A stretch of 64,000 bases of DNA from Ptiloglossa arizonensis (taxonomy: Eukaryota; Arthropoda; Insecta; Hymenoptera; Colletidae): positions 5,876,029-5,940,028 of the forward strand of contig NC_135061.1 in assembly GCF_051014685.1 (NCBI RefSeq), written 5' to 3'. The notes beneath the pieces were generated by a model. The model made no database searches. It saw nothing but the letters and a program-made list of their open reading frames with translations, and was not told the DNA's origin. The first letter of the stretch is position 1. Every line of letters begins with the position of its first letter. Positions 1-64,000 of this stretch are shown one piece after another. A program made the translations under genes and the position numbers.

Positions 1-3000
1 CAAAGCTACACCCAGATTAAAATATAAAATCGAAACATTCGAATCGTGTTGTAAATCAAACGAATAATACTTCTTTCGACGAAAACCCATTGTTATTACG
101 ACTGTTAATTAATTAACTCGTAGGCTACTTCGAACGTATTTCTATAAATATATAAACCCATCCACACCCTCGCAAAAGTCTCGAAAGAACGCAAAGTACA
201 TTCTCCATACCCGAGACGAGATAAATAATGAAAATTGTTAATTATTCAATGGAAATTGTTCACGGTACATCCCGTTCGCACAGTACGCAAACTATTTCAC
301 GTTGTAACGACCGTTGCATAAATTGAATTCATCCGTTGCGTATCAGTACAAGTGTAAAAACTGTGCGAGAAATGTAACGATTCCTCGCCCCGAGTGCGAG
401 CAAACTTTAATTAAGCTCCAATTAAATCTTTTCAATTCCGGTAAATCTTCCACGGTTGTCGTAACTTTCTTCTTTTTCCACGAGGCGAGATACCTGTTTC
501 TTGTTACATCTACGCGATACGCGAAATCCAATACGAATACAACCGAGAAATATTTCTTCTCGTTTGTTACGAACGCCCCGGTTCTCGAGCGCCGCGTGAA
601 ATTCCAAGAAACGGCCAAAGAAGATACGGGTTAATACTCGCGAAGCGTTTCTTTGCACGGCTACCGATCTTAACGACCGCGATTCTTTCGAAGCTGAGTA
701 CAAATTGCCAGGGAAACAGAACCTAACCGACCGTTTCTTCTACAGGCCATTAATGCTCACCCTATTTCGGCTCGTGTTCAACGTTTCTCCTCGTTCGTTC
801 AAAATCTTCCCGCTGCATCCCCCGTGATTGCTCTACTCCGAGTTTCCTTTAATTCAACGGAACGTCGAAACGACCTGCTCGAATTCCTCCACGAGAAATC
901 GTCCCTTTTTCTTTTTTTTTTATTTTTCTTTTTTTTTCCAAGTTACCAAGATTTAGAGAGACACGTTTGCAAGCTGTCCGCTTGTCTCGCGAAAGAACGA
1001 TGGGAAACATTTTATGAGAGGATCACCTCCGTGATGGAATCGTGCTCCGGAAAAAAATATGGCAGTCGAGTCGGTTAGAAGAGAAACTTTGAAAATTGCC
1101 CATTCTGATTTTAACGCGTTTTTGCACGATTGGGAGTACGGATTCTTTTTTGGATGCGTGGAATATTTGGTGTGGATGTTCGATAACTCTGGAGGTGTAA
1201 TTAATTAAAGATTGACGACCAAACTTTGATGTATTCTACACCTGAAGATGAGAAAAGGTTACGCGAACGTATGTTTCAAAACTTTTCGTTTTCGAGGTGT
1301 AAATTTTTTCTGTGTGTCGGTAAATATTTAAAAAAAATTTTTGTCAATTAACGTGAGTAGTTTGGGAATCGTCGTAACGTGACAAAAACGATAATTTTAC
1401 TGTTCATCTATATATTTGTTAAGTTAGTATGTAGGATATTTGTATTGTTAATATGTAGGATTTGTTTCCATTCGAGTGACAATAGTAGGGACATTGGACT
1501 TATCATTTTTCTATTAATCAATAATCAATTGTATAGCGATATGTTAACTAATAAAAGAGACGTTAAGCAACGTTATGCTCCAATCTGAAACGATATTTAG
1601 GTTAAACAATTTCTAAAATAATTAAAAGAAGTTAAACTGGTAGCAATTGGGACATCTGTCTTACTTGTGCCCACCAAGTTCTATTTTGTGTATTTATCCT
1701 ACTAATTTAATTAACGTCGATGGTAAGTACGTAAAAAGAATATATTGAACGTTTGTGATTTAATGCAAAATTAATTTGTATCCCTTCTGTCAAGTATAAT
1801 TACTTCTTGCGGGCAAGAAACACGCCCTCTTGGTAGTTGGTATCGTGAGAAATGTCTTGTTAGCGGGAAATTTAAAATAGCGAACCAATAAAACTATCAT
1901 GGTTCGGATTAATCTTTCCAAGTTACGTCGCAGTATAAATTTCGCGTTTTAATGCAAAAAGGTAATGGGTGAGCGTGTGATTACACGCGTATCTTGTAAA
2001 GTGAACGTCACGCGATCAATCGTGCAGTGTAGCTTATAATAGGACTTGTATAATGCGTTCATCGGGCGATCAGAATCGTTTCCTGTAACGAAACCTACGA
2101 ACACGCGAAATAGACTAACAGCTCTGTTCAAGTAACGAGAAATATTTATTGATTTATTGTAATCGATTTTGTCTGGTAAAAATCGGAAACACTGAATGAA
2201 TTCGTCGTCGTAGAACCGCGTTATTATCAAATAAATATTTTTCACGCGGTTCGAATTTTTCGACAAATGTACGATTTTCTGATATTTATACCGCTGATTC
2301 ACTATAGCTTCCATTGAAACAGTAATTGATGGTTCGAGAACTACCACTAGCGAAACTGGTTACGATATAATTTCCGTACTGTTCAATAAACCGATTAATT
2401 GAAATGAGAATTTAATTACTTGTCCACTCTGTAATTACGTTCTGAAAAATTGCAGGAAAAGTGGAGCGAACGCTAGTCCCGAGGATGATAAATTTTCAAA
2501 TTGTGCGCGATGCTGGATCTCGGCATTCGTTAATTTGTTAAATGGTATTGAGAAAGAATCGAATTAGAAAGAGAATTCCGTATGCTTGTCGAATTACGTA
2601 AATTCACATCGATGCTCGTTCGCATCTAATTCGACGAGATACCAATTTGCGTATAAACTTTGTGTCTGATTACACGGAGTTCGTGATTATGTAATGTTGG
2701 TTTTACCAGACGAGACCAATTACGATCAAATTCGATCGTTTATCAATACAATTGCAAGTAAATGGAATACGATCGTATTATCGTTGCTCGATAGCAACTG
2801 ACCGAATTCTTTTCTACCATTTACCACTTTCATGGATTTTGCTGCAACTAGGTACAACCCAATTCGTGTATTGCATAATATGCTTCGAGGTTTCAATTTT
2901 AACAAAAATAAAACCAACAGACTATTCCATTTTTCCACATCGCGAATTCATTCACTTTTACGAACGCTTTTTTATATTTGTCGAGGTCTGGTATCTTTTC

Positions 3001-4945
3001 TTCTGGCATTTCTGAAACTTTAAACAATTGTATTCTTTTCTTGTCACAATTATGGATTGTACTGTTTGAGAAAATGTGTGAAAATTTAACAAAATTAGAG
3101 ACATCGCTCGAATACTGATTGCGAGAAAAATATAATTCTAGATGAAAATTTCTATTACGAGGAAATTAATCTTCGAAACTTTGAAATTTTTATTCGTTAC
3201 TGTTGCAACAATTTTTACAGTCTTTCTGTGCGTTTTACAACTAAAACTTTCAGAATGAACGAAGAATCGATTGGAAACAATTAATAAACGTGGTACAATC
3301 GAGCGGATAATCATCAGATGACTGGTCACAGGGCCATATTCTCATTTGTTCGTTTCGTTGCAATCGTCATGTTGACCAAAAGTGTATTGTACTATGTTCA
3401 ACGTACACTGTATCGAAACACCAAGAAACTATTGCAAATGGTAATGGTTCGTACTATTTCTACCAGTATAAATATTTATTCGTTTAGTCGCCTGTCAATA
3501 TACTCTTGTTACGATCACGTGATTCTAACAATATAACTGCTTCCTCTGGTCGATTTGCTTTCGCATTCTCTAAAATACCATAAAAAGAAAATCATTCCTA
3601 GTTTGAACGAAGAACACGAAACGATCGAGATTTTAATCGAGAAAAATATTTTCCAAAATTTCCCTACAGTAATTCATTGCTTGTACAAAACGAATTCGTT
3701 AGGTCGGACGAAACGTCTTCTCTATATTTTTTCAGAAATTATTGAAACTGCTACCAAACAACAACAAACCCAAAATATCTTTCCGCTGTTCGTTAAAGAA
3801 CAGTCGAAACTGATACAAACGCCAAAAGAGACAATGGATACTCTCAGTCTTTTAAAAAACTGCATCGAATGTGAATCATCGTATTCCATACATCCTCGTG
3901 AAGTTAAACCATAGAACGATAGTTTACGACATCCTTTTATCACACTATCGCAAATGCTCCAAGAATCCCGCGAACGTTCACCATGCGGGTATACACGTAA
4001 ACGATCGAGATTCGCTTCGATACGGGAAATAGAAGCGTTTCGAGAAGAGATAACGAAGCTGGCATCGGTCCAATGCCGAAAACAATGTTGCAAACTTGAA
4101 TTTATGGGTTTGCAACATCCTTGGGTTATAAAAAAAAAAAAATTCCACGGCGCGATACGCGAGCGTAAAACGTTCATTGAGGAGTGCGCCCTCAAGACTC
4201 GTTGGCGGAAAGACTCGTTAAAACGAACGAATTACCGTAATACGGAAAATAATAATAATAATGGGAGCTCCGTGAGCCACGACGAAATTGTTTAACCATT
4301 ACGAAAGGAATGAGTTTCTCATTCTTTGGGACGAGTAGCGAGGAGAGACGAGCATTCACCTCATTTCCCATCGTCTCTACTTGCTTCGGTTTTTCGTAGC
4401 GTTTCACGCCTGAAAACGGACGCATTATAACGGCTGCTCTCCCGCCTCAAAGAGCACTGACGCTCAGAAATAACGAGAATGTAATTTTCCGGGACGCGTA
4501 TTATTATTATCATCGACGGGACACAACTACCCCCACAACGTACCACGTCTACCACCCTTACGACACCACTGTTCTTCGACGTTCTTCGTGTTTCGCATAT
4601 TCGGTTGCTCGGGACGTGCATCCGTCCCTATTTCTCCTCGCTATTGTTCAAACGCATCGTTGCGACTGGCAGCCCGCTTCGTTATCGCAAATCCTCTTCC
4701 TTGTACCTGTCTTCCTCTCCTCGTTCTCTCCCGTTGCTTTCAGACTTTCAGACTACCCGCTCTTGGGACTCGTCTCGACTGACCGTGTATTTTCTTCTTT
4801 TTTTTTTCTCTTTTTTTTTCACTGAATTTTCGGAATCTTTTCCCATTTTCGAGAAATAGAATTCGTGGCGTCTTTCGTTGCGATGAAAGATTGGGAAAGG
4901 AGAGAAGAATGTTGTATCTTGGGTCGATTTGGGGATCTACTTCGT
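1..4945. other. Non-coding stretch, no gene supported
   Basis: I see no supported gene in this stretch. Open frames of up to about 157 codons exist but overlap each other on both strands and show no recognisable domains. Visible low-complexity elements are a T-rich tract near 905-938, an A-run at 4130-4142 beside a short (AAT)n run at 4247-4261, and a T-rich tract near 4796-4820. Composition is AT-rich with abundant CpG, like most of the window. Confidence 0.5.
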
Positions 4946-5420
4946 AGGTTGGTCTAGGAAGTACTTGAACTATGTAAGAAAATACAAAAATTTGGGTAAA
5001 GTGTCTTTATTTCGTTTTGGAACCATTTGTTTTAGTGGACTGTAAGACATTCTAGTAGGTCCTGTTTTATAGGTTGGTCTGAGAAGTACCTGAGCTAAGT
5101 AAGAAAATACAAAAATTTGGGTAAAAGTATCTTTATTTTGTTTTGGAGCCATTTTGTTTTAGTGGACTAGTGGACTTATCTGTAAGACATTCTAGCAGGT
5201 CCTGTTTTATAGCTTGGTCTCAGAAGTACCTGAGCTAAGTAAAAAAATACAAAAATTTGGAAAAAAGTATCTTTATTTTGTTTTGGAACCATTTTGTTTA
5301 ATTGGACTAGTGGACTTATCTGTAAGACATCCTATCAGGTCCTGCTTTATAGGTTGGTCTTACAAGTACCTGAACTAAGTAAGAAAATACAAAAATTTGG
5401 GAAAAAGTATTACTTTTTGT
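4946..5420. repeat. Tandem repeat, ~140 bp unit, about 3.5 copies, mariner-like unit start
   Basis: Units start at 4946, 5071, 5211 and 5351; unit lengths are 125, 140 and 140 bp and the last copy is partial. The first unit is shorter mainly because it lacks the internal tggactagtggacttatc-type insertion seen in later units. Each unit starts TAGGTTGGTCT followed by an AAGTACCTGA-like stretch. That resembles the terminal repeat of mariner-type transposons, which begin GGTTG after a TA target. The opposite end of such an element is not visible, so an origin by amplification of one transposon end is inference. A 60-codon minus-strand frame at 4970-5152 simply translates the repeat. Confidence 0.85.
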
Positions 5421-6815
5421 ACTTTATTAAACTATTTTTTAGTTTTTCCATTTGAACACGTAAACGAATCGTCGTTATTGAAAAATCGCGTATTCGTGTG
5501 TACTTAAATTCTTTGTACAACAGATAATTTATTGACAAGATAATACACACCGTGTATTCAATATTTTGTAAGTATAATTTAATCGATCAGGATTGCAAAC
5601 AGTGGAAAACGACTCAATTAAACGGTGTTCTCATTCATGCTAATACTACAATCGGTCTTAAACATGTTTCTGACTGGCACAGTTAGCAAATCCTCAGCAT
5701 AGATTAATACTCTACCATCTTAAATGCTGAAAAACGAATTGCTTGCCATCCATAAACGTCATTCTTCCGGCAGTAGATAATGCCACTTAAATCGGCCGTA
5801 ATTTGTCTAGCTGCGCGCCATTCCTAAGAAGATGCTCGGTTGCATCTGGCAATCTAGTGACTCTAATTTTGCTGTATTAGTCACAGACTCGTACCATTAC
5901 TTTTAACGGAATTCCGCAGTTGTGCAACCTTCGTTCGGAAGATTAATTAGCAGTATTTTTTTCGTAATACGCGATATCAAATCGTGCGTAAGATTGAAAA
6001 CTTGAAAGCAAAAAAACCTGGATCAATAATATCTTCGCGAAAATAGAATAAAATGAAAAATTTATCGACGTTCAAATGCAATGTCAACGTACGGGTTATG
6101 TACAAACTTTGTCTATTAAATATTACAATAATAAACTTACGATAGACGAGAGGAGAATATCTAGGAGAAGTATAAATATTACTTATTTTGTGCATCTTTA
6201 TTGCGTGCATGTACAAACATTTTTCTTCATAGATGACTCGAGTATTTTATGTACTTTGTATTGTATTTATTATTATTTTCTATACAGATATGTGTAGCTT
6301 CTTATATGGTTCTAAAGTTCACTCAACGTAAAATAAGTACTTTCTCCCTAAAGTAACAGAAATATGTATTTTCGCTGACATTGTTTACATCACAATCACA
6401 AGATGACTTTTCGCAAAATACGTTTTAAAGTAACTGACAAAGGAAACTTAAACCGAATCTTCTAAATTTCAATAATTCGAATCAGTCGTTATTTAATTAG
6501 ACGTAGAGTGAGAAGTCAGAATCGAATATACGAATTATGTAGTCAAAGTTAGTCGTCGCAAATTCATTCCAGAATTCAATCCTTTCTACCTCTAACTCAG
6601 ACCCAACCGCGTGTGAATCTTCCAACGAGTAGAGTGAATGGTATATATCGAGAATGAGCGAGATAGAGCAACAGCAAACGAGACTCGCATTACGCGAGCT
6701 CGATGCTCGTTGCTTTAAAGCGATATCGCGCTCGTATCGGTGTGACGCTCGCTAATGCGAACATTTTTATATTTCTCACTGTATCTTCGTGAGAATATTA
6801 TAAAGTAGACAAAAT
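5421..6815. other. Non-coding AT-rich stretch
   Basis: No gene, RNA or mobile element could be supported here. Open frames are at most about 79 codons and lie on both strands. Around 5640-5940 the base composition is more even, but no reading frame stays open. Confidence 0.5.
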
Positions 6816-7187
6816 AAAATGAAACACGACCGTACTCGAACAATTTTTATTTGTAAAATTTTCAATTGCATGTACTTCGAAACAGTCCAAAGAAGCTCGT
6901 GTTTGAACTTATTTTCCAGTGAAAAATCTCAGCAATCCATTGATAATATTGTTACGAATATACAATATATAAAATAAAATTTTTAATTTCCATAAAAATT
7001 GAAAATGAAACACGACCGAACTCGAATAATTTTTACTTGTACCTTATACGAATAACTTGCACCAAATTTTCAATTGCATGTATTTCAAAATAATCCAAAG
7101 AAGCTCGTGTTCGAACTTATTTTCCAGTGAAAAATCTCAGCAATCCATTGATAATATTGTTACGAATATACAATACATAATATAAAA
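6816..7187. repeat. Two-copy tandem duplication, ~170-185 bp units
   Basis: Copy 1 spans about 6816-6981 and copy 2 about 7002-7187, an offset of 186 bp. Both begin aaaatgaaacacgaccg. They share long identical runs such as the stretch around 6917-6961 and 7124-7168 (from ttattttccagtg into gttacgaatatacaat). Copy 2 carries an extra ~20 bp (cttatacgaataacttgcac) after its first 40 bases. The 15-base word aaaatgaaacacga also occurs inside the mariner-type miniature element at 14822-14948, so these copies may come from a related element; that is inference. Confidence 0.85.
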
Positions 7188-8818
7188 TTGTTAGGAGTAC
7201 ACCTCGCTCGGTTTTCGAAATTCAGAACCGTCGATTATCAATATGTGAGGCACAGGTCGGGAAGTTTCGTTCAGAACCACCGCTAAAGGAACACAACCAA
7301 TGACAAGAACGATTCGTGATCACGAATCCGGGCAACGAATGTGCTCGATAACCGAGACACCGTTGCAACAGTGCATTTCTATCCACGTCACGTGCGCGTC
7401 ATTACACCACCGTTTATCGTTCCCCGTTACACTTGGTAACCACTTACATTCGATTATTAATAAGCTGGAATTCCACGTAGCCAAGTTTCTTCGTTAACGA
7501 ATAAACGCGTTCATCGTCGAATCTCGCATCCACGACTGTCCTCTGGTTGCAGGTTCGCCGAAAGGACATTGAATGCGGGTTCGGTATTGCGCGGGGCAAC
7601 TGTAGATTAATATCTTCCTTGACTGGCGACAGACTGGTGGATCTCACCGACTGTGTATACATCGTCGGTGCAGCTGCGGAACAATGTCTCTCTCTCGGTA
7701 CCGGTCGTAATTTGTAAGACCATACGCCACCATAGAAGTGCAAGCTAGCTCGTGGCTGACAGACGTGGCAGCGGCGACGGCGGTGGCGATTTCAATAATA
7801 CCAAATCAGCTCTTGAAATTTCCCATAATCTCGTCTAGAGGGTTATGGTCACGAGACGGTTCGTTCGAATCAGCGCTTTCTCTTACGACGTCGTATACGG
7901 TCGATGATCGCGACGTCGCGGATTCCGTCTAGCTTACCAATTTGCGGTTGTTAATTGCACGGTGGGTTCGGTTGTTCGAAGCACAGTGCCCGGGAACAGG
8001 GAACGAGGATTGCGTTTAGCGGATTACACGCTGCATCGGGATTGGAATTTTGATTGTGCAGTTAGCGGGCGGGCAACAACCCGAAAGGTGGACGTCTGAA
8101 TGCTCTGTGACAGGGTTACGGACCTGTTTTGCTGTTTTCGCGTCCTGGATCCGTCTCCACGGTACGTTACGCGCGTTGAGAAACACACGGCGGGTGGCTG
8201 CGACAAGAAACGGTACACAGGTAAATCTAACGTCGGGGAGTATCGCCATGCGAACCACCGTTCCCTCTAATTCCTTGGCACTCTGTTGCGTTCTCTCGCG
8301 AATCACCTAATCCATTCGGTCTTCAGTTATTATGCACTTCGCGTGGACATTCTACGGCACCGACTCGCTGACTTTCCACGACATTTCGCTTCGATAAGAA
8401 ACATTAGTACTAGCTTTACTTCACTTGGTTAATGTTCAGTAATATTAGCTACGTAATATTTTCCACTGGGTAGATACAAACACAATGTCTGATAAAAAAT
8501 TGTTCGTGATTGATAACTACGAGTTTGACTCGTAGTAGCGCGTTTCGATCCAAATCGTGCAGTAGGAATCTAACCGGTGATTTAAGCTCGGAAAATATCT
8601 GGTAAGATCGATTCTGGGTCAGGATCACCATAATCCGAAAAACAAGGTAGATTTCAAGCCGAAAGGATCGAGGTAGATAACACGATGGGGTGATTCTCAT
8701 TGTCTCGCAGCGTGTAGCCAAGTGGAAAACATAACAGGTATACATTATAATTTTGAAGAGGATCGGTATTGTTAATATCCAACTGTTTGATTTTTTCATC
8801 AGAGTATTATTTACATGT
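7188..8818. other. Non-coding stretch, GC-richer between 7.2 and 8.4 kb
   Basis: No gene supported. GC content rises between about 7200 and 8400 and stops become sparse in several frames on both strands. The open frames at 7444-7743, 8016-8306 and 8050-8310 therefore cancel out as evidence. No recognisable protein motif was found in any of them. Confidence 0.5.
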
Positions 8819-9137
8819 ACCATACTTGAACTTTCAGAGTATTTTAATGTACCATAATTGAACTCTCAAGGGTTCTAATGCACCATAGTTAAATTCTCAG
8901 GGTATTTTGATGTGCCACTGTTTAACTCTCAAGGGATTCTAATGTGCCATAGTTGAAATCTTAAGGTACTCTAACACGTTATAGTTGAGCTCTAAAAATA
9001 TTCTAATACGCCATAGTTGAACTCTCAGAGTATTCTAATACGCCATAGTTGAACTCTCAGTGTATTTTGATATGGCACAGTTGAACTCTAAAAATATTTT
9101 CATACGTCGTAGCTGAACTCTCATGGTATTCTAACTT
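8819..9137. repeat. 32 bp minisatellite, ten units
   Basis: Units start at 8819, 8851, 8882, 8914, 8946, 8978, 9010, 9042, 9074 and 9106, so the period is 32 bp with one 31 bp unit. The consensus is roughly gccatagttgaactctca followed by a gagtattctaat(g/a)c tail. Divergence among units is moderate (several substitutions each, almost no indels). The units at 9010 and 9042 are the most alike, which points to an old array with some later local copying. Confidence 0.93.
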
Positions 9138-11509
9138 TCGTTCGTCGCACTTGGTTCGATACGATCAAGTTTTAGCTCCCTACCACCATTCGTGGAGGAA
9201 CATAATGGAAGGAGATTAAAACAAATGATAATTGGAGCGGTTTCCTCATTGTGTAACGCCTGCAAGACCGAATGCAGTCTCTCTGCAGGAAGGTTGCGAA
9301 GGGACGTTGCATAGGAAGTCCTTTGTTCGAGGAAGCCGTTTTGTGACGTTGCCATAAGTCTTTTCGCTACACGTGGACCTACCAGGCACCAAATACTGCC
9401 GAGAGCACGGTTCAACTATTTGTCGGACATAATTATATTTTCCAGTCATATTCGAGTCTTTGAAAATATCGATAAATTCCAAATACTCTAAGAACGATCT
9501 CTAAAATGACACGATTCTCGTCGACGCGTCGTTAACCGAACCACGTGACCTTAACAGGTAACTTATTAAACCGTGGAACAGTTTGTTGCACCGATTCCCG
9601 ATTATCTGTAAAAAAATTTCTTCAGTAGTCTGGCCTAATTTAAAAAATCTCCGCAACGAAGTGAAACGACACGAGCTACCGTGGACCTCCCTTTCCACGA
9701 ATATATTACCTCGAGCTTTTGAACACCAACGAGGCAACGATAAAAACGAACACAAAATTAACCGTTCAGCCATTAAATTATCTTAACTTCCCTCCACTGT
9801 GCCGCACATCGTGCACGATGGAAACACACGGCCTAAGCGTTTATGGAGATTGCAAATTAAACACAAGGAAGTACGAAATTACGTGACCTGAAATTTCCAC
9901 AGGAGGATATAATAATCGTCGAGCGTATTCGAATTATTCTAACCAACCTCGCGCAAACATCAATTATTACCAATTCCTCCAAAAATCAAGCATCAGTCAT
10001 TCGCTAATTTGAGAAGCACACTGGATTAATATTTAATCTAGGAAACTTGCAATAGAACGTTCCGCGCGGATAATACGGTGGATTCTCGTAATAACAAATC
10101 TTGGTCCACTTCGAAAAGATTATTTTTGGAGAATTTATGTCAACGACAAAGAACAATAGGGATACTATTTAAAATGGTAACTTTTTGTAGGCACGCAGGA
10201 CTCGATATCGCCATATTGTCCAAGTGGTTCCAAGCCATTCAAAGTATGAGAACTTTCGTCGACCATATTCTCAAACTCTGACCACAGTTCGTAATCGTTC
10301 GTAAGTAGTCTTAAGTCTGGTTTACCGAAAAGTAATTGCTCCATGAGAAGTGTCGGTTATCTTTATGGTGTCTTTAATAAGAAATGAATATCATATTCGA
10401 AATCGCAGTTTATTATGACCAACTGTACCACCTTCCAATTACAATTGGAATATATATAAGTTATATAGACATATGTATGTGATATGCGAAAAAACATTTC
10501 AATACGAAACAATTGTAATTGTTCCAAAGTCCATTTTAAGGAAAGATCGGTAGATGAACCAGATTCGAATCGTTTAACTATAAATTGTGATCCAAATCGA
10601 AGAATGGTCCGCAAAACTTCTGATAAGAATCCGAGTAACTTGAAAAACACTTTGACAAAAATAACTGTAATGTACGATACTTGGAATCGGAGGAACCGAA
10701 ATTGGAATTCAGCTCCTCGGGTCTGGGAAGCCATAACGTTCATCTTAACCGATCCTGGAAGACGAAACCTCCAACTTTAGAAACCCCTAGATATATATTA
10801 CCATCCTCTTAGAGTTTAAGTCACCTCGAAGAGACAGTTCCTTTTTTTTCATGAACCCTTTATCCAACCCACAATATTTAACCTAGATAGTCCTAAGTGA
10901 ATTCTTCTTCTTCTTCTTCTGTATTGTTCTACACCTCGTAGACATTCAGATCACTTGTGAATCGATTGTTTCATATTTTGTAAAAGAGTTTGCTGTTCTT
11001 TAGAAACACAAATATGTTTCTTGTACGATTCTTGGATGAGAGACCTGTACAACGTATTTACATTTGTGTAGCATATAGTTAGCTATTACTAATTTATCAC
11101 ACGAGATACAGTAAGTATGTTTAATTTTGTCCAGTATATAATCGTGGATGAATTTAGTACAGTCTATTCTTAATCTCGTTACAATAATCTTTGTTTTCAA
11201 TTTTTTGTGTCATAGATTACTTTGTAAAAGTGCTCTGCAGTGAAATCTTCTACGAAAAAAATATCGTTTCGTCCAAATTGTTTCGATCGTTTCCTTGGGT
11301 AACTTCTGAATAACTTTAGAGACCTTGTGTGCCCAGAAAAACCATTTCAAATATACCCAATATCCTTCCCGCGTTATCGACCGTGCAAAACAATTTTCAT
11401 TACTTCCAAATTTATTCGACAGTCGCCTCGATACATTACACCTTGCAACAAACCTCCTATAGAGTTTCGTTAACAGAGCTGGAAGTATAATTCGTATTAA
11501 TCGTTCATA
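9138..11509. other. Non-coding stretch with a short (TTC)n microsatellite
   Basis: No gene supported. The (TTC)n microsatellite is at 10902-10920. The longest frame, 10363-10743 minus (126 codons), overlaps an open plus-strand frame of 98 codons and resembles no family I know. The minus-strand frames at 9131-9482 overlap each other in different phases. Confidence 0.5.
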
Positions 11510-11696
11510 TTAACCCTGGACGTGCAAAGTTCGGGTCTTCTTGGACCCACAGAGACATTTGTACTTCTCGATCGTATCATAGCTACCCTCAGAATCAAAG
11601 AAAGCTACGATAAAATAAACATCCTTCGAAATATTCGTGCAAACGTGGTCACAAGTTACGGGTCCGTTCGGACCCCAATGAGATCCCATCGGTTAC
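11510..11696. mobile_element. Eroded piggyBac-like miniature element
   Basis: TTAA at 11510-11513 is followed by CCCTGGACGTGCAAAGTTC and then a GGGTC...GACCC hairpin at 11533-11548. Near the other side lies a perfect palindrome, GGGTCCG-TT-CGGACCC, at 11660-11675, and the sequence ends with GGTTAC at 11691-11696. TTAA target sites and CCCT termini are typical of piggyBac-family elements. The distance from terminus to hairpin matches on both sides (19 and 17 bases), which supports a symmetric element of about 180 bp whose right end has decayed (GGTTAC instead of GGGTTAA). No transposase is present, so this is a non-autonomous relic. Confidence 0.55.
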
Positions 11697-12335
11697 CTAA
11701 ATCGTTGATCTACGAGAGTAAACGACGTTCGAGTGCATCAGTCAGTGTACGAAGTGTCATTCGGTTGGTCTGTTGTTGGTTCGTCTCACTGACGAAACAC
11801 ACAGAGTGTCTTTCGCTCAGCCAGCCTCACCCACTCTCCAGGAATCCTTTGTGTTCGTATCCGCTTGTCTCAACACCCAGCCCGCTCAAGTTTTCCAAGG
11901 GGAGGGGGTCTCGAACGATTTAATACTCGGCCGTGTCGTCTTGATATTCAGTGGACAGATATCAGCATGTAGAGACGCGTGCAAAGCCAAGTTTCAAGAT
12001 GTATTTGCTTCCGTCTACCGCGTCAAGGCTCCGAGGGAAAGCCAGCCAATAAATTTCCCGTGACCTGGAATTTCCACCGTCTCGCAGATTCTCGTGGCCA
12101 ACTTGGAAATTCCGCGTCGCGCCCCTCGAAAGACTTGACGAAGTTCACGTGTTAATTGATGACAGTTCCCCGGTTGGCATAGTTCACTAATGAAACTCGA
12201 ACGAGTAACGCTGCTTTTGAATGAACCGCCACGAGTATGAAGACTGGGACAGTTTCTCAATCGTACTTGACCGTTCGCTTCTTCTTCGTTTCTAACGGAT
12301 GAAACGAAGTTTGTCTCGTAGTCGATCGAGTGCTC
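11697..12335. other. Non-coding stretch
   Basis: No gene supported. Frames at 11522-11923 and 11773-12063 (plus) overlap in different phases and the first runs through the piggyBac-like relic, so they are unlikely to be genuine. Confidence 0.5.
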
Positions 12336-12592
12336 CGATACGATGTTTCCTGTTACAATTATAGAACGAATACCGTGAGTATAAATTATTTAGGATCACT
12401 TGGTCCTGTAATCGACGCGTTATCTTCGTAATCGATACAGTTGATCAGATGTTTCGATACGATGTTTCCTGTTACAATTATAGAACGAATACTGTGAGTA
12501 AGATTTATTTAGGATTATCCAGTCCCGTAATCGATACGTTTGATGAGGTATTTAGATACGGAGTTTCCTGTCGTAATTATTGACGATGCGTC
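12336..12592. repeat. Three-copy degenerate tandem duplication
   Basis: The block cgatacgatgtttcctgtta starts at 12336 and again at 12455; a diverged third copy (gatacggagtttcctgtcg) starts at about 12555. The first two copies share acaattatagaacgaata and the following gtgagta. Each is followed by a ttaggat...gt(c)c(t/c)gtaatcga block. Spacings are 119 and about 99 bp. Confidence 0.8.
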
Positions 12593-14821
12593 AAAAATAC
12601 GTACGGTTTATTTAAGGCAGTTGTGAATATTCCTGTTAAGAGTTAATCGATATTGATATTTTCTACCAATTGTCTTTTAAATATTTTAAAAATTTTTAAT
12701 AGACTTGAAGTTGCATCTACTTTGAGACAGTTTTGTTATATTCACAGCTGAAATTTTTTGTACAGTGTAGAATTACATGAATAAAAATACACTTGTGCTT
12801 ACAATTTCTCAAAAATACAACGATTCGAGTGAGATAACAATTCTTAATAACGTATTAATTTTAACTGATGGATTGTAAACCGATACTATATTTCGAAGTT
12901 GAATGAATTACAATACATATTAATACTTGTGCTTTCGATGTGTTTGGATGCTATAGTGGGAGCAGTAACAGCCTATCGATCACGAAAAATCTAACTTGGG
13001 TCTAAACGTGCACCGAATATTATTTGTAACATTAATACATCGAAAATTAATTATAATCCTTGATTGGGTAAGGAGGTGCGATGTTTGTCCAATAACCAAG
13101 GTTTACGGTGTCTCGTAACGAGAGTGGCCGTGGAGGGGAAAATTGTTGATAACGTTTGACACAGGCTGCAACAGGAAGGGCCAGGTCAATGTCTAATATG
13201 CAGATGTGGCTACGTTTATGGTACTGGTAACAAATGACCGGTACCTGAGGGATGACCAGCACACGTTCGAAGAGCCCTTTTAGTCCCTAAAGCGGAACAG
13301 CCTTTAAGTATAATTGTACTTGGAATGGTGAACAATTCTGGAATGGATCGAGAATATATTTCGATAAAAAAATGTTCAAATATCGCATTCCAATGATAAT
13401 GTAGATTATTTGTGTGCGAATTGGTGTATTCCTTCGTTAGAAGAAGGAAATTACGGAAATGGAACCGAGCGGTGTGCATTAAATTAAAATATCGAAAACA
13501 TTTATCAAATTATAGAAATGCAGTATCGATAATTCGATATAAATCTTCGTGTTCACGCGTGTACGGTATCAAACAGTACGAAATTTATACCGGTACGAAA
13601 TGCTTTCAAAATGCTCGTAGGCAGTTAATCGTAGATTTTATTGTTGCTGATAAAATCGATACGTATATCTACTCGTTTCGTGCGTTTCGAACTGTACCCA
13701 CAATTCTAAACGTAAATTCAAAAACGAATACTAAAATGGAGACCTCGATTCCTTAATCGTCACAAATTTTAAACGTCGTTTGTTCACGACTGGACAATCA
13801 TATTTTTATCGAAACAATGATTATTATCCGGTCGACGAAACCTGAACGAAACACGAATTTATTTTTGTAGAATTCCTTTACATTCAAGTCCCCAAAATGA
13901 TTATTTAATTCATTGAAAGCACGATTGTCTTTCTAGAGTTGCACAAAGTATTGCAGCGAGTCGTACAACCGAGGTGAATTTACCTAAAAAAAAAAAACAA
14001 ATCTTCATTTTGAATATTCACCAAGTACACACACACTTAGTTATGACTTAGATAAATGGATCTCCACTCCATTATTCACTTTCGCAACTAAATATATCAC
14101 GTTCCATGCTAACCAGTATCACAGTTATGACTTTCTCGAACCCTCTTTTCAGTTATCACTCCGTGCAACAATTCAAATTATTACAATGTACTTAAACTTT
14201 TCCTACGATCGTGATACGAGTCTTCGAACAATTCGAAAGAGCTCGTTGGTCGAACTGTTACGCGACACTCTGTTTTTACAAGGGAACAACGAAGTTTTTC
14301 AGCTCGTGAAAAATAGTGGGGAAGCACACTTGTCAAATCGAGGTCCCAATTTTGTCCAGCAGTTGAAAATCGTGGAACAGGGATACCTGTGCAATTGGAG
14401 ACCGTGAAATATATCTACCTCCCCCAGGTACACGTACCTGTCTATTTTTTTCCATGGTTCTCCTACGCTGTCAACATTGTAGCGGGCTGTAGTTTATCGT
14501 CGGATTATTTGACATCGGTTTATTTCCTTTTCATTCATGGCCGACGCATGATACCTTTGTGATCACGGTGAAATCACCGCGCGTGAATTTTCCACGGTAT
14601 CGAAAGTCATCCAGCGTGTCGGACGAATTCGGAGTGAACCGATCAAATTTACAGTAACCATGAATTGGCTTCTGTGATCACTGAAACGTTCATTTCGAGG
14701 CAGAAAAGAACCAGTTCTCGAGTCACGCGTTCATTCTGTTAGGCTGATTCGTAGATGGATACAATAACGAGTATAAAGTTATGCAAACGACTTTACGTTA
14801 CTGATTAATCGAGCAATACTA
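12593..14821. other. Non-coding stretch
   Basis: No gene supported. A short A-run lies at 13985-13997 and a small CA run near 14030. The plus-strand frame 13412-13756 (114 codons) overlaps a minus-strand frame and shows no recognisable domain. Confidence 0.5.
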
Positions 14822-14948
14822 TTAGGTTGTTCGGAAAATTATTTCGTCTTTTTTTGGTGAAAATGAAACACGATTTTTTTGGAGTGTGTAAAAATTGAAT
14901 TATATATTCTCCGTTTTGGAAAACGAAATTACTTTAGGAACAAACCAA
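14822..14948. mobile_element. Mariner-type miniature element (127 bp) with TA target duplication
   Basis: The left terminus begins TTAGGTTGTTCGGAAA at 14822. The reverse complement of the right terminus reads TTGGTTTGTTCCTAAAG, ending at 14948. Over 26 bases the two inverted ends agree at 19 positions, including a shared ATTTCGT. TA dinucleotides flank both sides (14820-14821 and 14949-14950). GGTTG-starting inverted ends and TA duplications are hallmarks of the mariner group of Tc1/mariner transposons. There is no room for a transposase, so this is an internally deleted or miniature copy, diverged enough to be old. Confidence 0.7.
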
Positions 14949-14950
14949 TA

Positions 14951-17900
14951 GTATGGTTCACATTGAATAATTCGATTAGTGCAAACGAGGTTATTGGTCG
15001 ATAGTTGTAAATGAAAAATTATGTCTCTTTTGTCAGTGATAACAGTATAGAATAAATTTGACGTAAACGGTAAAGAATATTTAGATATGCCATGTTCACG
15101 AAGATTTAAATAAAGTACGTAATAACTAACAGACTTGTCCACGTAGTGTCCCTCCTAGAACCACATTTGTTAACATCAGATTCCATAATTGTGAAATCTT
15201 CGATATGGAAATTTTCAATCGCAGAGTTCACATTGGAACTTCTGAACTCCAAATGTTCAGCATTAGGTTCCAGGAATCTTTGATCGATATCGAAACCTAT
15301 AATTCCAATATTACCAACTACGATTACAATTTTCCAACATTTATTATTCAATCATCGGCTTCACTCTTTATTATCACCGTAATCGTCAGCTTCTAAATTC
15401 AATGTTCCATCTATCGATTACAACTAGCTCTATGAAAAACGAAGAATAACAACTGAAAACATTTTTAAATGGTATCTCTGAAAAAACACCAGATCACTGG
15501 TGATCTTCAATAGATGTATACACAATTTTCCGTTAAAATTGTTATCCCCGTATTAAAGAATCGAATCCGGGTGAACCAACGTTTATTCCAGAAATGGAAA
15601 GTTTCATTTTCGATTTTGCTCGTGGTAAATCGTCGGCGTAGCGCGTAACCGTGAGAGTTGCATTAAAATTTTTCTCCGACCGTGGCGTGAAAATTTTAAT
15701 CTCAACGAACGCGTGAAACGAATTATTGACACGTGATTTCAATGTTCCGGCTCCTCGCACCAGCGCGAAAACAAACACCGTTTCGAAGCTGAGTTCTCGA
15801 CGTTTCTCCATACCGTGAACTAAAATTCTCTGTCGACGAGAGATGACAGAAAGACGGTAATTAACGCTCGTTTGATCCGCGATGAAAACAACAATCGAAC
15901 TCGAGAAACGAGAAAGGAACAATTCCGTTTGGAATCGCGGATACGCGAGAAAGAAAGAAAGAAAAATAAATCGAAAACCGAGTCGAGTTTTCCGCGATTC
16001 GAAACTGCCCGTTGAAAGAAAATGGAAAGTGTGTGGAGAAAACAAAAAAAAAAAAAAGAAAAAAAAAGCAGCAACACAGCTCGTTTGGAATTTCACACCT
16101 GGCTGTCGTGCGCGCGCCGCAAAGCGGAATCTCCACCGTCCGTTTAAATATAAAATTTAAAGCAATACCGTATATTCGAAACGTTTCTGTCACCGTGTCG
16201 CTTGTTCACCATTCGTTGGCTCTCGTTTTTCAGCCTTACGCGTCTCGCGATTGGACGCCTCGATTATCAACGACGCTTTGTCGTTTCAAATTTCCACCGT
16301 GGCCAATCGAGCAAAACTCGAGGATGCACGAACGAAACACCGGTAACCGATGTGGCCAACTCGTTACGAAGGTTGGACGTCTTGTCGATAACGAAACGAA
16401 ACTGTCTTAACTCGGGTATCGGTTTCTCGAAAATTGCATCCGCGGCGAGGTCTACGGAGAAATTTTCTTTTTACCAACTTGGCCCGGTGGTTCGAAGCCA
16501 GACCTCTTTCTCTGTCATCGCGACAAGTCGGTGTATACGTTAAACGCGTAGCGAAACTTTTCGACAAGGCAAGGATCGAGAAACTTCAACCAACTGTACA
16601 GAACCTCGTGCTCAACTCCATGGAACTCCGTGTCTATGGGACTCGTTGCAGCTCGTCTCTCCCGCGATTAGGTTCCCTATGGTTCTCGCGAGACGAGTTT
16701 CGCTCATTGGGTAAACAAATATCAAAGGGAAGACAATCGACGAGTACTGTGCAAACTTGTTGCAACGTGAAAGAATTGTGCAAAGATGGCAGCGTTTGGC
16801 GAGAAAGAAGGTTATGTTTCATAGAGACGTCTGTTCATACATTTGTTACCACGATTGACACAATCGATGAGTTAAACTTCGAATTACTTCCTCGAGTACT
16901 TTATTTAGTCCTTTTGGATTATTTTCTGTTTCCAAATTTGACAAAATAGCTCTGGGATAAAAGATTTTGCAACAGTGAAGAGATGGAGTCTGTGGTTGAC
17001 GAATAACCATCATTAATTGCAGAGCTCTACGGTTCTCTTTATAAACAGAGTATCGAAAATGTTGAATATCATTGGGAGAAGTGTATCGATCTAAGAGGAG
17101 ACTGTGTAGGGAAATAAAAAGATTTTTTCATAAATTTTTAGTGTCTTTTTAGTTGTACTTCTGGGACTACCCTCGTACCACTGGTACGAAAATCTGTTGG
17201 AAAGCGATGATAAAGCGATGACGACAAAACGAGGAACAGTGATGCGTTAAATATTCAAGCACTTGTCAGTGAATCTTCATCCGGAGGGATAGAGATATTT
17301 TTGGCAACATGGTAGCTCGCGACTCATTATAACGACTCCCCGAAGAAACTCTTCTATTATCTCTGTTAGTAGTTTGGCATTTCCTAATGACTCGAAGAAC
17401 TTTTCTCTGTGTAAAATGATATCATTGTGAATAATTCATAGCGATTCTGTTAGCGATGCAACTGAGTACGTCTAACTTGCTAACCCAAGAGACAGTAACT
17501 TCCAACGATTATTCCATCTACTTTGTTACGAGAGCTCGTAAATGTCACGCGTGAAATTATTTGGGATATTATCTGGATCAGTGTTTCTCAAACTTCACCT
17601 TCCGCGAGCCCTTTCGTGAAAAAACACCTCCCTCGATTATTTATACAGTCACAAGTATAGATACTTCTCCTCCGATACCTTTTTAACAAAATAACAAAAA
17701 CTCGATATTTTCTGCACGGTAATAATCGATAAGAAATATAATACACAACAATAAATCAACCATACGCGAAAGTAATTATCATTAAAATTATTCCTTGCAT
17801 ACATAATAATTCATTATTACTCATTTCCAATTTAGTCAGAATTTAGTCACGCTCACAATTTATCTCTACGTAATAGATAATTAATTTTCAACGAGTATTT

Positions 17901-18239
17901 TTTCCCATTCCCTTTTCTTTACTTCTTCCTTCATTTCGTCGATCTGTTAAACCAGTTCTCAGATTGCATTCTTACTTTTCCTTACTTCTGTGTACTCTCC
18001 AACTGCATAGAAAAAGAATGCAATTTTCTCATCGATCGAACCTTGTACCTGGTAAGGTCCGAATTTGTAGCTGCAACACCGTCGGGTCAAAATGAGCCGG
18101 GTTCGAGGATCGAGCTCGTTGTTCGAGGATTATCAGCGACGAGACATCGCGGAGTGGAGTATTTACGAGTGGCCGACACGCGACGTAGCGAGAATTCTAA
18201 AACTCGATGATTCGTAGATAGCGGCGACAGGACGTTCCG
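14951..18239. other. Non-coding stretch with an A-rich tract
   Basis: No gene supported. An A-rich tract (A-runs broken by single G) spans about 16042-16071. Around 15.5-16.9 kb several frames of 110-184 codons are open on both strands at once (for example 15542-16096 minus and 15882-16160 plus). This reflects local stop-poor composition and a translated homopolymer, not evidence for a gene. Confidence 0.5.
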
Positions 18240-18480
18240 AATGCGCGCTCTCGACGATGTTCTAATTTAATTGATCGTCCACCGACCGGTTATCCAGCAA
18301 TCATAACGGACGGGTGTAATTAATTTATGCGCGCGTTACGCGAGATAACGCGGCCGTTGTATTTATGGATTACAATTTACATTATTGCCCGCACCCGAAT
18401 TAATTACGTTGAAACTGGAGGGCAATTAAACGCCATGCTTAATTGGGTATAGTTTAATCGGGCCGGGTGGTATTGCGCCC
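18240..18480. promoter_or_regulatory. Candidate cis-regulatory block rich in TAAT sites
   Basis: This 240 bp block differs in texture from its surroundings. TAAT/ATTA cores recur (tctaatttaattgat, gtgtaattaatttatg, gaattaattacg, ggcaattaaacg, gcttaattggg), interleaved with GC-rich CpG words (gcgcgcgttacgcgag, taacgcggccgtt). TAAT cores are the usual homeodomain-binding word, and tttatggattaca contains a GGATTA word preferred by Bicoid/Otd-type homeodomains. Clustering of such sites in non-coding DNA is typical of developmental enhancers, but no conservation or expression evidence is available here. AT-rich background also yields TAAT by chance. Confidence 0.22.
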
Positions 18481-19103
18481 CGAAATCCGAAGTTTCGTTC
18501 AGTGGTTCCCGCGAAAAGTTCGCGCCTCGTTTCGAGATTGGATGCTTTCGCTCCCGAGCGACGCGCCTTTGTGGAACACTCGACGCGTTACCGTAGAAAA
18601 TTTATAATATAGAATTCCAACGCGCGTGTTTAATCCCCGAACGACCGAGATCGTGAAACGAAAACTGTCCTGTGCGATCCGGTGTAAATAATAGCTTGTT
18701 TTATCGAACAACCTTACCTTGAAAATTGTGCAACTCGCGATGAATGTCGAAGCAACGATACAGTCCCAATAACTGCCAAGGTCCCTGTAACTGCCAGTTA
18801 CATTATTTTATTTAATAACGGAATAATGTACGAAGAAACGTGACTAATTTGACTACTTTGTGCACAGACATTGTATGTTTACGAGGACAACTTTTCAAGT
18901 GACAGTTGTAGGGACACTTGTAATTAATTAGTAATCAATTTAGCATATTCGATGTGCAAACAAATTTTCATAATTAAAAATGATTTTAAGGAATATTAAT
19001 GTCAGTTTGGAATTAGAGATTCAAGAAAGTTTCTTTAGAAGTTTCTTTCAAAAATAATAAAAATCGTTAAAATATCTATACAAGTGATCTCCGCAATAAG
19101 TGA
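18481..19103. other. Non-coding stretch
   Basis: No gene supported. An isolated sequence resembling a mariner end (tatcgaacaacctta, 18702-18716) has no visible partner. Confidence 0.5.
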
Positions 19104-19247
19104 TCTCTTTTTATATTTTACGCTGTTAGCTACACGCAGAATAAAATAAAATGTGCAATAACTTGCACAGAATCTCGACAACGTCGTTAATAATAATTAA
19201 ACCGTTTTTGCGTTTATATATTCTCAGTGTGCTCTAAGTGCCACCCG
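19104..19247. repeat. Dispersed repeat, copy A (partner at 20290-20400)
   Basis: This copy and the one at 20290-20400 share, in the same order and orientation, a tctcttt start, a gttagct-type word, tcgacaac(g/a)tcgt, aataataattaaa, and tgcgtttatatat followed by ct(c/cc)..tgtgct. Overall identity is moderate with several indels, and copy A is longer by about 30 bp. The two copies lie in direct orientation about 1.19 kb apart and bracket the 91 bp array. Confidence 0.75.
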
Positions 19248-19898
19248 TTTTTCCTAATTTCGACATCCCGGCGATTAATCTTGGGTCTCTCGAGCTGAGT
19301 TGTAAATACACTTAAAGCTCGTTCACCGTTCCAACGAAGAGGTAACAGTTGGAACAATACTCCAACGAATCCTGGTTCCATGGTAATTAAAAATCAATTT
19401 GAACGAGTTCTTTTTCGAACGATAACCACCATTCCAATCTCCTCGGCGCCACGTGCAACTCAACCGGAGAGGAAAAAGCATCAGGTGGAAGCGGGACGAC
19501 GTTTCCCTTTCCAATTTCAAACTATTTCATATTCAGAGCCTGCCCGTATGACATTCAACCGAGACATTAGCATGTAAAGGATGTACCAAGGAAGGAAAAG
19601 TGGAGGAGGTTGAGTCGGTTGAAGGGTAGACGGTGAACCAGTGGCGGCCATTCTGCTGCACCATAACAATCCCATTAGAAAGGACGATGAGACTGGTCGG
19701 TTACTCCGGTACACATATTTGTCCGTGCAGTCCGTGTCACTCGGAAGCTTTCACCGAGAACTTCGACTGTATTTCTGTTAACCTGCAATTAAATCCGGGG
19801 CTGAGTCCGTTGATGAACAAGAGGTATTACCGCGGTTCTGGAAACTTTAATCGCAAGGTGGGGTTATTTCGTTGTTGGAACTTTGTCCCAGGGGATGC
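19248..19898. other. Unique spacer between repeat copy A and the 91 bp array
   Basis: No gene supported. Open frames of 65-97 codons exist on both strands; the longest (19633-19926 plus) runs into the tandem array. Confidence 0.5.
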
Positions 19899-20289
19899 GG
19901 GGATGATCAAAAAGTGGAAAATATAATTCCAGGGAAGGTGAAAATATTTCCTAGGAAAACAGAAGTTGTTACGATCCAGAAAACAATCAGGGGATGATCG
20001 AAAAGTGGAAAATATAATTCCAGAGAAGATGAAAATATTTCCTAGGAAAACAGAAGTTGTAACGATCCAGAAAACAATCAGGGGATGATCAAAAAATTCG
20101 AGAAGAAGTGAAAATGTTTCCTAGGGAAACAGAAGTTGAAACGATCCAGAAAATAATGAGGGAATGATCAAAAAGTGGAAAATATAATTCCAGAGAAGGT
20201 GAAAATATTTCCTAGGAAAACAGAAGTTGTAACGATCCAGAAAATAATCAGGGGATGATCAAAAATTGGAGAATATAATTCCAAAGAAA
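19899..20289. repeat. 91 bp tandem repeat, about 4.4 copies
   Basis: Units start at 19899, 19990, 20081, 20160 and 20251. Each begins ggggatgatc(a/g)aaaa and contains a gaaaatatttcctagg word, a gaaacagaagttg-type word, and acgatccagaaaa before the next unit. Unit 3 is 79 bp because of a 12 bp deletion in its first part. The last unit is truncated after about 40 bp and runs directly into repeat copy B at 20290. High identity between units suggests recent amplification. Confidence 0.95.
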
Positions 20290-20400
20290 TCTCTTTGTAC
20301 ATTTCACGCAATTAGCTGTGTGTAAAAACATCGACAACATCGTAAATAATAATTAAATCTTTTCTGCGTTTATATATCCTCCATGTGCTACGAACATCCG
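20290..20400. repeat. Dispersed repeat, copy B (partner at 19104-19247)
   Basis: This is the second, shorter copy of the repeat at 19104-19247, in the same orientation. It begins at the point where the last partial unit of the 91 bp array ends. Confidence 0.75.
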
Positions 20401-23400
20401 CTCTAGTCGCTCCGAAGAACTTTAAAGAATGACAAACCGTTTACAAAATAAAGAATTCTATTCCTATTCATGTGTTTCAAACCAGGAACGTAGTAACGTA
20501 ATACTACGTTCATATGGTCACCGTAGTAACGCTCGAAAAATTTCTCAGCAGTTTCATAATGCGATCGAACGATATTCACTACAAAGCAGTACATCGAAAC
20601 GAGCCCCGCGTTCGGTATGATTCGTTTACCGAACGAATTATCCTGACACAGTGCTGTTTTATCGAGACCTATCGAATCTACGGTAAATTCGATTAAGCAT
20701 AATCACATTATCGGTCAGTATTTAATCACAGTCCGAGCGGCAGGTTTCCCGTGTCCCGAGTGGGATATTTTCCTCGTTAGGGGTCGATAGGAATTCAACG
20801 GGCGGCGGCCGCGAATTCAATACTCCGCAAGTTTCCGCCGTTAGAAACTCGGATCGCGTATAAAATCGGTGGTCGGGATCGTGCGAGGGCGTCCTCGAGC
20901 GATAAGAATGAACCAAGGGAAGGCCAGGAATCGTCCCACATGGATGGAAAGCGAACCGGTACCTCGGAACGTGGCATTTTCGTAAGGCTGATCAGATTTT
21001 GACGAAGCTGCCAGCTGCGTTGCACTTGGAATGGAGATTCCGGAATTTATGGTTTTCATTTCTTGGCCGGCGTCGGACGTGTTACTCGCTTGGTACGTGA
21101 CGGAAATATTCAAGAAGCCGGGAAACCGGTTACATCTGTGTTTTAAGAGAAGCGCGACTCGCCCGCGGTATTTACTCGTCGCGAAAGATAACAAAAAGCT
21201 GGATAACGTTTGCGAAAAGAAACAGAAAGGTACTCTGTCGTCGAGTATAAGATAAAGTAGCTTCGGGTGTCCGAACGTAGATAAATAATAATAATACAAG
21301 TGTCTGACACGATCGAGAGCAATCGAGAAAGTGGCAAGTATATAAAAACCAACCAAAATATCAATCAAATTTTATTTATATACTATCTGTAGACACATTT
21401 GAAAGAAATACATGGAAATATTGTGCGATTCCTTTTCGTTGTAATCAGTGGCGGTACCTTAAAATTAAGCTAAATTTATGATAAATTTTACGAGAAAATT
21501 CGCAGCCAATTTGCTGATATTATTTGTTATGCAATTAGCGATTGCATTACGGCGTTGCCGTGGACACAATTCGTAATTAAATACTAAATAAAATCGATTG
21601 GCCAGATCTCACCGCGTGGAATTCGCCGCGTATGGAGACCCGCCCTAAATACATTTCATCCATTCTCTTTTCATGCAGAACTTTTATTGTTCCAAATACG
21701 CGATTGCAAAGCGATTGTGCTTCGATCGCTATTCAAGAACCAACAATGGAAGGAATTTTAAAAGAAATATGTCTAGAAAATTGAACACGAGGTAACACCA
21801 TGTTTTGTACGAATTAAATGGAAATGTCCAATTACGTATGTGTAACCTACTTACTTAAATGCTAAACGAGCATTCGTACTTAATAATGATAATAAGAACT
21901 CTTCCTACGAATAAGGCTAATAGTGAAACACTGCAGTATTTTTTCTCTTATAAATTATCTACCCTAGATGACCGTTATAACAGAACCTGTCTGATTATAA
22001 ATTTAATGTCATTTATATCCTGTCTATAGATATATTCAGAAGAAATGAATGAAAATATTGAATCGATTAGAATTAATTCTTATGGGGGAATAAGTTACAC
22101 TCGATCTTCGATATTATTGCACGAAAGACTGACAGTCCTAACGACGATGCTCATTTTCAGATTACGTTCCTCCCGGTTGAAGGGTGAACATCGCTCGAAG
22201 ATCGTAATTATAAAATTCTGTTATTACCTTTATCCTCTACTTCGGCTGGATTTACATACTGATTGAAGTTTCCAAGTACGTAAACTATGTTAATCGACGC
22301 TGAAATCTCTCAAATTGCCGCAAGATTTATTCTCAAATTATTCATCCTTGAGCCAGTGATGCAAATTACTTGCGGCGGATCGTGATACCCATATATAGTT
22401 TCGTGCTTAAATTAGAAATAATTGTATTGCTATTCCGTATCGATAATACAGTTACTGTGTCTGAGTTAATTTCCTTGGGAACAAACTGTCGAGCAAGCTG
22501 TTAAACTAATTTGTTGCCGTACCGAACTTGCAACTGTGATCGCTCAACAATAATAATTAGTTCCGCGAACACGAGCTAAGATTTCTACTAACAATAACGA
22601 GAAGTAGATAATTGTAGCATTGGGAATATTCAAATGGTATATACTTCGTATATACGTACATGTGTAACTTATTTATCTAAACACGAGTAGGATAAATATT
22701 CTACAAATAGAAATGAATCATATAATATTAGCATCGAAGTAGAAAATCGTAAGCTTGCATTCTCTCTTGGATTTCCTTCAGATATTTAAATATTTACATA
22801 TTTTTCATTCTGTATACTTAAACTAGAGTATTGTTACACATAAAATTAAAAAAGTTCATTGACTATATTTCCATAAAATAAACTACTAAAAAATTAAAGA
22901 AGAAGAACCTGTACCTGTAAAAGTTACTTTTGTTTCGTATCTTTCGATCTTTCAGTGATCACCCTATCACGAGTATTCTCTCGATGGTAGAGACTCGAGA
23001 GCATTCTACTAATTATCCCTTGGAGGGCTCGTGATTACAACTGTTAATCGTCTCGATTAATAATCGCAACCTCGGTGAAACTTCTTTCCGCGACGAGATC
23101 GCGAAACAGAAACCGTAACGAATCGAACGTGCCGGATTGGAATTGGGAACGCGGGGGTGTCTCGTTGTTGTCCCTTCCTCAAGGCGAGGACCGGTCCCTT
23201 TCATCGTAGGGCGTCGTCGACGAATAGAATCGGGTTGCCACTCTTTGCGTGGATCGATCCCAACGTGACTGAACACCAAAGAAAGCCTCGACGTTGCCCA
23301 GAACAGGCTCCCTCGTCCTCCGAGACAAGACAATTCACCGCGAGATAGCTGGGATGTAGTTGTTGAAATCGATGATCGTCTAGGTAGATGTTGAAACGAC

Positions 23401-24807
23401 GAAACGAACTTCAGCTCAGGACCACTCTTGGGACTTCTATCAGCGTGACTTTCAATTAATCGACAGTGATTACTCGAAGCACGGGCCTTGTCCGACAAAT
23501 TGAATCACCACTTGAACGATTTTTCGCAAATATTCGCACCACCTGACCGTGAGTGTTTCATCGAATTAATGTTATTAACCGTTGGAAGAAGCGATTTTCA
23601 AGGTTCGAGGAAACACCGTTTCTTTATTCGAAGGTGAACATTTATTGCCTCTTCAATTCGATACGTCCGTCTCGCTGACTATTTTATTTCTTTGTTTATA
23701 CAGGAGAGGTTCGGTTCGATTGTACGGGGATACTTCGAAGTTGGTTCATGTTGGAAATAAAGTATACGGTCTAAGGATAAACGTCTCGGGTAAATGTTTA
23801 GCTTGTTTCGCTAAGTCTTCGGATTCGAGTTATTTTTGTACTCTGATGATTCTTAAGCACGAAGTTAGAGAAGATTCGGTAAAGGGATGGTTTGAGTACG
23901 AAGGAGATTTTTTTTAAATATCGGTACACGTTTCTGTATTGGCATTAATCCTGTTTATTTGTTCAGTTTGTGTATTTAATACCGTTTAGCACTGCGTGGA
24001 TAATCGTTCGTCGTGAGCAACAAGTAATTCAAATTGCTTCACAAAAGAATTTTTTCTTTTGCTGATTTTGCTGCGATTGGGAGAACAATTTTATAGCGAG
24101 AGGTTGCAGAAGTTTCGAATATTCAAATGGTGTAAACTTTTTGCTGTGTATGCACAATGTAGATATTTTTACCAAGTAACCGAATAATTCTTGAACGAGC
24201 AATTTCCGAAGGAATCTATAGGTTGTGCAGGACCCAAGCTTTTGTGTCCCCGATCGATCGTTCCAATGGCTCCTAAAATGTTATCAGAGACTTTGTATCT
24301 ACGACGTTAACGTTTCGGTTACTACTACGCCATTTTTAAAACACGACGTTCAAATACAAATATCTTTCGGTAGAAATCAAATGGATATTTGAACGAATAA
24401 GTTAGAAATCATTGCTCGATCTGAGCGAAACAATGGTACTCGATTAAAAGTGTGAATCACTGTTTCAAAGAGTCACGGAAGCAAATTTTTGACGAAAACA
24501 AGCGCGAAGTTTAACAATTGTAGTATATGTACTTTTCTCGAATGATCTTAGGAAACCGGCCATTTGAGCACGAAAACTTTTCTTCCCTTCCAAGTTACGA
24601 TTGAAGAGAGACGCGAAAGAAAGTTTTTAGTATAAAGGGACGCGGAGTATCACAATTGTGGAAGTATATTTTTCTCATATCGTTTCAAACCTTCCAATTA
24701 ACTTGGACATCAAAATTTTTGTTTCTACGCGAAAGAGAGTTTCTTTTAATGTAGAAAAATTTGAAGTTGAAAACTTACATGTTGAGATCTACAACATATT
24801 CAAAAAT
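20401..24807. other. Non-coding stretch
   Basis: No gene supported over 4.4 kb. An (AAT)n run of about 15 bases occurs near 21284. Minus-strand frames at 20841-21368 (175 codons) and 23013-23498 (161 codons) are among the longer ones, but both overlap open frames on the plus strand in GC-richer sequence and show no recognisable domain. About 21440-21660 contains several TAAT-type words mixed with CpG-rich sequence and could be regulatory, but the evidence is too thin to call it. Confidence 0.5.
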
Positions 24808-25513
24808 CCAGGTTCCTTCCAGATTCCTTTCAGGTTCCTTCCAGGTTCTTTTCAGGTCAGATTTCTTTAAGGTCGGGTTCCTTTCAGATCAGGTGCCTTT
24901 CAGGTCAGGTTCCTTTCAGATCAGGTTCCTTTCAGATCTGGTTCCTTTCATATCGTATTCCTTCCAGGTTTCTTCCAGGTTTTTTCAGGTCAGATTTCTC
25001 TCAGGTCGGGTTCCTTTCAGATCAGGTGTCTTTCAGGTTAGGATCCTTTCAGATCAGGTTCCTTTCTAACAGATTCCTTCCAGGTTTCTTCCAGGTCTCT
25101 TCCAGGTTTCTTCCAGGTTCTTTTCAGGTCAGATTTCTCTCAGGTCAGGTTTCTTTCAGGTCAGATTTCTTTCAAATCAGGTTCCTTTCACATCGGATTC
25201 CTTCCAGGTTTCTCTCAGGTTCTTTTCAGGTCAGATTTCTCTCAGGTCAGATTCCTTTCAGATCAGGTTCCTCTCAGATAAGCTCCCTTTCATATCGGAT
25301 TCCTTCCAGATTTCTTCGAGGTTCTTTTCAGTTCAGGTCCCTTCCAAGTTGAGTTCCTTTAATGTCCCTTACAGGTTCCCTTCAAGTCGAGTTCCTTTCA
25401 GATCAGATTCCCTTCAGTTCGGGTTCCTTCCAGGTTCCTCCCAGGTTCTTTTCAAGTCAAGTTCCTTACACGTTCCTGGCAGACTCCTTTCGAGTCAGGT
25501 CCCCTCCCAGTTC
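24808..25513. repeat. Composite 11/16 bp satellite with higher-order structure
   Basis: The array is built from an 11 bp word (ggttccttcca) and a 16 bp word (ggtcaggttcctttca) that equals the 11-mer plus ggtca. Blocks of the two types alternate. A larger pattern starting tatcggattccttcca recurs near 24951, 25192 and 25293, with a variant near 25068, giving a second-order period of roughly 100-130 bp. Open plus-strand frames of 85-108 codons at 24761-25606 are translations of this array (repeating Phe-Gln-Val-Arg-Phe-Leu-Ser) and are not evidence of a gene. The plus strand repeatedly presents a pyrimidine run followed by CAG|GT. Confidence 0.95.
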
Positions 25514-25961
25514 TCAACTCACGAACGTTACACGATACTCGAAACGAGCGATCCCTGGAAGGAGCTTAGGCAGAGAATTCCACGCGGGACAAGCGTACGC
25601 CGGTAGTCGGCAAACGAAGCAATCCGGCGGAAACATTGCAGGCCGAATGTCTCCTATTCCGTGTTCCTCCCGTCTCTCGCGTCAACTTCGAACGACTACC
25701 TCCAGCCTTCGGGTTCCGTGCTCGTCTCCGCGTCCACGTAACATTGCCTGCCGCTAAGTACGTCCCGCGGAAAGTTCCACGCCGCTACGGGGAATCGGTG
25801 AGGTTTCCCCCAGAGACCCGACCGAGGAGCTTCCAAGTAAAAGCAATTCCTCTTCGCGCCAAGGACTCGCGTTTCGTTTCAACTGCAGCCGTGGACCTGA
25901 CGAGGGGGCACCGGCTCGGACCGACCCGGAAGAGGTTATTATCCGTTACGAGGCGTCGCGA
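25514..25961. other. GC-richer unique spacer
   Basis: About 450 bp of GC-richer unique sequence separates the 11/16 bp satellite from the first purine array. Several plus-strand frames stay open through it but in conflicting phases. No gene is supported. Confidence 0.5.
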
Positions 25962-26222
25962 ATGGAACGCGGAACAACGAGGGAGAAAGAAACGGAACGA
26001 GAGAGAAAGAGACGGAACGTGAGGGAAAAAATGGAACGAGAGAGAAAAAGATGGAATGGGAGAGAAAAAATGGAACGAGAGAGAAAGAGATGGAACGAGA
26101 GAGGAAGAGATGGAACGAGAGAGAAAGAGATGGAACGAGAGAGAAAGAAACGGAAGAAGAAAGAAAAAAACGGAATGAGAGTGAAAGAGATGGAATGAGA
26201 AAGGAAGAGATGGAATGAGAGT
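25962..26222. repeat. Purine-rich ~20 bp tandem array, left block
   Basis: Units follow gagagaaagagatggaacga with 18-20 bp spacing. The plus strand is almost entirely A and G, interrupted by a C or T in each unit. The same unit resumes on the far side of the unique insert, at 26455-26822. Long frames on both strands here translate the repeat (Glu/Arg/Lys on plus; Ser/Phe/Leu on minus). Confidence 0.95.
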
Positions 26223-26454
26223 GTGGCGGCGCTACCCACGCTTGCCACCAGAGGGAAACTTACCACTAACCGTTTCCCGCAAGTTCCCGTACCTGCTCCG
26301 ATCGGTATATATACGATCCCATACCGATCTTCCAATGTCCCGGCGTATAAGGCAGGGCCTGCTAGGATGCCTTACTGACGAGTCCACTAGCAGGCCCGGG
26401 ATGAAACACTTCTCCCTTTTCCTATTTCCGTTCTCTCCTTCCTTTCGTAGCCAA
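26223..26454 (+). mobile_element. Unique structured insert inside the purine array (possible ribozyme-bearing retroelement fragment)
   Basis: About 230 bp of non-repetitive sequence interrupts the purine array. In order it holds a weak inverted repeat (GTGGC 26223-26227 / GCCAC 26244-26248) and an imperfect one (GGGAAACTT 26253-26261 / AAGTTCCC 26281-26288). A perfect 9 bp hairpin follows (GATCGGTAT 26300-26308 / ATACCGATC 26321-26329), then the hammerhead motif (26342-26410). It ends with a pyrimidine tract (about 26410-26440) complementary in character to the flanking purine arrays. In animals, hammerheads are known from Penelope-like elements, from small circular-RNA retrozymes and from some satellite DNAs. 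Which of these applies is not decidable, and target duplications cannot be read because the flanks are themselves repetitive. Confidence 0.45.
26342..26410 (+). ncRNA. Hammerhead self-cleaving ribozyme (stem III-open order)
   Basis: All core elements are present in the right order. The cleavage triplet is GTA (26345-26347). Stem I is TAAGGCA (26348-26354) with TGCCTTA (26368-26374), seven perfect pairs. The core CTGACGA is 26375-26381 (consensus CUGANGA). Stem II is GTCC (26382-26385) with GGAT (26399-26402), four pairs including a closing G-U. GAAA is 26403-26406. Stem III is weak: A26406-T26346 and C26407-G26345, then an A/C mismatch and two further pairs at most. Cleavage is predicted after A26347. 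Short stem III is common in retroelement-associated hammerheads. Loop I (GGGCCTGCTAG, 26355-26365) is exactly complementary to loop II (CTAGCAGGCCC, 26387-26397), so a strong loop-loop contact is possible; it could also form an alternative 11 bp hairpin that blocks the active fold. Confidence 0.82.
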
Positions 26455-26822
26455 AAGAGAGAAAAAATGATGGAACGAGAGAGAAAGAGATGAAATGAGA
26501 AAGGAAGAGATGGAACGAGAGAGAAAGAAATGGAACGAGAGAGAAAGAAATGAAATGAGAAAGAAAAAGTTGGAACGAGAAAGAAAGAGATGGAACAACA
26601 AAAAAAGAGATAGAACGAGAAAGAAAAAGATGAAATGAGAAAGAAAAAGATGGAACGAGAAAGAAAAAGATGAAATGAGAAAGAAAAAGATGGAACGAGA
26701 AAGAAAAAGATGGAACGAGAAAGAAAGAGATGGAACAAGAAAAAAAGAGATGGAACGAGAAAGAAAGAAACAGAACAAGAAAAAAAGAGATGGAACGAGA
26801 AAGAAAGAGACGAAACGAGAAG
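26455..26822. repeat. Purine-rich ~20 bp tandem array, right block
   Basis: This continues the same unit family as 25962-26222, with the variant gagaaagaaagagatggaac dominating and occasional gaaatgagaaag forms. The 283-codon minus-strand frame at 26232-27083 and the 118-codon frame at 26422-26778 translate this array (Ser-Phe-Ser-Phe-His-Leu-Phe-Leu-Ser-Arg type repeats), so I do not call them genes. Confidence 0.95.
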
Positions 26823-28226
26823 AATAGAAGGTGATGGGAGATCGACTCGGTGAAGTGGAGAAACGAGCTCAGGTAAGACGAAGAGAAGACTCACTCGTTC
26901 CAGGGTATTGTCGGGTGTTTCTGATGTAAAACAACCTACTCCGGACTGGTGCGTCGCGTTCTCGGGACGATGAAAATTACGAAGGCGAGTTCGCGCGTCG
27001 GTAAATGCGACGGAGAGTACGGTGTTCTCAAAACGGACATCCCGATGCAATATCAGAACCAGGTGAAAAAGAAATGGGACCAAGCGAAGCGTTCACAAAA
27101 CGCTCTACGACGATCGTGGTGCCCGTTGGATGATCGTTCCAGGAGTCGAGGAGTTTACGCAACCGGAGCTCGAGTAGCCTCGGAGCGGGAAAACTGGAAT
27201 TCAATTTGAAATCGTCATCGCCCGCGTAATTATTCAATTGAGTTTAAGCGCGAGACGCTGGATCGACCTACACGGTGCACCGGTTTGCTATTGATACGGA
27301 ATTATTGTTACGGGGTCCAATGAACGGACGATAGACGATCGATGTTCAGATACGTTTACTCGATCCACTGTTCTATGGATTTTGTCTGAACGTTTCAGAC
27401 GTCAGTAAAATCATCGAGTTTGTCGATGAATGGAGGCGAGTTCTCAGTTGTTGGCAAGACAAGTAACGAACTGTGCGTCAATTAACGAACGTTACTGATA
27501 TATTTCTTTTTCTAGGAAAAAGAATTCTTTTACTTTGTAACTCGCATTTCATACAAACGGAGTAACATTCGTTAGACACTTTACAATTTTGATCAAAATA
27601 AAAAGAATATTTCTAGCAGGTCAAGGAGGTTTCATACGAGAGCGAAATTAAAATAATATATTTCAATTTAACACAACGTCAAATTCATTAAAAAAGATAT
27701 TCTTTCTAACTTTATTTCGCAGCCCGGATAAACTCGATGAAAATTCTCTGAAATTACACACGCGTGAATTTGCACGGCTGTGAATAAAAACAGGGTGTAC
27801 ATAGTTTCGTGGACAATTTAAAAAAAGAATCAATTGTTCGATTATCGCGGTTCTTTTTCAGGAAAAATTTAAAATTTGAACAAATCCTTCATGTTTTACA
27901 TTTAATAGTTGTCGAATAGTGGGTTACTCGAGCATTTCGCAAATTCGTTATTTTATTTTCAACCTGAAAATTCACAAATTGGTTTATCTGGCTTTCGCTA
28001 CGAACAATACATAGTGTATCGGAGCCTATTTATATTTCTGTTGGGATATCGACCGACGTCTCGATTTAAATACAGGGATCGACTGAATTTTTGGTAATGG
28101 AAAAAATTGCTAAAATTGAGTAGGAAAAACGAGAACTCGTTACAACTTGGTCCACCGTGTTCAAAAATTTCCAGGATCGTGGAAATTACGGAAGTAAATT
28201 CGTATGGGACCAAATGGGGAAAAAAC
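26823..28226. other. Non-coding stretch containing one copy of a dispersed repeat
   Basis: No gene supported. A segment at about 27035-27074 (ggacatcccgatgcaatatc, then agaaccaggtgaaaaagaaa) is closely matched at 28227-28265. Confidence 0.5.
27035..27074. repeat. Dispersed repeat, copy 1 (partner at 28227-28265)
   Basis: Copy 1 carries ccgatgcaatatcagaacc followed by aggtgaaaaagaaa. Copy 2 carries cctgatgcaatattagagcc followed by aggtgaaaagaaa. Looser similarity extends upstream of both (gaaaattacgaa.gcgagttcg against gaaattacggaagtaaattcg). The conserved core is about 40 bp. The source family is unknown. Confidence 0.6.
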
Positions 28227-28265
28227 AGACACCCTGATGCAATATTAGAGCCAGGTGAAAAGAAA
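28227..28265. repeat. Dispersed repeat, copy 2 (partner at 27035-27074)
   Basis: Same orientation as copy 1, about 1.19 kb downstream. See that entry for the shared words. Confidence 0.6.
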
Positions 28266-29034
28266 GGAGAGAAAATAGGGCGTTGTTGGGAAATATACGG
28301 CATCCGGGCAGCTTGCAGACATTTTTTGAAATAACATGCCCCACGGAGGAAACGCGAAACTGCTGCAATATACTCAGAGAAGTTAACCGTCAGAGTTCTG
28401 AGCGTTGTAAGTTGGCTCGCGGCAGTACGAGACTGACTTATTGTTAAAAAGACGACCGATAAGTTTCGAAAACATTGAAAATTACGAACACACGGAATTT
28501 TTATTCGAGAGTTATAAAAGATGCTCGTAATAAAATTGCGTAAGTTTCTTTCGAAATCAATTTCTAATCGAATAATTACTACAATCGTAATAGTTCCTAG
28601 CAGTCGTAACTTTGATAACATTTATTTACCAAACCCACGGTAATTTAATCCAAAAAGTATTTCACATGTATATACATATGAAATGTTTTACCTTGTTCGA
28701 AGAACAACAAAATTTCGCTTCAACTGACTATAACACGTTCCATAATACATTCGTTCAATATTAATTTTCATTTATTTTTATCAGCCTACACTTCTTCCTA
28801 AACAAAAAATTAATTCTATAACGTGCAAAATAGTATCCTAAATTACCACAGATAAATATCTACGTCGAATGAAAACCGAAATGTAAAAAAACACAAGTGT
28901 AGGTACACGTGCATTTGTAAAGGCACAAGTGATCTCTTGCATTTCAAACGAACCGACTCCGATTAGTCCCGCGACAATTCCAATCAGGTTCTTGACAAAC
29001 GGTACGTTCGAACTGAGCACACTTTATCCGAAAG

Positions 29035-29065
<31 letters not shown>

Positions 29066-32000
29066 AGAAAATGGAACACTCGAACGAATCAGAGAAGTCC
29101 CGATCGATTGTCGTCCGGATGCAAGGCACTTAATTGCATCGCTGATAAAGCTCGCGTCAAGGCCACGGAATACCTTGGCAAAAAAGCAAGATTAATCGCG
29201 ATCGGTCCGCGCAATTTATCACCGGGTTCTGCTCGGCTACATGCGCAAATCTGGTCAACAAACCGAACGTACTCGAGGAACCTCGTTTCTTGCCACCTAT
29301 TCGCGAGAATCGTCGCGTTATCGAACCTCCTGTCGCTTAACTCGAGCCAGTCGTGGAGATATCGTCGAAAAAATCGGCAACGTTCACCGAATGGAACCAC
29401 AAATCGTTCCATCCATCTGAACGTAGACTCGACTGGGTAGATTGTGAACGAAATCGCAGTAGTGGATATGGAAAGCTTCGGTTACCGAAAGTGCTAGATC
29501 CATTAAAGGTAACCGGAATACGGCTGGCTAAATGATCGTGAAATTCGTCGAGGAACGTATGGAAACCCAATGGCGAAATCTGTTCATGATATTTGCAACT
29601 GAAAATCGATCGAGATCTCATTCCTATCGGAGGATTCTCACTCCAGACGCGATTTCATCACAATAACTGCACGTTTCTACAACGAATGTTTCACGATCGT
29701 AAAGTAATGGCTTCGTTTTTTAATGGAACGAGCTTACTTCTATCGGCAATATAAAACGAAACGGTAGTTATTTTTTTAGTGTACATTTATCGAATTAACG
29801 ATTACTACGCGATGATGGAAAAATATTTCGATTTAATTTGGAATTATTTCTTTCAATTCGAGAATTAATTTTGTAGAAGATTTTTTTTCGAAAATTTTAC
29901 CTAATCGAAAATGGAGGAGGATTTTGTTACGTATGTATATTCAAAATTCAAATATATATACACAGATTTATAAATATTAAATTCAAGATGAAAGATGCAA
30001 GAGAGAATACTTTGCGAAGAAAAGCCATGTAAAGTGAAATAAATTTACGATATTGTACGATATATCGAGTAAATGTTTTAATAACTCTTTTTAATATTTG
30101 AAATTATTAACGTAAAATATTTACACCGGTTATTATTTATCCTAGCATTTATGAATTACAAGTTTTCCATTCATTCGTATTATAACCGTGACTTGAATTA
30201 TTCGATTTCTCAAACGATGAATAGGTAACAATATTTTTTATTACATTCCATAAAATTAATGAATCAATCGTAACAAATGTAGCAACTATGCGAGATAAAA
30301 CAGTACGAGTTACGTACAATATAAATTGTCAGTTTCTGTGTTCTGATAAGTAATTCTTCCTTTAGCTTTCAAAGAGTAATATTTATATAATTAAAACCAA
30401 AAAAAAAAAAAAAAAAGTTCGTACTACTTTCTCACAGATCAAGGCACATTTAACCACAAACGAAATCATGCAAAGCAGTGTCCTATCTTCTTTCTCCTTT
30501 TTCTTCCAGGCAAACTCAAAACTAGATACAAACTTGTAACAAGTTTCGTAAATCATGTTAGTGTAACACGTGAGTAGAATCGTTTTGGAAATATTGTATG
30601 TAGTGTCGCGGTCGTATTTCTTACGTATTTCGTACACCGCAATATCGCGTTCGAAATCTGAATTCCTTTGAAATATTCATGTACCGATACAACGGTTTCC
30701 ATAAATCCGTGCAATAAATTCTCTTTCGTTACTTCCTCGTGACGACGTCGTGCGATCTTATTGCTGTGATAAAGTTCAATTTTCTGTCCAAAGATCGAAC
30801 ACGAAACAACAAAACGACGATAGAATCTAAACGATGCGTTATCAACGACACGTGCAATTGTTTCGCTCGTTAGCTTCGATTACCCGCCAAAAACGTAATT
30901 CGAATGTCTGGAAACGAACTCGTTGCAATAAAGTTCACGGTCTAACGCAGTAATTTAATAAACAGAGTGCCACGCTAGCAGTTCCGTGCGAATGCAACGA
31001 GTTCACCGAGTTCTTGAGTGTTCAACCATGCGATGAACTTAAATTTCGGCGCAGTAAATAAACTTGGCTCCCTTTAATTTCGCGATACCTGATATTGTCG
31101 AAGTAATGTTTCGCCAAGTGTGGCAATAAAGGAGCGTATATAATTAATTTATAACATATAAAGATAAGATTGCGCGCTGTAATACCTCCTCGCTGAAAAC
31201 GTAGTGTAAAGACCTTGCGCCAGGAGAGAAACAATAAACGGAGTGTCGTATATTTTACATTGTAACGCTCCAAATTCTAACAAGAATTTCACAATATCGA
31301 TTTACCCGAGCAACTGTACCTTAGATAATAAATAGACCACCATTGGCACAATTTTCACTCAATAACAAGCAGACAAAATTACAATTTATTTATCTCCGTT
31401 AAAATCGATTCTATCGAAAATTCGTACACTAGAAAAAAGTTTCTAAATTTAATTTCCAATACCTTTCGTTATGTACATTTTTACCATAAAGACAACGACG
31501 AGCGAGATATCGATGATTCTGTAATCGAAGCTCCTCTTTCACGAAGAATCTTCTCATGGAGCTTGTCAGGTGATTCTGTACGTTGAATATCGCAAACACT
31601 TGTACCGATTCTCCGGTTACCGGTTAACAAACCCGCAAAACTGTATTTTCTTTATGCAGCGCAGACATCTGCATATAAATTCGGCGTGAATCCCGAGCGA
31701 AATTGTAGCCTCCTCGAATCGGCGAGTCGCGCGTCACCGTGAGACGCGTCGATAAACCCGCTAAACTAGCTGCAACGTGAACACGTTTTCTCGTTTATTT
31801 TCGGCAAAGTCACGCAAATCCCGGACCGGATTGAGACGTCGTAGACCCCCGCACGGGCCGGGTCGTCTATAGCCAACGACGTACGATAAGCGGGGATCGT
31901 TTTTCTCTGTAACAGCTATCGGTATCTGTGTAGCTATTTCAGAACGGCACGTGAGCGGAATCAATTGAAAGGTTGGCCTGGCAAAGCCGCGCCCCGTCCA

Positions 32001-32645
32001 ACTAGAACTTCCATTAAGCCCGGAGAGATGCACAACCCTCGTCGTTCACTCGGTTAACCCTGCAGCCGAGGAACGCGTGCACGTGCTACTCGGTTCTAAG
32101 ACGATCGACCAAGTTTCGCGGAACTACGGAACGTAGGCCCGGGACAATGACTGGTAATTAAGGACGAGATCGACTGGACGATATCGCGAGATTCGAGTCC
32201 CCGTATCGATTCGACGAGCAACTTTTCATCGACGAATGTATGGAAGGATCGCGGGTGAAAAGTTTCGATTGTTCCGACAGGGATACCGGGGGAAGTGATT
32301 CCGACGAAAGTGCGGAACAAACGCATTCGAAGAAAGGGAGAATTTTGTTTGTTTCTCCTTCTGTGAACTGTTGTTTGACTTGACCCGTGCTCGAGAAGTT
32401 TACGGAGATTCGTAATCGAGGATCGTTAGGGACAGGAGTTGAACGCGATTCGAAATCTTCGAGATTCGTGCAAAGTTATCGAGGGCGAAGGGCGCGGAGT
32501 CGAAATTCGTGGACGACATTTGAATTCGTGTGATCGATGGGGATGGAAGATTTATGCGAATGAATCTGAGGGAATGCTTTTTTCGGAAATTAATCGTGAT
32601 TTTTGGATGCGATGTAGTGCACGTGAATTTTTCTTGGAAAAGTTG
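28266..32645. other. Non-coding stretch with (AAAAG)n and a long A-run
   Basis: No gene supported. An (AAAAG)n-type purine tract lies at 29030-29072. An 18-base A-run is at 30399-30416, a length compatible with the tail of an old retroposed copy, but no body upstream could be identified. The minus-strand frame at 27998-28621 (207 codons) overlaps a repeat copy and has no recognised domain. Confidence 0.5.
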
Positions 32646-33200
32646 ATGGGAAAATTATTAATGGGATATTTGTCGATAGAGAAATTAGGTATAGGAAAAT
32701 CATAGATAGAAAAATTGTCTGTAGAGGAATTATAAATAGGAAATTTTTCGATAGGAAAATTATAAAGAGGAAAATTGTAGATGGAAAGTATGTCTATAGA
32801 GAAATTATAAATTGAAGAATCATTTATAGGAAAATTGTTAAGAGGAAAATTATAAATTGAAGAATCATTTATAAGAAAATTGTTAATAGGAAAATTATAG
32901 ATAGAAAAATTGTCCGTAGAGAAATTATAAATAGGACATTTTTCGATAGGAAAATTGTAGATGGAGAAAGTGTGTATAGAGAAATTATAAATAGGAAAAT
33001 TATCCATAGGAAAATTATAAATTGAAGAATCATTTATAGGAAAATTGTTAATAGGAAAATTATAGATTGAAGAATCATTTATAAGAAAATTGTTAATAGG
33101 AAAATTATAGATAGAAAAATTGTCTATAGAGAAATTTTTTTAATAGGAAATTGTCGATAGGAAAACTATAAATAGGAAATATCCCAATAGAAAAATTACA
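32646..33200. repeat. 15 bp satellite, about 37 units
   Basis: The unit consensus is ataggaaaattataa with near-perfect 15 bp spacing through at least 32646-33130, then slight irregularity to about 33200. Common variants are atagagaaattataa, ataggaaaattgtta and attgaagaatcattt. Because the period is a multiple of three, the minus strand stays open from 33007 down to 32552 and reads as five-residue repeats of the type Asn-Phe-Ser/Pro-Ile-Tyr/Asn. The tail beyond the array (below about 32645) does not look like a protein, so translation of the repeat is the simpler explanation. Confidence 0.95.
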
Positions 33201-36200
33201 CGTAAAATAACTGTTCGAAAAAATACAATCAATAGATATACAAGGAACTGTACTCTCGTAAGCCCAGTCCCTAAAATCCATCGTTCCGGTCTATTTAATC
33301 CACATCTCGATTTTTATCGAGAACTCGATTTGAATTGATGCGGCGCCGTTTAATCTATTGGCACAGTATTTGCGGAACATCCTGTGCAATCGTGCGAATT
33401 CCAAAGAATATTGTCTTCCGTTCTCGTTCAATCTCAGCACTCCGAGCAACCGATAGAGCGAGCGAAGGAACGAGAACACCTCTACGGGTGTTCTCTGTAA
33501 TAACGTTCTTTTTCTGGGCAACAATGGACCGACCGGCATCGTAAAACGAAGCTGGCCGGACAAAAATTTCAAAGGCAACCTATTTACGGCGAATTGCTGA
33601 ACACGACGCCGGTTTTGGACAATGCAAACGACTTGCCGAGCCATTTAACGTGCGTGAGAGGGCCCCCGTAGTGCACCACGCGAACCAAAATCAAAAGAAA
33701 CCCGACGACACAGAAATTATAATAGGGAACGAAGTGCAAGGTCAACGATACAAAACTGAACGTAGACTCCTTGGGAGATACCGTGAAAAAGAACTCGGTT
33801 CAACGAAAATAAAAGACCGACACAGAAACCGGCTTCTTCGACCCATGGAAATTCTTCCTCCTTTTTTCGGACAATTGAGCGAAAGAATTTTTTTTTAAAG
33901 GAAAACGAAAATATCGTAGCTGCATTCCAGGAGGAAGAAAGTGTGCCAAAGAGAGATAACTGCCAATTAACAATTACGATAGCCGGTAGGTATGTCTAAC
34001 GCGAAAATTCTTCGTTCTCGTTTAAGAAAATTGAATAAAAGAATCGTTACTGAGAAATGAAAACGTGAACGAGAGAAATTGCATCGAACGAGGGAGAAAA
34101 TTGTACGAAAGAAGCGACGAGAAAGCAACAATAACAGCTGGTAGCAACTATTTCGTAGCTAGAAATGATTCGCGTAAAAATGTTGGACAATAAAAACTAG
34201 AAAGAGATGGGGAAAAATTTAGATGGAAGCCGAGTCACGGAAATGAAAGGGAAGAGAAACGCAACACCAGAAGGACATCAGCCGGGTAAATTAACAAAGG
34301 AATAACTAAAGAGGCCACGGAACACACACAGGAAAATTAATAAAACGCTGAGCGGAAAAAAAAACAAACGAAACGAGATACCTGGCGTGGCGAATGTAAG
34401 ACTTGGTGAAAGAACGGACGGAACAACGCTGGACTACGAAACAGTCGGAGCAACGTTGTTAATTAGCAGCGAAACCAGAAAGGGAATAGAAATATTGTAA
34501 AAAAGAGCGAGCTGAAAAATCAAGAAACGAAGAAAACAGAGGAGAGCCAATCCGATGGAGGAGACCGTGGAGAAATAAAGGTAAAGGGATATTCGGTGGA
34601 GGCAACCGAGTCGGTAGTGGAAGTTTGTGGAAAAACTAAGAACGGAATTAAGAAAATACCACAGACGGAAGGAAACAGGATCAAGAGGGGGATAGAGAAC
34701 GAAGGGTGCTCGATTGCTTCTAGCAAGGAATTCGCGAACGTAAAAGCACCGAGAGCTGAATAGAGAGACACCGACATTGCTCGCTCGACACGTGACTGGC
34801 ATATTTTGGTTCCGGGTGGTAGCTGGCATTTCTGGTCCCGATGTCGCTCGATGCTCGTTCAACGAACGCCAAGGGTTCGATGTTCACACGCGTCACGAAC
34901 ACGGGATGGAATCAAAGCGTGTAGTTGCTAGCCCCACGGTGCCAATAGAAGCGCTAAACTAAACCGAACGAAGACCACACTGGAATACTACCGGACCAGT
35001 AATGGAGACGTTCGATTCTTCCGCGCCACCAGTGATTACCAGGACGCTCGATGCAACCGATTCCGTTACGTACGAACGTTTTAACGCGAATTCCACCCCA
35101 GTTGTATCTGGTTCAACGATCCGGAATCAAGGTAGATTTGTTTTTTCTCTTTCTTCTTTTTTTTTTCTACTTCTTTTTTCGGAGCACAATTCTCAATGGC
35201 AATGGCTTACTTTATTTTTACAAGGTTCCGATTTCGCTGAATCGCATCGAGGCTTGCCGATACACTTGAACGATAAAGGGTGGAAATAAGTTTACGGTCT
35301 TGTTCTTTATTCTTTTGATTCGTAAAAATGTACATTTGTCGACGAAAGTTTTGTTAATTATTGTTCTTGAATTCTTGGACATTTTTCGACGATCGAAATA
35401 CGTGGACTGGTGTTACAATCGATGGGAAGGAATAATAGTTGGTGTGTCGATGAAGAATGAGCTTCTTTTCGAATGTATTTGTACGAAAAATATGATTATT
35501 TAATCGTGGTAAGGAATGAGTCTGCGGCAAAAATTAAGAAAGATTATTTTAAATACATGATTTTGTGCTCAATTTATCGCCTACTGAAAATTAAATTCAA
35601 AAAATTACAAAAGTAATAACGATCGAAATACAAAGATACAAGGTATTTCTTCGGAGAAATATATTTAAAATAATTGTTAACTCACGGAGAAAAATTCTTT
35701 TACTGAAATTTCATTTCAAAAACTTTCGAAACAAAGCGTGTACACCTCGGATCACTAAACCAGAAAGTTACAACACTTTAAAATCGCTACGTGAAAATAC
35801 GTGATAAGTATTATAACATTTGAGAACTGAAGTTTCGTTGGAAGCGAAGGGGATATTTTCGTTTAGTTAACTTAAAAATTCTGCCAAGTATAAGATACCG
35901 TGTTCCCCGAGCGTATTGAAACTGCCGTGAATTTTTTGTTAAAATGTAAACCAAGAAGCGTGGGAGCAAAAAAGAGTAAACTTCAACGTTCCGAAAGTAA
36001 ATCTGACTTTTACACGCAATTTTGGTATATCTGGTGGGATACAAAATTTTATCGTCCCTCTTGGGAAAATTTGCAATGGTATAGAAGTGAAACTTCGCCA
36101 CGCTCGGAAGCAGAGATAGCGGTTTCTGACTTTAAACGTCTCGCGTTGGAAATAATCAAATATTCAACGCTTTGAATAAAACGTTCCGACTCATTTTCGA

Positions 36201-38541
36201 CCAGTGCGGAACAACCGCGCGTCATTTTCCGCGGCAAGAACGAAAGAAGAAAATTAGACAACTGTAATTTCGGTGAAAATTTCCGTGCTTTCGTCTTGAT
36301 TTTGTTTCCATCCCCACGAATCGTTTGTTTCCTCCATTCGAACGATAATTTTCCGTCTATCCTCGTGAATTTATCGTCGGTTTGTACCAACAGTTTGCAA
36401 ACTGTTTAATACGGAGGCCCTCTTAAAGAATTAATTATCAATTAAATTGCTTGAAAAGAGTCGAACTTCTTTTCCTTTTTCTTATTTTCTTAAAGTTACT
36501 CTGTAGAATGTTACGTAAAAAAAGATATTTCGAAATTCAAACTTTTTACTTTCGTAAAATTTTAAAATGAAGCTGAAAGTTATATTTATACTCTCTGAAA
36601 GAGACTACATTTTTCATTTAGTAAGTGCTTGGGAAAAAAATTCGCAAAATTTACATATTTTTTGCAAAATGCATCGATACATTCAGTATAATGTAAATTA
36701 CAAATAATTCAATAACGTAGCACTTGTGTATGAGTTTCTCCGGCTAAAATTTAAAAATGAAAGTATTTATTAAACGAAAGGGGTGATATATGGAAGAAAA
36801 ATAAAAAGAACCGTTTAAGTATACATTTTTTCATTCCAAGAATTTTCTTTTGTACTTGGTAAATGTTTAAGTTATTCCCATTTTTTTACATTACAAATTT
36901 TCTTCCCTTCCTGTCTCTTGAATAAGACTTCTTTCGCAAGAATTACCCCCCACTCCTCCCAAATTTGAATAACAATGGTTCGTACGCAGACACACGAAAA
37001 TTCCAAGAAACACGTAACGTCGTCCAAACGTCTCAATTTCCCTCTGCTGGAAATACTTTCCATTTCTTAGGAATAAGAAATTATTCAAAGAACATCTCTT
37101 TTCGAACGAAAGGAGTTACAGAAGCTTTCGCAGAAAGCATCGCAGACGTTTTGCTCGCTGAAACCAAGCAGCCTGCACTGTCTGTGTAATTTTAACTTTG
37201 GAAAGCAATTGTCGAAACGCAAATCGAGTTTCCCTAATCATTACCGAGTACAGACATTAAGGGTAGTTCTACCTCGTGATAGTCATTAGCTCACTTTCTC
37301 TGCAATTTTAGCAATTGTGGTTGTTTCGATGTTTTTGCATCGTTTGCTCTACGGATACTGTTTTATCGTACAAGAAATTAAAGAAAGCTAACTACCGGAA
37401 GAATGATTAAAAGGAGTTAAAGACAGTCGAGCATTCGAAATGTTTTTCCATTGAAAGTAACGAAATCAAACAATTCGTAAATCTATCAATGTTGAAACTG
37501 CTTTCAGAAAATAATGCGAAAGGTAATAAAATAATGTAAAGATTTCGATTGAAAATACAGAAAAATGTTTTCATGTTTTAGTACCCTTAGACACACATAG
37601 ATGGATCCTATATAAATTTCATGTATTGTCTCTACAAAATATTTTTGCTGACCACCTCACGAATAAATATCCTTGCAACTCCCTTTAAAAGTTAAAGTTC
37701 TGTCGAAACATCGAAAGCTCTTCGTTGTAAATTTGTAAATTGCTCAGAAGTGTATCCTATCGATTACTGACTCTAAAATTTAAAGTATCTTCGACAAAAT
37801 TTTACGAATTTAAAATCTCGAAAATCACAACCTTGGAAAAATTCAAGTATACTCGAAAAGAAACGAAACAAAAATATACATCACTGACTCGAGAGTGTCT
37901 CGTGTGCATTTCCCTTCGATTAGAAACTGCATTCTCAACGTACAACGAACGACGTTCTTCGTCCACAGCTGCGTTTTCATCGAGATTAACAGTTCTTCGC
38001 GTTTCGCTCGATTCAATAAAGAATAATCAAAGTTATAAACGGTGTCGTAACAAGGTGAACAATACCGCGAACGTGCTACAACCACGGTATAATCTCCTCA
38101 ACAATTTCCCGCAGGAAGTTTCGCTGTATCTCTTTTACGGTAGTATTGCAAGCCACGGCTACGTGGCCGCGGTACCACCGAATGTGGAACAATTAAAAGT
38201 AAGTTTAATTATTTGGAGTTCGACTTCCTTCCCGCTATCCGATATCTCGCAACACGGTGCACTCCTCTCGCGGAACGGGCGCCCCTTTCCGGGTAATAAA
38301 CGTAAACAACGGAAGGAATGTGTAACGCGATTCGCGACGAGTTCCTTGTCCCTCGATTCGAAAAGTTCCCACGTAGTGTTAAATAAATTATACTCGCGCC
38401 GTGCATTTCTGCGGCATATTCGTTGCACGAGCCTGTACACGTGTGTTTGTACACACGTTACGCAGCGACGAATCCACGTTTCCGAGAAGCCGAGTTAATG
38501 CACACGGTTGTTCCGAAAGCACACCGTACCAACGTGTACTC
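33201..38541. other. Non-coding stretch, purine-skewed between about 33.9 and 34.8 kb
   Basis: No gene supported. The plus strand is purine-rich from about 33900 to 34780, with corresponding pyrimidine-rich minus frames (34434-34862, Phe/Ser/Leu-rich). A T-rich tract lies at 35145-35180. A 252-codon plus-strand frame (37740-38498) begins with TTG and contains no ATG; it is treated under the observations, not as a gene. Confidence 0.5.
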
Positions 38542-38578
38542 TTGTTTGTTTGTTTGTTTGTTTTTTTTTTTTTTTTTT
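38542..38578. repeat. (TTGT)n microsatellite joined to a T-run
   Basis: About four and a half TTGT repeats are followed by an unbroken run of T to 38578. Confidence 0.95.
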
Positions 38579-41500
38579 ACGATGGAATCACATTTACGCG
38601 ATCGCGCGATTTAATTAACAATTTTCTCCCTTTTTTGTGTCGATAATACGGTACTTTATAAACACGTGTCGCAATTATTTAATTAACAAAGGGGGGCTCG
38701 AGCCATCCCTCTCCCATGTTAACACGATTTTGCAGGTCGTAGAATATCGAATACAGATACTCGATAATTTTAGAGGTACAAGTAATTGAAATCCAATATG
38801 CGGTTATACGATGTGTATATTAACCCATCGTCGAGATCCCCGTGACGCGAATGTGAAATCGATTAATTGTTCGTAAAACGATTAATCATACTCGGCTGAA
38901 AAATTCAAACGGAACACGCGTTAAGAGTAAAAAGTAACGCGCTCTTTTGATCGCGAATTATTATTTTATGCGCGTCTTTTTGCGTGCATCGTGCATCGTT
39001 TTTACGGGTTCGTATCGGTGAACATCCAAAGCTTTGGGATTGAAACGTTCAAACGCACAGTTTAAACATTTCTCGTATAATTTTATTTTGTCGTTGCTCT
39101 TGCACGATATTAAATAACATCTGAAAAGCTACAGCTACAGATATTCTTTTGTTTCCGAGAGAATAACGATACAGCGAATGTACAACGCAAGTTACATCGT
39201 ACGTAACTTTAAATATTCATATCTTTAGAATCGTGGAGTATCTCCAGTTTATGTTTTACACATTGCAACAGAGATCTGTCTTCTACCATTCTGCAAAAAT
39301 ACGTTAAGATAAAGGAAGAACGGTTTGGATCCGTTTCTGAATAATTGTTAACGAAACATTCTACGCGGTTAGACCTGCTTTTATTAATTTTTAAACATCT
39401 TTAATACGATATCTTAATTTTGAAATTCATACATATCATTTTTGGATAAATTCTACCTTTATTCTGGTGGTAACTTTTCCCAATTTAACTCAATAATTTA
39501 CGTACTTACGCTGAACAGTCATTTATATTCATTGATCGTTTTATACACGACAAATATAATAGATAATTACTTACTGAGAATTTTTCTTTTTGCACATTAT
39601 TTTATTGCTGTATAACCTCTCCATCTAAAACTATAAACACACCTTTCTTTAGCCCGACAAAGGGTAAACTGATTATTAATAATACTACGATGACTGTATT
39701 CACTATAATTATTATCGATATCGTGAAGATCTGGAGAGAATAATAATAATTCGACATAGATTCCGAAGAAACGACCTAACCCTTAATTTTTGGTACGCCC
39801 TAGATTTTCCCTGTGCCTAGATTTTAATCCCGAAACTTGGATCTATAATTCTCGAAAATTTGTGTTCGCGAATCTGTTATCCCCAACTACATCCGTTCAT
39901 TTGGTAAACTTTTACCATTAAACCCATCAACCGTAAATAACCGGTTAACAACAAGACGCAAAAGTATTCTAACGAACATTTATATGAAATTTTAAACGAT
40001 ATAAAGTACCGAAGTACGAACGTTGCTAAACAGAATTAATTGTTACTTCACGGGGATGGTAATCCTTCGTTACTTAAGAAGAAATATTCACCGGACTTTA
40101 TCTCGGCAGTAGGTAGAATAAAATGATTTTCGTTTCTAAACTCTCGTTTCGTTTTAGCTTCGTTCGGGAGAATATAGTCCGTACTAAAGTGTAGAAGTTA
40201 TAGAAAGCTACTAAAACGCACGATATAAACGCACATTTCAAGTTCCCTCCTGAGTCAGTTTCATTACACCATTTCTATTGACGATCAATTCCACGTATTT
40301 ATGAGATCGCTATCCACGAATCCTTAGTTTACGACGAGTCCTCCAATTTGGATTTGTTCGCTAAATCCTTCGATTTGGCGCACTTACCGCAGTAAAAACA
40401 CGTTTGCGATCTCGTTTATTCTTTCGACGAGAGAACAGCATCGCCTGTTTATACCGTTTCGTGATAAAACATTTCGGCTCGCGTTCTTCTCAATCGTAAA
40501 TACACGAAACAAGTAAACGAAAATACACGAACGTACTCCAAAATATTATTTTCCAAACGCAACCACGTATCGTCGTTATTAATAAAAATTCTTGTTACTT
40601 TTTTCACAAAATATCTCTGGTTCAGGTATGATTTTATAGAACGTGGATAATAGGGCAACACTCTCTCTTCGTCTCGTGCTTTAGGATCGTCTAAAGAATA
40701 TATAAACGAAGCAACTATTCGTGTTACACAAAATGTATTTATTGAAATGCATCGAGCTACACACATACTCTTCCATTAGATTAAAATACACAAAGTTCCT
40801 TATACGTTACAGTATTGTATCTAAATTTTTCTATGTCTGCAACCGATTAATTCGATATCAACCACGAGAAATCTTCTGTTTACCAATTACCAGGTCCCAC
40901 TATAAAAAAATTGAATGGTATCCAATCTCACCCTACGTACCATTACTTTTACAATCAAGAATACCAAACTGTGAAAACAGAAGGAATCAAAGTTTCTTCG
41001 ATCTTCTCGTTGGTTTCTCTCAATTGCATTATCGAAGAAAATGCAGTGGGATGCAACACGAACTATGCAGTTGATCCTAAAGCCAGTTTCCCCTTAGCGA
41101 TCCCAGTTAGGGAGAAAGATGATCGACACCCACGAAACAGGTGCCCCATTTCTCTCCGTATCACGACGTGAACCACGCAAGCGTGGACATGATTTAGGAC
41201 GTCTGACAACAGAGATGATCCACCTGAGTTGGTCACTTGCATAGACAGGTGTACGTCGTCGAGCAACAGATAGTTTTATCGTTAGAATAACAAATACGTG
41301 TCAGTGTGTGTTTTTTTTTCCAACCGTACACGTTACTCGAATGCAAACTTTCACCAACTATAATGCAAATAACTGTTGCAAATACCATTTTGCTGACACG
41401 TTAATTTTCTAGTTGGATCGAACGAACAGTTGAACTAATTGTAAATTTGCTGACGTTATATTTACCTGGAAAATGTATACACACTTCTCATAATTGACCA

Positions 41501-44089
41501 TTTTCAGTCTCTCTGGAGTTTCCAAGATGGATGAATCTCTTCGTGATCTGAAGGAATTCTCGAATATCCTTTTCACCTCTGACCTCTCTGAATAACTGTC
41601 GACCCTTGCCGACTGGTAAACATTTGAGAGCACTCCCCGATTTTGAAACATACCCGTTTTCCCATGTTTATTTTATTCGACCGTTTGATCCTTCGATAAG
41701 TATATTTAACAGCTGTCGGTTTTATTTCTTCATTCTCAGATGGCTGGCGTTATCAAAACAGTATTCCTTCCTGCACAGCTCTGCGAACGAAATATGTTTC
41801 TGTTAAACCATTTGCATCCAGAAGAGGAATAAGTCGAGTTACGCGCATCACCGAATAAAACTTTTCGAGACTCGTTTGCGTTGGTAATTCAAATATGCGT
41901 TGAACTATACCATTAACACTCGACCCGTGTCATTAACAATATCATTTTTGTTTAATTACAGACATACGTATGTATACTTCCATTCATAAATATTAAAATA
42001 TCTCTTATCGTTCGTAAAAGAAAAGGGTGAGAATTATTTTGAGAAGAATATGGTTCTTACTCGTAGACTTTTTCCATGTAACTTCTTTTATGTATTGTTT
42101 TTAAAGATTCCATCTTCTTATACCTGTAAACAAAATTTCACTTCTTTTCCACATCACAGAAGTGATATAACCACTTAATTTTTCAACAGGTCCACACGTA
42201 ATAATTATAATACTAATAATATAAATGTCGAATGAAAGAATACAATTCATCGAGTCCTTTGATAAGTTTATAACAGTTTTACATTCATTTTCGACGAGTG
42301 AACTAATATTTTTGGACGTGTAATTTTGCTACTGCAAATTGTTATATTATTTCTGGAAAAATTACACATGGAATATTTCGCTTCGAGCGAGTGAAAAAAA
42401 AAGTTACTCGTTCAATAATTGCTCGACAAAGTACAGAGATTCGTACACGATTAAACTTGGCCCAAGTTTAAATCTAAAGTCCATAGCGGAAACGATATCT
42501 CTTCTCGATAAACTTAAATCGAATTTACGCGTAAAATTAACAATACACGTTTGTTTAATTGCATTACTCGCACGATGCGCGGAAACGTTATATTTTTCGC
42601 ACCAAATTTCGTTTCGTTCGTAAGAACATCGTTTCCATTCCACGATGATAAGTCAATTTCAAGGATAATAAGAATCGAACGTCGAATCGAAAAATTGTCT
42701 CTCTTCCATCGGAATATTTATAAATTTTAAATTTTATTCCGTTTGTAATACGAACAGCCTTCGTTTAATTTATTTCTTTTCTGGATAGAAAAACCATTGT
42801 TAAAATAAATTCGTATCGATAATCGATGGAAGAATTACAGAGGAAATATTACTCAATACGTATACCTCTCTTCGTATTCCACGCGAGAGAAATTCTAAAA
42901 TTATTGAATATTCTACTAGAAAATTAAACGTTATTTAACGAATTCTAAAATTATCAAGGGAAAATATATCGATAAAAGAACTTTGGATTACCTATCTGGC
43001 CATTTGGTGCCTAAAATAAATGTCCCCATTACCGATCGGTTCATTTCTTTCACAATTTCGGTATCGTATGCCGTATCAATTAATTTCTAAAAGTTGAAAC
43101 ATTACATTTAACAGTGTTCAATATTCTAAGCAGAATTTGCTGAATAAAGGTTATATTTATAAATAATATTGATATCCAAATGTAAACGTTTTCATCGATG
43201 TAAGAATAAAGAGATACTATTGAGATCCGCCATGAAAAAAAACGTGGACTTAAAATAATAAATAGTACTTAAAAATATATATTACTCTGTTACGTATTGT
43301 ATATAAATTAAAGAAAAGAATACACATAATGAACAAATAATGGCAGTCGTTAAAATGTACAAATAGTTCCAAATGGGGTCATCGTAGTAAATATAATTTT
43401 TGCAACAATTTTCATATAAATATTAAAATAAATCCTCAAACTCGAATTACTCGCAAAACTGAAGACTTCGATAATTACATTAATCCATATTTTATTCGAT
43501 CGTCTCATATTCTTGGTAAAAAATTACTATTTTTATATAAGCACCCTCTCACAGGAAACCTCAATGAGGACATTCGAATCTAAGAAAGATATAGATTTTA
43601 ACGATTTTTGTTATTTTTACCGCGCGTGATAACCCAATTTTAAATCGAACTTCGTTTCGTATCCGTCCATTCAAATGTCCCATAAAATTTCACCGAGCTA
43701 CTGAAATTTTATGGAACGTTCGAACAGATAGTTGCGAAACGGAGCTCGAATCAAAATTTGATTATCGTGTGAGATAAAAAAAAAAAAAAAAAAGTAACGA
43801 AGAGTCACCGGTACACCAAACGTCCACTCTGTGGAACAATCGATGGGTCGCTGCCGTTAAAAATTGCGAACACCATGAAACAGTCTCGTGTATCCATGCT
43901 CGACAGAGCCAATTCACTTCCGTAATCATGGTCGCTGTGTCTTATTTTTCGCCACTCGGTGCGGAAATCGCAACGAGTCGCGTTTACGCTATCACGGTTG
44001 CCGCGATATCGATTTTGTGCTCCACAAAGGACGTTCAATTGTAGCGATAAAGCTGAGTACAGGGAGGGGCGAAAGTGCATGACGGGAAA
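38579..44089. other. Non-coding stretch with one long A-run
   Basis: No gene supported over 5.5 kb. An 18-base A-run is at 43776-43793. Overlapping plus-strand frames at 40721-41074 (117 codons) and 40911-41171 (86 codons) are in different phases and resemble no family I know. The rest is AT-rich with short frames only. Confidence 0.5.
43776..43793. repeat. A-run (18 bases)
   Basis: An unbroken run of 18 A follows gtgtgagat. It could be a slippage tract or the tail of a decayed retroposed sequence; no element body is recognisable upstream. Confidence 0.9.
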
Positions 44090-45065
44090 CTTAACAGAAG
44101 AGGAGGAAAAAAAGAACGAACAGAGGAGGCAAAGCTGGAGGTATACAGAGTGGCACGAAGAAGGATACGAACGAGGAAAAGATAAAAAAGAAACCGTGCA
44201 AAGGTTAAGAGTGTGGAGAATGTTAAATGGCTACGAGTGGGTGGATAGAACGATGTAACCGAGAACCAGAGAAATATGAATAAAACGAGAAGAGGCTCGG
44301 AGAAACAAAGAAACGAAAGGGGCTTGATAACGCGACGAGGAAACCGGGAAAGAATGAAGTTGCAGTAGCTTGGGATTGAATGTGCATCTCAACTCGAAGA
44401 AGAAAACAACGAAGGAGGATCCGCGCGAAGGGATGTAGAAGAGCGGAACAAGTACGAAGGGTCGAGTTTTGAAATCGGAGTAGATGAGAATAAAATATGC
44501 ACGAGACTGAGAAACAGGTGGTGAGGATGCCAAAATGTGTAAAAGATGAGAGGAAGTCGAAGAAGCTTGGAAATAAATATGAGCTGCGACCAAGACGAGA
44601 CAACAGCAGAGGAACGAGGTGTGTAATTAACAAAGTGAAACAAAGGTGGTGGGAATGAAAGAGGTGAAACTTAGAGACCGGAACAAACGCAAATAGAATA
44701 GGTAGAAATAAGAAAAAGAGAAAAATAGCGACGATGTTAAAACGTGCAAGAGAAGGAAGGAAGTTGGAGTAGCTTTGAAATAATAACGAAACGTAAAATA
44801 AAATTGGATCGCAACAGGACGAAAGGGATGTGAGATGCAACCAAGAGGAGAAAACAGCGAAGAAAGGCGTGTAATTAATTGAGTGCAACGAGTGCAGTGT
44901 ACGATGAATAAAAAAGTGTGAAATTTAGGGCGGGTGTGCGTGAAGCAACTACCGAACGAGAGAATTCGAGAAAAATACTGAAACGTCTGGGAATAAACAG
45001 AGACACCGAAAATTGAACGATGAAAGAGGAGAGTTTAAAGACAGAAGAGGAAGCAGGGAGGAGTG
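44090..45065. repeat. Purine-skewed tract with degenerate ~250 bp duplication
   Basis: The plus strand is strongly purine-rich for almost 1 kb. Within it, one block around 44535-44630 (aaatgtgtaaaagatgagag ... ctgcgaccaagacgagac ... gtgtgtaattaac) is echoed around 44735-44880 (aaaacgtgcaagagaaggaa ... atgcaaccaagaggagaa ... gcgtgtaattaat), an offset near 250 bp at the tail word. The minus-strand frame 44223-44888 (221 codons) is Phe/Ser/Leu-rich, as expected from a pyrimidine-rich strand. I do not treat it as a membrane protein gene. Confidence 0.55.
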
Positions 45066-45600
45066 AACTTGAAGCCAGTGAGGAATAAGGGATACGAGGT
45101 AGAGGTCTCTACATCCGGTCGATTAGCTGTCACACTAGAGCCTCGTGAACTGTTCGATCGAGTACTTTCTCCGAAGAAGTATCTAATTCTACGCTCGACG
45201 TGTCCCGCAGGAATGGAAAACCAGCTTCTTCCAGGGACGTCGATCTTCCACGTTTACTCACGTTCGCTATCCGTTCCTTCGATCGTGCTTCGCCGAAAAA
45301 CTGGCCCGAAGAGTTCACCGATCGTTTCGGGTACCCCACGAGCATACCCTTTTCTCCTCTCGAGATCGTTTATCGTTCACAGGCAAGTAGATTTTTTCGT
45401 CCCCTCGTCCCTTTAAAGGCCGTGGGAACGGTATTACAAGGGTGAAGATGGATTTAGGGCTTATCGTCCGACTCATCGAGCTTCTTGCGGCTACAGGAGC
45501 ATTGTCGAACCATTGACTCGGGACCATCGTCGAACATTGGAAGGGTTGACGTTTAGCAAGGATTACTCGCACGTGGCTGTGCTCGAGACAAGTAATTTCG
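45066..45600. other. Non-coding stretch
   Basis: No gene supported. Open frames on both strands (117 codons plus, 85 and 71 minus) overlap one another in GC-richer sequence. Confidence 0.5.
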
Positions 45601-45871
45601 TCCGGATGTTAACCGTACTGAGTGTTTCTTAGAATGTGAGCTCAACTTCCAAAGTAAATGTAGTCTAGGAAAATAATAGGAGTTAAACGAGTGAATTATT
45701 GGTAGTATAATATTGAGGTTGAGTATATTATAGGGAAAGTAGTTCCTATAATAGTGGTAAACGTACTTTTTGCAACCATTAAACTTTCTTGTATTTTATT
45801 TCAAAACGAATGTTAACCGTACAGAGTGTTTCTAAGAATATGAGCTGAATTTCCAAATTAAATATAATGTA
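45601..45871. repeat. Two-copy duplication (~67 bp) separated by a spacer
   Basis: Copy 1 (45604-45668) and copy 2 (45808-45871) share gatgttaaccgtac.gagtg, then tttct.agaat.tgagct, then a ttccaaa..aaat tail; the offset is 204 bp. Divergence is about one base in seven, so the duplication is not recent. Confidence 0.8.
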
Positions 45872-47201
45872 CAGTGCAGATTGTTTCATGAAAAAATAGT
45901 TCGTACAAACCTTGCCCCCTGTCCGACTTGGTTTCAAAATTATAGACACTCGTAATATATCGACAATTCTCATTTCAAATCGGGATATTGTAATTTATTC
46001 CATTTGATTAATTATTAAAGAATCGACTCGTTATATTTCATTGGGAGTTAATTTTCTCGATAGAATCGAAACGATATTATCTTCTACGAAGAGAAAGAAT
46101 CGATGTAATATTAAAACGATGATAATTCGGAATTGACGTTAACCAAGACACACGTATCGGTCAAAAATACATTAACTTTTTATAAAAAAGAAACTAGTTC
46201 TCGAAATTTTCTATATTTTGCATCGCAGCCAATTAGAAACTGATCAATTTTAATTCGGAACATCTTTCGTCACATTCTGTATTTCCCATTACAATTTAAA
46301 CTTCGTTCCGATTTCGCTTCCACTTTCGAAGAGCGCAACAAATTCTGAAACATTCCAAGTCCCCTCGGATGTTTAATTACGTTCCTTTCTTATAACTTCT
46401 TAAATCGTCTTTATCCACGACTGAACTTTGATTATTTCCACGCGCTCCGTCTTGCTCGTCGAATAAAGCCGAACAAGTACAATCCGCGCTGGTTTTTTCA
46501 CGAACTACACCGCTCTTTGTCGCGTACGAAACGTATCGGAGCGGATCCGTGGATTTCTTGAACTTTGGCTCCTCTCGTCCTCGTTTCTTCACTTTTTTTT
46601 TTTCTATTTTGCGCGCTCCTCGCTTCTTTTATTGCTCTCTTAACTGCACTTCTCAAGTCCTGTCTCTTCCCGTCGCCGAATTTCTCATCCGAGATTTTAA
46701 TCAGTCGATAAAGTCTGCGACGAAATTATGCGCAACTACCGCGTAAAACATGCACACCCTCTTTACGACATCCAGAGTAATGAAACATGCAAAATTTTTC
46801 TTAAATTACTTTACACATTTATCCTTCCAACGTATCGCCCTGGTATCTCCCCGTTACAGCTGTCTTGCTATGATTTTTATAATTTATGTTCCATGGAAAT
46901 CTCGCAGAATTCGTCAGCTCTATAATTTTATTTATCACTCTCGAAACACTCGACAGTCAACAGTCTCCTCTTTTCGCCGGTTTTTACTTCGTTTTGCTCT
47001 TATTCCGTGTCTTGGTGATCGTTTACTCCCCCTGACAGCAACCGCAACACCCCATAATTTTCGCTGGTAGGCGTTGGTCGCGTTAAGGAATCACGATAAC
47101 GGAGCAACGAAGCGTTAAATTGACGGTTTATTTTATCAAATGAAAATCTCCATTCTCTCTGATTTCGGAGCCACGTTACTCCTCACCGTTCCAAGGATCC
47201 A
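45872..47201. other. Non-coding stretch
   Basis: No gene supported. Frames reach about 106 codons (46750-47070 plus) with a second overlapping frame in another phase. Confidence 0.5.
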
Positions 47202-47571
47202 TTTGTCTTTTTAAACGTCGTGGCGATTTTTTCGCTCGTTTTTACCCCATTGCTGTGGATACAGAATTGTCGACAAGGCAATCTTTCGAGCGATTTATAA
47301 ATTTGTAAATCGATCGTGCTATCTGAACGATAATTTCTAGTGGAAAATTGAACGTATTGGATTGTAACCTAAGTTCGTCTTATTTTTTCATTACTTTCGA
47401 AATTGTCTATTTAAACATAATTGCAATTTTTTCCCCCCTTTTACCCCATCGCAGTAGATACAGAATTGTCGACAAGATAATATTTTAAGTGATTATGAAC
47501 AAATTTATAAATCGATCGTACGATTTGGACGATCATTTCTAATGGAAAATTGTAAATCATCGTATTCGATG
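47202..47571. repeat. Two-copy tandem duplication, ~199 bp offset
   Basis: Copy 1 (about 47202-47360) and copy 2 (about 47400-47571) share tttaccccat, gatacagaattgtcgacaag (at 47258 and 47457), then ataaat..gtaaatcgatcgt / tataaatcgatcgtacgat, and a tggaaaattg block near their ends. Divergence is substantial. Confidence 0.8.
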
Positions 47572-50500
47572 TGAAAACTGATTTGTAAGTATCCAGATGA
47601 AATGATAGCAATTACCAACAACCTATACTTCGAAATTTTGAACTCGGTTACAGTCCAACTCGACGTATTTAATGAAATTTCTACCGGGCGAACTTTGATC
47701 GGAACTTCGAAAGTTAGTTATACGAGGAAATAAGATTAAATGAATTTTCAGAAATATAGATCGCATCGAAGCTCTAAATTGTACATTTTATTTAAAATTA
47801 CCCATCGTTTCGAGTTCCTCGGGATTTAAATTTTCATCGCGGCATCGTAATTTATTTCGCTAACGAAAATTGCCTTTGGAATTTCCATTCGTCGGGTTAT
47901 TTCGATTCAGTTTAATAGAGGGAATTTCTTTTTCTCTCGAATAAACTATGGTTTTTGTTTTTTCTTTCTTTTTTTTTTGTTCCTTTTTCCTTTTTTTTTT
48001 TTTTCTTTTTTCGTTCGCATCTCGCGTCGACCCATTCTATACGCGTGCTTTATTGCAACAAAATGTAGCGCGCCCGGTCACGTGACTAAACGAGTCTTTT
48101 CACGCGCGTTCTACGAGCGAAAGTCTGTCACGTCATTTCACCGCAAACGTCTGTTCGAAATCGTCACAAAGTACGTGAGAACTTTTATGCAAATGCCCGT
48201 TCATCCCCGCCAAATACGTACCAGTTCCGGTTATCTAAACTCGCACTCTTTTTCAGCCATTCGTGGTTTTATACCGCGCCGCGTCCGACATCGTGCTTTA
48301 TAGTGTTCGTTTTTATTTTACCACCGGTAAAACGTAAAACCTAAAAGTTACCAGGACACGATAAAAACATTTCACGGTGCCAGGAATTTATCACAATGTT
48401 TAGAAATATGCTAGTTTCGAGGGATAGAAAAAAATACATCGAGCCGCGGAGATTTCGTATATTTTTCCACGCGAAACGAACGTTTCGGACGACGCGCGAG
48501 CCGTACGTTACGAAAATGGCGTCCATTGTTTAGGAAAATATGTATCCTCCGCGCAATATTTAAAAAAACGTGTGGACGTTGACGATGAAAAAGTTTCGAC
48601 GTCAACCTGACAAAATTGTCGCGACTATCCTCTTGAATGGTAAATTAATTCGACATCGAACGATTTGTTCGGATATAGATGGATAATTAACCAGCTTTCG
48701 CTCGCTTGTTTATTAACCGAGTAAATTATTTTTGATAATAAATATGTTTTACATTTTCCAACGGGTTCCTTAATAATTGCAAAACTTCAAAATCGTATTT
48801 TAGATAAATTTAAAGAAGAAAGTGTTCTGATCGCCAAAAAACATACCGACTGAAGGGAAACGATAATAAAAAATTATTATTCAGACTCTGCTTTCAAATT
48901 CTCCGAAAAATCTCTATTCCACTTAATTTCCCAAGGAAGTTTAACAATAATTGTTCAATATTCGATCCATGTCGCGTACGCAGGATCACCTGCATCGAAA
49001 ATCAACGTGTTTAAAAACGTCGGACTTTGCGAGATCGAATCGTTCTCCTCGTCGCTTCCCACAAATTTGAACAACACTCCGCTAAGAGTCCTTTTTTCAA
49101 AGGAGTTAACTTAAACAAGATCCTCTCGAATCCCACGGACCCGTCGCGAACAACGAAACAGAGACTAGCTTCGAATGTGTCGCGTTCAAAGAATTCCATG
49201 GAAAACGAACTTCAAAGTGCACCGACGTTAAGCTTGAAAACCCTTGAAAAGATTCGCAGGACGTTACGAGACGTTCCCTTCGACATTTGCAATCGGTGGA
49301 CCAAAGAAGAATAGACGAGCACCGCGAGTGGATGAAGAACAATCGCGTAAAGAATGGAGCTGGTCACACGAATTACTAAACTTTTTCGAAATCGTCGATG
49401 TTTTCGAAATTACGATGCCGCGATGAAAATTGAAATCCGGAGGAACTCGAAACGATGAGTAATTTTAAATAAAATGTTTCTACTAGCTCGTCCAACGCAT
49501 CGTTTCTCGCGTTGGCCATTTTCAACGTAATTAACCGACACACTGGCCTCTTAGAATACTAATTACTATTTTCCATGGGCGTCATTGGCCTCGTTCACGC
49601 TCGTCAATCGCGATTACGCTCTCTTCTCGTAGGCCTGGCAACTGTTGGGCATCGACTGTTTAAAATCTAGCTAGGCGGATCTCGATAACACGGTTCTACC
49701 CAGCGGGCGTAATTAGAACGTGCCGTTCGAGTTTATTATACTCCTTTGAGAATCGTAACGAGCGCCCTAAGCTACATAGAAAACTCCTTTTAACGTCGAT
49801 CTATCTTCGTTCACGGACGTTTCGTGGATTTTGCGAGGCGATATCGAACGTTCCTTTCTACCGAGTCGACGTTTCTTCCGACGGTGTTCGCCATTTTCCT
49901 ACGAGTTATACCCTTCAAACCCTTTACGACTGCGTCCCAGCGATCAACGATTCAGCGAATAGCGTTGATAGCGGTTAATGTGCCCGGCTAGCTTACGAAG
50001 AGGTTTTATCAAAAGGTACGGGGAGGGATTAGAACCTAACCTTAAAAATACCGCGGTGTTTCATTGTCCAGAATACTGATTTTCCGTTTGGAATTCCTTT
50101 CGTCTTGTTTACAGTCTCTTAAAAAATATCTGATAGAAGTTTTCTGCCTTCTGTTAAGGTTGTTCGATAGAATTATCGTGCTCGACTACTTTCTGAAGAA
50201 ATTTTTCTCAAGTGCAAACAGAAACTGAGAGATAACCTCAAAAGTATACTCTGGTGCTTAAAGTTACTTAAAATTCTACTCTTGTATTTGTAATTTTTAT
50301 TATTTGTGTTGTTCCGTTGTAATTAAGTACTTTTGCTCAAAATTTCAATTCGATTTACACGATACAGACAGTTTCCATTTTATCAATTTTTTCACACGAG
50401 TTTTCGATTAAAAAACGATCGACTACCCTTGTGCAATCGACCTACTCTAGCCATTTACTTACTTGGCAGAGTAGATTTTAAATTACATAAATATTTCACG

Positions 50501-51476
50501 TTAAGAATGAAAAAAAATCTGAAAAAAATATTCTATCTTCGTGCTTTCTCTTACAAGATACCGTAATCCATAATTCGTATTTTCCTTCTTGTAAAATTCT
50601 CATTAGTGAATGTACAAATGGCTTCAAACTCGTCCAAAATTCTCCGAAGGAATTTGCGACGCGAAGGTTACACGATTTGAAAATCCCTCTGCGTTACGAT
50701 ATCAAGGTTGTCGATTCTCGAAAGACTCCCCCTTGCAAAGAGATTTGTCTCGTGTCAGTTTCACGCGACCCCGTCAGTTTCAGGATCCCTCGTTGCCAAC
50801 GACACGAAACAAAGATCCGACAAACCCGAAACATTCTTTTTAACGATATCTTCCCCGTGACTTGTGATTGATGCTCCGTGAAACTTGAGCTTCCTGTTGC
50901 TTCAACTTTCCCCCGAACGGATTGTGGGGGACGAACTTTGGCCCCGACACGACGAAACGAACCCACGGCGACGATTCTTTCGACTCGGGACGGAAAAAGG
51001 TGCAATTTACCGCGCTGCTTCGGGCGCGGAAGATTAAACTATAGAAAAAAAGGCGAACGTGCCGTTTAATCATAATAATTTCAATTGCTCCGGAACGAAG
51101 TGGAATTGCCGGCGGAAAGTAAAACGAGACCTCGGTGGAAATAAAGGTGAAAAGGGAGGGCTCGTGGCTCCGTGTCTCTTCGTTTGCCTTCTACTCGGGA
51201 TTATGTTAAAAGAAGAGTCGTATCTCGCGAATTTACATCGAGCCGCCTGTTGACCGTACGAAGACATAATTAATCTCTTAAAATCTCTAACGAGAACGAA
51301 GCTTCCTGCAAACAGTCCAACTCCTCGTTTTGGCAATCGCTCGTTCAACCTAACGAAAATATTTTCATGGAAATACGTACCTCGTAATCGGTATAGATAC
51401 CTGCATCTTCGTAACTTTATGTCGCATAGTCTGCATACAAGAGGGTATCGCGTATAACGTGCACCCGCTTGGAAAA
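47572..51476. other. Non-coding stretch with a long T-rich tract
   Basis: No gene supported. A T-rich tract with scattered C and G spans about 47949-48011. Frames of 92-108 codons exist but overlap on both strands. The segment 49470-49780 mixes TAAT words (aacgtaattaaccg, atactaattactat, ggcgtaattagaa) with CpG-rich sequence and may be regulatory, with low confidence. Confidence 0.5.
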
Positions 51477-52098
51477 TGAGAAATTCCTGAATATAAAATG
51501 AAAACGAGACAATGGTAAATCGAATCTTTCCGGAATAGTTCTATTTAATCATTTTTATACAAGTTTTATGTTCATCTTGAACTATTTTCTATTAGATTTT
51601 GTATTTGATTGATTGTCATCGAGTGTACTGTCTTTGTTTCGTAAAATTGTAATTTTTATCTTACGTAAGTGTGAGTGTACAATTTGAGGTTAGGTTTCGT
51701 TTGTAACATCTTCAACTGCCCTTTAAATATTAGTTGATTCTTCGATATTTATTAGATGCACTCTCCTTGTATGATGATGAGAAATTCCTGAATATAAAAT
51801 GAAAACGAGACAATGGTAAATCGAATCTTTCCGGAATAGTTCTTTTTAATATATTTTAATGATTTAATAATCATTTTTATACAAGTTTGATGCTTATCTT
51901 GAACTATTTTCTATTAGATTTTGTATTTGATTGATTGTCATCGAGTGTACTGTCTTTGTTTCGTAAAATTGTAACTTTTATCTTACGTAAGTATGAGTGT
52001 ACAATTTGAGGTTAGGTTTCATTTGCAACATCGTAGATTCCACTGCCCTTTAAATATTAGTTGATTCTTCGATATTTATCAAATGCACTCTCCTTGTT
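51477..52098. repeat. Two-copy tandem duplication, ~301 bp unit, recent
   Basis: Copy 1 is 51477-51777 and copy 2 is 51778-52098. The shared text starts tgagaaattcctgaatataa and ends gcactctccttgt. Copy 2 carries an extra stretch of roughly 20 bases (ttaatatattttaatgattt) inside, near 51847-51870, plus an 8 bp insertion near 52031. Otherwise only scattered substitutions separate the copies over 300 bp, so the duplication is young compared with the other repeats here. Confidence 0.95.
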
Positions 52099-55000
52099 CG
52101 ATAAAATTATCATTTTCTTCTCACGTAAATACGAATTACAGCATTGCTTGCTGCACCTCTCGCGTATTTTTGTGTTTCTTATTTTTATTACGTCTGCGTA
52201 ATAGAGACGTTGAAAAAGAAAATTGCGTTGCTGTTCCATTTTTAGGACAAGTACGGTAACTATTCCGGGTAAAATATATCGCGCGGTAACATTTTGTAAT
52301 ATAACTTCAATTTACATTTTCTGAAGTACAATCTCAAGCATGTTTTACGCTTTACGTGTCGGAGAACTTTTTTCTATTAAAGTTGTTCACAATTTTCCCA
52401 TCTACACCGACGTATACAGCTACTAGAAACTGGACAGCTTAATATATTCTCAGCTTCAAATAATAGAAAGAAAGAAGTGTCGTTTGCTGAAGTTACGGTG
52501 GCTCTCGAGGCGACATAATATCTTGGCAATAAATTCCTAATGAGCGGAGACGTGGAAGAAATTCGAAGAGAGTGCTTCGTTTTTGTTAATCAAGTATCCA
52601 GATATTTAAAGGAGAACTTTAAATCAAGAATAAAAATGTAGATATTTAAATTAAGAATAAAAATGTTAAGTCACATCTATTGTACAATTTAATCCTACTT
52701 CTCCTTTGAGAAACAATTATGCTTAAAATACACTATTGAAAATAATTAAAAGTCGCAGTTTTAGCAACGATGCAGGTATCAGAATTAAAGAATATACTAT
52801 GAATTTAATATCTAATATAATTTCGTACAAAATAAATGTATGTATTAATATTCTATCTGAAACGAGGTAAAAATTGAAATAAATATTTCCACTATTTGAC
52901 AAAACATCAGTACGGTATAATATCAAAAAAAAACAAGACTAAAGGCGTCGTTATATCTTGAAATTTTATACGAGTAGAAATAATGTAAAATTATTTCAAA
53001 AAGCACACGTTTCGTAACATCCTATCCAGCAAAAGTAATGGCCTGTGCAGTATCCACATTAAGAGTTTTACCGAACGTTTACCCGACACGGTATAAACAC
53101 CTTCCACAGTGTTTCGCGTAGACGATTGTTTAATTAAATTGGATACCGTAACGTTCGTTGCAATCCAGAACGAATGGAACGTTCATGTTCGAGCGTTTAA
53201 GCATTCTTTCGGAAAAAAATCTGAATCGTTCGCCACCTCGGTTGCGTCATTCCCTGTTCCTTCCCAGTCATTAAGATATTTACACCGTGGCTCGGCAATT
53301 CTCTTTATCGCTAACGACCGGATCGCGTAGTTCTCGTGAACATTAGGGAACCCATTTGAATAATTTCAATAATTACCAACGCGAAATTATCCGAGCGAGA
53401 TGTATTCCAATGAGACGAAACACGCATGCCGGCGACAGTAGTCACGGTACGACCGAAAAGGTGGTTTAATTTCGTAAAGATACCTCGACCGTTTGCGGTC
53501 CCTTGTTTCAAGGTGAATACCAGGAACGAGTATTACGGCTAGCCGATATTTAAATGCTAAGCAGACTCACCGAACCACCGACTTCTTCACTCTCTCGCGA
53601 ACCGAGTAACCTCTGAATACATTTCGAGGTGTCCGTTCCATCCCTCCTGTCATCTCGTCACTCTGAAATATCATGCGTGTTGTGGAACGACGACAGAAGG
53701 GTGTCGAATTGTGGTAATGTTTGTAAATTGTTTTCGAGCTCGTGTTTAGATACAAGTGTAATTTATGAGTCTAATTTTGAGACAATTTGGAGGAATGTTA
53801 GACGTCTGGGCAATTTAACTACAGTACACTGGTTTTATTACGATGATGATAATGTAAAATATATTTAAGAACGAAACTTTTGTTCTGTGATCCACACGTC
53901 TGGATTTTCTGATCTCGAACGTACGTAACGTGGCCCTTTCGAATAATTTATATCAGTGAACACGAGGGAAAATAATTGTACAATCGTAGAATTTTACCAC
54001 GATTTTAAAAACGAAGCGTTTAATATATTTTCGATCGTACGATTTAAAAACAGCGTCGTTGCTCGTTTCACACTCTCGTCTCTCATCAGTCTTTTTAATT
54101 ATTTTCATTCTACCCAGGTTGGTACATGGGTTACTGGAAACACCGCATAAAAATATTGTAAAATTGCATCGTTGCTGATGTGCATCGCTGCACGTTTAAC
54201 CGCCACAAAGGTTTTCTGGGATACTTAGTACGTTAAAGTGTGTGATGCATAAATTTTATTTTTTATTCGGTAAAACGAGGTATTTTTAATTACTCGTTAT
54301 GAAACCTTTATACGTTTCGAGATGTGTCGCGTATTTCAAGTAAGCCACGACGTGCACTTTTCGTTTCGATCGAATAGGGGATTATTAATTAAACGTCACT
54401 TTTTATTATTTACGTATTGGTTAATTAAACAAGTACAAACGAAAGGAGTAACGAATCGAGCGAAATGGATCGTGTAAAGAGATACGTTTGATTTATTTAT
54501 CACGGATAATTGAGTAATTCTAGCCCAATTAACCGATATAATATAACGAACATATTAGCTGGATTAATTAGTGATTACTATGGAATCGTGAAGTATTAAA
54601 CTAGATCTGTATGCTCGATTGAATTGTTTCCAGAAGTATTCTGTGAAATTGATGGAATATTATTAAGTAGCAAAAGTTACGTAATTATGTATAATAGAAT
54701 GGGATATTCAATTGATTGACAACAACAGTTACACAATATTGTGTTTCTTGGTCATTGATTGTAATATCATTCTATCGTGTAAAATAATTGACATATAGGT
54801 AGCTATCTTACGCATAATGTTAATTAATAGTACATTATTGTTCTCAAGTTTTTTTCTAACGAATACATATTATCAATATTTTGAATTTCTTGTTACTTAT
54901 GTAATTATTATTTCCGTTATGCTCCATCAATTGGAATATAATAAATAATTAATTAATTGGTACAGTATCCACTTTCAAATGATACTGCTTATATTAATTA

Positions 55001-55856
55001 AATGCCAATTTCACGTAAAGATTATATCCATCGTACCTCGTGCATAGTCATTGAAATCTTACGAGAATGATAATTATCTTTTCGCGTACTTGTCCCTGAT
55101 TTATTCTTTATTTAACTGTTTAAATATTTTACAAACGCGGAAAGTGAATTTGTGTCAGATACTTAAGATGAGCGTAGGTACTTGTTTAAAAGAAGTAGTA
55201 TGAATAAGGTGGACCAATTAGCACAGAAAAGAAAAGAAGGAGAATTTGAAGAAATCTCTTCAAAATCTCTTGACCCAATGTAAGTAAAACATTTCAGTAT
55301 TACTAAGTATACACAGTGTCCTACTCGAAACAGCTCATCTGACTATGTATCTTCTTTAATTACGACGATAAGAATCGGGTGAATAGGTTCTGAGGAAAAT
55401 TTCCTTTTCAGTGTCAATTGTTTCAAACTCTTTCGTATCACAGGTGTTTCTCCCACTGATAAGTAGGTACTTACGTATTTGTCTCTTGGGTGGGTCGCAG
55501 TACTTGACATTAATACGTATTTCGTCACAATAATGACTCTACAATGACCCAGAACTCCTCGGAATCAAAGTTCATCGATACTTCTCAAAATAAATGTTAT
55601 TCTCGAGAAGAAACATGCTTTGCCAAGAAATCAAACGCATCGTGTATCAGGTAATTTCTTCAAAGAACAGTTGTGTGAAAAGGTAAATCAATTATCGAGG
55701 GTTTGCTTTACAAGGTTTCTCGTATTGGAAGTCGACAAAGCCTGGAAAAAGTTAATTATTCTGGAAAGAAAATTTGCAATTCTTTTGTGCCAAATTTATT
55801 CGAATAATTTATGTTAGATGGATGTACAAAAAAAATATAATACAATTGTGTCGAAA
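52099..55856. other. Non-coding AT-rich stretch
   Basis: No gene supported. A small internal repeat near 52610-52665 (agatattta... aagaataaaaatgt, twice) is visible. Frames do not exceed about 79 codons. Confidence 0.5.
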
Positions 55857-55903
55857 TACTACTCTTAATAGTAGTATAATTTATAGTACTACTCTTAATA
55901 GTA
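55857..55903. repeat. Short 30 bp direct repeat with hairpin
   Basis: tactactcttaatagtagta (55857-55876) is an inverted repeat with 7 bp arms (TACTACT/AGTAGTA). The same word starts again at 55887 (tactactcttaatagta). Confidence 0.85.
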
Positions 55904-58552
55904 ATAACAACTCACTTTCTAACGTGAGAGCTTCTCGACATATTAAACTCTTTCGATGGTAACATTCATATCTACGAATAGGTATACGAACCTACTTTTT
56001 TGCGTCTCTGACTATCGTTGCAAAGGAATTGAGAATGCACCATTCCTGTAACTTTGAAGATTTATCATCCGTAAAATGTAAAATTTGTTACGAAATATTT
56101 TTCAAGCGAGAAAAACGTATTGAAGTCATTTTCATATATTTCGCATTGTTACATAGATTTCTGCACGAGTTTCGAGGGAAGTCTCAAAGGTACAATGAAA
56201 AATATCTCGTAAAAGGAGAGAAACTTCCAGGCTGTTGTGAAAAAGTCTCAAGATGTTTCGAATCAAGGTAAATCAAATTAAACGCGACATCGTCCGCCGT
56301 AGAACTTGCTTGTAACTTCTTTTAATCTAAATAATTGAAGAAAGGAGAAGAAAAATTGCTACGAACAAATACAGGCCATTTTCTAAAAGCAAACAGAAAA
56401 CTACTCCGCGGAGAAAATATCTGCTCTATCCGCATACGGAGAATTATACGCGATACGTATATACATTAACATTCGAGGGTTTCGTTTGAAACGAAATACA
56501 TGAATATGATTTTTTAGAAAAGTTTCTTCCCACAGGAGAAGGAAACGCGAAAGTCGAGGGAACCACGATAATGGATTTAAAGAACCACGCGATATTTTCA
56601 TGAATTCTGAACTACATCCGTCACCGGCTGATAAGAGAGTCACGAGACCGTTCGATTTTCAGAGGCACCTCTTCAAACGGAGGTTCAAACTTACGAAAAT
56701 GATGAGGAGATCGTGGGAATGCCACGTATTGATAAACGATAACCAAACATCGTTTTGTTTGTACGATTGCTTCCTCAAATTTTCATTCGAGAATCTAGGA
56801 ACTAGCGAATGCCTAAAAAAAAATATTTTACATATTTTTATATACTATTACGCGTACAATTAAAATTGAAGATATTTAACATCGTCTGTAGCAAAACGAT
56901 ACATTGCTATCACTCGTCAGCGCGAATCGTGTTTATAACAATAAAACGTAACTTTCTAGTACCAAAGTTGTATATTACAATACGAACAGAGGAATGAAGT
57001 AAAATATATAATATTGCATTAAGTAAATCTATTTTAACGGAATAATAAAGGTAAATAGACATTCACGGTAGAAATGCGGGGAACACTAATACGTAGCTAT
57101 TAACCTAACCTCACTTTGTCGTGTTTCGAGCGTAACCTGCGCCACGAGTGTAACTGGATGTTACAAGAGAACGGGTTAAAAGCATTCTCGGCCGGATTAG
57201 AATGAACGTCACCATCAGTATCGCGTTAACATTCACCGATTTGCAGCTATTTTATATTCACGGACCTATCAAGCCCTTTTCGCAGTCGGTTGTATTTACA
57301 TTCAAGTTTGCTTCCCTCCCCCGCGTAAAGACCGGTGGGTTCACATTGCGCACACCCCGTCTTAAAGTTATGATTATGAATATTCAATTTTAGCCGGTTA
57401 TAATCCTGGAAATTCCGCCGCCGGTATTAAAGATGCAACGAAATGCAACGAAATGCTAAGCGTAGCAAAATAGATCTCCGCCATTCTCGCCGCGGCATCG
57501 CAAACTGTTTATTCGTTAATACAGTTGCGTTCCCTATAACAAGAGGTAGGCGCAGAATTTATTTGCATCGCGATTCGTATCTTTGGTCGCTTCGCTGCAA
57601 TTATTTAAAGTAAAGTTCCTCGATATCCACTAGTATCTCGAATGTACGCGAAAGATCAGGACCGAACGTATACAGGATACTTCGAAACGTACTAGCATAA
57701 CTTCAGGGACGATTTCAGCACGTTGCAATAAGAAGAAAAGTTTGTATAAATATTATATATATGACTGACTGAATTGTTTTCCAGTTATAGACGTTTCAGT
57801 CTTCTAGTAATTCTTATACTAACTGAGATCTTTATAATACAATCTTTTTTTAAATTTGTAATTTCATAGAATTAAAAATAATCCAAATAAGATCCTAAAA
57901 CGTTCCTCTTTATCGCAATCAAATTTTCCTCGTACATATTTGTAAATCTTCTTTACACTCATCTTTTAACTTCTTCTTTTCACTCTGTTATTGGTTAACC
58001 TTAATAGCACCTAAGCTGAAATTTGCATTGCACTCCGTTTCAAACACACTATTTTTATCAGTATAATAAAGACATTATTGTTAGCAACACGTTGCATGAA
58101 TTATTATGGTAATTTATATCGTTGCGCATACTTATTAGATTTTTACCAATAAATTAATGTCGTAGAGGAACATTAACGTGTATAAACGTTGCCACTCGGG
58201 AGGGTTACAATTTGCCCAACGTGCTGCATCGTATCGGTCGAATCTACAAATATTTGTGGCCCGCACAGAATAGTACACTGAAAATCACGTCGTGCCTGAG
58301 GTGTTGGGCTATCCCGGTCTTCGACGAACTGTTTCTCTCTAAACCTAATATTCCAGATAGTTACCGCCTACACCTTACGGTCAAACTTCCATCGAAGATA
58401 CCGTCTTCGAAGTCCGAAATTGCTGACACGTTCTAGATATTGGAATTCGAACGCGCTGGAAAATTTACAATGTTTCTCGATCGTTTTCTCGTAACTTTCA
58501 TTCGAGAATTTTTAGTTACGACGCTCGATCGATCTTCCACGTCCACCGATGT
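55904..58552. other. Non-coding stretch; possible regulatory segment near 57.4-57.6 kb
   Basis: No gene supported. The segment 57390-57610 is GC-richer and contains ATTTGCAT (an octamer/POU-type word), gcaacgaaatgcaacgaaatg (a short direct repeat) and gttaatacagtt. It could be regulatory, but nothing beyond motif content supports that. Confidence 0.45.
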
Positions 58553-58930
58553 AAAAGATACCTTTGCAATTGAACGTGGACCAATTTACAAGAACTTGGA
58601 CATTGTAGGACAAATCATTACTTATTTTCAATAGCAACGTTACTCCTTCAAATACCTCAAAGATCGCAAGACAGATATCTAAGGATAATTGTTGCATTAC
58701 AAATAGCGAGGAACTGTAAATTAACTCGTAGAACACTGTTTTTGATAGATAACACTAATTACATAATATTGCCAAATGTAACTCGACTATACGTGTACTT
58801 TGGATCTAGAGATTCAAAGTTTCTTTAAAAGATAGCTTTGCAAGTGAACGTGGACCTCGTTGTACAATAAATCGTTACTTATTTTCTGTAGCAAAGTTAT
58901 TCCTCAACATAACTCAAAGATCACAAGACA
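58553..58930. repeat. Two-copy duplication, ~274 bp offset
   Basis: Copy 1 (58553-58678) and copy 2 (58827-58930) share aaaagata.ctttgcaa.tg, then aacgtggacc, then (c/a)ttacttattttc..tagcaa.gtta, then ctcaaagatc.caagaca. Copy 2 lacks about 15-20 bp of the middle part. Confidence 0.85.
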
Positions 58931-59329
58931 ATTCACTTAGCAAAGCGAAACTTCAGATCGCGATATGGACAACCACTGCCATCGTGATGATCCAACCTCA
59001 TCGACTGGCTCGAGGGGCTTGGCACTCTGTCAACCCTGGCACTTGGGAACGATTGGGGAATACTCATCCTTGTCAATCTCTTCTGCCAACCTCCAAAGTG
59101 CCACTTAAACCATAACGAGGTCTTCGTGGCACCATTGGTAATACTTACAATCCTGTCATCTTGCAGTTCGTACAAAGGAACAACCACAAAGTGCCTCTCT
59201 ACTATCATTTCTTACGAAACTCGAGTTTCTTGGGTATACATATTTACGTTTATCTACGGTAACCTAAATTCGAAACGCGAAAGAATCATTTACACCTTGT
59301 TATATTCTTTCAAAATTCTTATATAATAG
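58931..59329. other. Stretch open in several frames, no gene chosen
   Basis: Between about 58990 and 59330 at least four frames are open at once. A minus-strand frame of 91 codons spans 58933-59208. A plus-strand frame runs about 110 codons from near 58998 to the TAA at 59327. A second plus-strand frame is partly open. The minus frame contains GATTGTAAGTATT, which has the form of a splice donor. With competing frames and no recognised domain I do not call a gene. Confidence 0.4.
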
Positions 59330-59496
59330 GTTGCTCAATAAGTTTTATTTTTCTAAAAACGATACCACTGTTTTATAAACATGTGTGAAGTTTCGTGCAG
59401 ATCTGTAAACTCATTCGTATATTTACAGTTGTTCAAAATTCAAGTGTCACAGTATTTTTTCACAATGAAAAAAACAACAAAACTTATCGAACAACC
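59330..59496. mobile_element. Mariner-type miniature element (167 bp) with TA target duplication
   Basis: The left end reads GGTTGCTCAATAAGTTTTAT from 59330. The reverse complement of the right end reads GGTTGTTCGATAAGTTTTGT, ending at 59496. Eighteen terminal bases match except at two positions, and similarity continues weakly for several more. TA flanks both ends (59328-59329 and 59497-59498). The GGTTG terminus and TA duplication indicate the mariner group. There is no transposase frame, so it is a miniature or internally deleted copy. Its better-preserved ends suggest it is younger than the element at 14822-14948. Confidence 0.82.
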
Positions 59497-60883
59497 TAGT
59501 ACTCAATCGAAGAAACCACCAGAAGGATGAAACTTTGACGTAGTACCAAAGTTTTATTAAAATTGAGAGGACACTTTGCAGATGCTTCTTGTTATCAACG
59601 ATCAATTAGTGTTTCGAATATGCTGTTCCATCAACGATAACCGGTTTTCAAAATGGTCCTTCTGACGCCTAACCTCGCCCTAAAATGAACATCGCAATGT
59701 TCGAGGATCCACGTTTATTACCAGAGATGAATCCACTATCACCAACAAGCGCGAATTTATTCATTGGACTTGCGAAGATACGAATCAGTAAATGAAACGC
59801 AATAAACGTTACCTTTTCCCTCGAAACTGCTACAGCCCGACAAGATTATGCTGAAATCGACCCGCTGCCCTTATTACCGCGCTCGGTGCCCTCGACTGTA
59901 TCGCAACGGCTGCATTACGCCATATTGAATGGCATCGTAGCGGGCATTAAACATATTAGACGACTATACTTTGGCCGTCGGAGCACCCGGGTCAAAAAGA
60001 AGTGATTTATACGTCGCGTTGCATAAAGGAAGAATGGCCGACTGGAATAGAACCGTGCTCCACCAGACAGAATTGTATTTAATTTCGCAGTGAATGATAT
60101 ATACGGTGTCCCGGTAGAGCGTGAACCGTGATGCTTATTGCCTTGCCGAGTTTTTCGATCTCACTCAAAGCCGTAATAAAAAAGGTAAAGAATATTAATT
60201 GTCTATTGGCCGCGAAATTGCTGCGCAGCGTAATTGTTCGGTTTGATTTGCGACTTGAAAGAGTATGATATTGGACTAGCTTCGGATCCATTCGAATTAT
60301 TGACCGGTAGTAAACTTTCGCGCGTATTTGTTCCTCCGATTGTAAATCTCTGATTTTGCAATATTTACCGTGTAACGGGGGAAGGGCGAACCGAAATTAA
60401 ACGAGTGCAACGAAGAGTCTTCTTTTTCGTACACGGACTCACCAAGTGAGATCTTTGCACCTGATCTTTGATCGTAGATTAGCTACGAGAAGATAATTTC
60501 TGAGGATCCAGTGTGAATATTCTTGGAAAAATTGAAATTTTTCCTGTCTCGAAGGATATCGTTTCAATAGTATTATTGGTATAGTTTTGATCCTGTATTG
60601 TATATCAGAAGTTTCTTAAGAATCTTGAATTAAGTTTAATATTCTCAGAGAAATTGAAAAATGTCCTTACCTTTGAGTACATCGCTTCAACAGACACAGA
60701 ATAAATGAACTTATATGGAACAAATTACACTAAGAGACACTACACGTTAAGAGTGAATTCAAGCTCTCAAAACAGAACAGAAGAAACTTCTGAAGCAATA
60801 CATCCAAACACTCATCAGATACCGTGGAAACAAACATACTCGTAACACATGTCCCTATTGATGTTGTTAGGGTGTTTAATTAT
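59497..60883. other. Non-coding stretch; possible regulatory segment 59.82-60.26 kb
   Basis: No gene supported. Sequence from about 59820 to 60260 is GC-richer and CpG-rich with scattered homeodomain-type words (gcattaaacatatta, gaatattaattgtc, gcgtaattg). It resembles other possible regulatory blocks in the window but is not independently supported. Confidence 0.45.
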
Positions 60884-61194
60884 TTACAATAAACATTGTA
60901 ATGCAAACGCCCGTATTTTCTGGAAACGTAGTACCCCTTTGTCTTGTGTTGACGCTTCAGTTTCGTCGAGAAGTATTTTAGACACTGTAGTCTTTTGATG
61001 TTCTGCTACGGGCAATTGTGTACAGCCCAACCTGGTCCATCTCTCGTGTTCTTCTCGCAATTCTCTCAGTTTCTTCGATGTATACATTTCTGCATTAGCA
61101 GGGTATCGCGTAAACTTCAGAGAACAGTCGTCGATTCTTTGAAAAATTTCAGTTTCAGTTTCTGTGGCGATAACTGCTTGCAGATTCCCTTTTA
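60884..61194 (-). CDS. Candidate 3'-terminal coding exon of an unrecognised gene
   Basis: On the minus strand a pyrimidine-rich acceptor (tctctttttaattctag) ends at 61195. The frame that follows is open for 102 codons to a TAA at 60884. The first two bases of the exon would complete a codon begun in the previous exon. The product looks protein-like, with a charged, probably helical segment (KKLRELREEHERWTRLG) in its middle and mixed polar sequence after it. An ATG lies inside the frame at 61087, so a 67-residue product starting there is also possible. The stretch is poorer in CpG than its surroundings. I do not recognise the family. The upstream minus-strand sequence is also coding-like but broken, so this may be the best-preserved part of a decaying gene. 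Confidence 0.35.
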
Positions 61195-61377
61195 CTAGAA
61201 TTAAAAAGAGAATTTATTCTAATTGATTCCAAAAGAAAACATTTTTCTTCCACACTCCTCTTTCAAAGTCACTTAAAGTGTACCATAAATATTTTTCACG
61301 TCATTAAAAACAAAACAGATCATTAGCTGAGACACCCTATATATTAAAAGACAAAAGCCAGAGTTCATTTATCTTCA

Positions 61378-61844
61378 TTTACACGTAGAGTCTTCTGTTT
61401 CGATTACTCCATCTTGATTAGTATTCATTCTTTTTTGTTTAAGAAAAGAAGTTTTCAATCAAAACATTCTCAACACGTCCAGGTCTTTGTTCAGGTGTTC
61501 TCCATCACAAAAGTTGTGATTACTGTCATAGTATAAGATGTTTATGCATTCTAGGAAATTTTCTGGTCAGTGTCCTTTTCACAACTGCATCAGATGCAAT
61601 TATCAGCTGCATGCTTGAACCACTTAGATGGTTTAAGCATAGCTTCTTTGAGAGCTCCTTCCTCGAGGATTTCTTGACAAAGCTATCTGAAATAATAGCA
61701 AAATGTCAAAATGCTTCCTCAAAAGGGCACGTCTTGTAGCTGGAAACCCTAAGCAGTACCAATTCTGAGATCCAGACTCGTGGAAGCCTCTAATGTTTCA
61801 TTGAACAAGTAGCAGTTCAGAGATAGAGAATATTCTGTAGAATG
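61378..61844 (-). pseudogene. Candidate degenerate coding sequence upstream of the 60884-61194 exon
   Basis: Read on the minus strand, several consecutive segments look like protein but are interrupted. 61844-61752 is open and ends in TAG. After further stops (one near 61722, another at 61683), 61682-61593 is open for 30 codons (contains LEEGALKEAMLKPSKW) and ends in TGA at 61592. It continues eight codons in the same frame, then the sense-like reading moves by one base at 61566 to a frame open for 35 codons (ends NFCDGEHLNKDLDVLRMF). A TGA at 61461 follows, then 27 more codons to 61378. A good acceptor-like sequence (tgctattatttcag) precedes the 61682 segment. Stops and a frameshift argue for a pseudogene or fossil; unrecognised introns are the alternative. 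The family is unknown. Confidence 0.3.
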
Positions 61845-62645
61845 TCAATGTAGACAATACAGTAGCAGAAATTCAAAGATTGAATCGCTCGTCAGGAGGA
61901 AGTACTTAGGTGTTTAAAGGTTTCAGGATTAGAAAATTAGGTGACGTAGAGTCTGGTTAATATGTGTAGATGAAAAAACAGGTTAAATCGAAATGAAAAT
62001 ATTTAGCTAGATGATATTGGTTTCGAACATTCTACAGCTTATCCTATCACTGTACAAAGTATATTTTTATTCAGTTAGTTTGTCAAATGGAAGACTCTAT
62101 TGACATCGACTTGTACGTAAAAAAAGTAGTACGATGTAAAATCAAATCAAATCCGTATAAAATATTATTACACAACCGAGAAACGATCAATCGAATTACA
62201 ATTCAAAATTCCCGCGAATTCTTGGTTAAATTGTAGATATACGTACATAACGATAACGGTGGGAATTCAAAGTGTTCGTTTCTAGCTCGCAATAACCTTA
62301 ATTTGACAGCCAAATAGAGCTCAGCAATGTTTATGTGTCCACTGTACTTTTCTCGATTTTGAGATCGAATCGCGCGAACTCGAGGCGATTTCATGAAATT
62401 GCTCGGGATTATAAGCCGCTTTGATGCTCAATCGATAGAAAATACTTTCGTGGTATACTTTACTGCACCCTCGTACGTTCAATATTTACCAACGTTAACT
62501 TTGTTTTCCATTAACGTTACTTTTCGATACAAATATTCATTTCGTAATTCCAATATCAATATTTAATCAATGCACAGAGATTTACACGAGTATATATACA
62601 TCTCGTATGATTATCAATGTTCACCATTATTGTGTACAAACATTC
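61845..62645. other. Non-coding stretch
   Basis: No gene supported. A weakly coding-like minus-strand stretch continues to about 61912 (stop at 61845, then a frame open for about 21 codons). Beyond that the sequence returns to ordinary AT-rich composition. Confidence 0.45.
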
Positions 62646-62931
62646 TAGTACACTCATCACTTAAAAAACTAAATCGACTAATTTGAGTAAGGACAAGTTT
62701 GAATAATTTTCCAAAGAAACTCTTCAATCGTTTCGCAAAATCTTGAAGATCTATTCAAAAGACTAAAGCATTAAAGCATCCTCCATTATAGTACACTCAT
62801 CCCTTAAAAAATTAAATTGACTAATTTGAGTAAGGACAAGTTTGAATAATTTTCCAAAAAAACTCTTCAATCGTTTCGCAAAATCTTGAAGATCTATTCA
62901 AAAGACTAAAGCATTAAAGCATCCTCCATTA
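62646..62931. repeat. Perfectly adjacent two-copy tandem duplication, 143 bp unit
   Basis: Copy 1 is 62646-62788 and copy 2 is 62789-62931. They differ by only a handful of substitutions (for example catcacttaaaaaactaaat against catcccttaaaaaattaaat, and ccaaagaaac against ccaaaaaaac) with no indels. This makes it among the most recent duplications in the window. Confidence 0.97.
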
Positions 62932-64000
62932 GGTATTACCTAACAATACCATAATGGTATTCGCTATGGTTGCGTGTCTTCATCCACTCTCGTGCATCAT
63001 CCCCTACCGATTGCATAGCTTTTAGCATAACAAGGACCCAATAACGCTGATTAAAAATTCTACCGAGACACGTGCCAGGAAAAAGTTCCAGCCCATATCT
63101 ATTGTAGAATTACTCGATAAATAGCGGTAATCGTTAAGAGAAATGGAAGTTTTTACCAAAGATGGCGACGGTCCAATTTTCTTACCGTGACCGATTAAAG
63201 TCAGAAACACACGACTCGCAACATATACCTGCGGCAAAATACTGTTCTCGATGCTAATAATTCATCGACACAACAGAAACAAAAACGTACACATGACTGA
63301 GTAATGTCTGTTCCATGTTGGAACGTTTTGCACCGATTCGTGTACCATTTGCAGAGTACTCGAGTTGAATGTTTTTAGCGTATAACAGATCGTTACCCAA
63401 ATTGTAAACATCTGATGAATTTATTACTATTCGTTATCCATTGGCTTCGAGCTACCTTGCACCGAGTTCAAATGCAAATACACACTTATTAGTGAACAAG
63501 TTTCCAAGCTGGTTCCATAGGAGTGGGCAATTCGAAACTTTAGAACAGTAAAATAATTCATTATGACAATTAATCGTACGGTTTCAGACCATTTTAATGT
63601 TTCTCGATTCGTTCCAAATTACAAAATAAACATTAATAATATAACATTATAAATATGTTTCGTATGAATCGACAAATCGACTGATTTTTGCGATCCCTCT
63701 GGAATTACATCGGTATAACTTTTGAATTCTCATTTCAGCAGGAATGATTAAATTACTCGAAAAATTAATTATATTATCTTTTCCACGGTCGGTGCAATAA
63801 TATTTAGGCCCCAGAAAGTTAACTTTAGTGTCTCGTATTCCATTTTTGATCGCCATTCTGTTTCTACGGATCGATAAAAGATTTTGCGTAGATTCATAAA
63901 TCACAAGGACCCCTCTCGAACACACTCGAAATCGTATAATCGAGAAAAGCAATGGCGTTGAACCTCTGCCGGATACAAATCTATTTTGAACGACTGTGAA
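62932..64000. other. Non-coding stretch
   Basis: No gene supported. The minus-strand frame 63647-63952 (101 codons) has no recognisable domain; other frames are shorter. Confidence 0.5.

Follow-up and report, generated by a model that had tools for sequence, protein, structure and literature searches.

The hammerhead motif at positions 26342-26410 of the window, as we call the whole 64,000-nucleotide stretch of the Ptiloglossa arizonensis genome analysed here, is part of the LTR of a mobile element, a fact that an earlier note on this DNA had missed. The element is a real, high-copy one with a well-kept type III hammerhead. We explain the family as a whole as an insect LTR retrozyme with hammerhead-bearing LTRs, for which we infer self-cleavage and spread via ribozyme-made RNA circles (probability roughly 0.85). 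The observed part of this explanation comprises the LTR-PBS-internal-PPT-LTR layout, the target-site duplications, the copy number, the tandem multimers, and the conserved ribozyme with its loop complement. Every anatomical feature of LTR retrozymes that was tested was found in the family, partner identity being the exception. By analogy, the element most likely works like a plant LTR retrozyme, and the placement of a hammerhead in its LTRs probably lets it spread as RNA circles.

Hammerhead ribozyme in a solo LTR

The features at the window site are as follows.

26218-26221, no strand: left target-site duplication AGAG, just 5' of TGTGGCGG and found again just 3' of GCCAAA
26222-26455, + strand: retrozyme solo LTR, 234 bp, 91% identical to the LTR of L003 over positions 1-228
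26306-26313, + strand: TATA-like box TATATATA, about 30 bp 5' of the ribozyme (from the sequence; putative function)
26342-26410, + strand: type III hammerhead ribozyme (sequence, descriptor scan, permissive Rfam search and genome copies)
26342-26346, + strand: stem III 5' strand GGCGU, partner of 26406-26410; middle pair C26344 x A26408 broken in the window copy
26345-26347, + strand: cleavage triplet GTA
26347-26348, + strand: cleavage predicted between A26347 and T26348 from homology with the hammerhead fold
26348-26354, + strand: stem I 5' strand, 7/7 Watson-Crick with 26368-26374
26355-26365, + strand: loop I arm GGGCCTGCTAG, complement of 26387-26397, 11/11 Watson-Crick
26368-26374, + strand: stem I 3' strand, partner of 26348-26354
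26375-26381, + strand: core CTGACGA
26382-26402, + strand: stem II hairpin, 26382-26385 with 26399-26402 (G.U, U-A, C-G, C-G)
26387-26397, + strand: loop II arm CTAGCAGGCCC, complement of the loop I arm
26403-26406, + strand: core GAAA, the last A (26406) paired in stem III
26406-26410, + strand: stem III 3' strand, ACACT in the window copy and ACGCT in most of the family
26407, + strand: conserved C
26411-26455, + strand: part of the LTR behind the ribozyme, hypervariable in the family (comparison of family LTRs)
26456-26459, no strand: right target-site duplication AGAG, from the sequence

Judged by sequence, the reading of this motif as a type III hammerhead with an 11-bp complement between loops I and II is right. 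A UH cleavage site, CTGANGA and GAAA follow one another in the correct order, stems I and II are closed by loops, and stem III is open. The GTA triplet, 7-bp stem I, CTGACGA, 4-bp stem II, GAAA and C described in the earlier note were each found in their places, and the 11-base complement that it reported (26355-26365 with 26387-26397) is Watson-Crick at all 11 positions and occurs family-wide. Its description of stem III as minimal suits the window copy, in which A26408 breaks the stem, but not most of the family, in which the stem has 5 bp (GGCGU/ACGCU). A strict type III descriptor (GTH, stem I, CTGANGA, stem II, GAA, A and pairing base, in this order) gave a single match in the window with both strands scanned. 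In one strand of 20 Mb of first-order Markov sequence, it gave one weaker match (stem I of at least 5 and stem II of at least 3 bp) and none with 7 and 4 bp. The covariance-model check proposed in the note was unfavourable: the window hammerhead had no Rfam hit at the gathering score, which is a threshold on score and not a structural feature of the hammerhead class, and a permissive search gave RF00008 (Hammerhead_3) at 17.2 bits (gathering, 48.5; E 0.39). That alignment extends over the full model; loop I has an insertion of 14 nt, and loop II has 13 residues compared with 8 in the model.

Two other ribozyme classes were considered and rejected. An HDV-type pseudoknot ribozyme, with its order a-b-a'-b', was dismissed on inspection, given that there is no room for a P3 hairpin and that the core fits a hammerhead; the known anatomy of HDV was used for this comparison. 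A minimal type I hammerhead of Penelope/Terminon was dismissed because the type I scan of the window was empty and LTR anatomy is present.

The tail of the window LTR is shortened, with a total length of 234 bp versus 254 bp for the reference LTR of L003. The LTR is inserted in one GA-rich 20-bp minisatellite (25976-26221 and 26469-26821), and given these surroundings the AGAG repeat at this copy is possibly a chance match; the same rule is obeyed at 36 of 37 loci with several LTRs. Recombination between LTRs would leave solo LTRs such as this one. A Pfam search of window positions 20001-35000 in six frames, together with ten open reading frames, yielded nothing but a low-complexity Extensin match. 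The window contains four further tandem arrays (19899-20288, 91-bp units; 62641-62931, 143-bp; 24842-25336, 16/102-bp; and 32691-33179, 15-bp), which by eye are unrelated to the ribozyme.

A dispersed family with LTR anatomy

The genome searched comprises 998.7 Mb in 2016 contigs. A search with the 73-nt motif returned at least 40 matches (the best 40 of 997 candidates), with 39 other places that were all 99% identical. By pattern count, the 62-nt core motif occurs within 3 mismatches at 731 places compared with 0 in the control, which bears out the expectation of further genomic copies in the earlier note, and the LTR-PBS junction occurs within 2 mismatches at 279 places compared with 1 in the control. 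From 100 places listed among these 279, we read 28 loci and six multimer loci: the 20 first listed on contig C1 (L029-L048), six with junctions about 760 bp apart (L049-L054), and eight on C2 and C3 (L087-L094).

A complete copy begins with an LTR (TGTGGCGGC...GCCGCCAAA) that is about 254 bp long and contains the ribozyme at about 119-188; a tRNA-Trp PBS, about 507 bp of non-coding sequence, a purine tract and a second LTR follow. The hammerhead-bearing direct LTRs flanking a short non-coding region that characterize LTR retrozymes are thus present. L003 and L010 are complete, with two LTRs starting 761-762 bp apart and an internal region that opens with GTGGTGACCCCG and closes with GGCAAGGGGGTTA. 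No Pfam match was found in the six frames of the L010 internal region at an E value of 0.1, or on L048. The L010 monomer is 762 nt long with 54% GC, and its circular minimum free energy has a z score of -3.7 relative to 20 shuffles.

The 4-bp target-site duplication of LTR retrozymes was likewise found. Among the 37 loci with at least two full LTRs and an internal region, a count from which L021, L030 and L048 were left out for incomplete LTRs, an exact 4-bp duplication was present at 33 and an exact 5-bp duplication at three (L031, L040 and L088); the duplication was absent at one, the compound locus L096, whose second LTR continues into another element. L053 and L054, as well as L003 and L010, are probably duplicated loci. 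Solo LTRs in amplified blocks (L004, L005, L007-L009 and L025-L027) have the imperfect flanks TCCT/TACT, and those in the sister blocks (L006 and L022-L024) have exact TACT flanks. Eighteen of the best 40 motif matches lie on one contig (G000:C254), all in the same orientation. Six of these loci were read (L004-L009). Each is a solo LTR within a block that matches L004 at 92-96% identity across about 3 kb, so that these six represent an amplified segment.

The contigs that carry the element are those of an insect. A profile search with PF02949, which we take to be the odorant-receptor family of insects, gave 134 matches in the genome, many of them in tandem clusters, and 0 in 14 control genomes, and contigs C4, C7, C8 and C9 carry both PF02949 matches and the element. 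A plant host or contamination was therefore rejected. The window has a CpG observed/expected ratio of 1.58, and ten loci have one of 1.46, values typical of Hymenoptera. Pattern searches gave 0 matches in viral contigs, one archaeal place, lacking a ribozyme by eye, in the contigs of other genomes, and no gain in plasmids.

Conservation of the ribozyme

LTRs were picked by the LTR-PBS junction rather than by the ribozyme to avoid ascertainment bias. In 53 such LTRs, the invariant columns numbered 63 of 68 in the ribozyme, 103 of 120 upstream and 16 of 67 downstream; conservation of the upstream part was 0.992. With the partial LTRs of L030 and L048 excluded, 69 full LTRs at 33 junction-picked loci were available, of which 65 carry a canonical ribozyme. 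The other four have either a single change in stem I (L029, L035 and L043) or U4C (L030), and both loop arms are perfect in 67 of the 69. The U4C core variant (CCGANGA) was also seen in L019, L048, L070, L071, L076, L083 and L086; it has been described as a weak variant that still permits viroid infectivity (PMC3088659). Its presence in some copies is a point against the retrozyme reading.

At the position of A26408, G is present in all seven of the other loci read first and in 69 of the 69 junction-picked full LTRs, and A is found also in L072, L078 and one LTR of L019; A26408 is a minority state of the family. The first stem II pair is G.U in 26 of 27 distinct family ribozymes, so that this wobble is not decay of the window copy, and CpG decay of stem II (C11.1 to U) as its origin was rejected. 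Given that the first stem II pair is described as the most conserved hammerhead pair besides A15.1-U16.1 (PMC3088659), G.U at this place counts against the hammerhead reading.

To the main family we added older copies, either retrieved with a pattern designed not to match that family (20 places, three of them in the window array) or met by accident (L048, L059 and L066). The alignment of 27 distinct ribozymes leaves out the array copies, L077 (match too short), the L017 insertion variant and four L079 tandem copies. Paired cells make up 91.7% of it, a value reached by 24 of 500 shuffles, and two-sided changes occur at five pairs compared with 1.7 in the shuffled data, 4 of 500 of which have as many. 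The 11-bp loop-loop helix accounts for three of these five pairs (L078; L081; L084 and L059). Of the five measures computed, the two most favourable, the two-sided pairs being one of them, were reached by 4 and 2 of 500 shuffles; the covariation score was reached by 41 of 500, and further pair types fell below the shuffles (497 of 500). An alignment slid by -1 column still has four two-sided pairs versus five. The fourth stem I pair is unpaired in 10 of the 27 sequences and the third loop-helix pair in nine (two older variants). Covariation in these sequences thus lends weak support to the loop-loop helix, the main support for which is its near-invariance.

Predicted pairing between loops I and II

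Pseudoknot-free folding of the window copy gave -29.4 kcal/mol for the 11-bp hairpin versus -6.9 kcal/mol for the bare nested hammerhead. The corresponding values for the family sequence were -30.3 kcal/mol (11-bp hairpin plus stem III) and -13.4 kcal/mol, and the best such fold lacks stems I and II, a point against the hammerhead. Since none of the bases in the loop arms is part of stem I, II or III, competition for bases is not required, the two can coexist and any clash would be steric only; the real alternative to the 11-bp hairpin is therefore the hammerhead plus the loop-loop helix. By a crude A-form estimate for a 13-nt loop, an 11-bp helix leaves a gap of 30.9 A to be bridged with up to 36.7 A available, which is tight but possible, and shorter pairings are easier. 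We consider it most likely that the 11-bp pairing is formed at least partly, as a loop-loop pseudoknot of unusual length.

Many natural hammerheads use a loop-loop pseudoknot to hold stems I and II side by side, and about 40% of hammerheads are predicted to have a pseudoknot between these stems, with lengths of 4-6 bp mentioned (PMC3088659) compared with 11 bp here. That the long helix instead acts as an off-switch on the hammerhead appears doubtful. Such a role would agree with nested folding, in which the 11-bp helix prevails after transcription of most of its 3' arm, and with plant retrozyme monomers, in which the ribozyme is predicted to be conformationally blocked (PMC4918200); a title on the BYDV satellite is also among the references of PMC6155905. 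It is opposed by the absence of bases common to arms and stems, which permits coexistence, by a gap that a 13-nt loop can bridge, and by the hammerhead tested in PMC3088659, which was less active when its pseudoknot was cut from 6 to 4 bp. The idea that the complement is a template-switch scar private to the window copy was rejected, given that it is family-wide and present also in old copies.

Priming site, purine tract and a possible partner

The tRNA-Trp gene of this genome with CCA added predicts the primer site TGGTGACCCCGACGTG, and the PBS of the element, TGGTGACCCCG, is identical to the first 11 bases of this site, the complement of the tRNA-Trp 3' end plus CCA. A 16-nt stretch further inside the element is also complementary to tRNA-Trp. 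The PPT GGCAAGGGGGTTA, identified by inspection, precedes the 3' LTR. The family thus has both the tRNA-complementary PBS (tRNA-Trp, 11 nt) and the PPT of LTR retrozymes.

With regard to similarity of LTR ends, PBS and PPT to a Ty3-gypsy partner, the sole lead is a broken element of copia type. In L096 and L097, a ribozyme LTR is followed by 38 nt that are 95% complementary to tRNA-Trp, and a search found the two loci 100% identical over 346 bp from the LTR end onward. L097/L099 contain a broken copia-type gag (PF14223, 31-51 bits) about 1 kb downstream of the ribozyme LTR. These loci could be remains of an autonomous copia-type master with the same ribozyme LTR, the 760-bp elements being its deletion derivatives. 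We consider this unlikely, given that the 2.7-kb piece read yielded no pol domain and has broken frames, that L096 and L097 diverge further downstream and nested insertions are likely, and that copia elements usually make 5-bp duplications and this family mostly 4-bp ones, which are described as fitting gypsy better than copia (PMC10886601). L096, L097 and L099 map to G000:C14 around 2602000 and 2736000, and in L096 a retrozyme unit directly precedes, in tandem, the LTR with the 38-nt tRNA-Trp complement.

Tandem multimers and discordant LTRs

Matching duplications are present at the outer ends of all six multimer loci (five of them independent). L049 (1003-3543) is a trimer in the order A-B-A with a perfect 4-bp duplication at its ends: units 1 and 3 are identical (0 differences), as are LTRs 1 and 3, and there are 32 positions at which unit 2 departs from them. 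This order would be expected from a mixed-dimer circle copied for one and a half rounds, with unequal exchange as the alternative; LTR 4, which has seven differences from LTR 2, located both upstream and downstream of the ribozyme, is not simply explained by either. In four dimers, the outer LTRs are identical through the ribozyme end and different only behind it, with substitutions (five in L050, six in L051, five in L052 and four in L053) that all lie at position 207 or later. The inner LTR of L050-L052 is unlike both outer LTRs upstream as well. In L053, LTRs 1 and 2 are the same, and the stretch behind the ribozyme is different in the 3'-most LTR alone.

The LTR pairs of 22 single elements showed seven substitutions upstream of the ribozyme, four in it and 102 behind it (66 of the 254 positions), the last number including alignment noise in an indel-rich stretch. 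Among 31 single elements, 17 have at most one difference behind the ribozyme, two have three, and 12 have at least four; one of these 12 is the compound L096, without which 11 of 30 are discordant. When scored by which LTR, 5' or 3', has the post-ribozyme part closer to the nearest internal region, the discordant elements split 7 to 4 with one tie. Agreement or near agreement up to the ribozyme with discordance behind it was seen in L033, L038, L042-L045, L047, L019, L087 and L090 and in the dimers L050-L053.

Mutation after insertion would not cluster behind the ribozyme. Normal LTR copying derives both LTRs from one, so that discordant LTRs would have arisen either on a template that was circular or multimeric or by gene conversion. 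In the first case, independent passes would have been made with the first-made stretch taken from another RNA; in the second, conversion would have acted in the sole stretch that varies much in the family. Together, the tandem multimers, one of them A-B-A, and the LTR discordance suggest copying of circular or multimeric RNA, although multimers and the A-B-A order could also come from unequal recombination and the discordant LTRs from gene conversion.

Proposed mechanism and its rivals

For an insect LTR retrozyme, transcription would start at the TATA box just upstream of the ribozyme, and given this position both RNA ends would be made by the ribozyme. A host ligase would close the monomer to a circle, on which tRNA-Trp would prime a borrowed LTR-retrotransposon reverse transcriptase. 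One or more rounds on the circle would yield single, dimeric or trimeric DNA, and integrase would insert this DNA with a 4-bp, sometimes 5-bp, duplication.

A more far-reaching version, which we put forward tentatively and as more apt to fail than to hold, sees an animal LTR retrozyme in which ribozyme-made RNA circles replace the repeat-mediated strand transfers on which LTR retrotransposition usually relies. The LTRs of a new copy would be made in separate passes round a template that is circular and sometimes a mixed dimer, and another RNA would supply the stretch made first, behind the ribozyme, leaving A-B-A multimers and discordant LTRs. A loop-loop helix as long as one full turn at most would hold the ribozyme, and elements of this class may form a link between the retrozymes of plants and those of animals.

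It is quite unlikely that the family is instead an ordinary TRIM spread by normal LTR retrotransposition, with a non-cleaving hammerhead kept by the youth of the family or as a 5' leader or packaging structure. Ants and other Hymenoptera are known to have TRIMs with 4-bp duplications (PMC10886601, PMC3532108), the upstream part of the LTR is also highly conserved (0.992), and the 17 of 31 single elements with at most one LTR difference behind the ribozyme are what normal LTR copying predicts. The canonical hammerhead in 65 of 69 LTRs and the mostly kept pairing in old copies are, however, hard to explain without cleavage, the TATA box is placed so that the ribozyme would make both RNA ends, and tandem multimers and LTR discordance starting behind the ribozyme are unexpected under normal LTR copying. 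A chance motif in unique or satellite DNA, for which the missing gathering-level Rfam hit and the repetitive surroundings might be cited, has a negligible probability and was rejected in view of the near-zero Markov rate, the 731 dispersed genomic places against 0 in the control, the target-site duplications and the complete elements.

Comparison with known systems

Retrozymes have been described as two groups: LTR elements of plants, whose hammerheads are of type III, and non-LTR elements of animals, whose hammerheads are of type I (PMC4918200, PMC7229834, PMC7761336). The plant LTR retrozymes have a type III hammerhead, LTR, PBS, PPT and a 4-bp target-site duplication (PMC4918200). The present family resembles them in having LTRs of a few hundred bp that both carry a type III hammerhead, a short non-coding centre, PBS and PPT, 4-bp duplications and many solo LTRs, and its ribozyme-to-ribozyme unit of 762 bp compares with 697-776 bp in Jatropha (PMC4918200). 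It differs from the plant elements in its insect host, in its primer (tRNA-Trp versus tRNA-Met), in its loops (an 11-bp Watson-Crick complement versus small non-Watson-Crick contacts), in its GC content (54% versus above 55%, PMC7229834) and in its partner (a copia-like sole lead versus Ty3-gypsy); the likeness to plants described here is one of anatomy.

Metazoan retrozymes are reported to be of type I and without LTR, PBS or PPT (PMC7229834, PMC7761336). The family shares with these non-LTR elements the nature of a hammerhead-bearing, non-coding animal retroelement in which multimers occur. Unlike their tandem repeats of about 150-450 bp, it has a type III hammerhead with LTR, PBS and PPT, and the type I scan of the window was empty. 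Type III hammerheads have been described in HDV-like agents of toad and termite and in termite and dipteran genomes (PMC7936874), and have in common with ours the type, an animal host and a Watson-Crick loop-loop pseudoknot. Those hammerheads have a 5-bp stem I, an internal loop GCCR-YGGC (4 bp) and an extra hairpin of about 20 nt, none of which was found here, whereas the present family has a 7-bp stem I and a 13-nt terminal loop; structure searches by the same authors for their architecture are reported to have given none in hymenopterans (PMC7936874).

The hymenopteran TRIMs PbTRIM (PMC3532108) and Helenus (PMC10886601) are, like this family, miniature LTR elements with 4-bp duplications, tRNA primer sites and solo LTRs, and tRNA-Trp is among the primers of Helenus. 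The word ribozyme does not occur in the account of PbTRIM (PMC3532108), in contrast to the hammerhead here. Helenus LTRs contain a tRNA-like sequence (PMC10886601); ARAGORN detected none at five loci of our family, a search that could miss a decayed tRNA. Among the open-access titles and abstract openings listed, a scope outside which lie subscription journals, preprints and insect type III work in preparation, none described an animal LTR retrozyme.

The insect host matters because this anatomy would be unremarkable in a plant. An LTR family of type III with hundreds of copies in an insect breaks the division between plant and animal retrozymes, and it bears on an origin of retrozymes by horizontal transfer from insects, a possibility mentioned in PMC7761336. 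The family also supplies a natural hammerhead with an 11-bp loop-loop complement, and its high copy number lets the circular-template model be tested from the genome and RNA of one animal.

Relics and older copies

A local search showed that 26346-26390 recurs at 82-84% identity in an array on the opposite strand (5443-4937), so that the motif belongs to a repeat. The relics in this array are listed as a further feature of the window.

5071-5351, - strand: decayed ribozyme relics, at 5307-5351 and 5167-5211 and as a deleted copy from 5071, in an array of tandem 140-bp units

The array (4937-5443, - strand) consists of about 3.6 units of 140 bp, in which a ribozyme relic is fused to a piece that recurs elsewhere without a ribozyme. 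Across the genome, the joined unit was found only in the window, its parts elsewhere. The recurring piece is presumably a mariner end, by its look at L059, and a Pfam search of L059 for the suspected mariner gave nothing. Rfam found no hammerhead in the array. An active tandem retrozyme was rejected as an explanation for it, given that the core of the relics has decayed to CAGATAA and that the full unit occurs only here. At L079 (1497-2011), an old LTR is followed by three ribozyme copies about 173 bp apart, in which stem II is disturbed and most of the loop arms are kept.
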